Shown piece after piece: positions 1 through 64,000 of a DNA stretch of 64,000 nt (the stretch's first letter is position 1; every line of letters begins with the position of its first letter). The notes beneath the pieces were generated by a model. The model worked only from the letters and a program-made list of their open reading frames with translations, searched no databases and was not told the origin of the DNA. Both the position numbers and the translations under genes were made by a program. Source of the stretch: Ignavibacteriae bacterium HGW-Ignavibacteriae-2 (GTDB lineage Bacteria > Bacteroidota > Ignavibacteria > Ignavibacteriales > Melioribacteraceae); NCBI GenBank assembly GCA_002839805.1, contig PGYT01000002.1:62001-126000 (forward strand). The letters run 5' to 3'.

Positions 1-2747
1 AACGGATTAGGATAATTGTTGTGCAATTGAAATGTTACAGGCATAGCGGCAACATCTTCAACTGCTGTTGGACCGTCAACTACTTCTAAAAAGCCCCAGG
101 CGTGAGGACGTAACCAATCTTCATTCATATCAATTCCTTCTGGAGCAGCTACGCCGCCTACTTGAAGAATCAATGATCTTGACTCATCTCCTGCTGTCGG
201 ATCAAAGTCATTGTTATCAATTCTTAAAGGCAATTTCATTCCGTTATAGACGACAAAGTCTGAACCGTCTGCCACCAATGAATCGAGATTTAAACGAGCT
301 TCAATAATATACCCGTCGCCTGTAAATTTCTGGAATACGGTTGCTTCAACACCCGGAATTGCATCAACGCTGCCCGAACCTCCGGAGAGCGCAACTTCGC
401 CTCTGGAGGTAAAACCAATTCTCCAGTCGCCATTAGCATTATTGTAATTTTTAGCATGCCAGGAGCTTAGTTTTTCTGCATCGTAGAATCCCATGTAAAA
501 TTCGAGTGCATCGCCTTCCCAGGCTTGCATAGCTTCGTCTGTCCTTAGATCGTCATCTGTTACATCAGCGGAGATATACAAGTAATTATCATCAACAATC
601 ATTGTCGTTTTGAAATAGAGATCAGTTGATTCTTTTGTCCAACTCGCAGCCTGGGCACCACCCGCAGTTTCGGGTTCAATTTGATAGGCTACAAAAGGCT
701 CAAATTCGTCGGCTAACCCGTCCAATTGGAAAGTATCCCCAAAATTTGCAACATATTTTGCTTTCATTGTTACTGAAGATTGAATGCTTATAGGTCCTAC
801 TTTAGAATCATTTGTAAGTTCTGTTTCAACTCCGGCATCATTAGATGTGATTGCATAATAATAATCGTATACGCCGCCATCATTTGTCCAAGGTCTGTGC
901 GCGTATTTCTGCAAACCATGAGGAATGCCCATATATATTTTTGTTACCCCTGGAGCCTTAAGATCTGTAATGGGGCTTTTACTCATATAAATACTATAAG
1001 TTTCGGTACCTAGAGTATTATCAACCCAATCGAACCGAACTGTATTTACAACGTTTCCATTTTCAACTGTTGTAGATGCCGCTGAAGCGGTTAATTTTGG
1101 AGCAACAAGTTTTCCGGCAGGAGCTGGAATTCCTTCAAGAGTTAAATTGTCAAAATAAATTGATCCTTTAAATGTTGCTTCATTAGCAATATATAATTGC
1201 ATTCCAAGAGTTGCGGTTTTTGTCGGATCAATTTTTCCTGCAGTGGCTTCAGCAGCTATATCGAGCACCATCGAGTTCCACTGTCCGGCTTTCATACCTG
1301 CTGTAGAATCATTCGCTAGGAAGTAAGTGTATTCGAGCCATCCCGAACCTGAGATATCTGCCCCGCCTCCAATAACAAGACCGAATTGAGCGTTTTGTGG
1401 GAATCCTTCTGGTAACCAAACATCCAAAGATAATTTAGTGGCAGTTTTTCCGGTAGCTTGACTTAACATATTTATACCGTCACGGCTCATATAAGATTTG
1501 GGAGAAGCGATTGCCGCAGTTGTAGTGAAATCCATAGATAGTTCAAGAACACCCTGTGATCTGCCTGTTGGATCAGCGGCCCATACTAATGATTTTGTCG
1601 CAGGAGCCCAGGAAGCGAATTTAAAATCATTGGTTCCTGATGCTGCCGATTCAAAATTAATCATTACCCATTTTATTGCAGTATCTGTGCTTAATCCCAA
1701 AACATTATCTATGTAAATGTCACCTGACCAAGTTTTACTTTCTGTGGCAGCACCTTGTAAATTAAATTCAATACCGCATTTTTTTAGCTTAGTATAATCG
1801 GCACCGTTCGCGCCCCAAAATTCTAAATCAAGATATACTTTTACCCATTGTTCTTTAGGAAGATTTGCGCCCAAAAATCCTGTGTCTTTCCAATCCCAAT
1901 TATCAGTAGTTTGTGAAAATACTTTTAATAACAAATCATTAGGAGTATTTGCGGGAAGCCAAACATTATAAGCCAATACCTTACCTTCTAAACTTCCAAT
2001 AGAAGAAGTTGCGAAAGCCGCTTTTTCGTTTCCGTCGTTATTTGCAGTTAAACTCATTTTGAATACGCCGGCAGATTTTCCGGAAGGATCAGCCACTTGA
2101 CCGCTGGAGGCATCGTTAAGCATATTGCCCCATTCTTCCGCTGCAAAACCGTTTGGACCAGTTTCAAAATCTGCGTAAACTTTAGGCATTGAACCAAGTA
2201 TACTTACATTATCTATAAAAACGTCGCCCGACCAGCTTTTGTTTTCAGATGCTGCGCCTTGCAAATTAAATTCAATACCGAATTTTTTAACTTTGGTGTA
2301 ATCCGCACCATTGGCGGTTAAAAACTCTAGATCCAAATACACTTTAACCCATTTCTCTTTTACTAAATTTCCGCCAAGAAATACAATATCTTTCCAATCC
2401 CAATTATCAGTCGTTTGCGAAAAAACTTTCAATGTTAAATCTGCGGGAGTATTCGCTGGAAGCCAAACATCGTAAGAAACAACTTTGCCTCCTAAACTGC
2501 TTACAGCCGAAGTAGCAAAAGCGGCTTTTTCATTTCCATCATTATTAGCAGTTAAGCTCACCTTAAATACACCTGCAGTTCTGCCAGAGGGATCAGCAAC
2601 TTGCCCACTGGATGCATCATTAAGCATATTGCCCCATTCTTCTGCAGCGAAATTGTTAGGACCTGTTTCAAAATCTGCTATAACTTGAGCGAATGCCAGA
2701 CTATTCAATAAAATTAGCCAGGCAAAAATGTGTAAATATTTTTTCAT
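1..2747 (-). CDS. Secreted multi-domain carbohydrate-binding protein with type IX sorting tail (3' end cut by window)
   Basis: An open frame of 915 codons runs off the left edge without a stop. It starts at an ATG preceded by AGGAGGA and opens with a Sec signal peptide (MKKYLHIFAWLILLNSLAFA|Q). Residues 22-357 are two near-identical 168-residue jelly-roll-like modules; a more distant third module follows (about 358-540), then an Fn3-like domain (about 555-660) and a CBM9/DOMON-like domain (about 676-900). The last visible residues, HNNYPNP, are the beginning of a type IX secretion sorting domain, so only that tail is missing. No catalytic motif is seen. I infer a cell-surface or secreted polysaccharide-binding protein, probably for mannan, because it faces a GH26 gene across a shared control region. 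It could instead be an unrecognised hydrolase or an adhesin. Confidence 0.8.
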   Translation of the reverse strand, partial: MKKYLHIFAWLILLNSLAFAQVIADFETGPNNFAAEEWGNMLNDASSGQVADPSGRTAGVFKVSLTANNDGNEKAAFATSAVSSLGGKVVSYDVWLPANTPADLTLKVFSQTTDNWDWKDIVFLGGNLVKEKWVKVYLDLEFLTANGADYTKVKKFGIEFNLQGAASENKSWSGDVFIDNVSILGSMPKVYADFETGPNGFAAEEWGNMLNDASSGQVADPSGKSAGVFKMSLTANNDGNEKAAFATSSIGSLEGKVLAYNVWLPANTPNDLLLKVFSQTTDNWDWKDTGFLGANLPKEQWVKVYLDLEFWGANGADYTKLKKCGIEFNLQGAATESKTWSGDIYIDNVLGLSTDTAIKWVMINFESAASGTNDFKFASWAPATKSLVWAADPTGRSQGVLELSMDFTTTAAIASPKSYMSRDGINMLSQATGKTATKLSLDVWLPEGFPQNAQFGLVIGGGADISGSGWLEYTYFLANDSTAGMKAGQWNSMVLDIAAEATAGKIDPTKTATLGMQLYIANEATFKGSIYFDNLTLEGIPAPAGKLVAPKLTASAASTTVENGNVVNTVRFDWVDNTLGTETYSIYMSKSPITDLKAPGVTKIYMGIPHGLQKYAHRPWTNDGGVYDYYYAITSNDAGVETELTNDSKVGPISIQSSVTMKAKYVANFGDTFQLDGLADEFEPFVAYQIEPETAGGAQAASWTKESTDLYFKTTMIVDDNYLYISADVTDDDLRTDEAMQAWEGDALEFYMGFYDAEKLSSWHAKNYNNANGDWRIGFTSRGEVALSGGSGSVDAIPGVEATVFQKFTGDGYIIEARLNLDSLVADGSDFVVYNGMKLPLRIDNNDFDPTAGDESRSLILQVGGVAAPEGIDMNEDWLRPHAWGFLEVVDGPTAVEDVAAMPVTFQLHNNYPNP
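1677..2684 (-). repeat. In-frame tandem duplication of a 504-bp module
   Basis: Two consecutive copies of 504 bp (168 codons) lie at 2181-2684 and 1677-2180. Both encode DFETGPN(N/G)FAAEEWGNMLND...SLTANNDGNEKAAFATS...VFSQTTDNWDWKD...KVYLDLEF. Most residues are identical and the DNA matches closely (for example catattgcccc at 2121 and 2625), so the duplication is recent or kept uniform by conversion. It doubles a putative binding module. Confidence 0.9.
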
Positions 2748-2860
2748 TGTTCCTCCTGATGAATTATTAACTAAATGACGTTAACTTTTTTGGTTTGGTG
2801 GTTAAAGTAGATTTCAATATTAATTTATGAACCCAAATTTTAATTGAATGTTATAGTTAC

Positions 2861-2875
2861 ACATAAATAATGCCA
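2861..2875 (-). promoter_or_regulatory. TGGCAT-type (-24/-12-like) promoter element for the binding-protein gene
   Basis: On the minus strand this reads TGG-CATTATTTAT-GT. The TGG and the 10-base spacing to G match a sigma-54 promoter, but the -12 GC is GT. It lies 73 bp downstream of the palindrome at 2948-2964 and about 115 bp before the start codon. An extended -10 (TGnCATTAT) is the alternative reading. Confidence 0.4.
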
Positions 2876-2947
2876 GAAAAGGACTTGTTTATTATGGTCT
2901 TTTTATTGTAAAAAGAAAGAAAAATTTTAAAACGAAGTTTCATCAGA

Positions 2948-2964
2948 TTTATCAAAATGATAAA
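2948..2964. promoter_or_regulatory. Palindromic operator/enhancer, mannan regulon site 1
   Basis: TTTATCA-AAA-TGATAAA is a perfect 7-3-7 palindrome. The same arms occur at 14064-14080 and 18722-18738 and with one mismatch at 26632-26648, each time upstream of mannan genes. I did not find it elsewhere in the window. The cognate regulator is unknown. Confidence 0.65.
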
Positions 2965-3228
2965 ATTTATTATTAAGATAAAAGAAGAAATCTTATTTAA
3001 AATATTCTAATTAAGTGAACAGCAACAATGGAAAACAATTTATTTATGTTAATTAAAAATCAGACGCTTGTCAATAAAATGAATTCTTTGTAAATAAAGG
3101 CATATCCACCAACATTACCACTCTGAATACGAATATTGAGAATGCCGAATGGTGATTGTTGGTAATATTTCATATGGTTTTCTTTTTAATTCTTATAAAA
3201 GCGTATTTTAATATTTCCAAATAATTTC

Positions 3229-3243
3229 TGGCATAAATATTGG
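3229..3243 (+). promoter_or_regulatory. TGGCAT-type (-24/-12-like) promoter element for the GH26 lipoprotein gene
   Basis: It reads TGG-CATAAATATT-GG followed by C, close to the -24/-12 pattern but with GG or GGC in place of GC. It lies 130 bp before the ATG and about 265 bp downstream of palindrome site 1. The flank TTTCTGGCAT is shared with the minus-strand element at 2861-2875. Confidence 0.4.
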
Positions 3244-3372
3244 CTGAATAAGAGTAATGAGGTACTAATATTTGTGTAAGTAATTGTCATCAAATAAAAT
3301 TTATAGTATGGCTGAAAGAAAAAAGAAGTAAAAAAAATTTATTATTCCATTTTATTTGGAAAAGGAGACCTG

Positions 3373-4524
3373 ATGTATAAAAGGAAAAACCGACTTTTTA
3401 TTGTTTTAATTTCATGCAGCATATTTATATTAAACGCATGCTCCACGAGTGAAAAAGGTATAACCGAGACTGAAAAACCATTCGAAAAAACAAATGATTT
3501 TTTAGTGGATCACTACGCAACCAACGAAACACTTGCTTTATACAATAATCTGAAAATTGTTACTCAAAATGCTGTATTATTCGGACATCAGGATGATACT
3601 GCCTACGGAGTCGGCTGGAATACAGTTCTTGGCAGGTCGGATGTAAAAGAAGTTTGCGGAGATTATCCCGCAGTTTACGGATGGGATCTGGGTGATATAG
3701 GTAATAAATCAAATCTCGACGGTGTTAATTTCGAGAATATGAAAAGATGGATCAGAGAAGCCTATTCAAGAGGTGGAATTAATACTATCAGTATGCATCT
3801 GGATAATCCTGTTACAGGTAATAATGCCTGGGATAACAGCCCTGCAGTAGCCGCAATTCTGCCGGGAGGTTCTCATCATAATAATTATATTTCCACTCTA
3901 AAAAACGTTGCCGATTTTATGAAGGATATTAAAACTTCTAACGGTGAAAATATACCGATTCTTTTCAGACCATATCACGAACATAACCAAACCTGGAGTT
4001 GGTGGGGAAAATCCGCCTGCACCAGTGATGAATATAACCAACTTTGGCAAATGACAGTTGAGTATTTACGCGATACTATGGATGTTCATAATCTGTTGTA
4101 TATTATTTCGCCACAGGATTTATCGGATCAATTTGATTATTTTGAAAGATATCCGGGTGATGATTATGTCGATATATTCGGACTTGATTACTACCAATTA
4201 ACAAATCCGGCATCAATAACTAAACTGGGGAAATCACTTGATATAATTGCCTCTCTGGCCGAAAGCAGAGGTAAAATAAGCGCGTTAACGGAAGTTGGTA
4301 ATGAGAAATTAACGATAGATAATTGGTACACCGACTATCTATTAAAAGCTCTAATGTACAATGAAAATTCAAAAAAAACAGCATGGTGCCTTGCGTGGCG
4401 AAACTCAAATTCAAGTCATTATTTTGTGCCTTATCCGGGTGAAAAAAGCGTTATGAATTTTGTACAATTTTATAACGATCCCTTTACCATTTTTGAAAAC
4501 GATTTGCCGGATATGTATAAATAA
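3373..4524 (+). CDS. GH26 endo-beta-1,4-mannanase, lipoprotein
   Basis: Glycoside hydrolase family 26 mannanase that hydrolyses internal or terminal beta-1,4-mannosyl bonds. The start is supported by AAGGAG 6-8 bases before the ATG. The N-terminus is a lipoprotein signal with lipobox LNAC (Cys23), so it is likely anchored in the outer membrane or facing the periplasm. GH26 landmarks are GHQDDTAYGVGW (71-82), RPYHEH with acid/base Glu203 followed by the WSWWG aromatic site, GDDYVDIFGLDYY (262-274), and TEVG with nucleophile Glu307. It is a single-domain enzyme of normal length with no type IX tail. It is the only plus-strand gene of the first 14 kb and converges on the GH2/GH26 operon. It is very similar to the catalytic domain of the enzyme at 7721-9946, differing in anchoring. 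Confidence 0.93.
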   Translation: MYKRKNRLFIVLISCSIFILNACSTSEKGITETEKPFEKTNDFLVDHYATNETLALYNNLKIVTQNAVLFGHQDDTAYGVGWNTVLGRSDVKEVCGDYPAVYGWDLGDIGNKSNLDGVNFENMKRWIREAYSRGGINTISMHLDNPVTGNNAWDNSPAVAAILPGGSHHNNYISTLKNVADFMKDIKTSNGENIPILFRPYHEHNQTWSWWGKSACTSDEYNQLWQMTVEYLRDTMDVHNLLYIISPQDLSDQFDYFERYPGDDYVDIFGLDYYQLTNPASITKLGKSLDIIASLAESRGKISALTEVGNEKLTIDNWYTDYLLKALMYNENSKKTAWCLAWRNSNSSHYFVPYPGEKSVMNFVQFYNDPFTIFENDLPDMYK

Positions 4525-4613
4525 ATTACCGGATAAGTTTTTTAAGTATCTTAAAATTTGGTTTATTGCAACAAACAGTGTTTATATAATTAATGTTTTC
4601 CAGAATGGTAATT

Positions 4614-4648
4614 AATAGAATAGAAATCCTTAAGATTTATATTCTATT
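4614..4648 (+). terminator. Stem-loop terminator after the GH26 gene
   Basis: A 15-bp stem with one mismatch (arms around AATAGAATAGAAATC and its complement), a five-base loop CTTAA and a following T-run lie about 90 bases after the stop. It sits in the convergent gap and might also serve the minus-strand operon. A smaller palindrome (TTTTAAG-TAT-CTTAAAA) precedes it at 4540-4556. Confidence 0.6.
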
Positions 4649-4737
4649 TTTATAATTGATTAAAACAATTTTAAGTAAAGAGAAAAGTATTTGTTTTAAA
4701 ATTCATTTGATAATAATTACGAATTTAGCAGATGATT

Positions 4738-7665
4738 TTATTTTTCAGTATTTATAGAAACCAACACATGAGAATCCAAGTTATATCCCTCTGCCGTTAA
4801 ATTCATTTTACCCTTAATTGCTTTATCAAATTCAATATTTATAATTTTAACTTCGCCGGGCAGAAGTGTAAAATAACCATCATCAAAATAAGCAGGTAAA
4901 ATTCGCTGATCACTTTCTGCATTTCGTAGATTTAGTTTTACCGCCAAAGCTATTGAAGCCGAAGGATTAGTAATCTCCGCTTTAATTTTTATGTACTTTT
5001 TTTCTATTTCAATTTTTGTTTTTCCGGCTAGTTCAACTTTCGGCAGTTCGTTAAACTGTTTGAAATTTTTTTCACCCTCACCATTCCAGCGCCAATATAA
5101 ATTTTCCGATAAAATGTTTTTATATGAATCGAGGAGTTTCAATTTTACCAAATGCACAGCCGGCAAATCGCCGGGCCAAATGACGGTATAACAATCTGTT
5201 CTGTTGTTGGCTTTAAGATTAATATTTGTTTCTTTATTTAATATCCGTTTAGCATTTAAGTCGTACACTTCAAAAATAGCTTTTACATCCTGATATGATT
5301 TTAAAGTCGTATTAATTGTTGTCACTACATTATTATGTAAATTCAACTGAATATGAAGAGGCTCGCAGGCTTTTTTAGCTGCGTAATAAGAAGCAAAAGT
5401 TTCGTAATCTGAAGAATAAATCTGCCACATAGTGCTCGGCCAGGCGGGGTGACTCATCCAAATCAATAAACCGCTTGCGGCATTCCACATTTTACTATTC
5501 CATGATTCAAACATAGCACGGTGACTATCGTAGTTGACCATTTGGGCTTTTGTGCAAAACTCCTCCAGACTCTTCTGCGGTCCGCCATATAATTTATCAA
5601 TATCATTCCTGTAAGCAAATTGTCCATCGTGCAAATCATGGTAATACCAAACATCGCTTATAGGCCAAACATCTTCTGGCTCCATCATTGCCCTCATAGT
5701 TTCGGCGGTAGGTACAGAAGGTGTTCCAAGTTCTGTAGAGAATCCGTCAGCGCGTTCGGAATAATATTCGGACGGATTTTTAAGATAGTGCCATGGGCCG
5801 CTGGGACGAAGATTCAGATATCTTGAATTGGGCTGATAAAGTCTGGTGCCGTCCTCAGAGGCGATTATATTAGATAAACCTTCCTCTAAATCCGCCGGTG
5901 GATAACCTTCATTACGCGCGCACCAGATAACAATTGAAGGATGATTTCGGAATCGTTTTACAACATCTTTTGCATTATCTAAAAACAGTTCGTTATCATT
6001 AACATCAAGGTTCCAGCCTTCAGTTGAGAGCCAAAAATCATTCCATACCAACAAACCATATTCATCGCAAAGATCATAAAATATTTTCTCCGTGCTTTCA
6101 CCAGTCCAGTTGCGAATCATAGTAAAGTTAGCATCGCGCTGCAAACGAATATATGGCTCAAGTCTTTCTCTTGAAACTCGTTTTAATCCATCGTCCATAC
6201 CCCAATTTCCACCCTTGCAGTAAATACGCTGCCCGTTAACTTTTACAACCAGATGCGGTGAGCAATCAATATTTTCTCCGTCAGAAACAAGTGATGTATC
6301 CTTAATATTTCTAAGGGCTGGAATAACTGTACCCGGAGCGGCTTCGCGTAAGATTGTATTATCTAGAATTGGTCTGCCGGAGTCCAAAGCTTTAATAGGA
6401 TTATAGTCAATACGCCAGTTTTTCTTTTTGCCGGCGTCAATAGTCAAATCGTACGACAATTCACGAATACCAAACCGAACAGTTTTATAATCGGAGGTTA
6501 TTCCTTTATTATCTATGACGGTGAGATTAAGATTATACAAGTTTGCTTTACCATAACCATTTGGCCACCAAAGTTTCGGATTAACAAAACATAACTGCGG
6601 ATATTTATCGGGAGCAAAACTTACTGTTTTTGTTTCATTGGGTTTAAGCTGTAAAGATTGTTCGAAAGTAACTTCATCAATTACACCTTTTACGGAAAAA
6701 ATAGCTTCTTCAGAACAGTTATTTTTTATTTCAGTATTAATAGTCAAATACGCGGTTGTAGTATCGGGTAATAATAAATCTGTAATCACTTGCGGGTCGA
6801 TTAGGGTAATATTTCCAGATGATTTTATCGATACGTTTTGCCAAATACCAATATTTCTGTCCCTTATCCCGGGTATCCAATCCCACCCTTCGGAAGAAAT
6901 AAAAGTAGGTCCATCCAGACAAAGCACACCGCCATTAGGTCCTGTACCAGCAGCGGCGGATTCTTCATGTGGAATTCCCGGATTAGGCGGGGGAATTATA
7001 TAAACAGCCAGAACATTCGTGCCACTTATATTTATTTTGTCTGTGACATCAAAGGTTCCTCGTTTAAATGCTCCCGTTATTCTGCCAAGCAGATTACCAT
7101 TCAGCCATATATCGGCTTTGTAATTAATTCCGTCAAAGTTCAACCAGATTTTATTTCCCTTGTAATCCTTCGGCATAGTAAATGAAACTCTGTACCACCA
7201 TTCCTTTCTGCATAACGAATCGGGAATTGCAAGATTGTTAATGCCAAAATAGGGATCCGGATACACGCCCAGTTCAATTAAAGTGGTCAGCACTGTTCCG
7301 GGTACAGTAGCATTATACCATTCACCGGTATTAAAATCGGGTGTTGAAATATCTTTACCATCAGAAATAATTTTGGAAGCCTCTATCAGTTCCCATCCGC
7401 CGGAAATATTATAAGAGCCATCATTGTCAGAAATAAGTTTTGTTTGTTCGACAATTTTATTCTTTTGTACAGGCATCTTTATTTGCACTAATGATTGAGG
7501 AAGTGTTTTAGGATCCTGTGGTTCGCTTAAACCATAATTCTGACAATTAACATTTATAAAAATCAGTTGAAATACTATTAACTGATACGAAATCACTTTA
7601 GATATTTGTACGATTTTTTTACCGTATTCTATTTTTTTACTTAAAAAATATTTTTTAATCATCAT
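4738..7665 (-). CDS. GH2 exo-acting beta-glycosidase, beta-mannosidase / exo-beta-glucosaminidase-like
   Basis: Family 2 glycoside hydrolase of 975 residues. It has an N-terminal jelly roll (about 85-280), Ig-like segments, a TIM barrel (about 475-800) and a C-terminal beta domain. The acid/base is Glu586 in WCARNEG and the likely nucleophile is Glu645 in STELG. Sequence such as VPGTVLTTLIELGVYPDPYFG and GWDWIPGIRDRNIGIW resembles the exo-beta-D-glucosaminidase / endo-beta-mannosidase branch rather than the classical beta-mannosidase at 18771. The first 42 residues look like a long Sec signal (the Cys41 context NVNC is a poor lipobox). GGGAG precedes the ATG. It is last in a four-gene run (13852 -> 4738), 55 bases after the GH26 gene. 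Mannan context suggests release of mannose from non-reducing ends, but specificity cannot be settled by eye. Confidence 0.82.
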   Translation of the reverse strand: MMIKKYFLSKKIEYGKKIVQISKVISYQLIVFQLIFINVNCQNYGLSEPQDPKTLPQSLVQIKMPVQKNKIVEQTKLISDNDGSYNISGGWELIEASKIISDGKDISTPDFNTGEWYNATVPGTVLTTLIELGVYPDPYFGINNLAIPDSLCRKEWWYRVSFTMPKDYKGNKIWLNFDGINYKADIWLNGNLLGRITGAFKRGTFDVTDKINISGTNVLAVYIIPPPNPGIPHEESAAAGTGPNGGVLCLDGPTFISSEGWDWIPGIRDRNIGIWQNVSIKSSGNITLIDPQVITDLLLPDTTTAYLTINTEIKNNCSEEAIFSVKGVIDEVTFEQSLQLKPNETKTVSFAPDKYPQLCFVNPKLWWPNGYGKANLYNLNLTVIDNKGITSDYKTVRFGIRELSYDLTIDAGKKKNWRIDYNPIKALDSGRPILDNTILREAAPGTVIPALRNIKDTSLVSDGENIDCSPHLVVKVNGQRIYCKGGNWGMDDGLKRVSRERLEPYIRLQRDANFTMIRNWTGESTEKIFYDLCDEYGLLVWNDFWLSTEGWNLDVNDNELFLDNAKDVVKRFRNHPSIVIWCARNEGYPPADLEEGLSNIIASEDGTRLYQPNSRYLNLRPSGPWHYLKNPSEYYSERADGFSTELGTPSVPTAETMRAMMEPEDVWPISDVWYYHDLHDGQFAYRNDIDKLYGGPQKSLEEFCTKAQMVNYDSHRAMFESWNSKMWNAASGLLIWMSHPAWPSTMWQIYSSDYETFASYYAAKKACEPLHIQLNLHNNVVTTINTTLKSYQDVKAIFEVYDLNAKRILNKETNINLKANNRTDCYTVIWPGDLPAVHLVKLKLLDSYKNILSENLYWRWNGEGEKNFKQFNELPKVELAGKTKIEIEKKYIKIKAEITNPSASIALAVKLNLRNAESDQRILPAYFDDGYFTLLPGEVKIINIEFDKAIKGKMNLTAEGYNLDSHVLVSINTEK

Positions 7666-7720
7666 TACTCCCGCTGCATATATAAAGGGAAAGATACTTC
7701 AGAGGTTATTTAGAGAATAA

Positions 7721-9946
7721 TCATTTTATTAAAATCATTTTCCCTAATCCGTTATAATTACCGCAATTCATTCTATATAGATAAATTCCGGTCGACTTAT
7801 TTGACGCGTTCCATTCAACCATATATTTGCCGGGCTTTTGTTCCTCATTCACTAGTATTGCTACTTCGCGGCCAAGCATATCGTAAATAATTAACGAAAT
7901 GAATTCCGAATTCTGCATTCTGAATTCTGGATTTTGCCTTGTGGCAGGCAAGTACGGTATGTTATATTCTATAATTGTTGTCGGGTTAAAAGGATTCGGA
8001 TAATTCTGAAACAATTTAAAATCATTCGGATAATTCAAACCAATTTCTTGTATATCAGTTAATTTATCAACAATCCTATCCTCAGGTTTTTGTCCTTCGT
8101 CGTAATATTTCCAAGTCGATCCCAGATCTATATAAATTCCCTCGTTATTGAATAACCTCGCATCGAAACTTGCGTCAACATTTTCCTGGCCGATAACGTG
8201 CATTTCTACAGTTATAACATTTTCTTCTCTAATCAAATCCATTTTATCTTGTTCGAAAATAAACACTTTTGATACAGGTGCGGCAACGGTAGCGTTTGTG
8301 TTAAAATCTATAATTTCATTAGCGGGTAAATTTATTCTACCAATTTCAGACCCGTTTATATATGCGATAAATCCGTCGTGCCCTTTTACAAGAAGACCTA
8401 AACCATTGAGGTTAGCAGGCAGAGTAATTTTTTTCCTAAAATATATTGTTTTTTCTTTTTTTGTTTCCGTTTTTAAACCGGTTGAATTAAACCCTATTGG
8501 AGTTGTACCAATTTTCCATGAAGAATCGGTATAGTCTACAGAAGTCCATGAAACCGACATTTTTGTTGTGTCAACTTTTACTTCAATAATTTCAGATGAT
8601 TCCGAGGAGTTAACATAAATATCCTGCGCCCTAAAATATAAAGTATAATTTTGTCCGTGTTCCAAATTTATATTTGTACTATGCGCAAAACCGCTTTGCC
8701 CTGATTCGAATTGATAAGGCATTTCCTCATAATTCTGATCAGTAAATGAATATTTCAAATATGCTCTTTCATCAGTTGTTAATCTTACAGTTAGTGTAGT
8801 ATCGTAAGTTGTAAGTGTTTTTTGATTTAAAAATGTAATTGTTGGGGGAGTTTTATCATCACTTCTTAAGGAATACATATCAGGTAAATCTTTCTCAAAA
8901 GATGTATTTGCGTAATCATAAAATTTAATAAAGTTAGGTGCGCTTGCCTGCCCCGGATATGGAGCATAAAAATGATTTACATGAGCATTTCGCCAAAGCA
9001 ACGCCCATGCGGTTCTGCGTGAATCCGCACTATAATTAAAAGCGGCGTACAAACAATCAGTCCACCAGGTACTATTGGGTATCTTTTCAACGCCAGTTTC
9101 GGTTATGGCAGAAACTTTTCCTCTTTTTAAAGCTTCTTTACCAAGCATATCCAGGGTACTGCCTAATGTAACGGCATTAGAAGCGGTAGTTAAATTATAA
9201 TAATCCAATCCAAGAATATCTACATAATCATCGCCGGGATATCTAAAAAAGTAACCATCATAAGAATTAACGTCCTGGGGTGAAATAGCGTATAAAAGAT
9301 TATGAATGTTATGTGTGTCTTTTAAATACTTCTGAGTCATTTTCCACAAAGCTACAAATTCTTCTTCAGTACAAGCTGATCTGCCCCACCAGTTCCAGGT
9401 TTGAGTATGTTCGTGATAAGGCCTGAAAACAATCGGTATAGGAATTCCGGCATCAGTTTTAAGTTCTTTTAAAAACTCAGCAATTCTATCGAGAATTATT
9501 AAATAGTCGGAGTGCCTGATTCCACCTGGCAGAATATATTTTACAGCCGGTGAATTATCCCACGCATCACCTCTTGTATACGGATTATCAAGATGCATAC
9601 TAATTGTATTTATTCCACCTCGTAAATACGCTTCTTTAATCCATCTTTTAATGTTGCTGAATTTTATTTTATCCACATTTACCAAATTTCCAATATCACC
9701 GATATCCCAGCCATAAACCGCCGGATAATCGCCGCATACTTCTTTAACATCGCAACGGCCTTCAACTGCGTTCCAGCCAACTCCATAGGCGGTAGCATCC
9801 TGGTGACCAAATAAAAGGTTTTCACTTCCAAATTCTATTAAATTCTGATAAAGCGATTTTGTTTCGTAAGTAGCATTTACATCTATTTGCGCTTTACTGA
9901 TAACCGGAAGAACTATCAACAAACTGATCAGTTTTTTATACTTCAT
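7721..9946 (-). CDS. GH26 beta-mannanase with Ig-like and galactose-binding-like modules and type IX sorting tail
   Basis: Start taken at the ATG at 9946, which has GGGGAG just upstream and gives MKYKKLISLLIVLPVISKAQ, a clean signal peptide; nine upstream codons are also open. The GH26 domain fills about residues 20-360, with acid/base Glu179 in RPYHEHTQTWNWWG and nucleophile Glu283 in TETG. Next come a CHB_HEX-like beta module (about 365-465, TPPTITF...YTLYFRAQD), a GH2-N/galactose-binding-like module (about 470-620, TIYFRKKITLP...INGSEIGRI) and a type IX tail (FQNYPNPFNPTT...YDMLGREV...GIYLYRM). It should be secreted across the outer membrane to attack polymeric mannan. The tail carries a short repetitive insertion at 7901-7952. 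It is third in the operon, between the esterase and GH2 genes. Confidence 0.92.
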   Translation of the reverse strand: MKYKKLISLLIVLPVISKAQIDVNATYETKSLYQNLIEFGSENLLFGHQDATAYGVGWNAVEGRCDVKEVCGDYPAVYGWDIGDIGNLVNVDKIKFSNIKRWIKEAYLRGGINTISMHLDNPYTRGDAWDNSPAVKYILPGGIRHSDYLIILDRIAEFLKELKTDAGIPIPIVFRPYHEHTQTWNWWGRSACTEEEFVALWKMTQKYLKDTHNIHNLLYAISPQDVNSYDGYFFRYPGDDYVDILGLDYYNLTTASNAVTLGSTLDMLGKEALKRGKVSAITETGVEKIPNSTWWTDCLYAAFNYSADSRRTAWALLWRNAHVNHFYAPYPGQASAPNFIKFYDYANTSFEKDLPDMYSLRSDDKTPPTITFLNQKTLTTYDTTLTVRLTTDERAYLKYSFTDQNYEEMPYQFESGQSGFAHSTNINLEHGQNYTLYFRAQDIYVNSSESSEIIEVKVDTTKMSVSWTSVDYTDSSWKIGTTPIGFNSTGLKTETKKEKTIYFRKKITLPANLNGLGLLVKGHDGFIAYINGSEIGRINLPANEIIDFNTNATVAAPVSKVFIFEQDKMDLIREENVITVEMHVIGQENVDASFDARLFNNEGIYIDLGSTWKYYDEGQKPEDRIVDKLTDIQEIGLNYPNDFKLFQNYPNPFNPTTIIEYNIPYLPATRQNPEFRMQNSEFISLIIYDMLGREVAILVNEEQKPGKYMVEWNASNKSTGIYLYRMNCGNYNGLGKMILIK
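7901..7928 (-). repeat. 7-bp microrepeat (GAATTCT-type, four units) inside the type IX tail
   Basis: Four consecutive heptamers read GAATTCC, GAATTCT, GCATTCT, GAATTCT on the plus strand. They are followed by a small hairpin (TTGCC...GGCAA, 7934-7951). The insert adds about RQNPEFRMQNSEF between the first strand of the sorting domain and SLIIYDMLG. The type IX tail at 54620 has no insert at this place and the one at 24080 has an unrelated one, so this loop tolerates insertions. Confidence 0.7.
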
Positions 9947-10009
9947 TAAACTCCCCATAATTATGAATACCATTTTCCATTTTATGGTGATTATTATTTA
10001 TCACCTGAA

Positions 10010-12034
10010 TTATTCCCAATCGTCTGTTCTAAAAGAAGAAGCAGGCAGGCCAGCGCTGTTAAATAGAGTTGCTTCGTCAGTGTCGCTCCATGCGTAACGA
10101 ACTGCGACCGGTTTAACGATTGCCTGATTATAAGCTATAAGTTTTTTCCCTTCCACCTTAACTTCCGCTTCAATAAAATTTTTATTATCTCCAGCTATTT
10201 GAAAATTCATTTTACCGTTAATTGGTTTTACCACCAAACTTTCAACCGCATAATCAAATGAAAGAATAATTTTATTACTATCTATTTTTATAGATTTGTA
10301 CAAGGGTCCGGAACAAATAACTTTTTTATTATAATCTTTTGCCAAGGCCCAAAATGCAAGCCTTTCGCCAACGTCTTTTTTATTTGCAGGATGAATATTA
10401 TCAGGGTTGCCAATATCGAGAGTAACTGCCATTCCAGTATTCGGAACCGACAATGATTTTAACTGCGCTTCCCTAAGGAGCTGCGAGTTTGTTCCCGCGC
10501 TGTATTTATATGGGGCAATTTGCGTAAAGTAGAATGGGAAATCGCCAATGCCCCAACTTGTACGCCAGCTTTTTATCATTAAAGGAAAGAGTGATTCGTA
10601 TTCTTTTGCCCTGCCGGTATTCGATTCACCCTGATACCAGATGACTCCTTTAATTAAAAAAGGTATAAGCGGATTTATCATAGCGTTATAAAGCAGTGAT
10701 GGAGTATAAGCCGAATATTCTACTGTAGATTTGGGACGATCAAAAAACGTTTCTTCAACCGCGCCAAACACAAAAAATTTTCCGCCCCTAAACTCAGCGA
10801 CAGGCAAATATTTCCAAGCGCCGACCAGAGGAATTGTTTTACCCGTGTCAAGGGTATAAATTTTCATTTTATCATTTGGACCCCATATTCCACCACCTCC
10901 CTGCGTATCCATCACTCTGACGGCAATAGTTAATTCTTGTTGGTTATTCAATTCAGAAGAGATGTTATAAACTCTATCCACCTGCCATTGTCCTTCGTAA
11001 TCATAACCGCCAACGCGTTTTCCGTTAACAAATGTAACGTCCATATCGTCGATAGGACCGAGTTCCAGGATTAAATTTTTATTGAGCATATCATCAGGAA
11101 TTGGAATTTTTTTTCTGAACCAAATAACTCCATCGTAGTTACCGACCTCAGCTGTTTCCCAGGCGCGAGGCAAGGTCATTTCTTTCCATTTACCGTCGTT
11201 ATAATCGGGGTCGGCACATAATAGATCATTAAAATCCAATCCCTTCCATTTATCTTCTCCGCTTTTATCCGTCACTGAAATTACAGGTAATTTATCGAGC
11301 CAATTTTCGAGTTTTTCAATTTCTTTGTTTACATTTTTTAATTTCCGCATAGTTTCTTTATACGGTTCAAACTCTTCGAGGGATTTTCCATTCGTCCATG
11401 CCTCAGCTGGAGTTCCTCCCCAACTCGAATGAATAAGACCTATTGGAATCTTTAATTCGTCTTGCAATTTTTTGCCAAAAAAGAAAGCTGTAGCACTGAA
11501 AGCTGATGCCGAAGCGGGAGAACAGACCTCCCATTTACCTGAACAGTTAAATTCCAATTTATTTGAAAACGCTCTCTGAACCGTAAAAAATCTAATATCG
11601 GGATAATCAGCTTTTTTAATAGCCTCCTGGGCGCCTTCAATTAGATCTTTAGGCGGCCATCCAATTAGAGGCATTTCCATATTCGATTGCCCGGAACACA
11701 GCCATACCTCACCAGTCATTACATTTTTATATGTAATCAGAGTATCATCACTCGAAACAGAAATTTGGAAAGGGCCGCCCGCTTTGGGTGTTTTAATATT
11801 TACCTGCCACTTACCTTCTTTATCCGAAACTACATCCCCTGAAAGACCCCAACTAGTATTAACAATAATCTTGGTGCCGGGTATAGCTTCCCCCCAGATG
11901 GGTGCGTTCGCATTCTGCTGTAAAACCATGTTATCGCTAAAAATTGAAGGTATTTCTATTCTTTGATTTTGAGCATTAATTTTTGGTACGGATATAACAA
12001 TTGAAACAATCAGGAGAAATAAATAAACTTTCAT
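10010..12034 (-). CDS. SGNH-family acetylesterase (sialate O-acetylesterase-like), probable mannan deacetylase
   Basis: Secreted 674-residue esterase of the sialate 9-O-acetylesterase family. It has a Sec signal to about residue 21 (KINA|Q), a beta-sandwich (25-105), then the SGNH hydrolase with nucleophile Ser117 in GEVWLCSGQSNME, the VIWYQGESN block and the distal DIGNPDNIHPANK block with the catalytic His. A galactose-binding-like domain is inserted in the middle (about 295-400, GVIWFRKKIPIP...GGGGIWG). Family members remove O-acetyl groups from sugars. Lying 22 bases after a GH5 gene and before the GH26 gene, it probably deacetylates acetylated (gluco/galacto)mannan so that the mannanases can act. 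A paralogue lies in the alginate locus (56381-58372). Confidence 0.85.
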   Translation of the reverse strand: MKVYLFLLIVSIVISVPKINAQNQRIEIPSIFSDNMVLQQNANAPIWGEAIPGTKIIVNTSWGLSGDVVSDKEGKWQVNIKTPKAGGPFQISVSSDDTLITYKNVMTGEVWLCSGQSNMEMPLIGWPPKDLIEGAQEAIKKADYPDIRFFTVQRAFSNKLEFNCSGKWEVCSPASASAFSATAFFFGKKLQDELKIPIGLIHSSWGGTPAEAWTNGKSLEEFEPYKETMRKLKNVNKEIEKLENWLDKLPVISVTDKSGEDKWKGLDFNDLLCADPDYNDGKWKEMTLPRAWETAEVGNYDGVIWFRKKIPIPDDMLNKNLILELGPIDDMDVTFVNGKRVGGYDYEGQWQVDRVYNISSELNNQQELTIAVRVMDTQGGGGIWGPNDKMKIYTLDTGKTIPLVGAWKYLPVAEFRGGKFFVFGAVEETFFDRPKSTVEYSAYTPSLLYNAMINPLIPFLIKGVIWYQGESNTGRAKEYESLFPLMIKSWRTSWGIGDFPFYFTQIAPYKYSAGTNSQLLREAQLKSLSVPNTGMAVTLDIGNPDNIHPANKKDVGERLAFWALAKDYNKKVICSGPLYKSIKIDSNKIILSFDYAVESLVVKPINGKMNFQIAGDNKNFIEAEVKVEGKKLIAYNQAIVKPVAVRYAWSDTDEATLFNSAGLPASSFRTDDWE

Positions 12035-12055
12035 TTTATTTTATAACCTTTAAAT

Positions 12056-13852
12056 TTAATAAGTGATTTCAACTCTGCTCAATTCGGCTTTGCCTGTAAA
12101 TACAATTTTCACAAATTCGATTTTTTTATCTGTCGGTTCATTTGAGTATCGAGCTGGTATAAAAAATCCGTAATCATTTTCTGAAAAAGGGAAAAGTGTA
12201 ACATCAGCGTTTATGGCATTAAAATTTTGCGATTTATCCGCTATTAAAATTTCTATTTTTGAATTTTCATTCGGAAGAAAAGCATCAATTTGTATTTTTT
12301 TTATTTCTCTGTTGGTTTTATATACAATTGAGTTATTATCTTCTCCAGTAAGTCTACTTCTATCCTCTTTTGCCTGTCTTACATTCTCCATGGAGAGAAA
12401 CTGTAAATTACCTTCCATTTTGTAAATGTAAGTCTCGTCAAACAACTCATCAATAATCATTTTGTCATTTACAGCAATGGGTCCAATTTCATTTGAGAGT
12501 TCAGATAGTTCACTTCCATTCCAAGCCCACATAGTGTAATAATAATTTTTTCCTCTTACAGCTGATGTGTCTGTAAATAATGGTCTGTAGGCGATATGTG
12601 TATCGTCTGTAACTTCAATAATTTCCCAGTCTCCGCCTTCTTCTTTTCTTTGAATAACATATAAAATTGCGCCGGCAGAACCCTGCCATGAAATTTTATG
12701 CACATTATCCGTAGGAAGTAATTTTGGAGCTATTGGTTTAGGCAATTGTTGAACTGATTTGTTATCAATTTTGTGCGCTTTATCTCTTATTAAAGATAGT
12801 ACCGCCTTTTCGTTATATGATTCGTTAAAATAATATCCAGGCCAGTTATAGGCTGAAAATCCAGACTTTTCATAATGTTTATAAAAACCTCCGTCTTTAT
12901 TGCGGAAACGCAAACTCCATAACAATGCTCCTGAAATACCGTTGTCTATTACAGAATCAAATATCGGTTCAAACTCATATGAAGGGATAAATCCGAATTC
13001 GCCAACAAAATATGGCTTTTTGCCTTTTGTAAGCTCTCTATTGCGCAAAATTTTAGGAATTGCGGTTTCTGAAGATTCGTAATAATGTGTGGATACAACA
13101 TCAATATTGGTATCGGCGATGGATTGTTCGTCTATAAAAGCGGTATGCGGATTAATAATAACAAGATGATTCGTATCTACAGATTGAATGTAGGCCGATA
13201 TTATTGCCTGCCAACTGTAGGGTGACTGTAATTCGTTTCCGGTTTCCCATCCCAGTATTGATTTGTCATCTTTATATAAAACGCCTGTAAAAGTATTTTT
13301 TCTGTTTACTACATATTTAATAGTATTTTCAAAATCTTCAATAAGTTGAGGATCGGTCCAAAACTCATCTTTAGTTTTACCTCTGAAAGCGGCATATTCT
13401 GCCCTGCCGCCCATCCACCACCAGTTATCGACCAATGGAATAATGAGTCTTACTCCCATTTCGTTTGCAATCTGCATCATTTTATCCAGAGCAATAAACG
13501 CTTCTTCGTTAAATTTACCCGGGGCTTCAACATGTTTTATCATTCCCGGTATATCAACATCACGTTTTACTGTAATAACGTAGGTACGGACTACTTTACC
13601 TCCAATCTGATTTATAGACGAAAGCGCATCACGGATTTCAAATTCATCCGGTAAACGCCATGGATTTGTTTCGTCGAAAGGAAAATTGTCTTCTATATAA
13701 TGTAAATTCGGAATATTAAATGAGATGAAACGAAATTCTTTATCGCCGTCCATCAACTTATCATTCTGTTTGGTAATAAAATTTTCAAACTGTCCGAAAA
13801 CAACATGGGCGCTTAAAAATAGAAGCACAAAATATAGAACTCTTTGTTTCAT
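12056..13852 (-). CDS. GH5-type endo-beta-mannanase with Fn3 domain
   Basis: Start chosen at the ATG at 13852: GGAG lies seven bases upstream, the product opens with MKQRVLYFVLLFLSAHVVFG|Q, and the promoter element at 13946-13960 leaves the longer reading (to 13933) almost without leader. The catalytic barrel fills about 25-345 with acid/base Glu207 in GWETGNE, DVVSTHYYE and nucleophile Glu285 in YFVGEFGF. An Fn3 domain follows (about 365-460), then a C-terminal galactose-binding-like beta domain. Clan GH-A geometry is clear; the exact GH5 subfamily is uncertain. It is first gene of the run that continues with the esterase, GH26 and GH2, so I infer mannan backbone cleavage. Confidence 0.82.
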   Translation of the reverse strand: MKQRVLYFVLLFLSAHVVFGQFENFITKQNDKLMDGDKEFRFISFNIPNLHYIEDNFPFDETNPWRLPDEFEIRDALSSINQIGGKVVRTYVITVKRDVDIPGMIKHVEAPGKFNEEAFIALDKMMQIANEMGVRLIIPLVDNWWWMGGRAEYAAFRGKTKDEFWTDPQLIEDFENTIKYVVNRKNTFTGVLYKDDKSILGWETGNELQSPYSWQAIISAYIQSVDTNHLVIINPHTAFIDEQSIADTNIDVVSTHYYESSETAIPKILRNRELTKGKKPYFVGEFGFIPSYEFEPIFDSVIDNGISGALLWSLRFRNKDGGFYKHYEKSGFSAYNWPGYYFNESYNEKAVLSLIRDKAHKIDNKSVQQLPKPIAPKLLPTDNVHKISWQGSAGAILYVIQRKEEGGDWEIIEVTDDTHIAYRPLFTDTSAVRGKNYYYTMWAWNGSELSELSNEIGPIAVNDKMIIDELFDETYIYKMEGNLQFLSMENVRQAKEDRSRLTGEDNNSIVYKTNREIKKIQIDAFLPNENSKIEILIADKSQNFNAINADVTLFPFSENDYGFFIPARYSNEPTDKKIEFVKIVFTGKAELSRVEITY

Positions 13853-13945
13853 TGATTCTCCGAAATGATTTTTAAATGATATCCGCGAACTAAACACAAA
13901 ATATTTTGCCCGAATAGTAATTTGATGGATCAATTAATTAATCAA

Positions 13946-13960
13946 GCAATAGAAATGCCA
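13946..13960 (-). promoter_or_regulatory. Sigma-54-like -24/-12 promoter for the GH5-esterase-GH26-GH2 run
   Basis: On the minus strand it reads TGG-CATTTCTATT-GC followed by TT. This agrees with TGGCAY-N5-TTGCW at all key positions and is the best of the six copies. It is 94 bp before the chosen ATG and 104 bp from palindrome site 2, which would act as an upstream activator site. Confidence 0.55.
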
Positions 13961-14063
13961 AAAGCAACTTCCTATAATTACAAAATTAATAGTGATAAAT
14001 CATGACTTAAGCGCATAATAGAAAGAGATTTTAGAGGTAAAGAATTATCAACGAAAAAAATCT

Positions 14064-14080
14064 TTTATCATTTTGATAAA
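14064..14080. promoter_or_regulatory. Palindromic operator/enhancer, mannan regulon site 2
   Basis: TTTATCA-TTT-TGATAAA is a perfect 7-3-7 palindrome, lying between the divergent GH5 operon and epimerase gene. It is 104 bp upstream of the minus-strand promoter element and 70 bp upstream of the plus-strand one, so one site could serve both. Confidence 0.68.
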
Positions 14081-14149
14081 ACTATATCATAATTATAATT
14101 TTTGTCCCCTTAGTAAATACTTTTTCGCTTCAAAATCGTTTTTATTTTA

Positions 14150-14164
14150 TAGCATAAATTTTGC
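14150..14164 (+). promoter_or_regulatory. Sigma-54-like promoter for the mannobiose epimerase gene
   Basis: It reads TAG-CATAAATTTT-GC followed by TT. The -12 TTGCT and spacing are exact; the -24 TGG is TAG. It lies about 36 bases before the TTG start and 70 bp downstream of palindrome site 2. Confidence 0.5.
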
Positions 14165-14200
14165 TTCATATTAAATTTACAAAAACGTAGCGGATTAAAT

Positions 14201-15595
14201 TTGGCGAATTCAAATACAGTAAATATTACTATTCTGAAAGAAATGTACAAAGCCTTAACATCCAATCTTTTGGAAAAATGGTACCCTTTGGTTATCGATA
14301 AAGAATACGGCGGATATTTTACAAATTTAACTTACGATTTTAAGCTTATGCCCGAACAGGAAAAAATGCTTGTCACACAAGCACGTCATGTTTGGAGCTG
14401 TTCAAAAGCGGCTGAGTTTTTGGGCGATAAAAATTATCTGGACTATGCAATGCATGGATTCGAATTCCTTAAAAATGTTATGTGGGATAAGGAATACGGC
14501 GGATACTTCCAGATTCGTGGCAGAAAAGGAGAAATCAGCGACGTTGAAAACTACGGAGAGGAAAAAAGAACATATGGTAACGCGTTCGCTGTCTACGGTT
14601 TAGCCGCATTGTACGAGACTTCAAAAAATGAGGATGTACTCGATCTGGCGAAAAAGTCTTTCAACTGGATTGAAGAAAACGCTTTTGATAAGGAATATAA
14701 AGGATATTTTCAATTTTTTACCCGCCAGAATATTTTATTTGATAAAAAAAGTGCTTATATAACCAAGGCATCGGATAAGGTAGAAGTCGGTTATAAAGAT
14801 CAAAATTCTTCAATTCATTTATTGGAAGCATACACAGAGTTATACAACGTACTGAAAGACGATAAACTCAGAGAACAATTATATCAGTTGCTGATACTTA
14901 TACGAGATAAAATAACAAGTGACAAGGGATACCTGAGATTATTCTTCGAAAAAGATTGGACTCCGGTTTCTTTCCGTAATTCGCCAAAAGATATTCGCGA
15001 AAAAAATTACAGATTGGATCATGTTTCTTTCGGGCATGATTACGAAACGGCATTCCTTATGCTGGAAGCTTCCTACGAGTTGGGAATTAAAAACGATACA
15101 GCTACACTTAAAACGGCAAAAAAAATGATTGACCACGCAATTGAAAACGGCTGGGATAACAACAAAGGTGGTTTTTTTGACGAAGGATATTATTTCGCCG
15201 GTGAAGATAAATGCTCTATTATTAAAGATAGTAAAAACTGGTGGGCACAAGCGGAAGGGTTAAATGCTTTGCTTCTGTTTTCAAAAATTTACCCTGAAGA
15301 TAAAAAATATTCTGAACTTTTCGTTAAACAATGGGAATACATAAAAGAATATTTAATTGATAATGATTACGGCGATTGGTACTGGGGCAGTCTTGAAAAA
15401 GAACCGCATTACAAATTTGAGCCAAAGGGAAGTATTTGGAAAGGCACTTATCATAATTGCCGTTCTCTTATAAACTGCATTACTATGCTCTCCGATGAGG
15501 AATCCTCGGGATTAACAAATGGAGCTAAAGTATATAAAAATAAATTCGATAATATGATCAATAAGTGGAAAGAAACTGCACGTAGTATAGTATAA
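14201..15595 (+). CDS. Mannobiose/cellobiose 2-epimerase (AGE superfamily)
   Basis: An (alpha/alpha)6-barrel enzyme of the N-acylglucosamine 2-epimerase family. It would convert beta-1,4-mannobiose to mannosyl-glucose at the reducing end in the cytoplasm, feeding the GH130 phosphorylase. There is no signal peptide. Family blocks visible are TQARHVWSCSKAAEF (54-68), YGNAFAVYGLAALYE, KDQNSSIHLLEAYTELY and SFGHDYETAFLMLEASY, which carry the conserved catalytic histidines. At 464 residues it is somewhat longer than the usual ~400. The start is a TTG with no clear ribosome site; an ATG at 14243 would drop 14 residues but shorten the first helix. It is alone on the plus strand, divergent from the GH5 operon, and is followed by a strong terminator. 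Confidence 0.88.
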   Translation: MANSNTVNITILKEMYKALTSNLLEKWYPLVIDKEYGGYFTNLTYDFKLMPEQEKMLVTQARHVWSCSKAAEFLGDKNYLDYAMHGFEFLKNVMWDKEYGGYFQIRGRKGEISDVENYGEEKRTYGNAFAVYGLAALYETSKNEDVLDLAKKSFNWIEENAFDKEYKGYFQFFTRQNILFDKKSAYITKASDKVEVGYKDQNSSIHLLEAYTELYNVLKDDKLREQLYQLLILIRDKITSDKGYLRLFFEKDWTPVSFRNSPKDIREKNYRLDHVSFGHDYETAFLMLEASYELGIKNDTATLKTAKKMIDHAIENGWDNNKGGFFDEGYYFAGEDKCSIIKDSKNWWAQAEGLNALLLFSKIYPEDKKYSELFVKQWEYIKEYLIDNDYGDWYWGSLEKEPHYKFEPKGSIWKGTYHNCRSLINCITMLSDEESSGLTNGAKVYKNKFDNMINKWKETARSIV

Positions 15596-15627
15596 ATTCT
15601 TCCTCCTTTGGTTGGTTGGTGACAAAA

Positions 15628-15651
15628 AAGTCCGCGAGAGCGGACTTTTTT
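15628..15651 (+). terminator. Intrinsic terminator of the epimerase gene
   Basis: AAGTCCGC-GAGA-GCGGACTT forms a perfect 8-bp GC-rich stem with a tetraloop, followed by a run of T. It starts 33 bases after the stop. The A-run on its left would let it also work on the opposite strand. Confidence 0.92.
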
Positions 15652-15704
15652 TTTGCCAAATATTTTATGCAAACTCATAAAATATTATATTTTTTTTTAT
15701 TAAA

Positions 15705-15737
15705 ATAAGCCGTCTTAAAAATCTTAAGACGGCTTAT
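15705..15737 (-). terminator. Intrinsic terminator of the GH130 gene
   Basis: A perfect 14-bp stem (ATAAGCCGTCTTAA and its complement) with a five-base loop is followed, on the minus strand, by a T-rich stretch. It lies 33 bases beyond the GH130 stop, back to back with the epimerase terminator. Both hairpins are bracketed by a weaker inverted repeat, GGTTGGTTGGTG (15610-15621) and CACCACAACCAACC (15745-15758). Confidence 0.88.
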
Positions 15738-15769
15738 GATGATACACCACAACCAACCAGTACTTATGT

Positions 15770-16960
15770 TTATAGGAAGTTTTTATAAATTTCTAAATTC
15801 TTTCTTATAAGTTCCTCACGTTGTTTAACACTAAGCGCGGAACGTAAACCATCTTTGGGTGTGTTAATAACATAGTCAAGCAGTTTATCCACCGTTGAAG
15901 TAGCAACGTGCATACGTGTATCTGAAGATGCGTAATAAATAAACACATCACCATTTTCTTTTGCCACCCAGCCGTTACTGAAGACAACATTCGATACATC
16001 ACCTACGCGTTCAAAATCTTGAGGTGCAATAAAATGTCCTCCCGGCGCGGCAATTACTTTTGATGGATTTTGTAAATCTGTTAAAAACATATACAGAACA
16101 TAACGTAACCCCGCAGCAGTATTTCTTACTCCATGAGCCAGCTGCAGCCAGCCTTTATCTGTTTTTATCGGTGCGGGTCCCAATCCGTTTTTAACTTCTT
16201 TTATTGTATGATAAATTCTATCGTCAACAATATATTCCCTTTCAATAACGGCTTTTTCAATTCTTTCGCTGTATCCCCAGCCAATACCGCCGCCGGTTCC
16301 GGCTTCAATAAATCCGTCTTGCGGACGAGTGTAAAAAGCGTATTTTCCGTTTACAAATTCAGGATGAAGAACAACATTCCGCTGCTGCAGAGATTTTGTT
16401 TTAAGATCGGGCAAACGCTCCCAATTCTTAAAATCTTTAGTTCTTGTGATTCCGCACTGCGCAATTGCAGATGATGTATCGCTAGCAGGTGCAAATTGAT
16501 CTTTGCGTTCTGTGCAAAATAATCCGTAAAACCAACCGTCCTCATGTTTAACGAGGCGCATGTCGTAGACGTTTGTATCCGGAACTTCCGTTTCAGGTAG
16601 GGCTACAGGGTAGTCCCAAAATCTAAAATTATCTATTCCGTTAGTAGATTCCGCCATAGCAAAAAAAGATTTTCTATCGAGTCCTTCTGTGCGAACACAT
16701 AATAAAATTTTTCCATCGTATTCAATTGCTCCGGAGTTAAACGCGGCGTTAACGCCTATTCTTTCAAGCAGATTTGAATTTGTACTGTAATTCAAATCGA
16801 AGCGCCAGTAAACAGGCGCGTGTTCAGCTGTTAACACCGGATTTTTATAGCGTGTATATATTCCATTGTATTGACCGGAGGGTTCATTTTTTCGGGCAAG
16901 GAATTCCTCGTGCTCTTTTATCAAAGTCTTGACTTTTATATCGAATTGGTCTTTAGTCAT
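15770..16960 (-). CDS. GH130 4-O-beta-D-mannosyl-D-glucose phosphorylase
   Basis: Cytoplasmic five-bladed beta-propeller phosphorylase that cleaves mannosyl-glucose with phosphate to mannose 1-phosphate and glucose. Sequence such as [26 protein letters not shown] (in pieces, residues 32-57) and [11 protein letters not shown]...[11 protein letters not shown] is that of subfamily GH130_1, like the Bacteroides fragilis enzyme. The expected general acid is Asp133 in VYDMRLV. There is no signal peptide and the length (396) is normal. The start codon is 95 bases downstream of the symporter stop, with a long hairpin between. It works with the epimerase gene that converges on it from the other side. 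Confidence 0.95.
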
Positions 16961-16982
16961 AATTTCCCTTTTTTCAATATTG

Positions 16983-17016
16983 TAAAGAAAACATCTTTAA
17001 GAAGATGTTTTCTTTA
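16983..17016 (-). terminator. Long perfect hairpin between symporter and GH130 genes
   Basis: A perfect 15-bp stem (TAAAGAAAACATCTT and its complement) encloses a TAAG loop and lies midway in the 95-base gap. The 3' arm on the minus strand ends in TTTTCTTTA, so it may terminate part of the transcripts, or stabilise the upstream message and set the ratio of transporter to phosphorylase. Confidence 0.55.
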
Positions 17017-17055
17017 GTGAAAACAGTTTATGCGAGTTCAAAAATATTATTACTG

Positions 17056-18462
17056 CTACTTATTGCCGTTTCTAGCTTTATCCAGCTCTATTTCAATTTT
17101 ACTCATATATTTTTCATCAAGCGGATAAAAATAAATAAAACCAAGAGCCATAAGGGCCCCGATTCCCGCAATAATACTTATCATTAAACGAATTCCTAAT
17201 AATGATTGATCAGTTTGCTCCATATTCGCTTGGAATCCGAAAGCCGCAAGCAGCCAGCCGCTTAGGGCGCCGCCCAAAGTCCAGCCGAATTTTTGTGACA
17301 TTGAAGATGATGAAAAAATCAATCCTGTAGCTCTTCTGCCTGTTTTCCATTCGCTATAATCGGCAATATCCGCGTACATCGACCAAATTAACGGTAAGAC
17401 GATCCCCGCAGAAATTCCTATAAGAATATTGGAGAAAAATATTAAACCGAGCTGATTTGGCTGCAAAAAGAATATAACAAAACTTAAAATTGCTGATGTT
17501 ACTACAGAAAGAATAAATGTGTTTTTTTTGCCAATTTTAGCCGAGATAGGTTTTGCAAGAATTACACCGATAATATTAGTAGCAAGCCAAATTGACATGT
17601 ACGCAGACGCGAGAGCGGTATGACTAAACTCATAACTCTCACCCATAAAATTGATTGTCTGATCTTTTATAAAATATTTAAAATAATAAAGAATCGATCC
17701 ATCACGTAAACTGTTAAAAATTAAGACAGAAATTCCAGCACCTAACATTATAAACCACGGACTGTTTTTGGTGATATCTTTCAAATCCTCTTTTAGAGCG
17801 GAATGACCTTCGAGAGCCGGTTTAAGTCTTTCTTTAGTTCCTGCGAAAGTTAACATAAAGAACAATGCCGCTAATATTGCGTAAACTCCAATTGTAAACT
17901 GATAACCGGTGGCAGGAGTGCTGTTTTCCCCAAAATATTCTATAAGAGAGTTAGCAGTGGCGGTTACGAACAGACCGCCTGAAAAAGCGCCTATAAATCT
18001 CCATGAAGCCAGTGAAGTTCTTTCCTCGGTGTTATTTGTCATTACTCCCATCAACGAGGAATATGGTACATTTACAGCAGTGTAAACCATCATCATTAAA
18101 GTATAAGTGACATAAGCGTATATTAGTTTCCCTGTAGCATCAAAATCCGGTGTAGTAAAAGTGAGAACGCCTATAATTGCGAAAGGAACTGCTACAAAAA
18201 GTAAATAAGGCCGAAATTTACCCCATCTTGTTGAGGTTCTATCGGCAATTATGCCCATCATAGGATCGTTTATTGCGTCCCAAACTCTAGTAACAAGAAA
18301 CATCGTTCCAACAGCGGCCGCAGAAATTCCGAATATATCCGTGTAAAAAAATAAAAGAAACATTGAAAAGAGCTTCCAGAACATTGAAGAGGCAAAATCT
18401 CCGCATCCGTAAGCTGCTTTTTCGCGCAGAGAAATTTTTGTTAGCAGATTACCAGAATTCAT
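17056..18462 (-). CDS. GPH-family sugar:cation symporter, probable mannobiose/manno-oligosaccharide importer
   Basis: Inner-membrane transporter of the glycoside-pentoside-hexuronide family with about twelve hydrophobic helices in 468 residues. The N-terminal region SLREKAAYGCGDFASSMFWKLFSMFLLFFYTDIFG is reproduced only in part here, followed by RVWDAINDPMMGIIADRT, where the MelB-type cation-site aspartates fall, and WGKFRPYLL. It lies directly before the GH130 gene under palindrome site 3 and the promoter element at 18646-18660, so import of mannobiose and phosphorolysis are co-expressed. The substrate is inferred from context only. Confidence 0.87.
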   Translation of the reverse strand: MNSGNLLTKISLREKAAYGCGDFASSMFWKLFSMFLLFFYTDIFGISAAAVGTMFLVTRVWDAINDPMMGIIADRTSTRWGKFRPYLLFVAVPFAIIGVLTFTTPDFDATGKLIYAYVTYTLMMMVYTAVNVPYSSLMGVMTNNTEERTSLASWRFIGAFSGGLFVTATANSLIEYFGENSTPATGYQFTIGVYAILAALFFMLTFAGTKERLKPALEGHSALKEDLKDITKNSPWFIMLGAGISVLIFNSLRDGSILYYFKYFIKDQTINFMGESYEFSHTALASAYMSIWLATNIIGVILAKPISAKIGKKNTFILSVVTSAILSFVIFFLQPNQLGLIFFSNILIGISAGIVLPLIWSMYADIADYSEWKTGRRATGLIFSSSSMSQKFGWTLGGALSGWLLAAFGFQANMEQTDQSLLGIRLMISIIAGIGALMALGFIYFYPLDEKYMSKIEIELDKARNGNK

Positions 18463-18645
18463 TAGTTATCTCGACTGAATATGGATTATTATATTTGATT
18501 ACTGAACACGAAATAATTGGGACAACAATTTTCCGATTTGTACATAACACAAATTGAATACAATCGTACCAATCAAAACTTAATAAATAAATCTTTTCTC
18601 ACTTACAGCACTGCATTTTGGAGAAAGATCTAAATATAACTCTAC

Positions 18646-18660
18646 TCATAAATAATGCCA
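18646..18660 (-). promoter_or_regulatory. TGGCAT-type (-24/-12-like) promoter element for symporter-GH130
   Basis: On the minus strand it reads TGG-CATTATTTAT-GA. TGGCAT and spacing fit; the -12 GC is GA. The core TGGCATTATTTATG is identical to the element at 2861-2875. It lies 62 bp downstream of palindrome site 3. Confidence 0.42.
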
Positions 18661-18721
18661 TTTTACAGACAACTAAATCCGAACTAAAAACAAACATAAA
18701 TTGTGTATTACATTTTCCGGT

Positions 18722-18738
18722 TTTATCATTATGATAAA
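18722..18738. promoter_or_regulatory. Palindromic operator/enhancer, mannan regulon site 3
   Basis: TTTATCA-TTA-TGATAAA is a perfect 7-3-7 palindrome upstream of the symporter-GH130 pair, 62 bp before the TGGCAT element. Confidence 0.65.
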
Positions 18739-18770
18739 TATTTATGAATTTGATAATTCGATTATTTGTT

Positions 18771-21344
18771 CTAATACGTATCAATAACGCTTAACAGCTT
18801 AATTTTAGGAATAATATCTTCAGCCATCTCCCCAGTTATAAATTTTACAGTTGCCGGTCTACCGGGTAATAAATCAAAATAATTTTCTTCGAAGAACCCA
18901 TTCATTGTTTTTGAGCTAAGAAATAAATTTTTTACAAGCTTATCAGAAATTAATTTCAGTTCATAACCATCTATAATTTTTGACGCCTCAATTTTTATAT
19001 CCGCTTTTTCAAGTTCTAATTCGGCGATAGATTTAGTATAAAATATATCTTCACACAACAATTTATTTTGACTTTTTAATTGGGTTAGTATAACCAGCCT
19101 AGTTTCGTCATGATTGTTTATTATTTCCTGTCGGTTTAATTTTAAGTATTCACCGCTGCTGTTTCCATTAATTTGTACTGGATAGGATTGCTCAAAAAAT
19201 TTATTGCCCTGGAAATCAAGGGCGGTAACATTTAGCATTGCATTAATATTTTTAAGGTTATCGGACACAACCGAAATATTCAGCGATTCGTCTGTAAGTT
19301 TGCATGAGATTAAATATTCAGCGTATAATTTTTTAGCGGAGTAATGTAATGCTTTCCAATTTCCATAATAATCTATACTCGACCAGGAAGCCACAGGCCA
19401 GCAGTCATTAATCTGCCAATATAAACTTCCCATACAAAAAGGTTTATTGTTTCTATGAGCTTTTATTGCCAATCCTACGCCTTCGGCTTGAAGAATTTGA
19501 CTAACATAGACGTACGACTCGAAATTTTTCGGAAGTTTAAACTGTCTTTCCAAATATGTCTGAATTAACCTGTTGCCATATTCTTTATCGCGTCTGTAAT
19601 CTGACATACATCTTTGATGCGACAGCATAACATTTGAATGCAAATGCCTGTCCTCCGGGTTCGTAAATTTTTCAATAGTACTCATCTCAGGGTAGGATTG
19701 AAATCCATATTCGCTTACGAATCGAGCGATGTGTTTTTCATAATTTTCAAAAGGTTCCTTCCCGTGCCAAACGCCCCAATAATGAATGTCTCCCTCGCCG
19801 TAATTTTTATTCAAATAACCGGCATTCGGACTTGTTGGGTGATAGTAACGAGTGGTGTCGCTTTGAGCGAGAGCTTCAGGAATTGTTAAGTTAAAAAGTT
19901 TATTATAATTTTCTTCTTCAGTTTTTTGTTCAGCCTCACTGTATTTCGGTTTCCATCCCCAGTTATTCCATGCGATTTCGTTTTCGTTATTACCGCAATA
20001 TAAAGCGAGCGAAGGGTGATTTCTAATTCGTTTTACATTATCAATTACTTCATATTTTACGCTGTTTAGAAAGTCTTCGTCAGCCGGATACATAGCGCAG
20101 GCGAATATAAAATCCTGCCATATTAAAATTCCATATTTATCACATAAATCGTAAAAAGTATTTTCCTCATAAATTCCGCCGCCCCAAACCCTAAGCATAT
20201 TCATATTAGCGTCAGCAGCCGATTTAATTATATATTCGTAGCGTTTACGCGAAACTCTGGATTGAAAATTATCCTGAGGTATATAATTTGCCCCTTTCAT
20301 AAACACAGGAACACCGTTTAATTTAACATATAAACTCGTGCCTGAAGAGTCTTTATCCCGAATAATTTCAAGAGAACGGACTCCTGTTTTTATAGTTTTG
20401 GAATCCGAATTATTCTCCTCGTCCTTAACGGAGGCAATAACTTTGTACATATGTTGATCACCGAGCCCGTTACTCCACCACAAAATGGGATTGTCGATAA
20501 TAAAATCTAATCCAAATTTATTATTGCCCTGTTTCAATTTTACGGATTTAGAAATTTCAACATCCGCTTCGTCAACTTCTATACTTAATTCAGCGTCCTG
20601 TTCTTTCAAAGAATTTATTTCAAAAACCGCTCTTAAATCTGCCCTGCTGGCATTAACTTTTTTTTGAATTATTTGAACGTACTCAACTTTAAAACTATTC
20701 CACGATTCAAGAATTACCGGACGCCAAATACCGCAAGTAACGAACCTGGGGCCCCAGTCCCAGCCGTAATGAAACTGAGCCTTTCGGGAATACATCGCTA
20801 TCATAGTGTCTGCTTGATCGTTGTTTGAAAACGCCATTAGTCTGTATGGAGCATTTTTCCATTTGGGTGTATTTAAATCAAACACGTTTTTAAATTTTAC
20901 TTGCAATAAATTTCCGGCGGGTTTTAATAACTTTTTAACATCAACTTTCCATTCTCTGAACATGTTATCAGCATTAAGAATAAGAGTTTTATTTAGATAC
21001 ACTTCGCAGTATGTATCAAGACCTTTAAAAATGAGCTCTACATTTTGTTTGGATAATTCTTCTTTAGTTGCGTCGAAGGAAGTTTCGTAAACCCAGTCTT
21101 TTTTGCCAATCCATTGAAGCTGTTGTTCATTTGTTCCGAAAAATGGATCGTTTATTTGTTTATTGATTAATAAATCTGTGTGTACGTTGCCCGGAACATA
21201 CGCATTAAACCATTGTTCTTTATCAGCTTGTTTAAATCTCCATGAACCTTCAATTTTTTTTGTTGAAACGGAGTCCTGAGTAGTACTACAGCCCGATAAT
21301 AATATTGATAGAAAAACAATTGATAGAAATAATAATCTTTTCAT
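18771..21344 (-). CDS. GH2 beta-mannosidase, lipoprotein
   Basis: Exo-acting beta-mannosidase that removes mannose from non-reducing ends of manno-oligosaccharides. The N-terminus is a lipoprotein signal (LLSGC, Cys19). The fold order is N-terminal jelly roll with the VPGNVHTDLL block (50-59), immunoglobulin-like domain, TIM barrel from about 345 and C-terminal beta domains. The acid/base is Glu454 in YCGNNENE and the nucleophile Glu545 in RFVSEYGFQS; NMLRVWGGGIYE and WGWKPKYSEAE are typical of bacterial beta-mannosidases. Total length (857) and residue spacing match the Bacteroides enzyme BtMan2A closely. It is last of a four-gene run (26476 -> 18771), 230 bases after the GH26 gene; no regulatory palindrome was seen in that gap. 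Confidence 0.93.
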   Translation of the reverse strand: MKRLLFLSIVFLSILLSGCSTTQDSVSTKKIEGSWRFKQADKEQWFNAYVPGNVHTDLLINKQINDPFFGTNEQQLQWIGKKDWVYETSFDATKEELSKQNVELIFKGLDTYCEVYLNKTLILNADNMFREWKVDVKKLLKPAGNLLQVKFKNVFDLNTPKWKNAPYRLMAFSNNDQADTMIAMYSRKAQFHYGWDWGPRFVTCGIWRPVILESWNSFKVEYVQIIQKKVNASRADLRAVFEINSLKEQDAELSIEVDEADVEISKSVKLKQGNNKFGLDFIIDNPILWWSNGLGDQHMYKVIASVKDEENNSDSKTIKTGVRSLEIIRDKDSSGTSLYVKLNGVPVFMKGANYIPQDNFQSRVSRKRYEYIIKSAADANMNMLRVWGGGIYEENTFYDLCDKYGILIWQDFIFACAMYPADEDFLNSVKYEVIDNVKRIRNHPSLALYCGNNENEIAWNNWGWKPKYSEAEQKTEEENYNKLFNLTIPEALAQSDTTRYYHPTSPNAGYLNKNYGEGDIHYWGVWHGKEPFENYEKHIARFVSEYGFQSYPEMSTIEKFTNPEDRHLHSNVMLSHQRCMSDYRRDKEYGNRLIQTYLERQFKLPKNFESYVYVSQILQAEGVGLAIKAHRNNKPFCMGSLYWQINDCWPVASWSSIDYYGNWKALHYSAKKLYAEYLISCKLTDESLNISVVSDNLKNINAMLNVTALDFQGNKFFEQSYPVQINGNSSGEYLKLNRQEIINNHDETRLVILTQLKSQNKLLCEDIFYTKSIAELELEKADIKIEASKIIDGYELKLISDKLVKNLFLSSKTMNGFFEENYFDLLPGRPATVKFITGEMAEDIIPKIKLLSVIDTY

Positions 21345-21574
21345 TATTTGTGTACCCTTAAATAATGGAATAAATTTTTATACATAAAATCATAAATTTC
21401 TTAACGAACCGAAAATCGGAATGGGGTAAAACATTCTTCACTTTGAAATTAGGGATAAATAAATTTAGATACTGATATCTGTAAAACTCTTTTACTAAGC
21501 AATAAATAGGAATTAAGTGAAAAATAATCTTTAATTACTACAGGAGTATTATAAAAGTCCTTAATATTTTTATA

Positions 21575-22711
21575 TCACCTCAGGTAGTATAATGGGGGCA
21601 ATTCATCCTCAAATAAAATATTCAGCTGCTCCTTAAAACGAATAAAATCATCAGCACTTTTATCACCTTTATAGGGAACATAATAATGCCCCGGATGAGC
21701 GTTACGCCAAACCATAACATAAGATATTTTTATACTGTCATCAATAATTGTTTTAAGCAGTTTTTGTGTCCACCAAGTAGAGTCGGGAATACGCTCAAGT
21801 CCTGTTTCCGTTAAAGCGGCTATTTTATTTTTATCGGAAGCCAATTTACTAACAATTCTTAATTTCTGATTTACTGCGCTCAATCCATCACCGGAATCCG
21901 TAAAATCCCAATAGTTATCCATACCTAACAAATCAACATATTTATCACCCGGGTATCTTTCCAAGTATTCGGCTGCGTCATTAAAATTTCGGTCCGGCGA
22001 ATAGGCGTAAATAAAATTTCTGACCCCCAAAGAGTCCCTTAAATATGAGACTGTAAAGCGCCAGAGGTTAATAAATTCATCAGCCGTGCAGAAATGTTTT
22101 CCCCACCAAAACCAATTACCGTCAAATTCGTGGTAAGGGCGGAATATTAACGGAATGTTCTCATTATCTACTCCTTTTAGTGAAATCGCGTAATCTGCAA
22201 TTTTTTTTAAATCCTGTTTGTACTTTTCGTTAAAATCAGCTCCAGGCAGAATATACTTTACAACTGTACTTGTATCATAAAATGAACGACCGGTTACAGG
22301 ATTATTATAGTGCCAGGCATAAGCGTTTACGCCGCCGCGCATGTACGATTCGGTGGTAAGCCTCTTATACCGATTTATTTCTGATGTATCTTTTATATTT
22401 GTTACATCTCCAAAATCCCAGCCGTGCAATCCTGGAAAGGAGTTTGTTACATCTTTAACGTCCGACCTGTTCTTATCGCCCCGCCAATGAACACCGTAAG
22501 CCGTACTATGCTGGTGCCCGAATATAACGCTGTCTTTCTGCAGATTTTTCAGATTATAATACAGGAGCGCGGTTTCTTTTGAGGCAAGAGAATCGGCCAG
22601 ACTAATTCCCAAATTCTTTTGAAATTCAGGACTGTTAAAAGTTGCACACGATGTGAATAATACTGCTGTTATTCCGGCTGCAATTATTTTATTTGTTATC
22701 CGCAACTTCAA
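21575..22711 (-). CDS. GH26 beta-mannanase, lipoprotein (third paralogue)
   Basis: Starts at a TTG with AAGGAG four bases upstream, inside the last 23 bases of the preceding GH5 gene, so the two are translationally coupled. The lipobox is FTSC (Cys22). GH26 blocks are FGHQHSTAYGVHW (64-76), acid/base Glu195 in RPYHEFDGNWFWWG, DLLGMDNYW and nucleophile Glu302 in TETG. Compared with the other two GH26 enzymes, HEFDG replaces HEHTQ/HEHNQ and DNYW replaces DYYQ/DYYN, which resembles exo- or mannobiose-releasing GH26 enzymes of Bacteroides. It may therefore process oligosaccharides for the GPH symporter; that is inference. Confidence 0.92.
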   Translation of the reverse strand: MKLRITNKIIAAGITAVLFTSCATFNSPEFQKNLGISLADSLASKETALLYYNLKNLQKDSVIFGHQHSTAYGVHWRGDKNRSDVKDVTNSFPGLHGWDFGDVTNIKDTSEINRYKRLTTESYMRGGVNAYAWHYNNPVTGRSFYDTSTVVKYILPGADFNEKYKQDLKKIADYAISLKGVDNENIPLIFRPYHEFDGNWFWWGKHFCTADEFINLWRFTVSYLRDSLGVRNFIYAYSPDRNFNDAAEYLERYPGDKYVDLLGMDNYWDFTDSGDGLSAVNQKLRIVSKLASDKNKIAALTETGLERIPDSTWWTQKLLKTIIDDSIKISYVMVWRNAHPGHYYVPYKGDKSADDFIRFKEQLNILFEDELPPLYYLR

Positions 22712-24047
22712 TAATCTCCTTTCTAAGCCCTTTCATTTGATCAGCGTGTTTATGGATTATACTTATAGTTGAGGTATCTGTGTCGAAAACAGAATTTAAT
22801 CCTTGTGGTTCCTGTCCCGGGTCACCTGTTAAAGGATCGCCATCCTTCCAAATAGCATCTTCGCGTTGTGGGCGTCCCTCTCCTCCCCAAGCCCAGAAAT
22901 TAGTTCCGGCAATTGGAGCGCCCGCAGCAGCACTGTCGTAAACTAAATCAAAAATTTTGGAGTAATATTTATCTCTTGCAGTTGTAGGAGTCCCTTCAGT
23001 AAACAGTTCAAAATCGCGAGCTAAACCAAATTCTTCCATAGTTGTTGGTTTGCCCAAAAGCCTGGCAAGATCAATATGTTTCTTTATATATTCGAGAGCA
23101 TTTTTTTCAGAAATCTCATAAGTTTCATCAATTTTTTTTGCGTCGAACCAGCCCCAGTTTTTCGCCCACAGATGAAAAGTTACATAATCTATATATTTGC
23201 TTGCGTGGGCTGTTAAATAAAACTCTTCACTGCCCATACTGCCCATTGTGCCTTCATTACCTGTTGTTACAAGATGATTAGGATCAATTGAATGTATAAA
23301 TTTTGCAGTGGAATCCACCCACTTGTAAAAATAATCAATGTCTTTCGGATCTTCATTTAATTGACCTGGGCGAGGTTCATTAGCCAATTGCCATGCCATT
23401 ATTGCGCTGTCTTCAAAATAATAATTTCCGGTAAACTTATTTTTGCGATTTACCAGATCTTTAATGTAATTTTTATATGCGGAATTAGCTTTTTCATTTA
23501 TATAAAAAGAAGCTGAAAAATTCATAAAATCCGCCCATGTATGGTTGGAGTTTGCCGGATCAGGAATTTCTCGACCGCCGAACCATTGATTGTATTGGGC
23601 CATTCCGCCCGACCATTCCCAATAATTATTGAGGAATATTACGGCTTTCATATCTCTCTTAGCCATTTCTGCCAATAAAAAATCAAGACCTTCTAGCAGG
23701 TGTTCATCGTAGACTCCCGCCTCTTTTTGTATTGCCGGGCTGAGTGAATTTTTAAGTACAGTCTCTTCAGAAGCGCCGAGAATACGCAGATTGTCCACAC
23801 CGATAGATTTTAGAAAATCCAATTCTTTTATTAATCTTTCTCTGTTCCCAGTAACACCGGGCGATCCAAGATAACATCCATACCAAAAATTTGTGCCTAC
23901 AAAATAATATGGCTTACCTTCCAGCTGAAACTGAGTTCCCTTTACTGTAACATATTCCGGCGTTTTTTCAGATGTCAATAAACCTGTACAGGATTGTAGC
24001 GCAGAAGTTAAAACAATCAATAATATGAATGAAGAAATATTTCTCAT
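22689..24047 (-). CDS. GH5 (subfamily 7-like) endo-beta-1,4-mannanase, lipoprotein
   Basis: Family 5 mannanase of 452 residues. It has a lipoprotein signal (LQSC, Cys20), FYFVGTNFW-type opening (YYFVGTNFWYGCYL, 47-60), acid/base Glu224 in WQLANEPRPG, a THE-like HLW segment (about 292) and nucleophile Glu339 in TMEEFGLARD. The RPG after NE and the EEFGLARD block are typical of GH5_7 mannanases. It is 32 bases after the gene at 24080-26476 and overlaps the GH26 gene by 23 bases. The extended C-terminus includes WAWGGEGRP, also found in the subfamily. It should act at the cell surface or in the periplasm on mannan chains. Confidence 0.92.
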   Translation of the reverse strand: MRNISSFILLIVLTSALQSCTGLLTSEKTPEYVTVKGTQFQLEGKPYYFVGTNFWYGCYLGSPGVTGNRERLIKELDFLKSIGVDNLRILGASEETVLKNSLSPAIQKEAGVYDEHLLEGLDFLLAEMAKRDMKAVIFLNNYWEWSGGMAQYNQWFGGREIPDPANSNHTWADFMNFSASFYINEKANSAYKNYIKDLVNRKNKFTGNYYFEDSAIMAWQLANEPRPGQLNEDPKDIDYFYKWVDSTAKFIHSIDPNHLVTTGNEGTMGSMGSEEFYLTAHASKYIDYVTFHLWAKNWGWFDAKKIDETYEISEKNALEYIKKHIDLARLLGKPTTMEEFGLARDFELFTEGTPTTARDKYYSKIFDLVYDSAAAGAPIAGTNFWAWGGEGRPQREDAIWKDGDPLTGDPGQEPQGLNSVFDTDTSTISIIHKHADQMKGLRKEIIEVADNK

Positions 24048-24079
24048 TTATTCCCCGGATTTTTTGTGATAAACTACAT

Positions 24080-26476
24080 CTATTTGATTAAAATCATTCG
24101 TTTTGTCATAGAGAATATACCAGCAGTAATTCTATATAAATAAATGCCAGAGGACAATTTTGAACCGTCGAACTCAACATTATATATACCAGGCAATTGG
24201 TTGTTATTTACAAGCGTTTTTACCTCTCGTCCAAGTAAGTCATATACAATTAATGAAACAGCTACTGAATTCTTAATACCAAAGTCCGTATTCGGAATCA
24301 TGTATTCTATTGTTGTTATTGGGTTAAACGGATTTGGAAAATTCTGTGATAAAGAAAATTTCTGTGGATTGTCCGAGATTAAATCGGGTAAACCGGTGGA
24401 AGCATCCTTTGTTCCATAAACCTCAATTTCATTTATTGAATATCCCGGCCCTGGTCCAAGTTTATCAAATATCAATTTTACATATCTTGCTTTATTATTC
24501 AGGTTGTCAAGTATTACAGTTTCTCCATTACCTAATAAAGTGTTATAAACTACAGAATAGATAGTCTTATTTTCCGAAATTCCAATTCTGAACGATTTAG
24601 CGTAAGCGTCTCCCCAATACACAATTATTTTATTTAGTATATAATCTGCCGATAAATCGATTTCCAACCATTGCGAAGGACTTGATTCGCTTGTCCATTT
24701 TGTAAATGGATTTCCGTCCACTGCATATTCCGCTAAATCCCCCGATTCCTCATTTGTAGAAGATACTGTTATTGGTCTGTTTAAAGCGCGGTTAACAATT
24801 CCAGGGTCGAGCACTGTAATGTTTACAAAAGCAGAATCTTTTTTTGAACCTGTCGCAAGCAATTTGTAAAGAGTTGTAAATTCGGCAAAAACTGTTAACG
24901 AATCATTTTCATTTACAGGGGAACCATTTAGTGTAACCGAAGAACCTTTAGAGGTTGTCCATTTAAGCAAACTGGATTCTCCTTTAGCAATAACAGTCGG
25001 CTGAGCCTCAAAGGACAATATTGTGCCTGGTTCTAAAACAGTAATAACTATTTTTTTAGATTCGGAAACGGAACCAGTAGTTGTAAGCGTATACTCGGTT
25101 GTAGTTGTTGGATTTATTGTAATTGTACCAGTTGGATCAACAGGTTGGGAATTTAAGAATACTGTCGATCCTTCGGAAGTTTCCCACTTAAGCATTGTCG
25201 ACTGCCCAAATTCAAGATGTCGGGAATCTGCTGTAAAGGAAAAGATTTGACCGGGTTTAAATATAAGCGTAACATATTTACGATAATTATCGTACATAAA
25301 CGACATAGCGATATTCATTCGTGTTTTATGGGGTTCACCATCATAATATTGCCAGGCCAAAGCACCGGCATAACCGGAATTGAATAAAGTCTGATATAAT
25401 TCAGAGTATTTAATTCCATAGGTATCGTACATAAAAAATTCTGCCACGGCTAATGGTTTATCCAATGCCCAGTAAGTATAAGGTTTATGGAATGGTGATA
25501 GTGAAGTTCCGGCCCAATCATAATAATGAACTGTGTAAAAATCGAGATATCCATCCATGTCACCGCCTGCTGCAAATAATCTTGCGTCCGAATAATAATT
25601 AATATTAGCGGCAGTGCTATTAATTATTCCAGAGTAATGATTAAGAATATCAGAAAAACTCAGATTTACTTCATATTTTTGTTTAAAGGCATCAGCAGCA
25701 ATTGCTTTTTGCTTAATTGAGAGAGAATTTAATTCCTCGAGTTGCTGTTTATAGAGTCCCTTTGTAGGCACATCCGTCATAGCCATAAAACTCCATGCGC
25801 CATTAGTTACTTTAGCATTGGCATCAATTCTATGAATTGTTCCCGCCACCTTATTTATAAATCTTTGAATATTAATCATTGGCACATGATAGTTAAAATC
25901 CCAGCCGAATTCATTACTCATACCTTCAGGTTCATTAAACACTTCCCATGTCATTATAGCCGGGTGTCCTTTAACAGCCTCAACCATAGGAGTAAGTGCG
26001 TTCTGAAGATAGGAATCGAGATAGTTAACATCGTTTAGTAATAGTTTACTGCGGTCTGTAATTATTGTACCATTTGAAATTCGCAGCATATCAAATGACC
26101 AGAGGCATAACATAAGAGTAACTTCATTTTCCCAGGCTATATCCAAAATATTCTTCAGATCTTCAATTGTGCCTGCACCAGGTCCTATAACTTTACCGCT
26201 GTTATCAAATTGTGGGGAATTGGAACCGGTTGTATGCATCCAGAAACGCATATTGTTTCCACCGCTTGCATGAACTTCCTGAAACATTTCCCTAAATCTA
26301 TTTAAATCCGTATAACCTGAACCAATATCACCGGAGAATCGAACCCATGCAATATTGCCTCCATTAAGAAATACATCGTGACCGTCGTATTCAATACCGG
26401 ATTGAGCTTTAAGATTATTCCCCTTTAGAATAACAAAAAGAAAGAAAAAAATGTATAAAAGTTTTTGTTCTTTCAT
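24080..26476 (-). CDS. GH5-like secreted glycanase with Ig-like repeats, F5/8C (CBM32-like) domain and type IX tail
   Basis: Start set at the ATG at 26476 because it opens a normal signal peptide (MKEQKLLYIFFFLFVILKG...KA|Q) and because the promoter element at 26536-26550 overlaps the longer alternative at 26539. The catalytic domain (about 25-410) has clan GH-A landmarks: NNMRFWMHTTG, acid/base Glu in TWEVFNEPEG and a probable nucleophile Glu in KPLAVAEFFMY. Two tandem Ig-like repeats follow (FGQSTMLKWETSEGS... and KGESSLLKWTTSKGS...), then an F5/8-type galactose-binding domain (about 590-705) and a type IX sorting tail (FSLSQNFPNPFNPITT). It is first gene of the GH5-GH5-GH26-GH2 run, so a surface-released mannanase is likely. 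The GH subfamily is not certain. Confidence 0.83.
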   Translation of the reverse strand: MKEQKLLYIFFFLFVILKGNNLKAQSGIEYDGHDVFLNGGNIAWVRFSGDIGSGYTDLNRFREMFQEVHASGGNNMRFWMHTTGSNSPQFDNSGKVIGPGAGTIEDLKNILDIAWENEVTLMLCLWSFDMLRISNGTIITDRSKLLLNDVNYLDSYLQNALTPMVEAVKGHPAIMTWEVFNEPEGMSNEFGWDFNYHVPMINIQRFINKVAGTIHRIDANAKVTNGAWSFMAMTDVPTKGLYKQQLEELNSLSIKQKAIAADAFKQKYEVNLSFSDILNHYSGIINSTAANINYYSDARLFAAGGDMDGYLDFYTVHYYDWAGTSLSPFHKPYTYWALDKPLAVAEFFMYDTYGIKYSELYQTLFNSGYAGALAWQYYDGEPHKTRMNIAMSFMYDNYRKYVTLIFKPGQIFSFTADSRHLEFGQSTMLKWETSEGSTVFLNSQPVDPTGTITINPTTTTEYTLTTTGSVSESKKIVITVLEPGTILSFEAQPTVIAKGESSLLKWTTSKGSSVTLNGSPVNENDSLTVFAEFTTLYKLLATGSKKDSAFVNITVLDPGIVNRALNRPITVSSTNEESGDLAEYAVDGNPFTKWTSESSPSQWLEIDLSADYILNKIIVYWGDAYAKSFRIGISENKTIYSVVYNTLLGNGETVILDNLNNKARYVKLIFDKLGPGPGYSINEIEVYGTKDASTGLPDLISDNPQKFSLSQNFPNPFNPITTIEYMIPNTDFGIKNSVAVSLIVYDLLGREVKTLVNNNQLPGIYNVEFDGSKLSSGIYLYRITAGIFSMTKRMILIK

Positions 26477-26535
26477 GATTGAATGAATATGAGTCAGCAA
26501 TACAATTTTCCTTTCGGCGTAAATGGAATTGTTTT

Positions 26536-26550
26536 GCATAAATTATGCCA
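26536..26550 (-). promoter_or_regulatory. Sigma-54-like promoter for the GH5-GH5-GH26-GH2 run
   Basis: On the minus strand it reads TGG-CATAATTTAT-GC followed by A. TGG, spacing and GC are all present. The expected start of transcription near 26525 leaves a leader of about 50 bases to the ATG at 26476, and 82 bp separate it from palindrome site 4. Confidence 0.52.
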
Positions 26551-26631
26551 TTGGACAATTGTTAATACTATCGTAATAAGACGTTGTAAACAGGTTAATT
26601 CATGTGTGGGATAATATTTATTAAATAACAT

Positions 26632-26657
26632 TTTATTAGTATGATAAAAATTTATCA
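26632..26657. promoter_or_regulatory. Imperfect palindromic operator/enhancer, mannan regulon site 4
   Basis: TTTATTA-GTA-TGATAAA (26632-26648) matches the shared 7-3-7 palindrome with one changed base. A second half site TTTATCA follows at 26651-26657, giving a doubled, overlapping arrangement (TGATAAA-AA-TTTATCA). Confidence 0.55.
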
Positions 26658-26942
26658 TAATAATAATTCAGTAAATCGCAGGAGATTAAAGACTTATAAT
26701 AATTCGAGGAAGAAAAAAATGTAAGCATAATTATCATCGTCAAACTTTCAGGATGCTCTCATTAAGAGTATAGACACTTTTCAGCGAACTAAAATTTTAT
26801 ATAAAATGGAAATGAAGTTTCAAGTAACATATAATTGATTATTAACATTACCGTTTTATAAAAAAGATTGAATAAATAGTCACAATTTCATTTAACTTTT
26901 TATCACCGAAAGTGGAAAAAAAATTATCTATTTAAGCTTATA

Positions 26943-26986
26943 AAAACCAATGTTGTTGTAAACAGAGGCATTTCAACATTGGTTTT
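26943..26986 (-). terminator. Stem-loop terminator after the HAD hydrolase gene
   Basis: A perfect 13-bp stem (AAAACCAATGTTG and its complement) with an 18-base loop lies about 95 bases after the HAD stop. On the minus strand it is followed by T-rich sequence. The loop is long for an intrinsic terminator. Confidence 0.6.
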
Positions 26987-27081
26987 AACAATTTAGATAA
27001 AATATTTAAGTTGAATAAAATGTTAATATTCTTTTCATATCAGGAAATTGGATTTTTTCATTAATTCAGTCTCATCAAAAA

Positions 27082-27966
27082 TTATATCTTCCAAGAGGGC
27101 AGTTCGGGTAAATATTTATTAAACTCCTTAATTAGTTCTTCTTCATAAGATCCCGCGAAAGTACCGTCAAAAAATTTATCGAGCCCTTCACTATAAAATT
27201 TTTCCCACGAATCTTCTTCATGACCTGGATTAATTGGGAAAAATAAAACTCCATTTGCTTTTGCGGCCTTCATATCCCCAGGCGCGTCACCTATCATTAA
27301 AATTTTATCGTCGGGATATTTCCCTTTCGCCCCGAATTTTATATGCTCCGTTTTAGTTCCATATTCCTGTCCGGCAATCAGCATAACATGTTTTATCATA
27401 TCATTTTCGGCCCATTCGCGTGTTAAAGCTTCACCGGGAGTTTGAGAAATAACCATAGCGTCGGCCTTGGAAGACAATTTTTCCAGAGATTCGCGCATGA
27501 AGGGGAAAGGCGGAATGTCATGAACCATTTCGGCTATATCTTCGTTTATTGATATTGACCATTTTAAGGCTTGATTGATAATTGGATCATTAATTTCCGC
27601 GGCGTATTTTTCGAGTGTAGGATTACCTAGTTTGGTTTCCTTTTTTGTCCAATCTATAACTGACTGAATATCAGGTATTTCGGCTTTACGCGCTATAACT
27701 TCTTTGCGCTCTCTAAGCAAATCCATTACCTGAATCAATGCATGGAATCTGTTGCATCCCCTAGATTTTGAGTAAAGATTTACAAAGTCCCAAGCTTCCC
27801 TAACATATTTGGAAACCTTTTGAAGGTGCCAATAATTAATTGTATTTGGACAAAAACATTCCTTATGTTTTATTTCCATCGTATCGAAGGCGCAGCCGTC
27901 TGAGTCAATACCTATAAAAAATTCTTTTGTCGGTTTTAATTCTTCTAAAATTTTATGCGGATCCAT
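27082..27966 (-). CDS. HAD-superfamily hydrolase, putative sugar phosphatase
   Basis: A 294-residue cytoplasmic protein of the haloacid dehalogenase superfamily. Motif I is FIGIDSDGCAFDT (18-30), with DSD in place of the common DxDGT. Motif II lies in MVISQTPGEAL and motif IV in LMIGDAPGDMKAAKANG. A large helical cap (about 40-150) separates motifs I and II. The substrate is not recognisable. It is 33 bases downstream of the phosphofructokinase gene in the same direction, which suggests a role in hexose or uronate phosphate metabolism. A terminator-like stem follows it. Confidence 0.7.
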   Translation of the reverse strand: MDPHKILEELKPTKEFFIGIDSDGCAFDTMEIKHKECFCPNTINYWHLQKVSKYVREAWDFVNLYSKSRGCNRFHALIQVMDLLRERKEVIARKAEIPDIQSVIDWTKKETKLGNPTLEKYAAEINDPIINQALKWSISINEDIAEMVHDIPPFPFMRESLEKLSSKADAMVISQTPGEALTREWAENDMIKHVMLIAGQEYGTKTEHIKFGAKGKYPDDKILMIGDAPGDMKAAKANGVLFFPINPGHEEDSWEKFYSEGLDKFFDGTFAGSYEEELIKEFNKYLPELPSWKI

Positions 27967-27999
27967 TCCTATTATTCCATTAATTTTTTAATTGAAAAA

Positions 28000-29283
28000 T
28001 TACTTATATGCTTCGGGTTTATATTCAGTTAATTTTTTTTCGGCGAACAGTGGTTTGAATTTGGTGAATCTCTGGATGCCATTTATAACGGGAACAGAGA
28101 CCCAATCTTCTCCAATTAATGGTCTTACGTAATTTAAAAATTCATCAGTTACATCAATTTTATTTTTACTAAGCCACTTATCAGGGAAGAATCTCTCACT
28201 GAGCGCAACTTTTTCCAGCGGAACCTTATCGAATTTTACATTGTAAATAAATCCGGGTTCGCGCAAGATTGTTGCCATCCAACCGTTTCCCTCGTTTATA
28301 GCAATATCTACGGCTTTTTGACCTACTCTATAAGCCTCGTCCAAATCAACAGTTGACGCATATATCATCGCATGCCGTTGATCTGTCCCCATAACCTGAC
28401 CACGAGCACTCCCGCTGGCTTTAATTCCTTTTGCGTTCAGATAATTTACTACTGATTGATAAACGGATATCTTGCTTGATCCGAAGGACGTATGACCGAA
28501 AGCATCTTTTACTTCTCCGATTTCACCGACATTAAATCCTTCACTTATTATAACAATACATCTTCCAGCTTTGGCAACTTGATCGTTAACATTATCGGCC
28601 AATTCTTCTATTGTAAGTTTCGATTCAGTAGTATATATCTGTAACGGCATTTCCCTTTTAGGATCCGCTAAACGAGCGGCGGCTGGAATATACCCGATTT
28701 TTCTTCCCATAGCTTGTATCACCAAAACCGGATCCGCAGGTGAAGAACCTGCGTTTTCTTCATTGGCGTTTTGAACTATATGAGACCAGTACTTTGCGAC
28801 ACTGCCATACCCAGGAGTATGATCTATAATTTTAAATTCGCTGTCGCCAACATCGTTATCTATTGTTTTAGGCACTCCAGTAGCAACTAGTTCCAAACCT
28901 TTATCTTTAGCAAGTTCACTCACCTTAAAAGCCGTATGCTGAGAATCATTGCCCCCGATGTAGAAAAAATATCCGACTTCATGAGCTTTAATAATCTCCA
29001 TTACACGTTCAAAATCTTTTTGCTGATTATCCTTCAACTTATAACGGCATGTACCAATACTTCCGGCGGCAGGTGTAGTTCGTAATAATGCAATTTCTTC
29101 TTCACTCTGAGCGGAAAGATCCAAAAGCTCCTCCTTTAAAACACCTTCAATTCCATGCCACCCTCCATAAATTTTACCGAATTTATCGGGAAACATTTTG
29201 CAGGAATCAATTATACCACGCAATGAATTATTGATTACCGGAGAGGGCCCGCCGGATTGAGCAACAAGTACATTCTTTGCCAT
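28000..29283 (-). CDS. pfp: Diphosphate-dependent 6-phosphofructokinase
   Basis: Phosphofructokinase-family enzyme of 427 residues that would phosphorylate fructose 6-phosphate, the entry point for mannose-derived hexose phosphates. The nucleotide loop reads SGGPSPVIN (10-18). The two positions that tell donors apart read GGNDS (110-114) and PKTIDND (138-144). Asp after the N, and Lys in place of Gly in P-K-TIDND, are the PPi-type residues. The Asn where most enzymes have Asp (GGDDS or GGDGS) is unusual. Later blocks GRKIGYIPAAARLAD and RGQVMGTDQRH fit the long PFK group. It begins a pair with the HAD gene, and a TTGGTATACC site lies about 225 bases upstream. Confidence 0.85.
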   Translation of the reverse strand: MAKNVLVAQSGGPSPVINNSLRGIIDSCKMFPDKFGKIYGGWHGIEGVLKEELLDLSAQSEEEIALLRTTPAAGSIGTCRYKLKDNQQKDFERVMEIIKAHEVGYFFYIGGNDSQHTAFKVSELAKDKGLELVATGVPKTIDNDVGDSEFKIIDHTPGYGSVAKYWSHIVQNANEENAGSSPADPVLVIQAMGRKIGYIPAAARLADPKREMPLQIYTTESKLTIEELADNVNDQVAKAGRCIVIISEGFNVGEIGEVKDAFGHTSFGSSKISVYQSVVNYLNAKGIKASGSARGQVMGTDQRHAMIYASTVDLDEAYRVGQKAVDIAINEGNGWMATILREPGFIYNVKFDKVPLEKVALSERFFPDKWLSKNKIDVTDEFLNYVRPLIGEDWVSVPVINGIQRFTKFKPLFAEKKLTEYKPEAYK

Positions 29284-29506
29284 TTTTAATTACCTATTTA
29301 TTTAATAAAATCACTTGAAAATCGTATTGGATTATTGAAATTTTAACTCCCTTTGGGAATTAATACGTATTATTTATCATACTTAAAAACCAACTGATAT
29401 TGCAGAAATATATAAATCAGTATTGAATCAGAATCTGCTTAACATATTTGATAACAAATCACATTTATAATTATTAGCATTACAAATTTAATAAAAAAAT
29501 TACAAG

Positions 29507-29526
29507 TTGGTATACCTGCTATACCA
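29507..29526. promoter_or_regulatory. Palindromic site shared with the GntR-LacI regulator promoter
   Basis: TGGTAT-N7-ATACCA (29508-29526) contains the 8-bp palindrome GGTATACC. The 10-mer TTGGTATACC also occurs at 50699-50708 just before the GntR-LacI chimera gene. It lies upstream of the pfp gene, so that regulator may control pfp. Confidence 0.5.
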
Positions 29527-29537
29527 TCTATTTGTTT

Positions 29538-31085
29538 TTATTTGTGCAAATCGAAAGGATCTAGATGTTTTCTGAAATGTTTGTAAAGAAATTGGTAATG
29601 AATATCCTCATTTTGATTAAGGCAGTTTAAGATTCTATCTCTAAAAAGGTATTCGCCATCTTTTTTTTCAGTTAATACTCTACCAAAAGTTACATGGAGA
29701 ATCTGACGAGCATCATTTTGGTCAAACAAAGCCTGCATCTCATTATCGTCATATTCATTAGCGGAATGTATATTTCTAATATCAGCGGAGACATGATACG
29801 TTATTTTCTCATTTTCATAAATTTTATAAGAATAATCCAGAATTTCACGCATCAATCCGGGTTCGGTAGCCCCTATAACTCTCAGTGCTTCCAAGTAACT
29901 AGTTCCGGCCGTTTTTACGTGTGTAAAACCTTGGTGAAGAGAACCTATTGCATTGTATACTCCAAACTTGTCGCTGCCCGAATGGAGACTTATTTTGTAA
30001 GATCCGAAATGTTCCGCTATTTTTACGTGTTTAAGATATTCCATTTTAAAAACTTCAATATCACCTTTGTAGTCGATACCTTTTTCGAATTCACCTATAA
30101 ATCTGGGCGCCAGACTAATAAATTCTACTCCAAGTCTATTAAGTTCTGATGACATAAAAAAATGTTCGAACGGAGTTGTAACGGATTCTGTTTCATCGAC
30201 CGAGACTTCAATTTCATATTGCAAATCTGAATATTTTGTTCTGAGATGAGAATAAAGTTTATAAATATGCGCGACGGCATTTCCGTATTTTATTACCGCA
30301 CGAAGAAGATCTTCTTTCTCCGGTTTAATTACAAAATTTTCGTCCAAATAGAATTTTAAATCAGAATATCGTAAAAGTGTTCCTTCATAAGTATCTTTCA
30401 GCTGCGCCCACGGTATTTGATCAATTTTTTTCTCCAGATCAGCAATCGATAAACTATCGGCTTCATTAATTACATGTTCACTTGGATCAAAAGTAAACAT
30501 CGTAAAACCGTTTGAAATCATTAAATCAATATCCTCCGTTGTTTTTAAGTGATCCGCATCGGAACCGAATCCTTTTTTATAACCCTCCTGAAACACCGCC
30601 CAAACAGCGGCATCCATAACCATTTCAGGAGTTCTTAGTGTACGTGTAAGTTCTCGAATAGACTGCTGTGCAAGGATTGGTTTAAAGTCACTGTTTTCCA
30701 ACGATCTTATATGAGCCGCATTGGCTAGCCCCAAACGGTCTCCAAACCCGAATGAATTATTTAATCCCAAACATATCGGTTTTGTAAAAGGGAATAAATC
30801 CTGAATAATTTTCGAATTTCTATTACTTAGAGAACACTCTTTAATATATGTTCCATCTAAAGCATATTGACCTCCCTCGAATTTCTCCAAAAATCCAATA
30901 GAACCGGAGACATATAATTTTTTTCCACCGGAATTTTTCCCTATAAAAAGCAGAGCTTCTCCTAATTCATTTATTGAGTTCGGATAGATTTCCAATTTGA
31001 ACTCATCCGTAATATTGAGACTAACCAACTTATTAGAAATATCTCCCACCCGCTGTTGCAACGACTTCAATTCCTCAATACTCAT
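29538..31085 (-). CDS. uxaE: Tagaturonate-fructuronate epimerase
   Basis: A 515-residue cytoplasmic enzyme of the UxaE family, which interconverts D-tagaturonate and D-fructuronate and so links galacturonate to the glucuronate branch. Blocks that suggest the family are GLNNSFGFGDRLGLANAAHI (split around 105-125), FKPILAQQSIREL, GFGSDADHLKTTEDI with the metal-type histidines and KISLHSGSDKFGVY. It is directly downstream of uxaC with a 27-base gap. The pairing explains how one isomerase can serve both hexuronates without tagaturonate reductase and altronate dehydratase, neither of which is in the window. Confidence 0.85.
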   Translation of the reverse strand: MSIEELKSLQQRVGDISNKLVSLNITDEFKLEIYPNSINELGEALLFIGKNSGGKKLYVSGSIGFLEKFEGGQYALDGTYIKECSLSNRNSKIIQDLFPFTKPICLGLNNSFGFGDRLGLANAAHIRSLENSDFKPILAQQSIRELTRTLRTPEMVMDAAVWAVFQEGYKKGFGSDADHLKTTEDIDLMISNGFTMFTFDPSEHVINEADSLSIADLEKKIDQIPWAQLKDTYEGTLLRYSDLKFYLDENFVIKPEKEDLLRAVIKYGNAVAHIYKLYSHLRTKYSDLQYEIEVSVDETESVTTPFEHFFMSSELNRLGVEFISLAPRFIGEFEKGIDYKGDIEVFKMEYLKHVKIAEHFGSYKISLHSGSDKFGVYNAIGSLHQGFTHVKTAGTSYLEALRVIGATEPGLMREILDYSYKIYENEKITYHVSADIRNIHSANEYDDNEMQALFDQNDARQILHVTFGRVLTEKKDGEYLFRDRILNCLNQNEDIHYQFLYKHFRKHLDPFDLHK

Positions 31086-31112
31086 CTTATTACCTGCATT
31101 GTTACAAAAAGG

Positions 31113-32525
31113 TTATAATTTGTAGGCTTTTTTCACCAAACCGTATGTAAGTTGGTAACTAATCATGCGGGCATCTTCCAATGAGATAATATGTTTGGCG
31201 ACCTGACCGGCGAGATAATTACTATCAACTCTACGCGCCACATCATGTCTGGCGGGTATCGATACAAATGCACGTGTATCATCATTAAAACCAACTGTAT
31301 TATAAAATCCAGCTGTTTCAGTTACCTGATGACGAAACCTAGCCATGCCTTCTATACTATCATGGAACCACCATGCCGGTCCTAATTTCATAGAGGGATA
31401 ATGGCCTGCGAGCGGGGCTAACTCCCTTGAATAATTAGTTTCGTCCAAAGTAAAAACTATTATTGTTAGTCTTGGATCATTTCCATACTCATTAAGCAGC
31501 ACCTGTAAGTTTTGTGTAAACTCCGTTCTCATAGGAATATCGCAGCCTTTATCAAGTCCAAATTTATCGTATATCACCTGATTATGATTCCTAAAAGAAC
31601 CAGGATGAATTTGCATTACCAAGCCATCTTCTGTACTCATTCTGGACATTTCCATAAGCATGTTTGCTGTAAACAAATTAGTATCATCGACCGTAATATC
31701 ACCATTTAATGCTTTCTGAAATAATTTTTCTGCTTCCGTAATATGCATTTTCCGCGTATAAGGCGACAACACACCATGATCAGTGGAAACTGCCCCGTGT
31801 TTTTTGAAATACTCCCTTCGTTTTTCAATAGCGGTCAGATAACCTTTATATGAAGTAATTTCTGAGCCGGTTAGAGAACCCAAATTTTTTAAGTGCAATT
31901 TCCAATTTGGGTCCGACAAATTAGTTAAAGCGTCGGGTCTGAAGCAGGGAATTATTCTTGCATTCCACCCCGATTCTTTTATTTGTCGATGTTCAAGAAG
32001 TGAATCGGTCGCCGCGTCTGTAGTTGATAAAACCTCGATATTGAATCTATCAAATAAAGCTCTTGGCAAAAATTCGGGGCTATTCAACTTTTCCTTAATT
32101 TCATCATGTATAATAGATGCGTTTGTACTGTTCAATTTTTCTTTGATACCGAATACGACCGAGAACTCATAATCGAGCCAAACACCCGAAGGGGTTCCCG
32201 CAAACAGGAAATAATTATCGGCGAATAGCTGCCATATTTTTTTTGAATCAACGACTTTCCTTGAACCCTCTTTATCTGGAATACCCAAAGATTCCAGGGG
32301 AATTCCCTGAGAATACAACATCCTAAATATGTAGTGATCAGGAATTAAAAACAGCTCGGATGGATCGGGAAACGGTTCATTTGTTACGAATATTTTGGGG
32401 TCTACATGTCCATGAGGACTAATAATCGGCAAATTCTTAATCTCGTTGTATAACTCACGCGCGATTTTTCGTACACTAGTGTCAGGATCAAAAAAACGGT
32501 CTTCGTTTAAAATATAATCTTTCAT
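31113..32525 (-). CDS. uxaC: Uronate (glucuronate/galacturonate) isomerase
   Basis: A 470-residue enzyme of the amidohydrolase superfamily that converts D-glucuronate to D-fructuronate and D-galacturonate to D-tagaturonate. Diagnostic sequence includes NEDRFFDPD, LPIISPHGHVDP (with the HGH metal ligands), DHYIFRMLYSQGI, LEHRQIKESGWNARIIPCFRPD and KLGPAWWFHDSIEGM. The length is standard. It is first of the uxaC-uxaE pair and follows the LacI gene by 180 bases. Those bases contain CGTTACCTAATAAAC near 32658, weakly similar to the proposed LacI site at 34060. Confidence 0.95.
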   Translation of the reverse strand: MKDYILNEDRFFDPDTSVRKIARELYNEIKNLPIISPHGHVDPKIFVTNEPFPDPSELFLIPDHYIFRMLYSQGIPLESLGIPDKEGSRKVVDSKKIWQLFADNYFLFAGTPSGVWLDYEFSVVFGIKEKLNSTNASIIHDEIKEKLNSPEFLPRALFDRFNIEVLSTTDAATDSLLEHRQIKESGWNARIIPCFRPDALTNLSDPNWKLHLKNLGSLTGSEITSYKGYLTAIEKRREYFKKHGAVSTDHGVLSPYTRKMHITEAEKLFQKALNGDITVDDTNLFTANMLMEMSRMSTEDGLVMQIHPGSFRNHNQVIYDKFGLDKGCDIPMRTEFTQNLQVLLNEYGNDPRLTIIVFTLDETNYSRELAPLAGHYPSMKLGPAWWFHDSIEGMARFRHQVTETAGFYNTVGFNDDTRAFVSIPARHDVARRVDSNYLAGQVAKHIISLEDARMISYQLTYGLVKKAYKL

Positions 32526-32705
32526 TTGCTACCTAATTAAAATATTTGTCATTGTGTATGTCTTCTATTTTTTTTGATGTTTCTTCAACATATATTAAAC
32601 AGTTATTATTATTTCAATTTCAGATATAACCTAAATCTCAACTAAATTTTATAATTCGTTACCTAATAAACTGTATAAGAATAGATTCCTACTATTTTGG
32701 AATCT

Positions 32706-33743
32706 TTAGATTATCTGCTTTTTGTTAAATTTTATACAAGTTCCACGCAGAATTAGCTCTGTGGGCAAATAAATATTCTTGTTTACAAAAGATTCAGAGT
32801 TATTGATATTATCGATAAGTATTTCCATCGATTTTTCTGCTAGTAACTCGGTTGGTTGATTTATACAACTAAGCGGCGGTGATAAAAATTTTTGTACTTC
32901 CGCACCGCCAAAACAAATCACATCAATATCCTCGGGAATATTTAAGTTTACTTCTCGTGCGGCCATATAAACTCCAAGCGCAACTGGATAGGTTACAGCA
33001 AAAATTAGATCAGGAAGATTATTTTCACGGTACAATTTCATAAATGAGTCGTAACCATATTTTTCACCGAATCCACCATGAAAAACCCACTCTTTATTAA
33101 TTGGCACCTTGTATTTATTCATCGCCTCTTCAAAACCGAGGTAACGTTCCATGCCAATGTTAATTTCCGAATACCCGGCAAAATGAGCTATATTCTTATA
33201 CCCGAGGTTAATTGCATGTTCGATGGCCTGAAAAGCTCCCTCACGGTCATTGACCTGAACAAAGCTGATATCAGGTATGTCCGGAACTCTATCTAAAAAC
33301 ACCAAAGGAACACCACGTTTACGAACGACGTTAAAAATTTCGTAGTCTTTGGTTTCCTGAGTAATGGAAATAATTATCCCATCCACTTTCATAGATAGGA
33401 GAGTTTGAATGTGTTTTTTTTCACGTTCGGCGTCTTCTTGAGAAACCGTTAATATTATTTCGTAATTATGATTAAAAGCATAATCGTAAATTGATTCTAT
33501 TATTGCTCCGAAAAAAAAGTGAGCAATTTTCGGTACAACTACTCCTATTGTATTTGATCTGCGAGCCGATAGGTTGCGAGCCATAAAATTAGGTGTATAG
33601 CCCATTTCTTCGGCAACAGAACGAATAAGTTTAGTAGTAGCATGCGAAATATCGGAGTGCCCGCGTAAAGCTTTTGAAATTGTGACCGTTGAATAATTAA
33701 GACGTTTTGCAATATCGCTTAATGTTACAAACTTCTCGCTCAT
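32706..33743 (-). CDS. LacI-family transcriptional regulator, probable uronate regulator
   Basis: A 345-residue repressor. It has an N-terminal LacI helix-turn-helix (VTLSDIAKRLNYSTVTISKALRG, in residues 6-28), a hinge helix around ARNLSARRSNTIGVVVP and a periplasmic-binding-type sensor domain (about 62-340) with a C-terminal TELILRGTC strand. It is immediately upstream of uxaC-uxaE and points the same way, which suggests control of hexuronate use. A 19-bp palindrome at 34060-34078 is a candidate operator. It is separate from the mannan palindromes, though it could also be their regulator. Confidence 0.85.
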   Translation of the reverse strand: MSEKFVTLSDIAKRLNYSTVTISKALRGHSDISHATTKLIRSVAEEMGYTPNFMARNLSARRSNTIGVVVPKIAHFFFGAIIESIYDYAFNHNYEIILTVSQEDAEREKKHIQTLLSMKVDGIIISITQETKDYEIFNVVRKRGVPLVFLDRVPDIPDISFVQVNDREGAFQAIEHAINLGYKNIAHFAGYSEINIGMERYLGFEEAMNKYKVPINKEWVFHGGFGEKYGYDSFMKLYRENNLPDLIFAVTYPVALGVYMAAREVNLNIPEDIDVICFGGAEVQKFLSPPLSCINQPTELLAEKSMEILIDNINNSESFVNKNIYLPTELILRGTCIKFNKKQII

Positions 33744-34517
33744 TTTAATTCCATAATAAAATTCACATAGAAAAATATGCTAAATAATTGTGGGAAATAT
33801 TTACAACAATACCCAACTTAGAAATGATCAGTTTAAATTCGACTTGATATCAGTTATGATACATTCTTCTCCATTAAATCAATTTCTACATTGCTTCGCA
33901 AAGTAATTCAAAGAAGCAAAAGCCGCCGATCAGTTGAAAAGCTAAATTTTTCTTAAATATTAAAACTGATATTAAAAAATATCTCTTTTTGTGATGTTTC
34001 AGCATATCTACAATTATTACAGGTAACCTAATTGGATTAACTTTATCATTAACTTAAAGAGTTACTTAATCGGTAACTAAATTCTTTAAATATTACTGTA
34101 AAGTCAAGAAAAAATATAATATGAGGTTTCTAATGCATCCTTAATTAAGTTTAAATAATAAGATGGCATCAAATACTTACGCCAGTTTTAATCATAACAA
34201 ATTTTAATAGCTAAGTTTTAAAGTGGGAAAAAGAAATTAATAAGATGAATAAATGTATTATTTGTTGGTTTTTTGAAGATATTTAACTGATTATTAGCTT
34301 TTTGAAAGGTTTGATTATGAATTTAATCTCTATTTATTCCTTAAAATACCGTACTGCATTTAATTCCAAAATATTTTTTTTCAGAAAACAAATGTTCAAT
34401 AGTTTAAAATATTATTTATTTTGATACTTCCTAAATAAAATTATATCTTCAATTAAAATAGGATGGTGAAGTCCTTATAAAACCAACTACAAACACACAT
34501 TCAAATCTGATTCAATC
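33744..34517. other. 774-bp intergenic region between lacI-type gene and galE
   Basis: An AT-rich stretch with no convincing open frame. The only structured element I can point to is the 19-bp palindrome at 34060-34078. It must contain the LacI promoter; a small RNA cannot be excluded but nothing shows one. Confidence 0.4.
34060..34078. promoter_or_regulatory. Candidate LacI-family operator
   Basis: AGTTACTTAATCGGTAACT has perfect 6-bp arms (AGTTAC/GTAACT) around seven bases. A related AGGTAACCT lies just left of it at 34021-34029. The site is about 320 bp upstream of the LacI start, far for autoregulation unless the leader is long. Confidence 0.35.
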
Positions 34518-35492
34518 TTAAAAATATACAGGCATCATCGATTTAATTATTGTATCCATATCTGAATATTTTGCTTTCCATCCAAGCAATTTATACGCGA
34601 GATCGGAACTAGCAACTAAGTTTGCGGGATCGCCGGGGCGTCTGGCTATAATTTCGTATCGAACATTTTTGCCGGTTATTCGATTTGCCGATTCTATTAC
34701 CTCCAATACCGAACTGCCATTGCCGGTGCCAAGATTAACAATAAGATTCTCCCCTTTTTCTTCAAGATACTGAAGGGCAAGAAGATGGGCTTCGGCCAAA
34801 TCGGAAACATGAATATAATCCCTTATACAGGATCCATCGCGAGTATCGTAATCGTTACCGTAGACCTGCATTCCAGTTCTTTCTCCCGAAACAACCTCCA
34901 TTACTATTGGCGAAAGATTTGCTGGATTTTTTTCTCTTCCTTTAATTACACCGTTTATATCATATCCGGTGGCGTTAAAATATCGAAGCGCCGCAAATTT
35001 AAGTCCTTTTAATTCGCTGTACCATTTAAGATTTTCTTCGATGGCCAATTTAGTATAACCATAATAATTCTCAGGATTTTTCGGGTGGTTTTCGTCGATT
35101 GGCAAATATTCCGGACTGCCGTATACCGCTGCGGAGGATGAAAAAACAAATTTATTTACATTATGATTTACCATTGAGTTCAACAATGTTAACGTACCAC
35201 AAATGTTGTTCTCGGCATATTTACCAGGATTAGTCATAGATTCGCCCGCAGCTTTCCATGCCGCAAAATGGAAAACAGCGTGTATTTCATTGTCGAAAGC
35301 GGCCTCAAGATCTTCGCTATTCCTAACATCGCCAATAATTACTTTTTTTACCCTTTTATCTATATTTGATTTATGTCCCAGACTAAAATTATCCAATACG
35401 AACACATTATAATTTTTTTCGCATAAAAGTTGTACTATGTGACTGCCAATATATCCTGCCCCGCCCGTAACCAATATGTTTGTGGTTTCCAT
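34518..35492 (-). CDS. galE: UDP-glucose 4-epimerase
   Basis: Short-chain dehydrogenase-fold epimerase of 324 residues interconverting UDP-glucose and UDP-galactose. It has the NAD-binding loop VTGGAGYIGSH (8-18), a KxxIGDVRN block, the catalytic S-x-Y-x3-K set (SSSAAVYG, YYGYTKLA), LRYFNATGYD and RDYIHVSDLAEAH. It is a single gene, 774 bases from the LacI gene and 214 bases from the radical SAM gene. The neighbouring loci do not need it specifically; galactomannan side chains or envelope sugar synthesis are possible uses. Confidence 0.93.
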   Translation of the reverse strand: METTNILVTGGAGYIGSHIVQLLCEKNYNVFVLDNFSLGHKSNIDKRVKKVIIGDVRNSEDLEAAFDNEIHAVFHFAAWKAAGESMTNPGKYAENNICGTLTLLNSMVNHNVNKFVFSSSAAVYGSPEYLPIDENHPKNPENYYGYTKLAIEENLKWYSELKGLKFAALRYFNATGYDINGVIKGREKNPANLSPIVMEVVSGERTGMQVYGNDYDTRDGSCIRDYIHVSDLAEAHLLALQYLEEKGENLIVNLGTGNGSSVLEVIESANRITGKNVRYEIIARRPGDPANLVASSDLAYKLLGWKAKYSDMDTIIKSMMPVYF

Positions 35493-35706
35493 AAATCATC
35501 CAATTTTTAATTGAGTAAATTATTAGTAAACGAACCCAAAGATAAAACTGTTTATTATAAAAATGAAGGGTTGAAAAATTTTTGAACTTATGTAAAATAA
35601 ACTATAGTGTTCACAATCGAATTACGTTTAAAGGTCAGTTTTAGAAACTAGTTTTTGATCATTGAGGAATATTGATAAAGCGAACATAATGGAATATTTT
35701 ATTTTT

Positions 35707-36939
35707 TTATTTATTCCCCTCATTTTTATCATTCAATTTTATCCATTCCATAACATTTGCCGGCGGTCGGTTATGGTTTAGTTCAGTGACCATAAATTTC
35801 ATAAAAGGATTAATATGGTTGAAGAATTTTTTATAAGCCACACATAAATAGTTTAATCCGTATTCCCCATAGGGTGAAAAATCAAACCGGTGCTTAGGGC
35901 ACTCTCCGTTACAGGCGAAGCGGACTTCACAATCCAAACAATATTTTGGCAGCGAATTTAACTTGTCGTTTCCAAAAACAATCTGATCCTCAGAATATAC
36001 AAGACTGGAAATATTTTCATTTATTATATTCCCCAGTTTGTTTCCCGGATAAACATAGTGGTCGCATGAATACAGATCGCCATTATGTTCAAGCGCTATT
36101 GCGTTACCGCAAGTTTTATTGAACACACAAAGTGATTGTTTGTATCCGCAAAAACTTTCTAGAGCCACATCAAATGTTTGTATAAAAACCTCAGCTACGT
36201 CGTTACGCACCCAATTATCAAAAATCGTGATAAGAAAATTTCCGTACTCCACCGGATCAACCGACCACTTTGTAACTTCTGCTGTTTTAGGATATTTGGG
36301 TTTTACTAGCCGCAAACTTTCTTTTTCATCCTTAGCTGCTCTTTCAACTACAGGAATAAACTGAATATATTTACTTCCTATTGATTTGAGGAAGTTATAC
36401 ACCTCGAGCGGTTTATTCTGATTAGCTTTGCTTACACAAGTTAATGTATTAAACTCAACTTTATATTTTTGTAAATATTCGAGCCCTTCTAAAACTTTAG
36501 CAAAAGAATTTTGTCCGCCTTTGTAGTACCTGTATTTATTATTAATTTCAGAAGGGCCGTCAATTGAGACACCTACAAGAAAATCATTAGCCGCAAAGAA
36601 ACTGCACCATTCATCATTCAATAGTAGTCCATTTGTTTGAAATGAATTTTGAATTATTTTTCCCGAGGAATATTTTTTCTGGAGTTTTACAATTCTTTCA
36701 AAATAATCAACCCCGAGCAGAGTCGGTTCGCCCCCTTGCCAAGTGAAATTTACTGTTGGAATATCTATTGAATTTATATAATCCCGTATAAATGTTTCCA
36801 GTGTGGAGTCATTCATTTTTAAGTTTTTATTCTCTGGATAAAGATTTTCTTTTTCCAGATAAAAACAGTATTTACAATCCATGTTACACACAGAACCAAT
36901 TGGTTTTACCATAACATGGAAAGCATTAGATCCTTTCAT
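35707..36939 (-). CDS. Radical SAM anaerobic sulfatase-maturating enzyme-like protein
   Basis: A 410-residue radical SAM enzyme with the CX3CX2C cluster motif CNMDCKYCFYL (18-28), the AdoMet GGEPTLLG block (68-75) and a SPASM domain with clustered cysteines (CGNAI...CDHYVYPG; CLDCEVRFACNGECPKHRF). This pattern is that of anaerobic sulfatase-maturating enzymes, which convert a sulfatase Cys or Ser to formylglycine. No sulfatase gene lies in the window. It is last of the long run, nine bases after the AEC transporter. It may mature sulfatases encoded elsewhere for sulfated polysaccharides, or modify another target. Confidence 0.85.
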   Translation of the reverse strand: MKGSNAFHVMVKPIGSVCNMDCKYCFYLEKENLYPENKNLKMNDSTLETFIRDYINSIDIPTVNFTWQGGEPTLLGVDYFERIVKLQKKYSSGKIIQNSFQTNGLLLNDEWCSFFAANDFLVGVSIDGPSEINNKYRYYKGGQNSFAKVLEGLEYLQKYKVEFNTLTCVSKANQNKPLEVYNFLKSIGSKYIQFIPVVERAAKDEKESLRLVKPKYPKTAEVTKWSVDPVEYGNFLITIFDNWVRNDVAEVFIQTFDVALESFCGYKQSLCVFNKTCGNAIALEHNGDLYSCDHYVYPGNKLGNIINENISSLVYSEDQIVFGNDKLNSLPKYCLDCEVRFACNGECPKHRFDFSPYGEYGLNYLCVAYKKFFNHINPFMKFMVTELNHNRPPANVMEWIKLNDKNEGNK

Positions 36940-36948
36940 TTAAAACCG

Positions 36949-37893
36949 TTAAATGAGGTTAAATAATCTGAGCAAATATAGACCAACTGTGAAAGTTGCT
37001 AAGGAAGCGAGAGTTGATATTACAATTATATTTCCGGCAATTTTTCCGCTGCTGCCCATAGCTATGGCCATCACAAAACTAGCAATTGCCGTTGGGCACG
37101 CGAATATTACAAACAATATTCCCAGGTCTGATCCAGAATACCCGAACAGAAAAGCCGCCCAGGTAGCTAATACCGGAATAATAATTATTTTCATGGTAGA
37201 AGCCAGCAAAGATACTCGCGAAGCTTTTTTAATAGCTCTCAAATTCATTGAGCCACCGATCCCAATTAAAGCTAAAGGAAGAGCTATTACAGAAATATAT
37301 TCGCCTGTTTTTATTAGTGCCGGTAACAGCGGAATCTTCCAAAACGCGAATGGGAGGGCTATTACGACTGCCAAAATCAAGGGATTCAACAAAATGTCTT
37401 TTGTAACGCTCGCAAAATTAAGATCGGATTTATTGTTTCCGTAAATGGTCAACACAATCACAGAGAAAATATTATAAATCGGCAAAACAAATGGAAGTAC
37501 CAAAGAAGCCTTGGCCAAAGCATCATTTCCAAACATGCCTGCAATAACTGCCAAACCTATAATGGCGTAATTTCCCCTGAATGCCCCTTGAATGAACACA
37601 CCCCGATCCTCTCTAATACGGCATAAATAGAAAGAAGATCCCCAACTCAAAAAAAAAGTAATAACAGTAGCGATAACAATGAATAAGAAAAATCCTATAT
37701 CGAACTTCGCCGATAAATCGATATCGTAGAGCTTTAAGAATATTAATGCAGGTAATGAAATACGGAATACGAATTTGGATGTAGAATCAACAAAGGATTC
37801 GGTTACCAGTTTTTTTTGTCTTAGAAATAATCCCAAAAGAACCAGCAAAAAAATTGGCGCAACAACGTTAAGAATATATAACAAATCCGACAT
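36949..37893 (-). CDS. AEC (auxin efflux carrier-like) family transporter
   Basis: A 314-residue inner-membrane protein with about ten hydrophobic helices and no soluble domain, of the AEC/malonate-efflux type (LNVVAPIFLLVLLGLFLRQ at the start, FRGNYAIIGLAVIAGMFG in the middle, a small-residue-rich C-terminal half). Family members export or import organic acids. Its place in the uronate operon between Ldh-type oxidoreductase and radical SAM genes suggests transport of a sugar acid or an organic-acid end product. The substrate is unknown. Confidence 0.8.
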   Translation of the reverse strand: MSDLLYILNVVAPIFLLVLLGLFLRQKKLVTESFVDSTSKFVFRISLPALIFLKLYDIDLSAKFDIGFFLFIVIATVITFFLSWGSSFYLCRIREDRGVFIQGAFRGNYAIIGLAVIAGMFGNDALAKASLVLPFVLPIYNIFSVIVLTIYGNNKSDLNFASVTKDILLNPLILAVVIALPFAFWKIPLLPALIKTGEYISVIALPLALIGIGGSMNLRAIKKASRVSLLASTMKIIIIPVLATWAAFLFGYSGSDLGILFVIFACPTAIASFVMAIAMGSSGKIAGNIIVISTLASLATFTVGLYLLRLFNLI

Positions 37894-37924
37894 ATAAACT
37901 GCCTTAATAAAATAGAAACGGATG

Positions 37925-38926
37925 CTACAATTTAAGTATTCTTTCCCAAACTGTTTCGTCCACAGGAATCCCTGATTTTAAGTATTCATTTTTCCTGTTC
38001 AGCGCTCTTTCACCCGGGTATAATACTATTTCAGATTGTTCGGCTGGTTCTGAACTTTTAACGGAATCTATTATTGAATTAGCAATAGCATTTATAGACT
38101 CGGCTGTGTTTGTTTTTGAAGGGTCGAAAACTATAAATACCTGGGACATAGCAGTATCGTGCTCGCTCATTCCAATATCCAAGGTGGAATTACCCCCACT
38201 TAGAATTGTAGAAACAAGATCAATCATAATTGCCAATCCTGAACCTTTCCAATATCCAATTGGCAATGTCCTTTTCGATTCGTAAATTTCTCCGGCATCG
38301 GTGGTGAGGTTTCCATATAAATCGTACCCGCCGGCATAAGGAAGCGGTTTATTTTCGCGTCTGTAATTAGAAAGTTGCCCATACGAATATTGAGAAAGAG
38401 CCATATCCAAAACCACGGGACCAGTTTTCCGCGGCACCGCAAAAGTTATAGGATTATTGCCCAGCACGGCTTGTTTAGAACCCCATGGAGGCATCATGGG
38501 AAAAGCGTTAGTCCAGGCAATCATTATAAATCCTTCTTCAGCGGCTTTCCATCCGTAAGTACCCGCGCGCATCCAATGGTTCGAATTCTTTAATGTAACT
38601 ACTCCTATCCCGTTTTCTTTGGATAGATTAATTGCTCTGTCTGTGGCTGTCCAAGCGTTTAACGGTCCTGGACCTTTTTGCGCGTCCCATTGTTCCCATG
38701 CACCGAAAGATTTAAATAAGACGGGTTTTGTTTTTACGACGATGTGACCGCTTTTTATTAAACTTATAAATGAACAGAATCGGTTTGTACCATGTGATGC
38801 CACACCATAAAGATTATTTTCTGAAAGTATTTTAGAACATAGTCCGGCTTCGGATTCTTCGAATCCATATTTTAATAGTTTTAATTTAAGCGTTTCCCGT
38901 AATGTGTTGAAAGATATCTTAATCAA
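37925..38926 (-). CDS. Ldh2/YiaK-type NAD(P)-dependent oxidoreductase
   Basis: A 333-residue member of the malate/L-lactate dehydrogenase type-2 family, the family of 2,3-diketo-L-gulonate reductase (YiaK/DlgD). It shows NLYGVASHGTNRF (with the catalytic His at about 49), KNSNHWMRAGTYGW, AWTNAFPMMPPWGS and LGNNPITFAVPRK. It starts at a TTG with no strong ribosome site. It probably reduces a 2-oxo sugar acid in the same pathway as the nearby TRAP transporter; in E. coli YiaK is likewise encoded beside a TRAP transporter. The exact substrate is unknown. Confidence 0.8.
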   Translation of the reverse strand: MIKISFNTLRETLKLKLLKYGFEESEAGLCSKILSENNLYGVASHGTNRFCSFISLIKSGHIVVKTKPVLFKSFGAWEQWDAQKGPGPLNAWTATDRAINLSKENGIGVVTLKNSNHWMRAGTYGWKAAEEGFIMIAWTNAFPMMPPWGSKQAVLGNNPITFAVPRKTGPVVLDMALSQYSYGQLSNYRRENKPLPYAGGYDLYGNLTTDAGEIYESKRTLPIGYWKGSGLAIMIDLVSTILSGGNSTLDIGMSEHDTAMSQVFIVFDPSKTNTAESINAIANSIIDSVKSSEPAEQSEIVLYPGERALNRKNEYLKSGIPVDETVWERILKL

Positions 38927-38972
38927 AGTAATAATCTTAAATTAATTTTTTTGCCGTTTTCAAATATGCTTT

Positions 38973-39971
38973 TTATAGCAATCCAAAATATTTGTTGTAA
39001 ATTGTATTTATTTTCCTTTTATCATCAACGCTAAGTGAAACATATGCTGCATATGCGTTTGATTGTGTTTGTTCTTTTGTGCGAGCGCCGCATAATAAAT
39101 GAGTTATTCCAACCCTGCTAAGTGTCCATGATAGTGATAATTGCCCCAGACTGATATTATAGCTATCGGCAATTTCTTTTAACTCATCGAGCATGGAATT
39201 AATTTTAATTAAACTTTCAGGTGAAAATAATTTGTTATTATTCCTCACATCTCCGGCGCCAAATTTTCTATCGCTTGTAACACTTCCTGTAAGTAATCCC
39301 TGGGCTAATGGAGAATAAGCCAGTATAGCTATATCGTGTTCATAACAATAACTCACATTTCCATTTTCTTCCGATTTTCGCTCTAGCATATTAAATTTTT
39401 CCTGATCCGCGTCCAAATTACCATATTTTTTTAACTGTTCAACGGAGGCATTTGAAGCGCCGATTGCTCTAATCTTACCCTCCTCTTTTAATTTGACCAG
39501 CTCAGCCATAGTATCTTCAATTGGAGTTGTAGATTCCTGCCAGTGAGTTTGATACAAATCGATATAATCAGTATTCAATCTTCTAAGACTATTTTCTAAT
39601 TCAGTTCTTATAGAATCCGGATGAAGATATTTATAAACTTTGTATATGTTGTTTTCTGAATTAACACCTCTTTCATCCGAATTAAAATAAAAGTCCCCTT
39701 TTTCAACATCCCAGCGTAAACCGCACTTAGTTGCTAAGACAACTTCACTACGCCTTCCCTTAATAGCCTTCCCAACAATTTTCTCCGACCTACCGAAACC
39801 GTAAATTGGGGCAGTATCAATAAAGTTAATTCCAACGTCCAGACTTGCATGAATTGTTTTAATACTTTGATCGTCATCGGCACCGCCCCACATCCAACCA
39901 CCCATAACCCATGTACCCAAAGCAATTACAGAAGCGCTGATATCCGTATTGCCAAGTTTGCGATATCTCAT
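38973..39971 (-). CDS. Aldo/keto reductase
   Basis: A 332-residue NADPH-type aldo-keto reductase. It has the catalytic Asp-Tyr in DTAPIYGFGRSE (52-63), Lys in LATKCG and the His in YQTHWQ, plus the C-terminal LSLSWTLSRVGITHLLCGA block. It is close to the AKR groups that act on uronates and related sugars. It lies 46 bases before the Ldh2 gene and 78 after kduD, inside the uronate operon. A role in reducing an aldehyde- or keto-uronate is inferred from position only. Confidence 0.82.
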   Translation of the reverse strand: MRYRKLGNTDISASVIALGTWVMGGWMWGGADDDQSIKTIHASLDVGINFIDTAPIYGFGRSEKIVGKAIKGRRSEVVLATKCGLRWDVEKGDFYFNSDERGVNSENNIYKVYKYLHPDSIRTELENSLRRLNTDYIDLYQTHWQESTTPIEDTMAELVKLKEEGKIRAIGASNASVEQLKKYGNLDADQEKFNMLERKSEENGNVSYCYEHDIAILAYSPLAQGLLTGSVTSDRKFGAGDVRNNNKLFSPESLIKINSMLDELKEIADSYNISLGQLSLSWTLSRVGITHLLCGARTKEQTQSNAYAAYVSLSVDDKRKINTIYNKYFGLL

Positions 39972-40049
39972 GTTGAAGCCCTAAATATTGATTTATTTAT
40001 TAATTAATATAATAAGCTCATAAAATATTACAAAAAAAACCGGATAAAT

Positions 40050-40811
40050 TCAGCGGCCCATCCAACCTCCGTCAACAGTTATTACACTTCCATTTAAATA
40101 GTTTGAAGCATCGGAGCAAAGGAATACTACTGTCCCCATTAAATCTTCGGGCTTACCCCATCTTCCCGCCGGAATTCTATCTAAAATGGCTTGGTTTCTT
40201 TCCGGATTTTCACGCAACGCTTTTGTATTGTCTGTAGCAATATAGCCGGGCGCAATAGCATTAATGTTAACTCCTTTGGATGCCCATTCATTTGCGAATG
40301 CCATTGTAAGCTGTTTGATTCCTCCTTTGGACGCAGTGTAACCTGGCACTGTTATTCCACCCTGGAATGAAAGCAAGGATGCAATAAAAACAATTTTACC
40401 ATATCCTCGATCAACCATATCCTTTCCAATTTCGCGAGTAAGCACAAATTGCGAACTCAGGTTCACTTCAATTACTTTATCCCAGTACTCATCCGAATGA
40501 ACCAATATTGGATCACGCATTATTGTGCCGGCATTATTCACAAGAATGTCAATTCTTGGGAAATCAGATTTAACTTTTTCAATAAATTCGTACAATGCTT
40601 CTCTATTAGAAAAATCACAAACATACGGCGCGAATTTTCTGCCGGTTTCATTTATCATTTTTTGAGTCTCTGTAAAATCGCTTCCGTAGGATACAGTGAT
40701 AATATCAGCCCCTGCTTGAGCCAGTGCAAGAGCGTAATATTGACCGATACCTCTATTTCCCCCGGTTACCAGAGCTATTTTGTTCGATAGATTAAACTTG
40801 TCTAAAATCAT
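40050..40811 (-). CDS. kduD: 2-deoxy-D-gluconate 3-dehydrogenase / 3-deoxy-hexodiulosonate reductase (KduD)
   Basis: A 253-residue short-chain dehydrogenase with TGGNRGIGQYYALALA (15-30), NNAGTIMRDPI and catalytic Ser plus YTASKGG. The IMRDP, FVLTREIGKDMVDRGYGKIVFIAS and IAPGYIATDNTKALR stretches are those of KduD, which reduces 2,5-diketo-3-deoxygluconate to KDG. It is 13 bases after kduI, the usual pairing for use of unsaturated uronates from pectin, glycosaminoglycans or ulvan. Confidence 0.9.
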   Translation of the reverse strand: MILDKFNLSNKIALVTGGNRGIGQYYALALAQAGADIITVSYGSDFTETQKMINETGRKFAPYVCDFSNREALYEFIEKVKSDFPRIDILVNNAGTIMRDPILVHSDEYWDKVIEVNLSSQFVLTREIGKDMVDRGYGKIVFIASLLSFQGGITVPGYTASKGGIKQLTMAFANEWASKGVNINAIAPGYIATDNTKALRENPERNQAILDRIPAGRWGKPEDLMGTVVFLCSDASNYLNGSVITVDGGWMGR

Positions 40812-40824
40812 TTTTAATGTCCTA

Positions 40825-41658
40825 TTATTTAAGTTCAGTCATCGGTATAGCGTCCATGTCATCAAACACCTGATTCTCTCCCCCCATCGCCCAAACGAAA
40901 GAATAATTTTGAGTGGCCACACCAGAGTGAAGCGACCAGCTGGTAGAAAGTACAGCCTGCTTATCACGTATAATCAAATGTCTGGTTTCTGTTGGTTGTC
41001 CCATAATATGAAAAAGTATAGAATTTTTTTCGAGTCCGAAATACATATACACTTCCGATCTTCTTTGATGGGTATGAGCAGGCATCGTATTCCAGACGCT
41101 ACCTTCCTCAAGTTCGGTTAGACCCATAACAAGCTGACAAGTAGGCATAGTGCCCGGATGAATATATTTATATATCGTCCGTTTATTAGCTTCTTTAGAA
41201 GAGCCTAGCTGTACCGGGGTGGAATCTGAGAATTTTATTTGAGTTGTATTAAATTCAGCGTGCGCCGGATAGCTTACAAAATAGAACATCGCGGGTTTTT
41301 TCGCGTTTAAACTTTTAAAATGTATCTCTTTGGAACCGCGCCCAATATATAATGCATCTTTGTGTTCCATCTTGTAACTTTTTTTATCTATTAGGATAAT
41401 TCCCTCAGCACCGATATTGATTACACCTATTTCTCTCCTTTCAGCGAAATAATTGGCCGCCATTTCTTTTTTTGAAGCTGCAAGTTTTAAGACTTTACCA
41501 GACGGCACTGCAGATCCGGTTATCGATCTATCAATATCCGAATAAGTCATAAGTATTTCATTTTTTTTAAACAAATTATCTATAAGAAATTTATTTCTCA
41601 ATTCTTCTGTCGACATCAACTTAAAACCATTGGCATCCGGTGAATATCTTACATCCAT
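40825..41658 (-). CDS. kduI: 5-dehydro-4-deoxy-D-glucuronate isomerase (KduI)
   Basis: A 277-residue zinc cupin-type isomerase that converts the linear 4-deoxy-5-ketouronate from unsaturated uronic acids to 2,5-diketo-3-deoxygluconate. The metal ligands fall at His195, His197 and Glu202 (HTHQRRSE) and His244 (WSLHSG), one residue off the E. coli numbering (196, 198, 203, 245). The length equals the family norm. GAGGAGGA gives a strong ribosome site. It follows the TRAP large permease by 40 bases, so import and isomerisation are linked. Confidence 0.95.
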   Translation of the reverse strand: MDVRYSPDANGFKLMSTEELRNKFLIDNLFKKNEILMTYSDIDRSITGSAVPSGKVLKLAASKKEMAANYFAERREIGVINIGAEGIILIDKKSYKMEHKDALYIGRGSKEIHFKSLNAKKPAMFYFVSYPAHAEFNTTQIKFSDSTPVQLGSSKEANKRTIYKYIHPGTMPTCQLVMGLTELEEGSVWNTMPAHTHQRRSEVYMYFGLEKNSILFHIMGQPTETRHLIIRDKQAVLSTSWSLHSGVATQNYSFVWAMGGENQVFDDMDAIPMTELK

Positions 41659-41698
41659 TCTATCCTCCTCATTTATTTATTCTTATTCTCATTATACA

Positions 41699-42997
41699 TT
41701 AAAATCCGAAAAACCTTGGGATATATAAACTAAGCTCCGGCAAATATGTCACCAGCAGAAGAGAAACTATCATTGCCGCATACATCGGAAGTAAAGGTTT
41801 AATTACGTCCGTAATTGAAAGTCCTGCCACTGAGCAACCAATAAAAAGGACGCTGCCTACGGGCGGTGTGCATAATCCTATTGATAGATTCATGACCATT
41901 ATTATTCCAAAATGAATCGGATCTACACCTAAATGCGTAGCAACCGGTAAAAAAATGGGCGTAAATATTAATACAGCCGGCGTCATGTCCATAAATGTTC
42001 CAACAAACAATAAAATTAAATTAATAATTATCATTATTGTAATTGGATTATCAGATAAAGTAAGTAAAGCTGCGGATACATTTTGAGGGATATTTTCATA
42101 GGCCATAACCCAAGACATTGCCATTGAAGTACCAACCAGCAGCATAACTATTGCTGTGGTAGATACGCTGTCAATTAAAATTTTAGGCAAGTCTTTTAGC
42201 TTAATTTCACGGTAAATAAATACGCTCAAAATAAATGCATACAGCACAGCAATTGCAGATGCTTCGGTAGCAGTAAAATAGCCAGCAATTATTCCTCCTA
42301 TTACAATCACAATTAACAACAAACTTGGTACCGCATCCAGGAATTTTTTAATCGCTTCTCCAATTGTAAAAGAGACGCTTACTTTATAGCTTTTACGTTT
42401 CGCATGAATAAACGCTACAACCATTAATGAGAGACCTAATAAAATACCCGGTATATAACCTGCCAGAAATAACGCTGCAATTGAAACTCCGCCACTCGCC
42501 AATGAATAAACAATTAGTATGTTACTAGGAGGAATAATAAGTCCGGTTGTAGCCGAAGTGATATTAACGGCGGCTGAAAATGACTCATCGTAGCCTTCTT
42601 TTTTCATTACGGGACTCATGAATCCGCCGATAGCTGAAGCGGCTGCAACAGCTGACCCGGATATTGCGCCAAATAACATTGCGGCCATTATATTTACAAA
42701 GGCTAACCCGCCTGGCATTTTTCCAACAAGTATTTTAGCGAAATCAATTAATCTCCGCGCTATTCCGCCACTATTCATTAACTGTCCGGCAATAATAAAA
42801 AAAGGAATTGCAAGTAAAGCAAAACTATCTAACCCGGTAGCCATTCTTTGAGCTATTGTTGTAATGGAGGGCATTGTGTTAATACTGAATAACATCGTTA
42901 CCAAACTGGAAATACCAATACTAAACGAGATAGGTACTCCGACTGACAGAAGTATCATGAAGGAAACGACTAAAACCAAAATTTCAAAAATTTCCAT
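41699..42997 (-). CDS. TRAP transporter large permease subunit (DctM-type)
   Basis: A 432-residue membrane protein with about twelve hydrophobic segments of the DctM/ion-transporter type. ALLAIPFFIIAGQLMNSGGIARRL, GAISGSAVAAASAIGGFM, FTPIFLPVATHLGVDPIHFGIIMVMNL and GLCTPPVGSVLF are typical, though each is only partly quoted here as a landmark. It forms a sodium-driven importer with the small subunit (42 bases upstream) and the binding protein. The substrate is probably a hexuronate or an unsaturated oligouronide, by context. Confidence 0.92.
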   Translation of the reverse strand: MEIFEILVLVVSFMILLSVGVPISFSIGISSLVTMLFSINTMPSITTIAQRMATGLDSFALLAIPFFIIAGQLMNSGGIARRLIDFAKILVGKMPGGLAFVNIMAAMLFGAISGSAVAAASAIGGFMSPVMKKEGYDESFSAAVNITSATTGLIIPPSNILIVYSLASGGVSIAALFLAGYIPGILLGLSLMVVAFIHAKRKSYKVSVSFTIGEAIKKFLDAVPSLLLIVIVIGGIIAGYFTATEASAIAVLYAFILSVFIYREIKLKDLPKILIDSVSTTAIVMLLVGTSMAMSWVMAYENIPQNVSAALLTLSDNPITIMIIINLILLFVGTFMDMTPAVLIFTPIFLPVATHLGVDPIHFGIIMVMNLSIGLCTPPVGSVLFIGCSVAGLSITDVIKPLLPMYAAMIVSLLLVTYLPELSLYIPRFFGF

Positions 42998-43039
42998 TTA
43001 ATAATTCACTTTTTTTATTAAGGAATAATATTTCAACAA

Positions 43040-43531
43040 TTATTTATAACTAACATTTTTTAATTCTTTCAAACCTCCAAGAATAAAAAATATTGAATAA
43101 TATGATATCAACATTCCACTAATCGGTAATACAGCATATACATATCCTAACTGAATTTGTAATGCCGCGGAAATCTGATTTAATGTTAGCGTAATTGTAA
43201 CTAACCTAAATCCGCCAATTACCATTACGGCAAGAGCGAATATTAAAATGCAGAGTTCAATAAAAAGATTTATATAAATTTTTGGTTTACCGGTCAGCTT
43301 AGATGGCAGCAAGTCAATAGCCAAATGCATTTTTTGTCCGGCGACATAACTCGCTCCAAGAATTCCAACCCAAACCAACATGTACCTTGCTAATTCTTCA
43401 GTAAATGAACTGGGATTCTGCATTATGAAACGAGTAAATACTTGCCACAAAACGTTCAGAGTCATAGCCCCCATTAGAACTACAAGAAACCATTTTAAGA
43501 GAGCATCGATTTTTAATTTAAATTTGAGCAT
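43040..43531 (-). CDS. TRAP transporter small permease subunit (DctQ-type)
   Basis: A 163-residue membrane protein with four hydrophobic helices. It carries the DctQ pattern FTRFIMQNPSSFTEELARYMLVWVGILGAS (partly; residues about 32-60) with the conserved Trp-Glu-Glu-Arg-type signature and an H in KMHLAIDLLP. It starts two bases after the binding-protein stop. It completes the TRAP complex in the inner membrane. Confidence 0.9.
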   Translation of the reverse strand: MLKFKLKIDALLKWFLVVLMGAMTLNVLWQVFTRFIMQNPSSFTEELARYMLVWVGILGASYVAGQKMHLAIDLLPSKLTGKPKIYINLFIELCILIFALAVMVIGGFRLVTITLTLNQISAALQIQLGYVYAVLPISGMLISYYSIFFILGGLKELKNVSYK

Positions 43532-43533
43532 GA

Positions 43534-44514
43534 CTATTGTATCCTTTTTATCTTCATAATTAGATCATAAACTTCCGGTTCGGATTTATATTCCTCAATT
43601 AAAGGTTTTACTTTTTCTTCAAATGGAGTTTTATCAGGATAACTAACTTCTACTCCGGCTTTTTTTACTGCTTCCAGCGCTTCTTCGGATGATTTTTGCC
43701 ACAATATTTTTTCATACTCATACGATTCCATAGCCGCTTCTTGTAACCACTCCTGTTCTTGAGGAGTAAGGTCATTCCAGAATTCAGTACTAATCAAAAG
43801 AACATCCGGAACTGCAGTATGTTCATCCAGAGAATAATATTTGCATACTTCATAATGACGCGATAAATAAAAACTAGGGGGATTGTTTTCAGCACCGTCC
43901 ACTACTCCCTGTTGCAGAGCAGTGTATAATTCGCCCCAAGCTATGGGAGTTGCCGATCCGCCAAGGGCGTTTACTAATTTAACCGAAGTCGAACTTTCCT
44001 GTGTTCGGAACTTTAATCCTTTCAAATCATCGGGTGTATTTATGGGCTTTTCTTTGGAATAAAAACTTCTGCTTCCAGCGTCATAAAAACATAGACCTCT
44101 TAACCAATATTTCTGGGTGCTGAGCAGCATCTGTTTACCAATATCTCCCTCGAAAACTTTGAACTTATGTTCATCATCTCGAAAAATAAATGGTAGACTA
44201 AACACTTTAAATATTGGAGCGAAACCCTCCAATACAGAAGCTGAAACTTTAGTCATACCCAAGCTCCCAATTTGCAGTAATTCCAAACATTCTCTTTCTG
44301 TACCAAGTTGCTGACTAGGATAAACGCTAATTTGAATTTTTCCATGTGATTTTTCAGCGGCTCGTTTGGCAAGATAGACCATTGCTAAATGCACAGGGTG
44401 CGATTGATCAAGTCCATGCCCGATTTTTATTTTTTTAATATCACTAACCTTACTGCAAGAGGCAAGGGAAAATGATAAAGCTAATATTAGGGTTAACCGA
44501 CTCAAATACCTCAT
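43534..44514 (-). CDS. TRAP transporter substrate-binding lipoprotein (DctP-type)
   Basis: Start placed at the ATG at 44514 because GGAG lies 11 bases upstream and the product begins with a lipoprotein signal (MRYLSRLTLILALSFSLASC, Cys20); an in-frame GTG at 44526 has no usable spacing. DctP landmarks include GHGLDQSHPVH, GLKFRTQES with the carboxylate-binding Arg (about 170), PIAWGELYTALQQGVVDGAENN and the C-terminal helix region. Arg in that place fits a sugar acid ligand. The gene is six bases after gnd. Confidence 0.92.
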   Translation of the reverse strand: MRYLSRLTLILALSFSLASCSKVSDIKKIKIGHGLDQSHPVHLAMVYLAKRAAEKSHGKIQISVYPSQQLGTERECLELLQIGSLGMTKVSASVLEGFAPIFKVFSLPFIFRDDEHKFKVFEGDIGKQMLLSTQKYWLRGLCFYDAGSRSFYSKEKPINTPDDLKGLKFRTQESSTSVKLVNALGGSATPIAWGELYTALQQGVVDGAENNPPSFYLSRHYEVCKYYSLDEHTAVPDVLLISTEFWNDLTPQEQEWLQEAAMESYEYEKILWQKSSEEALEAVKKAGVEVSYPDKTPFEEKVKPLIEEYKSEPEVYDLIMKIKRIQ

Positions 44515-44532
44515 AATTTTAAGCACTCCAAT

Positions 44533-45984
44533 TTATACAGTGTATGTTGAAGACGCGGTTGTACCACCTCTTCCAGTCCAATTAGTGTGAAAAAACTGAC
44601 CACGAGGTTTATCGATTCTTTCATACATATGAGCACCGAAATAATCTCTTTGGGCTTGAAGTAAATTAGCCGGTAGTCTGTCATTTCTGTATCCGTCGAA
44701 ATAATTTAACGCTGTTGACATAGCAGGAATCCAAATCCCGTTGGTAACAGCGGTTGAAATTACTCTTCGCCATGCAGTTTGCGCCCTATCAATTTTTTCT
44801 TTGAAGAATGGGTCGAGCAGCAGGTTTGTCAAATCGTGATTATTATCGAAAGCTTCCTTAATTTTGCCGAGGAAAATAGACCTTATGATGCAGCCGCCGC
44901 GCCACATTAAAGCGATTCCGCCGTAATTTAGATTCCAATTATATTCTTTGGCCGCATACTTCATCAGTACATATCCCTGAGCATAAGAAACTATTTTGCT
45001 TGCATAAAGGGCTTGTTTTATATCTTCTATAAATTGTTTTTTATCACCTTTAAATTCAGGAGTTGGACCATGCAATACTTTAGAAGCTTCAACACGTTCC
45101 TCTTTCATGGCGGACAATGTTCTTGCGTAAACTGCTTCGCCAATCAAGGTTAGAGGTATACCGATATCGAGTGAAGCAGTGGCTGTCCATTTCCCGGTTC
45201 CTTTCTGTCCAGCAGTATCAAGAATTTTTTCAACTAAATATCCTCCATCCTCGTCCTTAAATGCTATTATATCTCTCGTAATTTCAATCAGGTAACTGTC
45301 TAATTCTCCCTCATTCCATTCTTTAAAAACACCGTACATTTCCTGATTGGATAAACCGAGCAATTCTTTCATAATCTGATATGCTTCAGTAATTAGTTGC
45401 ATATCGCCATACTCGATACCGTTATGAACCATTTTAACAAAATGTCCCGCTCCATCTTCTCCAACCCAATCGCAGCATGGAGTTCCGTCTTCAACTTTCG
45501 CTGCGATCGATTGAAATATTGGCTTAACATGTTCCCAGGCTTGGGTAGATCCGCCCGGCATAATCGATGGTCCTTTAAGAGCGCCTTCTTCACCGCCAGA
45601 AACACCGGTACCAATATAAAGCAGTCCCTTTTCTTCAAGGTATTTTGTTCTCCTTATTGTGTCGGGGAAATGCGAATTACCTCCGTCAATTACTATATCC
45701 CCTTTATCAAGGTGCGGAATCAACTGTTCAATAAAATCATCCACCGGTTTACCGGCTTTCACCATCAGCATCACTTTTCGTGGTGTTTTAAGATTGGCTA
45801 CTAATTCTTCAACGGATTTAGCACCAATTACATTTTTGCCTTTGCCTCTGCCTTCAATAAAATCAACAACTTTTTCGGTTGTTCTATTGAAAACAGCGAC
45901 AGTAAATCCATGACTCTCCATATTTAGAACAAGATTTTCTCCCATCACAGCGAGTCCAACTAAACCAATATCAGCTTTGTTCAT
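44533..45984 (-). CDS. gnd: 6-phosphogluconate dehydrogenase, decarboxylating
   Basis: It oxidises 6-phosphogluconate to ribulose 5-phosphate and CO2. Start at 45984 is supported by AAGGAG before the ATG and the typical opening MNKADIGLVGLAVMGENLVLN (partly); a longer frame reaches 46035 but overlaps the previous gene. Family blocks are GGNSHFPDT, GVSGGEEGALKGPSIMPGG, GAGHFVKMVHNGIEYGDM (catalytic Lys, Asn, His) and QKGTGKWTA. The length is normal for the long NADP type. Sitting between a LarA-superfamily epimerase and uronate transport genes, it probably serves a gluconate route rather than only the housekeeping oxidative pentose pathway. Confidence 0.95.
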   Translation of the reverse strand: MNKADIGLVGLAVMGENLVLNMESHGFTVAVFNRTTEKVVDFIEGRGKGKNVIGAKSVEELVANLKTPRKVMLMVKAGKPVDDFIEQLIPHLDKGDIVIDGGNSHFPDTIRRTKYLEEKGLLYIGTGVSGGEEGALKGPSIMPGGSTQAWEHVKPIFQSIAAKVEDGTPCCDWVGEDGAGHFVKMVHNGIEYGDMQLITEAYQIMKELLGLSNQEMYGVFKEWNEGELDSYLIEITRDIIAFKDEDGGYLVEKILDTAGQKGTGKWTATASLDIGIPLTLIGEAVYARTLSAMKEERVEASKVLHGPTPEFKGDKKQFIEDIKQALYASKIVSYAQGYVLMKYAAKEYNWNLNYGGIALMWRGGCIIRSIFLGKIKEAFDNNHDLTNLLLDPFFKEKIDRAQTAWRRVISTAVTNGIWIPAMSTALNYFDGYRNDRLPANLLQAQRDYFGAHMYERIDKPRGQFFHTNWTGRGGTTASSTYTV

Positions 45985-46004
45985 TTTTAGTACTCCTTTA
46001 TATT

Positions 46005-47279
46005 TTAGTCTATAAACATATCTTTGAATGCCCATAAGCCCAAAGCTGGGTTAGATATATAAAATATCTCCTCCTCATTGGCTAAAAGATTGAATCCGTC
46101 CTTAAGTTTATGGGGATTATAAATTTCAATCATCTTATTTAGGTCGGCATAATTATAATTGACAGAATTAATTTCCTGTTCGGATAAATGTCCCGGGCAA
46201 TAAATAATTTTAAATCTGCCTTCGGACGAACCGTGTATTAAATGCGCTGCAGCGCTCAAATTATTTTTTAATTCTTCATTTTCTTCAACAAATTTTAGTA
46301 TTTCAGGAGTTGTTTTATAACCATACTTTCTAATTAATCTGTCAATTTCTTTATCTTCTCCAAATTCTTTAACTCCTGGAGCAAGTATAATTAATTCACC
46401 ATTATCCTCAATAGCCATTCTTGTTCTGTAAATACTCTTGTTTCCGAGCCAAGTACTTTTAAATTCTTCGGGATCCAAATACACTACAACTTTCTTCAAT
46501 GGTTTATCGAGCATCTCGAAATTTACCTTGAGGGAGAGTTCTGAGGCTAGTTCAAAACATTCATAGTCGTCTCCAATATACAAACCTCGTATAACCAGTT
46601 TCCCCGTGGAATCTTTTCCAATTACAGTTAATATATATATGATTGGCAGATGATTTGCGAATTTATCGCTTGCGTAGTTAAGCACTTTTCTTACAGGGCT
46701 ATTGGCGCGTCCCATAATTCTTTCCATTCCATAAACGGCGCCAAGATAATGGCTTTTATTTATTCCTTCTTTACCTCCGGTTCCAACAAAAATATTTTTA
46801 TTATAATTGGCCATACCAATTACTTCATGAGGAACTACCTGACCAACAGAAATAATTAAATCATGTTTTCCGTTTGCTATTATTTTGTTTACTTGCGCCG
46901 GCCAGGAATAATTAAGTTTACCTTCCGAAATTTGATTAATAAATTCCGATGGCACTTCGCCTAAGGTTACAAGATCCTCTCTCCAATTATGGACACGAAA
47001 TAAGTTTTGCGGAATTCCCAAAAACATTTCTTTAATTTCACGATCTGTCATTGGGGCGTGGGTGCCTAAGGCTGGCAAAATATCAGTTAGTCTTTCCGAA
47101 TAATAATCGTAAATATATTTTGTAACCTCTCCGGCGCGGGAGTGGTACCTTGTAAAATCAGGCGGCAAAGCGAGAATACTTTTCTTATCGCCTAATTCAT
47201 TAAAGACATTAAATAAAATATTTTTTAATTCTTCAGAGTATATAATTGTGTTTTCGCTACCTTTTGAACAATAAATCAT
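46005..47279 (-). CDS. LarA-superfamily nickel-pincer hydroxyacid epimerase, probable D-gluconate/D-mannonate 2-epimerase
   Basis: A DUF2088/LarA-type protein. Start taken at the ATG at 47279 (AAAGGG nine bases upstream); a TTG at 47312 is possible. Conserved sites are GTHAPMT (His74) and PHEVIGMANYNKNIFVGTGG followed by NKSHYL. From His151 to Lys161 is 10 and to His177 is 26, the same spacing as His174, Lys184 and His200 of lactate racemase, where the lysine carries the nickel-pincer nucleotide. The superfamily includes D-gluconate 2-epimerases. The neighbours are a fructuronate reductase-like SDR (22 bases before the longer start) and gnd, so mannonate to gluconate conversion is the best guess. 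The cofactor-making LarB/C/E genes are not in the window. Confidence 0.75.
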   Translation of the reverse strand: MIYCSKGSENTIIYSEELKNILFNVFNELGDKKSILALPPDFTRYHSRAGEVTKYIYDYYSERLTDILPALGTHAPMTDREIKEMFLGIPQNLFRVHNWREDLVTLGEVPSEFINQISEGKLNYSWPAQVNKIIANGKHDLIISVGQVVPHEVIGMANYNKNIFVGTGGKEGINKSHYLGAVYGMERIMGRANSPVRKVLNYASDKFANHLPIIYILTVIGKDSTGKLVIRGLYIGDDYECFELASELSLKVNFEMLDKPLKKVVVYLDPEEFKSTWLGNKSIYRTRMAIEDNGELIILAPGVKEFGEDKEIDRLIRKYGYKTTPEILKFVEENEELKNNLSAAAHLIHGSSEGRFKIIYCPGHLSEQEINSVNYNYADLNKMIEIYNPHKLKDGFNLLANEEEIFYISNPALGLWAFKDMFID

Positions 47280-47334
47280 ATTTTTTCCCTTTACCGTAGT
47301 AAGTACTCGCAATACTCCTTTTAGTAATTTTTAT

Positions 47335-48180
47335 TTATACTCCTGAATAAGCGTTAAAGCCACCATCAACGGGAATAACAACTCCCGTCACAAATTTGGA
47401 CAGATCAGAAAGAAGATAAAACATTGTGCCTAATAAATCCTCGGGTTCACCGAATTTTCCCATTGGAGTATTGCTTATAATTTTATGTCCTCTTTCGGTA
47501 AGCTCTGTAGTATCTTCTTTATAAAGCAGAAATTGATTCTGCTGAGTCACAAAGAATCCTGGCGCGATTGCGTTTACTCGAACACCAGCTTTTGCAAAAT
47601 GGACTGACAACCACTCAGTGAAATTATTGACAGAGGCTTTAGCGGCGGAATAAGCTGGAATTTTTGTAAGAGGTCTGAATGAGTTCATGGAAGAAATATT
47701 AAGAATAATTCCGTCTCTGTTTAATAAATCGACTGCAAACACTAATGTCGGTAGTAAAGTACCCATAAAATTCAAGTCGAACACTCTTTGAAAGCCGCCC
47801 AAATCCAAACCAAAGAATCCATTCAATAAATCCTTTTCCGAATCTGTTTTTAGAAATTCATCTTTAGTAGTAGCTGTTGGCGCATTCCCGCCGGCACCGT
47901 TTATGAGAACATCAATTTTTCCAAATGCCGCATTAATTTCTTCTTTTGCTTTAATAAGTGATTCTTTATCGAGAACATTAGCAAAAACACCAATAGCTTT
48001 ACTGCCCGTATTTTTAGTGACAAGGTCAGCAGTTTTATCAGCACTGTCTTTAATAAAATCCAATATTGCTACTTTCGCTCCTACTTCGCCCAAACCAATG
48101 GCTAAAGCTGTTCCTATAACTCCGCCTCCGCCGGTTATAACACAAACTTTGCCTTTAAGACTATCCAAATTATATTTCAT
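47335..48180 (-). CDS. Short-chain dehydrogenase, probable D-fructuronate reductase (mannonate dehydrogenase)
   Basis: A 281-residue SDR with VITGGGGVIGTALAIGLG (13-30), the NGAGGNAPTATT block with a long insert (DEFLKTDSEKDLLNGFFGLDLGGFQRVFDLN, quoted in part), catalytic Ser and YSAAK, and a C-terminal VIPVDGGFNAYSGV. The insert and GGNAP motif are those of SDR-type D-mannonate oxidoreductases found with UxaC/UxaE. It would reduce fructuronate made by UxaC to mannonate. It is located just before the LarA-type gene. Confidence 0.78.
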   Translation of the reverse strand: MKYNLDSLKGKVCVITGGGGVIGTALAIGLGEVGAKVAILDFIKDSADKTADLVTKNTGSKAIGVFANVLDKESLIKAKEEINAAFGKIDVLINGAGGNAPTATTKDEFLKTDSEKDLLNGFFGLDLGGFQRVFDLNFMGTLLPTLVFAVDLLNRDGIILNISSMNSFRPLTKIPAYSAAKASVNNFTEWLSVHFAKAGVRVNAIAPGFFVTQQNQFLLYKEDTTELTERGHKIISNTPMGKFGEPEDLLGTMFYLLSDLSKFVTGVVIPVDGGFNAYSGV

Positions 48181-48239
48181 AAATCATATCGCTTTTTAAT
48201 TAAAAATTTTGTGAATTATTATTAACAATTTTTAATGTG

Positions 48240-49502
48240 TTATTTGTAGCTAAGTTTTATGGGATTATTCAATTTTTGAATTGTTTCGTTCAAATACGAA
48301 ACAAAATCCTTTTCACCGGTGATTCCATTTTTTTCCTTTTCCCACGCAGCTCCAAAATAATACGATGCTTTTTGATTCCTAGCCTTCAGCACAATTATAT
48401 AACTGTATTCGTCCTCTGTAATTTCAAGCAGCTCGGAGTTCTTATAAAAAATCACCATACCTAAATTGTCGTTAAATAGTGTTTGTTCGCCAAATGTAGC
48501 TAAGTAACTCCAATCGTTTTCTATTGAACTTTCTTGTTTAATTAGATTAGCATTCTCATGTTTAACTATTCCTGTAAGAATATTATCAGCTTCATTATCA
48601 ATCTGTATCTCCGTAAAAGTCAATCGGCTTCCTGCTGTTATAGAAAAATCCGTTTGGATGTTATATTTTTTATTGCCTACTTCCCATCCATAATAGCGAG
48701 TTCTGATATCAGATTTAATAATTCCATTTTCTGCCACGGTACAAGTTATACTATCGGTCTTAGATACCATTATTACTTTACCTTTATCAAGCATTCCTAC
48801 AGAGCCAATCCCTAATGAATTTCCGACTTTAAGAATGTCAGCGCCCCAATCGGACATCGAGTGATATGAAGCTTCGGAAATTTGATCAAGTGCTTGGACA
48901 CCAACATTTTGTAGCACCATGTCTGTCGTTTTTTTTCCAAAGATATCAACTGCATTGCGCCAATCGAGGTAAAACCTGTAACCCACTTTGTCTGATTCCC
49001 ATCCGGGTCCTTCGTATTTAAAAAGATTGTCGTGATCAATATGGTTATACGGTACTTTTACATTATTAATATTTTCGTAATTCCCACCAATATATTTTCC
49101 ATCTTTAAATTCCGCACTTTTTTTAATGGCAATTTCAGCGTAGGTTCTTTTAATAAAATCATCTTTAGATTTTTCCGGTGAATTTAAGTTTATTTCAAGT
49201 AGAATGGATTCGCTTGGTTTAAAATTTAGCACAACAGCCACACCATCAATTGTTCCATCATTATCTGTATCAGTTAGTTGGCTCGGAATAAAAGTTTCCC
49301 CATTTTTTACTGTAAGGTTATTGACCTGTTGAGCCTGTGTAATTTTTAACTGATCGAAATTTATAATCACAAATTCGTCAATTCTTTCAGAGTCCAATGG
49401 ATTTGTTACTTCCACACTATATGTCGAATCGTTACCGGTGCAGTTAACGATTAAGAAGATCAGTAAAGTTATTATTAAATACTTTTTAATATTAATATTC
49501 AT
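48240..49502 (-). CDS. DUF4861-family lipoprotein
   Basis: A 420-residue protein with a lipoprotein-like signal (LIVNC, Cys21; the Asn before Cys is atypical). The C-terminal two thirds match the DUF4861 pattern: GPGWESDKVGYRFYLDWRNAVDIFGK, then SEASYHSMSDWGADILKVG (each partly quoted). The family has no settled biochemical role that I know of. It often occurs in pectin, alginate and other uronic-acid loci and has a beta-rich, carbohydrate-active look. It is the second gene of the uronate operon. It could be a surface glycan-binding protein or an unrecognised hydrolase or lyase. Confidence 0.72.
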   Translation of the reverse strand: MNINIKKYLIITLLIFLIVNCTGNDSTYSVEVTNPLDSERIDEFVIINFDQLKITQAQQVNNLTVKNGETFIPSQLTDTDNDGTIDGVAVVLNFKPSESILLEINLNSPEKSKDDFIKRTYAEIAIKKSAEFKDGKYIGGNYENINNVKVPYNHIDHDNLFKYEGPGWESDKVGYRFYLDWRNAVDIFGKKTTDMVLQNVGVQALDQISEASYHSMSDWGADILKVGNSLGIGSVGMLDKGKVIMVSKTDSITCTVAENGIIKSDIRTRYYGWEVGNKKYNIQTDFSITAGSRLTFTEIQIDNEADNILTGIVKHENANLIKQESSIENDWSYLATFGEQTLFNDNLGMVIFYKNSELLEITEDEYSYIIVLKARNQKASYYFGAAWEKEKNGITGEKDFVSYLNETIQKLNNPIKLSYK

Positions 49503-49570
49503 TTTTCCTACCAGATAATTGTTACGAAAAGGACTTACAGATTCAAAAAAAAATTAAAAAAACATTTCTT

Positions 49571-50686
49571 TCACTTCTGACTGGCTCCACAAGATTTTCT
49601 GATAACCAGAGACGGTTTTAAAATAATTCTAGAGCTCGCTTGTTCATCGTTAATTCTCTTATGAATTGTATCCACAGCTAATTTCCCAATTTCATCTATC
49701 GGCTGATGAATTGTAGTTAATGGAACGGCGGAATACTGAGCAATTTTTATATCGTTAAAACCAACAACAGCAACATCACCCGGAATACTTATGCCGTTTT
49801 CCAATAATACGGACATAAAACCTAATGCGGCACTGTCGCTGTAAATGAACATGGCCCGCGGTCTATTTTTTAATTTTAGAAATTTTTTGCCAATGGACTC
49901 ACCGGACTCATATCGTGCCATATCGTATTCCAAGGGATCCAAATAAAACATGTTCTTTCTATTTATGGGAAGATCATTTTCAACCATCGCCTTCTCATAA
50001 CCAATACGTCTTACTTCACCTAGAATATTTTTTTCACCACCGTGTACATAACCTATTGTTTTATAGCCCAATTCAGCGAGATGTGATGTAGCCAGATACG
50101 CTCCGTATTCATGATCACTGCCCACATACCAGTAATTAGGATCATGCATATAAGAAATCATGATATAAGGGAAATTCTGTTCATGTAATTCTTTTATATA
50201 ATTTGTTGCCCGGTATTCCAGCGAAAAAGAAGCGATAATTAAACCGTCGACGCCAAGATTCTTAAAATGGTTAATTTGGTTTTCTTCTTTAACTAGATTA
50301 TCTGCTGAGCTTGAAATTAATATATTATAACCCAGCGCGTTGGCACGTGCTTCAATATTAGGAATAATCATTGAAAAAAATGGATGGTTCAGATTTCGTA
50401 TTACGAGTCCCAAATTACGAACTTTGGAATGATCAAGCTTCCAATTATTTTTTGATGCTACATAAGTACCCTTTCCAATTCTTGTATAAAGCACACCATC
50501 GGCAACAAGGGAGGAAACAGCTTTTTTAATTGTAATCAAACTAACATCGTAATAGCGAGCTAATTCGTTGTTAGAACCGATTTTCTCGCCTTCCTTTAGT
50601 TCGTCCGATTCAATTTTCTTTTTAATATTCTTTTTAATCTGTTCGTATAAAGGCGACGGATCGTTATAATTGATATTTGGCTTCAT
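49571..50686 (-). CDS. GntR-LacI chimeric transcriptional regulator (AraR-like architecture)
   Basis: A 371-residue protein with an N-terminal winged helix of the GntR type (PLYEQIKKNIKKKIESDELKEGEKIGSNNELARYYDVS, within residues 11-50) joined to a LacI-type sugar-binding domain (about 85-365, LGLVIRNLNHPFFS...GYKTIGYVHGG...AVVGFNDI). The same plan is found in AraR of Bacillus, which senses a sugar and represses. It is the first gene of a 14-gene same-strand run. The palindrome TTGGTATACCA lies 13 bases before its start, so autoregulation of the whole operon is likely. The same 10-mer upstream of pfp suggests a second target. Confidence 0.87.
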   Translation of the reverse strand: MKPNINYNDPSPLYEQIKKNIKKKIESDELKEGEKIGSNNELARYYDVSLITIKKAVSSLVADGVLYTRIGKGTYVASKNNWKLDHSKVRNLGLVIRNLNHPFFSMIIPNIEARANALGYNILISSSADNLVKEENQINHFKNLGVDGLIIASFSLEYRATNYIKELHEQNFPYIMISYMHDPNYWYVGSDHEYGAYLATSHLAELGYKTIGYVHGGEKNILGEVRRIGYEKAMVENDLPINRKNMFYLDPLEYDMARYESGESIGKKFLKLKNRPRAMFIYSDSAALGFMSVLLENGISIPGDVAVVGFNDIKIAQYSAVPLTTIHQPIDEIGKLAVDTIHKRINDEQASSRIILKPSLVIRKSCGASQK

Positions 50687-50698
50687 ATAATATTATAC

Positions 50699-50709
50699 TT
50701 GGTATACCA
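50699..50709. promoter_or_regulatory. Probable autoregulatory operator of the GntR-LacI regulator
   Basis: TTGGTATACCA contains the perfect 10-bp palindrome TGGTATACCA (50700-50709), 13 bases before the start codon. A weaker relative (GGGTATACAG) lies at 58388-58397 before the SGNH esterase of the alginate locus. Confidence 0.55.
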
Positions 50710-50766
50710 GGTTGTCAAACATAGCAAAATAGGGGTCACAAGTCAAGTTTTTTTACAAAGACATAT

Positions 50767-51276
50767 TTATTTTTTTCGTGTTTCCATTAATAATAATCCA
50801 CCGAATAGTAGGCTTGTACAAACTATTATTATCACTTGAGTCAACAAAGAAATACTGACCAAACTTCCGGCAAGTAATCCTGTTGATATAAATCCGAATT
50901 TAAAAATATAATAAAATATTTTTGCCAGTGATATGCTGAGCAGAATTGGTACGAAATAATTTTTAATTTTTCCGGACAAGTAGAAATAAAGAGCCGCGTT
51001 TAACAACAACTCACCGGATATTAAAAGTGCTTTGAATACTGGAGGGTGTCCTGATGTTAATAGTGAGAAGAAGGGTAATGATGCAGCAATAATAAAACTA
51101 TTAGTTTTATTTGAGTAAAGTAGAGAAACAAAAAGCATTAACCGCATTGGTTCAACAATATAAAGCGGCATGTTTAACAAATGTGAAAAAGCTGGTGTAA
51201 AATATATGACCGCTAATATCATGGAATCCATAAGAATTGTTTTGTAATTCCATTTTGATAAGATTAAGCTTTGCAT
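50767..51276 (-). CDS. Small integral membrane protein, ECF-transporter S-component-like
   Basis: A 169-residue very hydrophobic protein with five or six predicted helices and short loops. Its size, layout and features such as LLTSGHPPVFKALLISGELLLNAALYFYLSG (partly quoted) resemble substrate-binding S components of energy-coupling factor transporters. AGAGG precedes the ATG. No EcfA or EcfT gene is near, so it would have to share a module encoded elsewhere. It is the last gene of the alginate run, 33 bases after the Gfo/Idh gene. I do not recognise a substrate; a vitamin, a metal or a sugar is possible, and the family call itself is tentative. Confidence 0.5.
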   Translation of the reverse strand: MQSLILSKWNYKTILMDSMILAVIYFTPAFSHLLNMPLYIVEPMRLMLFVSLLYSNKTNSFIIAASLPFFSLLTSGHPPVFKALLISGELLLNAALYFYLSGKIKNYFVPILLSISLAKIFYYIFKFGFISTGLLAGSLVSISLLTQVIIIVCTSLLFGGLLLMETRKK

Positions 51277-51309
51277 GAAATACCTCTTTTTTCTCTTTCG
51301 GTAAAGATA

Positions 51310-52290
51310 TTAAATTTTTTTAAGAATTCTATCCATAACCCAATTTGTTCGAGCTGCTGTTTTACCCGTACTGGGTGATATGCCATTACCCAAAAGTTCT
51401 GAAATAACTGATTCCAGCAATGGTTGGTGGACGTGCATGGGCCAATCATTTATAAATTTTTCATTTATATTGTCTGAAAACAAATTTATTGGATCACGAT
51501 TAAAAGTCGGGAAAACAATTTTCCCTTTTGATCCTATTATTTCTATCTGGTCTTTTTCGTGTCCATCGGGCGCTGTAAAACACCAACTTCCGCTTCCAAG
51601 TATTCCGTTTCCGAATATCCATGAAGCTGTTACTACATCTTCGGCATCATACAAACCTGCCTGATTATTTTTACATCCTGACGCTTCTGCAATTACACCG
51701 AATAAAAAATCGAGATAATCGAATTGATGCGAGGCTAAATCGTAAAAATACCCGGAGCCTGCAATTTCAGGCTTCACTCGCCATGGCAGATTATCTTTTT
51801 CAAAGTCAACGGCATATGGTTTTAGGTGGAGAGCAATATTAAGGAATTTAACCTCCCCGATTATGCCCGAGTCTATCAATTCCTTAACTTTAACAAATTG
51901 CGGTAATCGTCTTCTGTAATAAGCAACAAATAATGGCACATTGTTTTTCTCGCAGGAATCAATCATTCTTAAACATTCATTGTAACTTGCGGCCATAGGT
52001 TTTTCAACATAAACAGCTTTGCCAGCTTCTGCGGATTTAATTGTATATTCCGCATGTGTTGAAGGCGGAGTTGCAACATAGATTGCATTTATGTCGGGAT
52101 CGTTAATTAATGCGGAGGCGTCATTATACCATTTAGGAATATTATGTCTTTTTGCATAATCTTTTGCTTTTTCACCGTCCCGCCTCATTACAGCAATAAT
52201 TTGAGAACGACTAATTTTATTAAAGGCAGGTCCGCTTTTAATTTCTGTAACGTCCCCACACCCAATAAAACCCCACCGCACTTCTTTCAT
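51310..52290 (-). CDS. Gfo/Idh/MocA-family NAD(P)-dependent oxidoreductase
   Basis: A 326-residue two-domain dehydrogenase. It has the nucleotide loop GFIGCGDVTEIKSGPAF (8-24), the IYVATPPSTHAEY block, the conserved EKP (VEKPMAAS, about 95-102) and a beta-sheet domain with GSGYFYDLASHQFDYLDFLFG. Family members oxidise or reduce sugars and inositols. Its ATG overlaps the stop of the preceding lyase gene (TAATG), so the two are translationally coupled. The substrate is unknown; an alginate-derived sugar is plausible by position. Confidence 0.87.
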   Translation of the reverse strand: MKEVRWGFIGCGDVTEIKSGPAFNKISRSQIIAVMRRDGEKAKDYAKRHNIPKWYNDASALINDPDINAIYVATPPSTHAEYTIKSAEAGKAVYVEKPMAASYNECLRMIDSCEKNNVPLFVAYYRRRLPQFVKVKELIDSGIIGEVKFLNIALHLKPYAVDFEKDNLPWRVKPEIAGSGYFYDLASHQFDYLDFLFGVIAEASGCKNNQAGLYDAEDVVTASWIFGNGILGSGSWCFTAPDGHEKDQIEIIGSKGKIVFPTFNRDPINLFSDNINEKFINDWPMHVHQPLLESVISELLGNGISPSTGKTAARTNWVMDRILKKI

Positions 52291-54623
52291 TAATTCACCT
52301 TACTTCTATCGATAAAAATTTCAGAGCCGGGTGAAACATCTTTTAATATTAATTCGTTTATCTGCTTGCCGTTTACTATAACATTTTCAATATTACTAAA
52401 TCTCAATTCTAAATTCTGATGAGTTAACATATTCACTTGAATGTTTCCGTTGTTTACCATAATCGTTACGTCCGCCGGCGATAAAAACATTATTTCATTC
52501 GAAGCAAATTTAATTTTCTCACAATCAAATACAAAATACGTGCTGGACTTATTGATTATGTCACGACCTTCTATTTTTATTTGATCATTTTGATAATCAA
52601 GAAATTTTGCATTTATTGACCATTCTTTTATTTTCATTCCATCGACACCAGTACCGGAAAACCTCTCCTCAAAATTATTAAATGGATAGAGAATTGTCAG
52701 ATAATCGAATTTATTTTTTAAACCGGAATTTACAACAACATTTCCTTTACCCCTGAAACTTCCATAGTTATAATAATAATCCTCTTGTCTAAGTTGCAAT
52801 ATATCAAGTCCACATCCGTTAGCGAAAGTAGACCTTAACGATTTTGAAGAATCCTCAAAAGTATAATGCCCTTGCCAAACCTGCTGAAAATTATGGTTGG
52901 AATTTGCTTCAAACAAATCCTTTACAATCCAAAATCCGTCTTTGATAAAAATCACTTTTCTAAAGTAGGTCACTCCGTCATTTTTATAACCATCATGAGT
53001 CCCAATAAAAACATCATAATCCGAGTGTGATTGCCAGAGAATAGTATTCGGATTTGGGAGTATTTTCCATTTTCCAAATCCCGAACCCCCGCTATTAGGA
53101 ATCCATTTCTTCCCATGAAGAGAAGAATCAACTATCGCTACATTCTTTACAAGAGAATTTTTAAAAAAATTATAATCATTTAAATAATATCTTACCTGAT
53201 AATTTGGTAAAACATTTGATTCGTTTGCGTAAGCGACTAATCCGAGCATATCACCGTGCTGATGATCCGGTTTTTTAGCGGATAATCCCGCCGAGATAAT
53301 CATACACATGTCATTTTTATTCCAGCCATTTCGCATTATATAATATCCAGTTTTAGGAAGAGAAGTTGAGAGGAATTCCGGGGGCTTTTTATTACTTGTT
53401 TCTATTTTGTTAATATCTTTATCCCGGAGAAACCAGAAATATTCGGATGGGACTTTTTCCTCCATAAAATATGAATAAGATGGATTGTTGAATAAAATTG
53501 ACGCTAAAGTTATAACTGAACTAAGGTTGTTAAATTCGCTCCATGGTCCATCAGTATCGTCCTGCAGAACAGGCAATGTTTTATTTGGAAAGGCCAGTTT
53601 TATTAAAGCATCAAACATAGATTGAAATCTTGTCAGGTAGACTTCTGGTAAGCTAATTCCATTAAGTTTAGCCAAGTAATAAACATAAAAATAGTTATTT
53701 ATATCACCTTTATGGTAATGAATTGACCTTTCAAACTGAAAACCGTCTTCATTCACTTCCTCTTCTAAATGGCGTGTTAATCCGTCTAAAGCATGTTTCA
53801 ACCAGATCTCAGTTCCTTTAATATCTCTAAACATTATGCTCAGTAACGCGAGCGACATTAACCCCTTAGTGTGATGATTACCGTTATTAAATTTTTTAGT
53901 TCTCTTGTACATCTCCGCGCCATGGTACAAAAAAGTTTTAATAAGAAGCATCTGATCTTCTGTTTCGTAAACCTCCGAAGACAAATAAATATTATGGATA
54001 TTTAACCAATTAAAAATTCTATAACCTGAACGGAAGTATTCAAAAACATCGTTGCCTCCCGTCTCTACATTATTATCAAAGTAGTTTTGATTTAATGACT
54101 TAACTTGATTGATAAAATATTCAATGTAATTATTTCTATTATCCTCATAATAATTGACTAAAGCCATGTCGAATGCTTTGTGCTGTCTGGCCAAATGTCT
54201 CAATTGATAAGCGGTAACCTCATTTCCGTCCAGAGTTTTAAATGGTAATTTCCACCTAGTATTTGAGCTAAATAATTGTGTATGTTCTTTTGCTCTGCGT
54301 TGGTGCTCCATCATTTTTTCTGGAAACAATTTCTTATAAGAATTAAATTTTTCGTGTAAACCGCGCCAGTCATAATAAAAATGTTCAGCAAAAAATTGTT
54401 TATAATATTCCGCCAACATTATAACTGCGTTTACCGCGGAATTATTATATTCCTTTTTAATTAAATGCATAGAATCATTTGACTCCGATACTAATTCAAT
54501 CAATTCTTGATCTGTCAGAAGTCGATTGGAAGGAATCTCAATTGAAGTTGATTTTGCTTTTAAGGTACCTGTCAACAAAAAACAAAATATAATAAAGTGA
54601 AATGCTTTCATATTGATTCTCAT
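52290..54623 (-). CDS. Heparinase II/III-like polysaccharide lyase, probable alginate or related uronan lyase
   Basis: A 777-residue secreted protein with a Sec signal (about 1-24, either from the ATG at 54623 or from 54611). It has an (alpha/alpha) toroid (about 60-400) with KFNNGNHHTKGLMSLALL (the Asn-His pair) and GFQFERSIHYHKGD (Arg and Tyr), then a central beta-sandwich beginning near KTGYYIMRNGW with the DHQHGDMLGLVAYANE histidine block, and a C-terminal beta domain. This is the fold and motif set of heparinase II/III-type lyases (families such as PL12, 15, 17, 21 and 39), but I cannot place it in one family. Overlap of four bases with the PL6 gene suggests joint alginate breakdown. Confidence 0.8.
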   Translation of the reverse strand: MRINMKAFHFIIFCFLLTGTLKAKSTSIEIPSNRLLTDQELIELVSESNDSMHLIKKEYNNSAVNAVIMLAEYYKQFFAEHFYYDWRGLHEKFNSYKKLFPEKMMEHQRRAKEHTQLFSSNTRWKLPFKTLDGNEVTAYQLRHLARQHKAFDMALVNYYEDNRNNYIEYFINQVKSLNQNYFDNNVETGGNDVFEYFRSGYRIFNWLNIHNIYLSSEVYETEDQMLLIKTFLYHGAEMYKRTKKFNNGNHHTKGLMSLALLSIMFRDIKGTEIWLKHALDGLTRHLEEEVNEDGFQFERSIHYHKGDINNYFYVYYLAKLNGISLPEVYLTRFQSMFDALIKLAFPNKTLPVLQDDTDGPWSEFNNLSSVITLASILFNNPSYSYFMEEKVPSEYFWFLRDKDINKIETSNKKPPEFLSTSLPKTGYYIMRNGWNKNDMCMIISAGLSAKKPDHQHGDMLGLVAYANESNVLPNYQVRYYLNDYNFFKNSLVKNVAIVDSSLHGKKWIPNSGGSGFGKWKILPNPNTILWQSHSDYDVFIGTHDGYKNDGVTYFRKVIFIKDGFWIVKDLFEANSNHNFQQVWQGHYTFEDSSKSLRSTFANGCGLDILQLRQEDYYYNYGSFRGKGNVVVNSGLKNKFDYLTILYPFNNFEERFSGTGVDGMKIKEWSINAKFLDYQNDQIKIEGRDIINKSSTYFVFDCEKIKFASNEIMFLSPADVTIMVNNGNIQVNMLTHQNLELRFSNIENVIVNGKQINELILKDVSPGSEIFIDRSKVN

Positions 54624-56368
54624 TTTAATAAAATCATTTTGCGAGTGAAAATATTTTTACCTGATATCAGTCTGTAGAAGTATACGCCGCTAGTTAAATT
54701 GACTCCACTAAAAATAATATTATAGTACCCGGGAGATTTAACTTCATCAACCAAAACGAGAACTTCTTTCCCTAAAACATCATATACCGAAAGTTTAACA
54801 TGCCCGAAATCATTAATTTTATAATTTATATTGGATATCGGATTGAAAGGATTTGGATAGTTCTGCGAAAGAATAATTGACTTTGGAATTGATTTAATAT
54901 TATTCTCAACAGTTGTTACTGTTCTGGCAAATGGACCAACTTCTTGTTCAGTAAGCGGCAGATTATAAACTACATCAGTTGAATATTCATCGGCGCCTAC
55001 ATCATAAACAGCATTTCTAGTCTGATTATGAATATCCTTATCGACGAATGTATAATCCCCAGCGGACTTATTAATTGCCGCGCTTGTTTCTGATAAAAAC
55101 CATAAATCATTATTTTTAATAATTGCAGGATCGGTGTTTAATACCATTGCCTCAGTAAAATCTGCACCCATTTCGGCCGAATTTTCAGTATAAAATATAT
55201 TACCCGACCATTTCATATTGATGGGTTGAGTGATTACGTCAACTATCTTATTTTTATCAGCAACAACAAGATTATTAGCAATTACTACATCACGAGGAGG
55301 TTTACTATAGTTACCGTTGTTGGTATATCCGATTTCAAAGGCATGATCATTGTATATTAGCGTGTTATAAACAATTGTGGCCCTATTTATTCGGAAATGT
55401 TTCGAATAGCTTGACCCGCCATCATAATCACCATTTGTTAAAGTTATAGGCGCGTCCCATTTTGTGCCTTTTAATCCCTCAAAGTAATTATTGTATATTT
55501 TATGATCGTCACCGTAAATTCTAATACCACCAGTACCTTCGACACCATCACCGAAAAAGTAATTATTATTAACAACTGAGCGGTTACCATGTCTTAAAGA
55601 TAATGTTCCCTGGCATCTCCTGAATGTGTTATATCTTACAGTATCATCACAGGATTTAACTGAAATTATTTCGGGATCCCCATTACAGTCTTCAAACAGG
55701 TTATACTCAACAGTTGTATATCCGCTGGACATAGAAAGTTCGCTCCACCCGATTCTTATCGACTCTTTTTCATTAACGGCACGAGGATTATTGTTTTTAA
55801 AGTGGTTATGGTCGATTCGATCATGTTGTGAAGATTTATAAGTTGGTTCGGGTGATCCATCAATTGTAATAAAATTACCAGGTTGTGTTTTACCCTCAAA
55901 TAAATTGTGATCAATCCTGTTATATGAACTCATGGCGGTGGGATCATTCCACACTCCGCCAATTAGTATCCACTTAAGTGATGATGTTTCTTTTAATTTA
56001 AATATATTTCGCGTAATTCTGATGTTATTGCAAGCCTGAAGTTTAATAACGGTATAATCCGTGGAGGTGAATTTAATACCTTCGAGAACAATATTAGCGC
56101 ATTGACGAAAATCGAAATAACTGTCACCGGTTAATTCAACTTCCCCCACTGATTCAGCGGCAATAACAATCGGTTTATCAGTGGTACCACTGTTAGTAAT
56201 TCTTACCGAACCACCGGTATCATATTTTCCGTTTTTAATTTGTATAGTATCCCCTGGAGAAGCCGTGTTAACGGCATCCTTTAACTTTGAGATGTTCGAA
56301 ATAACAATTTTACTTTGAGCAAACACAGCTGAAACGAACAACAGCAGAATTAGAAAAATCTTCTTCAC
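54620..56368 (-). CDS. PL6 (chondroitinase B-type) alginate lyase with type IX sorting tail
   Basis: A 582-residue beta-helix lyase starting at a GTG, with signal peptide MKKIFLILLLFVSAVFA|Q. The right-handed helix fills about 20-450. The catalytic pair is Lys238 (IISVKSC) and Arg259 (LSLRHG), 21 residues apart as in PL6 lyases and chondroitinase B; NEKESIRIGWSE supplies the calcium-site region. The C-terminus is a type IX tail (ILSQNYPNPFNPISN...YDVLGKEV...GVYFYRL). It would be exported to cut alginate, probably at mannuronate-containing sites, outside the cell. The gene order PL6 then heparinase-like lyase is tightly coupled. Confidence 0.9.
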   Translation of the reverse strand: MKKIFLILLLFVSAVFAQSKIVISNISKLKDAVNTASPGDTIQIKNGKYDTGGSVRITNSGTTDKPIVIAAESVGEVELTGDSYFDFRQCANIVLEGIKFTSTDYTVIKLQACNNIRITRNIFKLKETSSLKWILIGGVWNDPTAMSSYNRIDHNLFEGKTQPGNFITIDGSPEPTYKSSQHDRIDHNHFKNNNPRAVNEKESIRIGWSELSMSSGYTTVEYNLFEDCNGDPEIISVKSCDDTVRYNTFRRCQGTLSLRHGNRSVVNNNYFFGDGVEGTGGIRIYGDDHKIYNNYFEGLKGTKWDAPITLTNGDYDGGSSYSKHFRINRATIVYNTLIYNDHAFEIGYTNNGNYSKPPRDVVIANNLVVADKNKIVDVITQPINMKWSGNIFYTENSAEMGADFTEAMVLNTDPAIIKNNDLWFLSETSAAINKSAGDYTFVDKDIHNQTRNAVYDVGADEYSTDVVYNLPLTEQEVGPFARTVTTVENNIKSIPKSIILSQNYPNPFNPISNINYKINDFGHVKLSVYDVLGKEVLVLVDEVKSPGYYNIIFSGVNLTSGVYFYRLISGKNIFTRKMILLK

Positions 56369-56380
56369 AATTAATTATTC

Positions 56381-58372
56381 CTATTTATTTTTATTGGAAG
56401 TAACTCCAGGCCAGTTATCACTTCTGAAAGGCGCGGCTGGTAATCCCCCCGTATTATATAAATTACATTCAGGATTCGAGGCCCAGGCATATCTTACAGC
56501 CACAGGATTAGGAACATTTATAGAACTTACAACAACACTATTTTTATCGAGTAGTGCCTGCGCGTTATAAAACTTTTTATCCTCGCCCGCGATTATAAAT
56601 CCTAATAATTTTTCATTTCCTTTAATCATTAAATCTGAACCTGTTGAATCAAATTCTATAACAATTTTATCACCGAAGATTTCCATTGATTTATATACAG
56701 GGCCAGAACAAACAATGTTTTCTCCAAAAATTTTGGACATCGCTAATAATGCCAATCTTTTACCAATTTCTTGTTTATTTATGGGATGAACATCAACATT
56801 ATTGCCTATATCAATTGTTACAGCCATTGCTGTATTCGGCAGATTTAAGGCCATTGACTGTGCTTCTCTAAGTTCAGCCCAACTCGATTCTTCCGGCAAT
56901 TCTGCTTTTGCATTATAATTGGCAAGTTGAACAAACATAAAAGGAAAATCTCCTAAGCTCATATTCACACGCCAATCCTTAATCAGAGCCGGAAATAAAT
57001 CTCTATACTGAGCTGCCCTTTCAGCATTACTTTCTCCCTGATACCATATAACCCCCTTAAAAGAAAATCCAATAAGAGGGTATATCATACCGTTAAAAAG
57101 TATTGTCGGTTTACGATCTAATAATAATCGCTCCGGAGGAAGTTTATTAATCTTAGAAAACTCTACTGAGGGTTTATAATTCCATTCACCTGTAATGCTT
57201 ATCATCTCGCCTTTTTCATTTTTCATATACATTTCTTCCGGTCGTCCCCATAATCCACCGTTACCGTATTGATCCAATACCCGCACTGTAATACTATTAT
57301 TTCCATTCCTAACAAAACCTTTTGGAATCGAGTATTCTGATAAATAGTTACTCTTTTTCTGTTCTCCGACTTTTTGACCGTTAAAATAAGTTATATCATA
57401 ATCCTGAACAGAGCTTAAACACAGTATGAGTTGCTGATCAATCCAATCGTCGGGAATTTCAATTGTTCTATTAAACCACACGACACCGTCGTAATCTTTT
57501 AGTCCGGCGTTTTCCCATACATCAGGAATCAGCATTTTCTTCCAGCTCTTGTAATCAGTATTTAATTTATACCACTCAGATCCCGGAGAATACCCGGCAT
57601 CATAATTATAAATTGTATCGAGCCAATCATTAAAATTTTGTTTGTATATCATTTCCATCTTTACGAATTCTGCGGATGAACCATTCTTAACAAATTGAAT
57701 ATCCTCCGCAAACTCGGGAAAATCATTTAGAGCTTTTTCACTCATCCAGGACTCTGCCGGTGTGCCGCCTTTGGATACATGTATAATACCGATTGGAATA
57801 TTATATTTTGCAAATAATTCCCTAGCAAAAAAATATGCTACGGCAGAAAAGTTTTCAACTGTTTGAGGCGAACATTCGTACCAACCATCAACATCAACAT
57901 TTTTCCGTGGACTTTCGGCTAAAGTTAGAGGAATTGTGGCCAATCTGATGTTCGAGTAATCAGCATTATTAATTTCTTCATTATAATTCAACACACGTCC
58001 CCAACCTCCAAGAGGCATAGTCATATTAGACTGACCTGAACATAACCAAACCTCTCCTACCATTACATTTTTAAATAATAATGTGTCACCGCAAATAATT
58101 TTAAGTTCGTAAGGTCCGCCGTAATTTTCGCTTTTAAGTTTTACTTGCCACTCGCCATTAAAATTTACGGATGTGCTTTTAGTCTGATTATGGAAATTAA
58201 TTTTTATATTCTTACCAGGCTCACCCCATCCCCAGACTAACAGTTCAGATCCTTGCTGAAACACCATATTGTCACCAAATAGATTATGCGTTCTAATTGA
58301 TCCGGCATAAAATAAATTTGTTGAACTGAATACAAGGAAGAATAAAATTAAAATCTTTTCTGCTGTTTTCAT
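56381..58372 (-). CDS. SGNH-family acetylesterase (sialate O-acetylesterase-like) of the alginate locus
   Basis: A 663-residue paralogue of the enzyme at 10010-12034 with the same plan: Sec signal (to about residue 23), beta-sandwich, SGNH blocks with nucleophile Ser115 in GEVWLCSGQSNMT, an inserted galactose-binding-like domain (about 285-400), VIWYQGESNAER and DIGNNVDVHPINK with the catalytic His. It lies between the MFS transporter and PL6 genes. Bacterial alginate and some algal uronans are O-acetylated, so removal of acetyl groups before lyase attack is the natural reading, though not proven. A long hairpin and a weak GGGTATACAG site lie just upstream. Confidence 0.83.
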   Translation of the reverse strand: MKTAEKILILFFLVFSSTNLFYAGSIRTHNLFGDNMVFQQGSELLVWGWGEPGKNIKINFHNQTKSTSVNFNGEWQVKLKSENYGGPYELKIICGDTLLFKNVMVGEVWLCSGQSNMTMPLGGWGRVLNYNEEINNADYSNIRLATIPLTLAESPRKNVDVDGWYECSPQTVENFSAVAYFFARELFAKYNIPIGIIHVSKGGTPAESWMSEKALNDFPEFAEDIQFVKNGSSAEFVKMEMIYKQNFNDWLDTIYNYDAGYSPGSEWYKLNTDYKSWKKMLIPDVWENAGLKDYDGVVWFNRTIEIPDDWIDQQLILCLSSVQDYDITYFNGQKVGEQKKSNYLSEYSIPKGFVRNGNNSITVRVLDQYGNGGLWGRPEEMYMKNEKGEMISITGEWNYKPSVEFSKINKLPPERLLLDRKPTILFNGMIYPLIGFSFKGVIWYQGESNAERAAQYRDLFPALIKDWRVNMSLGDFPFMFVQLANYNAKAELPEESSWAELREAQSMALNLPNTAMAVTIDIGNNVDVHPINKQEIGKRLALLAMSKIFGENIVCSGPVYKSMEIFGDKIVIEFDSTGSDLMIKGNEKLLGFIIAGEDKKFYNAQALLDKNSVVVSSINVPNPVAVRYAWASNPECNLYNTGGLPAAPFRSDNWPGVTSNKNK

Positions 58373-58394
58373 CTATGTTTTCCGGAAGGGTATA

Positions 58395-58421
58395 CAGGAG
58401 AATCTTATCCAGATTCTCCTG
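58395..58421. terminator. Perfect 11-bp hairpin between MFS and esterase genes
   Basis: CAGGAGAATCT-TATCC-AGATTCTCCTG is a perfect stem with a five-base loop in the 75-base gap. On the minus (coding) strand no T-run follows it, so it may be a processing or stability element of the polycistronic RNA or a weak terminator. It contains AGGAG, but 23 bases or more from the esterase ATG. Confidence 0.55.
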
Positions 58422-58447
58422 TAAAATTTTAAAGATTTTTTATGTTG

Positions 58448-59719
58448 TTAATTTTTTTCTACAGGAGCAATATTTTTGGCTAGAGTATAAACAGCAAGTA
58501 CACCAAGTGGTACAAATACTGCAATCATAATAAATATCGGTATATAAGAATATTTAGAGATTACTGGCACAAGGAAGTTCATTATAATAACCGAGAACAC
58601 TCCGACAGTTCCGCCGAAACCCGCTAAAGTACCCACGGATTTTCCGCTGAATAAATCACTTGGAATTGTTTGTATATTCCCAATAGCGAACTGGAATCCG
58701 AAAAGTACGAATGCTACAATAATTACAAATTTAAGAGGTGTATCAGCAAATAAAATGGTGGTTACGAGACCCAAAAACATTATTACTCCGCCTATTACGA
58801 TAGCAGATTTACGAGCTTTATTAACTGTAGCACCCTCATTCATCAATCGGCCCGCATAATAACCGCCTGTTAAACTACCTATAGCAGCTCCCACATAGGG
58901 CACCCATGCGAAGAAACCAATTTCTTTAACATTAAATCCATATACTTCCGCAAGATAAATAGGCATCCATCCAACAAACAGCCACCAGATAGGTTCAAGA
59001 AAAAACCTCGCGACCAAAACAGCCCAAGATTCTTTGTATGATAAAATTTGTTTTAAACTGAGTCCCTTTCGATTGGGTTCAGTTTTATCAAGATCGTGCT
59101 GACCGTTAAGGATATATGCCCTTTCCTCTTCACTAATCCAAGGGTGCTGGGATGGACCTTTTTTATTAATTATCAGCCAAGGAATTAACCAGAAGATACC
59201 AAATGATCCAACTATCATGAATGTAATCTTCCAGCCGAACGCGGCCCATAAGGTAGCTATTAAAGGCGGTGCTATGACCGAACCGATTGAGGCGCCGGCA
59301 TTGAACATACCCTGTGCAATCGCTCTTTCTTTAATTGGGAACCATTCAGCATTGCTTTTTACGGCACCCGGCCAGTTTCCTGCTTCACCCAAACCTAATG
59401 TAACTCTGAAAAAACTGAAAGAAAGAATTCCTCTGGCGAATGCATGCATAAAAGAGGAAACTCCCCACAATGTAATCGCAATGACATAACCGAGTCTGGT
59501 TCCGACTTTATCAAATAATTTTCCAGATACCAATTGCCCAATGGCGTAAGCAACCATGAATACGTTTAATATTATGGCATAATCTTCCTTGTCCATACCC
59601 AGGTCAGCCGAAATATCCGGCCACATTATACCTAATGTACTTCTATCAATATAATTGATAACTGTGGCGAGTCCAATTAATCCAATAATCCACCAGCGCA
59701 GTCCGGTAATTTTTTTCAT
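58448..59719 (-). CDS. MFS transporter, ACS/ExuT-type hexuronate or unsaturated-uronate importer
   Basis: A 423-residue major facilitator with about twelve helices of the anion:cation symporter family. Typical segments are LATVINYIDRSTLGIMWPDI, GKLFDKVGTRLGYV, LGEAGNWPGAVKSNAEWFP and GMFNAGASIGSVIAPPL, which recur in ExuT- and alginate-locus transporters. AGGAGAGG precedes the ATG. It is 30 bases after the cupin gene. It probably imports DEH or the unsaturated monomer released by PL17 into the cytoplasm. Confidence 0.9.
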   Translation of the reverse strand: MKKITGLRWWIIGLIGLATVINYIDRSTLGIMWPDISADLGMDKEDYAIILNVFMVAYAIGQLVSGKLFDKVGTRLGYVIAITLWGVSSFMHAFARGILSFSFFRVTLGLGEAGNWPGAVKSNAEWFPIKERAIAQGMFNAGASIGSVIAPPLIATLWAAFGWKITFMIVGSFGIFWLIPWLIINKKGPSQHPWISEEERAYILNGQHDLDKTEPNRKGLSLKQILSYKESWAVLVARFFLEPIWWLFVGWMPIYLAEVYGFNVKEIGFFAWVPYVGAAIGSLTGGYYAGRLMNEGATVNKARKSAIVIGGVIMFLGLVTTILFADTPLKFVIIVAFVLFGFQFAIGNIQTIPSDLFSGKSVGTLAGFGGTVGVFSVIIMNFLVPVISKYSYIPIFIMIAVFVPLGVLAVYTLAKNIAPVEKN

Positions 59720-59749
59720 AAACCTCTCCTGAAATTCAATAAAACATTA

Positions 59750-60109
59750 CTATTTGGTGTAACTTTTTCCTTCCATAAAGTCTTCTCTAATCGGACTGAA
59801 CACATCTATCAACACTCCTTCTTCCATACAAACAGCTCCATGTTCTATATTTGGCGGGATAAAAAATCCATCCCCGGCACTTAACATTTTTTTCTCTTCG
59901 CCAATTGCCACTTCAAATTTTCCGCTTACTACATAAGTGGTCTGACTATGAATATGTTTGTGTCTCTGGCCGATACCTCCTTTATTAAAGTGCACATAGA
60001 CCATCATAATTTCATCATTGAAGCCCATTATTTTCCTTTTTAATCCGCCGCCAACATCTTCCCATTCCATATCGCCGGTAATTATATATTTTTCACTTTC
60101 ATATTTCAT
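59750..60109 (-). CDS. kdgF: KdgF-like cupin, unsaturated-uronate linearisation
   Basis: A 119-residue single-domain cupin with metal-type residues His50, His52, His54 and Gln56 (RHKHIHSQTTYVVSG) and His90 (PPNIEHGAV). Size and motif fit KdgF, which turns the 4,5-unsaturated monouronate from alginate or pectin into the open 4-deoxy-5-keto form. It lies between the PL17 lyase and transporter genes, 12 bases from PL17, as in other alginate loci. It feeds DEH to the SDR encoded two genes upstream. Confidence 0.87.
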   Translation of the reverse strand: MKYESEKYIITGDMEWEDVGGGLKRKIMGFNDEIMMVYVHFNKGGIGQRHKHIHSQTTYVVSGKFEVAIGEEKKMLSAGDGFFIPPNIEHGAVCMEEGVLIDVFSPIREDFMEGKSYTK

Positions 60110-60121
60110 TTTAACTCCTGA

Positions 60122-62308
60122 TTATTGTTTTATAATTGATATCGGGCCAGACCACGTATAATCGGTTCCGGCAATTTTAACTTTATGTGAAGAAGATTTA
60201 TCCGAGTCCTGATTGGAAATCATAAGTATCCAATTGATGTTTTTGCTGCCTTCAATACTAATAATGGTGTAATTATCATTGTTATGAATAACTTTAACCT
60301 CCTTAAATGTGGAGTAAGAATCTTTTGTAAACTCCAAAGTAGGATCAAAGACACCGTGAGGTTCCAAAATCGAAACAAATATAGTGTTAGCAGCCTTTTT
60401 ACGAATGATAAAACCGGGATCGTTTCGAAGGTTAAAACTAGGATCGCTGCCGCCAATACGTGTAAAATATACTTGATCCCCCGCTTCAGTGTTACTTATT
60501 ATTGAATAAAATCTTTCTCCGTTAAGCCAGGTCAGTTCCGAACACTTTCCGGGTATGCCAACCGCTTCTTTCCAGAGATGTTCGTAACCGTTATTTTTAC
60601 CCATTAAACTTCTCGCAGATGTAAACGGCTCATATTCGAAATTTGAATAAATAAAATGACCCAGGTAGTAAAACGGCAAATCGTATTGATGTTCTGTCTC
60701 AGAAGTGATTCTAAATACATCTATTATTGCGGGGCGATACAATTTTTCGTCATTTACCAAAACCATCGTCCGATGCTGAGAAACTCCTTTATACGAATTA
60801 TTTTCCTTTGCGCTTACATACTGGAAATTAATGTCTTCGGCATTAAAACAATAACTATCCGCGTGATGCTCTTCCGATCTGCGTCGGTTTCCTTCAAACT
60901 GACTTTGTTCATCAACAACTAGTGTATTGTGAGCCACAGTTTGTTTAGCGTATGAATCGTTCTCATCCAAATATCTGCCGCCGAATTTTTGAACTACATT
61001 AAGAAAACGTGCGGCTCCATAATCCTGAACTATTTCCCTTCCCTGATCATAGAATGTGAAAGTTAATTTATCGAAATGCCCATGAGACAATCCATGGGAT
61101 CCGTATTTCATAAGTAAGGTTTCCTGATCTTCAACGGAGCCATATCTTAAAATTCCAACTCCTCCCATATCCCCTTCAGGGCCATCCGTAAACTGAACAC
61201 TTTGCCACTTAAAATTAGGTATTGGTTCATCTTTCATTAAATCTTTGGCGGCCATTAAACCAGGTCCGGATAAAGAGACTTTATCGTGAAGTTTAATTAT
61301 AGATAATAACTGTCGGTCATGCTCGTAGTGCGCATATACAAAATTTGTTGCGTAAACAAGTTCCTCAGACAGCCAGGTTTTTTCTTTTAAAGCGTCATTA
61401 ATAGGTATAAACTCACCATTAGTATAGGTTACCTGAAGCGCGGAATATAATGCCTTTTTTAAAATCTGGTTTCGGTATTCATAAATTTTTAGATCCTTTT
61501 GATTATTATGAATTACTTCGGCAAAAATGAAAAACGGCCACAAAGCATATCTTACATAATAACCGCCTTCGGTGTAATAACCATCTGGTGAAAACAATTT
61601 ATCAAGCTGTGCCAGAAAGCCGCTTTCTCCTGTCATTTTAGAACCATAAAGAGCTTTTTTAACATAATCTTCACGTCCTATCACATAACCCGTCATTCCT
61701 ACTGCCGCTACTATCCATGTACCGTGATTATGAATCAAGTCGAATTCATGGGTACATTCGTTAATAAAAAAATCCGCCATAGGAACAAAAATACGGGTTT
61801 CGTATTTCGCTTTATCTTCATCACCCAACCAGTTATAAATACAATCGTATGCTTGAATTGTGTGAAGTAACCAAACAGTTTCATTTAAACTCTGCCAAAA
61901 CAATTTACCGGGAGTTTGTCTTTTTCCTTCGGGGTGTGTTGAAAGTGTAGGATAAAATAGGGCGTATTTATCGAGCATCGTTTTAATAAATAGAGCGTAT
62001 TTTTCTTCGCCGGTAAGCTTATAAAGTATTCCGGCGGTGTACATTTCGTTATAGTTTTGTTTGTGTCTTTCATGTGTGTATCCTCCACCTGCGTCTTTCG
62101 GTAAAGGCACATCCATTGGGTTATTCAAGGCATTTTCAACGAATTTAACCGCTTCATCAATAGATTTGTCCATTAAAGGAACAGAGCCTAGAGAATTTGT
62201 AATTTGCACCGCATCATTGTAAGTGAGTACAAGATTCGGATGAGTCTTTTGGGCCATCAATGAAGAATTTAGTGCAATTAATAATAATAACTTTATATAT
62301 GCTTTCAT
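60122..62308 (-). CDS. PL17 oligoalginate lyase
   Basis: Exolytic alginate lyase that releases the unsaturated monomer from oligoalginate. Start at the ATG at 62308 (AGGTGG upstream); a GTG two codons earlier is possible. The signal peptide is MKAYIKLLLLIALNSSLMA|Q. The toroid domain has NETVWLLHTIQAYDCIY and HNHGTW (Asn194, His195), then GYYTEGGYYVRYA (catalytic Tyr about 251); the beta-sandwich has YGSHGLSHGHFDKL and QDYGAARF. These line up with Asn201, His202 and Tyr258 of the Saccharophagus enzyme Alg17c, and the length (728) is the same. There is no type IX tail, so it is probably periplasmic. Confidence 0.93.
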   Translation of the reverse strand: MKAYIKLLLLIALNSSLMAQKTHPNLVLTYNDAVQITNSLGSVPLMDKSIDEAVKFVENALNNPMDVPLPKDAGGGYTHERHKQNYNEMYTAGILYKLTGEEKYALFIKTMLDKYALFYPTLSTHPEGKRQTPGKLFWQSLNETVWLLHTIQAYDCIYNWLGDEDKAKYETRIFVPMADFFINECTHEFDLIHNHGTWIVAAVGMTGYVIGREDYVKKALYGSKMTGESGFLAQLDKLFSPDGYYTEGGYYVRYALWPFFIFAEVIHNNQKDLKIYEYRNQILKKALYSALQVTYTNGEFIPINDALKEKTWLSEELVYATNFVYAHYEHDRQLLSIIKLHDKVSLSGPGLMAAKDLMKDEPIPNFKWQSVQFTDGPEGDMGGVGILRYGSVEDQETLLMKYGSHGLSHGHFDKLTFTFYDQGREIVQDYGAARFLNVVQKFGGRYLDENDSYAKQTVAHNTLVVDEQSQFEGNRRRSEEHHADSYCFNAEDINFQYVSAKENNSYKGVSQHRTMVLVNDEKLYRPAIIDVFRITSETEHQYDLPFYYLGHFIYSNFEYEPFTSARSLMGKNNGYEHLWKEAVGIPGKCSELTWLNGERFYSIISNTEAGDQVYFTRIGGSDPSFNLRNDPGFIIRKKAANTIFVSILEPHGVFDPTLEFTKDSYSTFKEVKVIHNNDNYTIISIEGSKNINWILMISNQDSDKSSSHKVKIAGTDYTWSGPISIIKQ

Positions 62309-62322
62309 GTCCACCTATTCTT

Positions 62323-63078
62323 TTAAACGAAATAAGTACCACCATTAATTTCAACACTAGCACCAGTAACAAAAGACGCCTGGTCAGATAAAAGATAGAC
62401 CACCAAATCGGCAACTTCGGCAGCCTGCCCTTCACGGCGCAGCGGGGTTGAAGATGCTACTTTCTCTCTAACTTCGGGTTTTGTAAAAGTATCGTGAAAA
62501 GTTGTATTTATCATGCCGGGTGAAACGCAATTAACACGTATATTTTTTGGGCCCAATTCCTTGGCAAGTCCTTTGGTATAGGTTAAAATACCGCCTTTAG
62601 CAGTTGCATAGGCAAACGCGCCCGGTCCACCGCCGTCACGTGCAGCTTGCGAAGAGAAATTAACTATAGCGCCTCCTTCTGGCATATACTGTAAAACTTC
62701 TTTAGTAACTATAAAGGCCGAAGTTAAATTTAATTTTAGAACAAAATTCCAAAAATCGAGATCAATTTCCGACATAGTTTTTCTGCCTACAAGCCCGCCA
62801 GCAACATTTGCTAAATAATGGATTTGTTCGCCGAATGATTTTCTACATTCATCAACCACTTTTTTAACGTCTTCAGGTTTTGTCATGTCACCCTGAACGA
62901 TTATAGCTTTGCCGCCACCTTCTTCTATTAATTTTAGCGTTTCTTTTGCCTGATCTTCATTGTCATAATAATTTATGCAAACAGAAGCACCTTTTTCGGC
63001 TAATTTAAGAGAACAGAATCGTCCAATATCTCTGGCTCCGCCAGTAACAATTGCCACTTTATTTTTTAGTTCATTCAT
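62323..63078 (-). CDS. SDR-family oxidoreductase, probable DEH reductase
   Basis: Start at the ATG at 63078 with GGAG six bases upstream (an ATG four codons earlier lacks one). The 251-residue SDR has VTGGARDIGRFCSLKLAEKG, a SerX-Tyr-X3-Lys set (NFSSQAARDGG...YATAKGG) and VNCVSPGMINTTFHD. In alginate loci an SDR at this position reduces 4-deoxy-L-erythro-5-hexoseulose uronate (DEH) to KDG. It lies 14 bases before PL17 and after the GntR gene, with KDG kinase upstream, so the pathway order fits. General SDR similarity alone would not prove the substrate. Confidence 0.82.
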   Translation of the reverse strand: MNELKNKVAIVTGGARDIGRFCSLKLAEKGASVCINYYDNEDQAKETLKLIEEGGGKAIIVQGDMTKPEDVKKVVDECRKSFGEQIHYLANVAGGLVGRKTMSEIDLDFWNFVLKLNLTSAFIVTKEVLQYMPEGGAIVNFSSQAARDGGGPGAFAYATAKGGILTYTKGLAKELGPKNIRVNCVSPGMINTTFHDTFTKPEVREKVASSTPLRREGQAAEVADLVVYLLSDQASFVTGASVEINGGTYFV

Positions 63079-63113
63079 AAGTAACTCCATAATTTATTTA
63101 AGTAGTTCATTAA

Positions 63114-63836
63114 TTAATTCTCATTTTCATGTGTGGCTAAAACTTTTCTTGCATGCTCTTCAGCAATCTTGAGATGTTCAACCATAAAATTATAAGCTGA
63201 TTCAGCATCACGAGCTTCTACAGCATTTAGAATTTTTTCGTGCCATTCTAACGCAGAACCTTTCGCCTGATTAATAGTGGCGTAAACAGCTGATTTCAGT
63301 TGCGGCATCATATTATGTAAAGGTCTAATTAGAAGTGGTATTATTTCATTTTGTGTCGCTTTTGCAAGCAATTGATGAAATTCAACATCCAACTGTGCCA
63401 ATTGCTGATAATCTCCCTTACAATTATTGAGTTCCTCAACATTTTGTTTTAATTCAGATAAATCTTTTTCATTATAGTTTAAAGCGGCATCGCGGGCAAT
63501 TGTCGGCTCTATCATTTGTCGAGTTTTAACAAGATCAATCACATAATTTCTGTCGAGTTTTAATTTTAAGTATTTCTCAAGAGGGTTAATAACACTCTCG
63601 GAAGTAATTTTATTAACGAAAATACCTTTGCCCTTCTCAATTGTAATTAATCCATGCGCAGAAAGAATTTGCAAGGCTTCCCGAACTGAGGTTCTACTAG
63701 CGTTAAACTGAGCACAAAGTTCATTTTCCGACGGCAATTTTGAACCGGGCAAATAACTTTTTGATAGAATAGCATCTTCTATTTGTGTTGCAATCATTTG
63801 TTTTATTGGAATCCTATCACCCAATGATGTAAACAT
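63114..63836 (-). CDS. FadR-family GntR transcriptional regulator of the alginate locus
   Basis: A 240-residue regulator. It has a winged helix-turn-helix (GSKLPSENELCAQFNASRTSVREALQILSAHGLI, within residues 31-64) and a C-terminal FCD ligand domain with helices carrying the metal or acid-sensing Asp/His residues (RDAALN, EFHQLLAKAT, HNMM, EWHEKILNAV). Proteins of this type sense uronate-derived acids such as KDG in alginate and pectin operons. It lies 46 bases after the kdgK stop and 35 before the SDR start. Confidence 0.9.
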   Translation of the reverse strand: MFTSLGDRIPIKQMIATQIEDAILSKSYLPGSKLPSENELCAQFNASRTSVREALQILSAHGLITIEKGKGIFVNKITSESVINPLEKYLKLKLDRNYVIDLVKTRQMIEPTIARDAALNYNEKDLSELKQNVEELNNCKGDYQQLAQLDVEFHQLLAKATQNEIIPLLIRPLHNMMPQLKSAVYATINQAKGSALEWHEKILNAVEARDAESAYNFMVEHLKIAEEHARKVLATHENEN

Positions 63837-63882
63837 CTTAACCTCTTATTTTAAATAATATTTTCAGCATTTCAACTATGCG

Positions 63883-64000
63883 TTACCTTTCAACTCTTCC
63901 CGATCCTCCACCTGTAATCAGTTTCTCTACTTCTTCAACCGAAACGTGATTAAAATCTCCTGGAATTGTTTGTTTAAGGCAAGAAGCAGCTACCGCGAAA
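63883..64000 (-). CDS. kdgK: 2-dehydro-3-deoxygluconokinase, C-terminal fragment (5' end beyond window)
   Basis: The last 38 codons and stop of a PfkB-family sugar kinase. The visible product, [20 protein letters not shown] followed by [18 protein letters not shown], is the characteristic end of KDG kinases in Bacteroidota-type alginate and pectin loci. It phosphorylates KDG to KDPG. It is the most upstream visible gene of the alginate run. No KDPG aldolase is present in the window. The call rests on the short tail and context. Confidence 0.75.

Follow-up and report, generated by a model that had tools for sequence, protein, structure and literature searches.

A predicted divergent sigma-54-type control region and its mannan gene set in an Ignavibacteria genome

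In the genome of Ignavibacteriae bacterium HGW-Ignavibacteriae-2 (4.16 Mb), a gene for a GH5 beta-mannanase-like protein and a gene for a 2-epimerase are divergent, with the GH5 start at 13852 (minus strand) and the epimerase start at 14201 (plus strand) separated by an intergenic gap of approximately 350 bp. We analyzed a stretch of 64,000 nucleotides, C35:62001-126000, referred to here as the window, and obtained genome-wide counts from pattern searches. A preliminary description of the region had placed a palindrome between a minus-strand and a plus-strand promoter-like box, 104 and 70 bp away, and had proposed that one bound activator could fire both. The features of the locus are as follows.

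14063..14081, no strand: primary operator palindrome TTTTATCAtttTGATAAAA, proposed NtrC-type activator site, kept in an 11-genome alignment
14083..14099, no strand: secondary, weaker palindrome TATATCATAATTATAAT, 19 bp from the primary, forming a tandem operator
13944..13960, minus: predicted -24/-12 (sigma-54-type) promoter of the GH5 operon TGGCATTTCTATTGCTT, gap to palindrome 103
14150..14166, plus: predicted -24/-12-type promoter of the epimerase gene TAGCATAAATTTTGCTT, gap to palindrome 69
12056..13852, minus: GH5 beta-mannanase-like protein with signal peptide (PDB 9m20, E 4e-23)
4738..12034, minus: rest of the GH5 operon, gaps of 21-55 bp
10010-12034, minus: SASA esterase, GH5 operon
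7721-9973, minus: GH26, GH5 operon
4738-7665, minus: GH2, GH5 operon
14201..15595, plus: cellobiose/mannobiose 2-epimerase (5zig, a cellobiose 2-epimerase, E 3e-41)

The 14063-14081 palindrome, TTTTATCATTTTGATAAAA, is perfect, with arms of 8 bp and a spacer of 3 bp. Both boxes lie outward of it with the -24/-12 geometry of sigma-54 promoters, and the intervening bases number 103 and 69, which bears out the layout first described. The criterion for a sigma-54 promoter was the presence of GG and GC dinucleotides at -24 and -12 with 10 bp between them (TGGCAY-N5-TTGC). The GH5-side box (TGGCATTTCTATTGC, 13960-13946) has both dinucleotides and no mismatch to TGGCAYN5TTGC. The epimerase-side box (TAGCATAAATTTTGC, 14150-14164) has 1 mismatch, with TAG in place of the GG at -25/-24, and is for that reason called sigma-54-type here rather than a certain member of the class.

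The start of GH5 had been set at 13852 rather than 13933, and several observations support that choice. The protein read from 13852 begins MKQRVLYFVLLFLSAHVVFG, a typical signal peptide with a hydrophobic stretch, GGAG lies upstream of its ATG, and the alignment of several relatives' GH5 proteins with it starts at residue 1. Counting from the -12 C at 13946 places the predicted start of transcription at approximately 13934, and a protein beginning at 13933 is disfavored because its transcript would have no space for a leader. The epimerase has no signal peptide, and its TTG start is consistent with the N-termini of relatives.

Sigma-54 boxes alone were rejected as evidence, since the window as a whole showed no excess of TGGCAYN5TTGC boxes when as many as 2 mismatches were allowed (76 compared to 81 expected). 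The palindrome family was enriched in the window: allowing up to 3 mismatches gave 40 matches compared to 16.4 expected, and none of 100 shuffles reached 40. Exact copies of the palindrome number 3 in the genome, all on the same contig as the window, and the five contig palindromes with at most 1 mismatch fall inside approximately 40 kb. A strict TGGCAYN6TG box was present 45-110 bp outward of all five (observed gaps, 61-103 bp) compared to 0 of 10 palindromes checked elsewhere; the background probability of a box per site was 0.0014 (Markov) to 0.006 (contig). Genome-wide, a relaxed operator-plus-box pattern gave 6 matches, 5 of them the contig sites, and the reversed-pattern control gave 0. 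Neither the palindrome-box coupling nor the presence of both boxes is due to chance.

The other operators in the window precede further candidate operons of the same gene set:

18722..18757, no strand: tandem palindromes 18722-18738 and 18741-18757
18646..18660, minus: -24/-12 box TGGCATTATTTATGA of the symporter-phosphorylase operon, gap 61
15770..18462, minus: GPH symporter (17056-18462) and GH130 (15770-16960)
26632..26667, no strand: tandem palindromes 26632-26648 and 26651-26667
26536..26550, minus: -24/-12 box TGGCATAATTTATGC of an operon running from 26539 to approximately 21575, gap 81
2948..2982, no strand: tandem palindromes 2948-2964 and 2966-2982
2861..2875, minus: -24/-12 box TGGCATTATTTATGT of a leftward operon, gap 72

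At each of the sites at 2948, 14064, 18722, and 26632, a second palindrome stands 18 or 19 bp off. The operon leftward of 2861-2875 encodes a secreted mannanase-like protein, a TonB receptor, and a PorV-like protein, and extends beyond the window. The GH130 protein is assigned by sequence as a 4-O-beta-mannosylglucose phosphorylase (3was, E 1.3e-177), and with the cellobiose/mannobiose 2-epimerase both enzymes of an epimerase-phosphorylase pathway are encoded, as far as identity by sequence goes. The predicted targets are GH5, GH26, GH2, the esterase, the mannobiose 2-epimerase, the mannosylglucose phosphorylase, the GPH symporter, and the TonB receptor.

Two further observations were made in these parts of the window. 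A possible plus-strand sigma-54 box (TGGCATAAATATTGG, 3229-3243) precedes a GH26 gene at 3373 and is 264 bp from the nearest strong palindrome. The gene at 22689-24047 encodes a protein of 452 amino acids with no Pfam match above cut-off, whose relatives repeatedly adjoin the operator or the sensor genes described below.

The fifth contig operator, L045:19130 (C35:49130), has its box TGGCATAATGCTTGT at a gap of 83 and no clear second palindrome. It stands upstream of an operon for a solute-binding protein, a histidine kinase, and an activator, which is approximately 30 kb upstream of the control region and outside the window:

L045:17687-18994: solute-binding protein
L045:16191-17672: histidine kinase
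L045:14723-16186: NtrC-type response regulator with sigma-54 interaction domain

The activator has the features of an NtrC-type protein, namely Response_reg and Sigma54_activat domains, GAFTGA, and a C-terminal helix-turn-helix, the last read from the sequence with no match in a Pfam HTH_8 search. Its best PDB match was 4l4u (E 1.2e-78), and its recognition helix is near-invariant among orthologues. The kinase has two membrane stretches and, across 102 homologues, a conserved RIYHTHHKAEK segment together with N, D-x-G-x-G, and G-x-G boxes. The solute-binding protein resembles trehalose/maltose-binding proteins (1eu8, E 7e-42) and has a membrane stretch at its N-terminus. No ABC permease was present among the neighboring proteins scanned, which makes a role in sensing rather than transport likely for the solute-binding protein. 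The genome has a single rpoN (the only PF04552 match, E 3.9e-59) and approximately 22 strong sigma-54 activator matches. Also in this neighborhood, L046:3845-7480 encodes a protein of 1211 amino acids without a Pfam match that is 58-69% conserved near the trio in relatives, and its gene adjoins PorV-like and TonB-receptor genes.

At the level of sequence, the operators, boxes, spacing, conservation, gene identities, rpoN, and an intact sigma-54 activator within an operator-bearing operon are established. From these features we infer which protein binds the operator: the activator at 14063-14081 is very probably the NtrC-type response regulator of the linked trio, autoregulated from the same operator. 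The distance of approximately 30 kb between the activator gene and the control region counts against this main reading.

Comparison of relatives, which include Melioribacteraceae and other Ignavibacteria, showed orthologous trios beside the same mannan enzymes in many Ignavibacteria. Relatives repeat the palindrome, a weaker second palindrome 18-20 bp off, and the two boxes in the region that separates the epimerase gene from a GH5 or esterase gene, and a second site at +/-18-20 bp is present at most related operator sites. In an alignment of epimerase upstream regions from 11 genomes, the majority of invariant positions belong to the palindrome, the second half-site (parts of 14083-14099 are invariant), or the epimerase -24/-12 box. 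The gene opposite the epimerase is GH5 in most genomes and the SASA esterase in genus g9, and most of these neighbors are preceded by a separate GGC-type box, located 49-103 bp from the shared palindrome. The idea of one activator site with two outward promoters is strongly supported by this comparison, and the divergent arrangement, as predicted from these genomes, is conserved across Ignavibacteria. A different pairing was seen in L184 (G109:C135): there the palindrome separates the epimerase gene from a paralogous sensor operon that points the other way.

The strict operator-box pattern gave 18 matches in 14 of 116 related genomes, with no match in any of the 116 for the reversed control. 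It was commoner in genomes with an orthologue of the sensor (8 of 15 compared to 6 of 101; Fisher p 2e-5, indicative only, as the genomes are related). Seven orthologue-bearing genomes had no strict match; looser sites were present in several of these. Operator-box gaps (n = 42, non-duplicate) cluster near 51, 58-62, 68-72, 77-84, and 90-93 bp, with a best period of 10.75 bp (Rayleigh p 5.5e-7; jitter null 0 of 5000; the sequences are related). This periodicity is suggestive of an activator that acts by looping from one face of the DNA.

Taken together, we consider it highly probable that this is a divergent sigma-54-dependent control region at which the trio regulator, on tandem palindromes, would activate the whole mannan gene set. 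A mannan-derived oligosaccharide, the presumed ligand, would bind the membrane-anchored solute-binding protein outside the cytoplasmic membrane, and the loaded protein would activate its partner kinase. The kinase would in turn phosphorylate the response regulator, which would bind and assemble on the tandem palindromes 14063-14081 and 14083-14099 and, through DNA looping and ATP hydrolysis, trigger opening of sigma-54 RNA polymerase at the left and right -24/-12 promoters. Leftward output would be GH5-SASA-GH26-GH2, and rightward output the mannobiose 2-epimerase. The same operator would also turn on the symporter/GH130, GH26/CBM, and TonB-receptor operons, and its copy ahead of the sensor operon would give positive feedback. 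The reading of a shared activator is well supported; that both promoters fire together from one bound complex, rather than alternating, we infer.

Several departures from the sigma-54 consensus count against this scheme. The -24 element of the epimerase promoter is TAGCAY-like rather than TGGCAY in 10 of the 11 aligned genomes (window 14150-14164 and relatives L176-L185), the exception being G051 with GTG (GTGCAC). Other promoters of the regulon mostly retain TGGCAY; the GH5-side box starts with CGG or AGG in several relatives, and the -12 C is often replaced by A or T in the lineage. It is unlikely, given what follows, that only the leftward promoter depends on sigma-54 and the operator, with the epimerase promoter (TAGCAT..TTTGC) being weak or read by a housekeeping sigma factor and the palindrome serving GH5 only. 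TAG for GG is a conserved departure from the sigma-54 consensus, as that explanation would have it, but the epimerase promoters keep the exact sigma-54 spacing of -24 and -12, lie 58-82 bp from the palindrome, and are in phase with the TGGCA promoters. Moreover, the most invariant alignment columns cover the -24 and -12 parts, and these parts are absent upstream of the epimerase where a close sensor orthologue is absent; G009 and G013, with an epimerase and only a distant sensor homologue (approximately 42%), had no boxes and no clear palindrome there. The Bacteroidota -33/-7 promoter has the consensus TAnnTTTG. Reading the epimerase box as such a promoter was rejected by eye, as TA stands three bases, not two, before TTTG. 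The conserved TAG variant bears on how much change is tolerated at the sigma-54 -24 element.

Paralogous trios with the same gene order, at 54-64% identity, hardly differ in the recognition helix. TTATCA-N3-TGATAA precedes 14 of 40 boxes in paralogue loci and 21 of 50 in orthologue loci, with 0.3 expected and 0-1 found for other spacers in each set. The genes downstream of paralogue operators are mostly sodium:solute symporters, as predicted from a sequence motif and confirmed for one in this genome (PF00474), and an operator and sigma-54-type box directly precede predicted SSS-type symporter genes in L113, L128, L138, L140, L143, L157, L169, L170, and L172. The outer bases of paralogue operators tend to be different, e.g., (C/A/G)TTATCA...ATAA(T/G). 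The operator core thus looks common to the trio family, and specificity possibly lies in the outer bases. The sixth operator with a -24/-12 box in this genome, L212 (G000:C28:38838-38939), is also located before a sodium:solute symporter gene. We kept this site out of the mannan regulon since it precedes a symporter and has the non-mannan outer bases GTTATCA...ATAAT, resembling paralogue operators.

With recognition helices so alike, there may be cross-talk, or the true binder may be a paralogue. In a stronger version, a paralogous system rather than the trio of this contig would be the main occupant of the operator, and the shared core upstream of boxes in paralogue loci speaks for this as well. 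We regard this version as quite unlikely, however, as many relatives have the orthologous trio in physical linkage with mannan genes and the trio itself carries the operator, whereas paralogue operators tend to differ in outer bases and mostly stand ahead of SSS symporters. Least of all do we favor a repressor operator (e.g., for the LacI-type protein at 32706-33743, encoded on the same contig) or a general regulator site, a very improbable reading in general and rejected for LacI on position and linkage, as the sites 49-103 bp upstream of promoters are too distant for simple blocking and the palindrome tracks the NtrC trio, while the LacI gene is grouped with uronate genes. Those genes (phosphofructokinase, UxaE, and UxaC), with the LacI-type regulator, occupy 28000-33743, to the right of the mannan region.

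If the shared control by the trio regulator is true, sigma-54 and NtrC-type activators would also control secreted polysaccharide degradation, and would do so without a hybrid kinase. Surveys link sigma-54 and these activators mainly to nitrogen, flagella, PTS sugars, and the cell exterior. Our literature search, which took in few subscription papers and is no proof of absence, did not find the divergent operator arrangement or sigma-54 control of polysaccharide degradation in Ignavibacteria, nor a description of polysaccharide regulation in Melioribacteraceae or Ignavibacteria. Sequence alone served here to predict a complete mannan regulon, from its regulator and signal route to its operators, promoters, and operons. 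We lean, by a little, toward a wider proposal: that Ignavibacteria manage much polysaccharide and sugar uptake through trios of this kind acting on a shared core, TTATCA-N3-TGATAA, and sigma-54 promoters, separately from classical Bacteroidota HTCS/SusR/ECF control, with specificity in the outer bases and TAG setting epimerase output.

Bacteroides fragilis degrades mannan by a route of mannobiose 2-epimerase and mannosylglucose phosphorylase. The epimerase, GH130 mannosylglucose phosphorylase, cation-sugar symporter, and GH26 mannanase of that route are all present here; the pathway is already known, and regulation alone differs. In the LuxP-LuxQ-LuxO system, a periplasmic binding protein and a kinase likewise feed an NtrC-type regulator, but through a hybrid kinase and phosphorelay that control small RNAs and not catabolism. 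In the hybrid two-component systems (HTCS) of Bacteroides polysaccharide utilisation loci, a single protein combines the kinase with a regulator whose DNA-binding domain is of AraC type (PMC11253607). As in HTCS, a polysaccharide breakdown product would be sensed and a polysaccharide-degradation locus activated (PMC11253607). The mannan trio does not belong to the HTCS, having separate genes for the kinase and an NtrC-type regulator; it comprises three separate proteins with an NtrC-type activator and sigma-54-type promoters. The phosphoglycerate system of Salmonella, PgtC-PgtB-PgtA, runs from a separate sensor to a membrane kinase, a regulator with a sigma-54 interaction domain, and a transporter promoter (PMC11077982). 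The mannan trio shares with it the separate sensor protein, membrane kinase, and response regulator with a sigma-54 interaction domain, but differs in ligand and targets, with a polysaccharide-degradation regulon and divergent tandem operators, and its activator scored 106.5 bits in the NCBIfam PgtA equivalog test compared to a cut-off of 650. Judged on these features, the mannan trio is a system predicted to work like PgtABC but is not a member of it.
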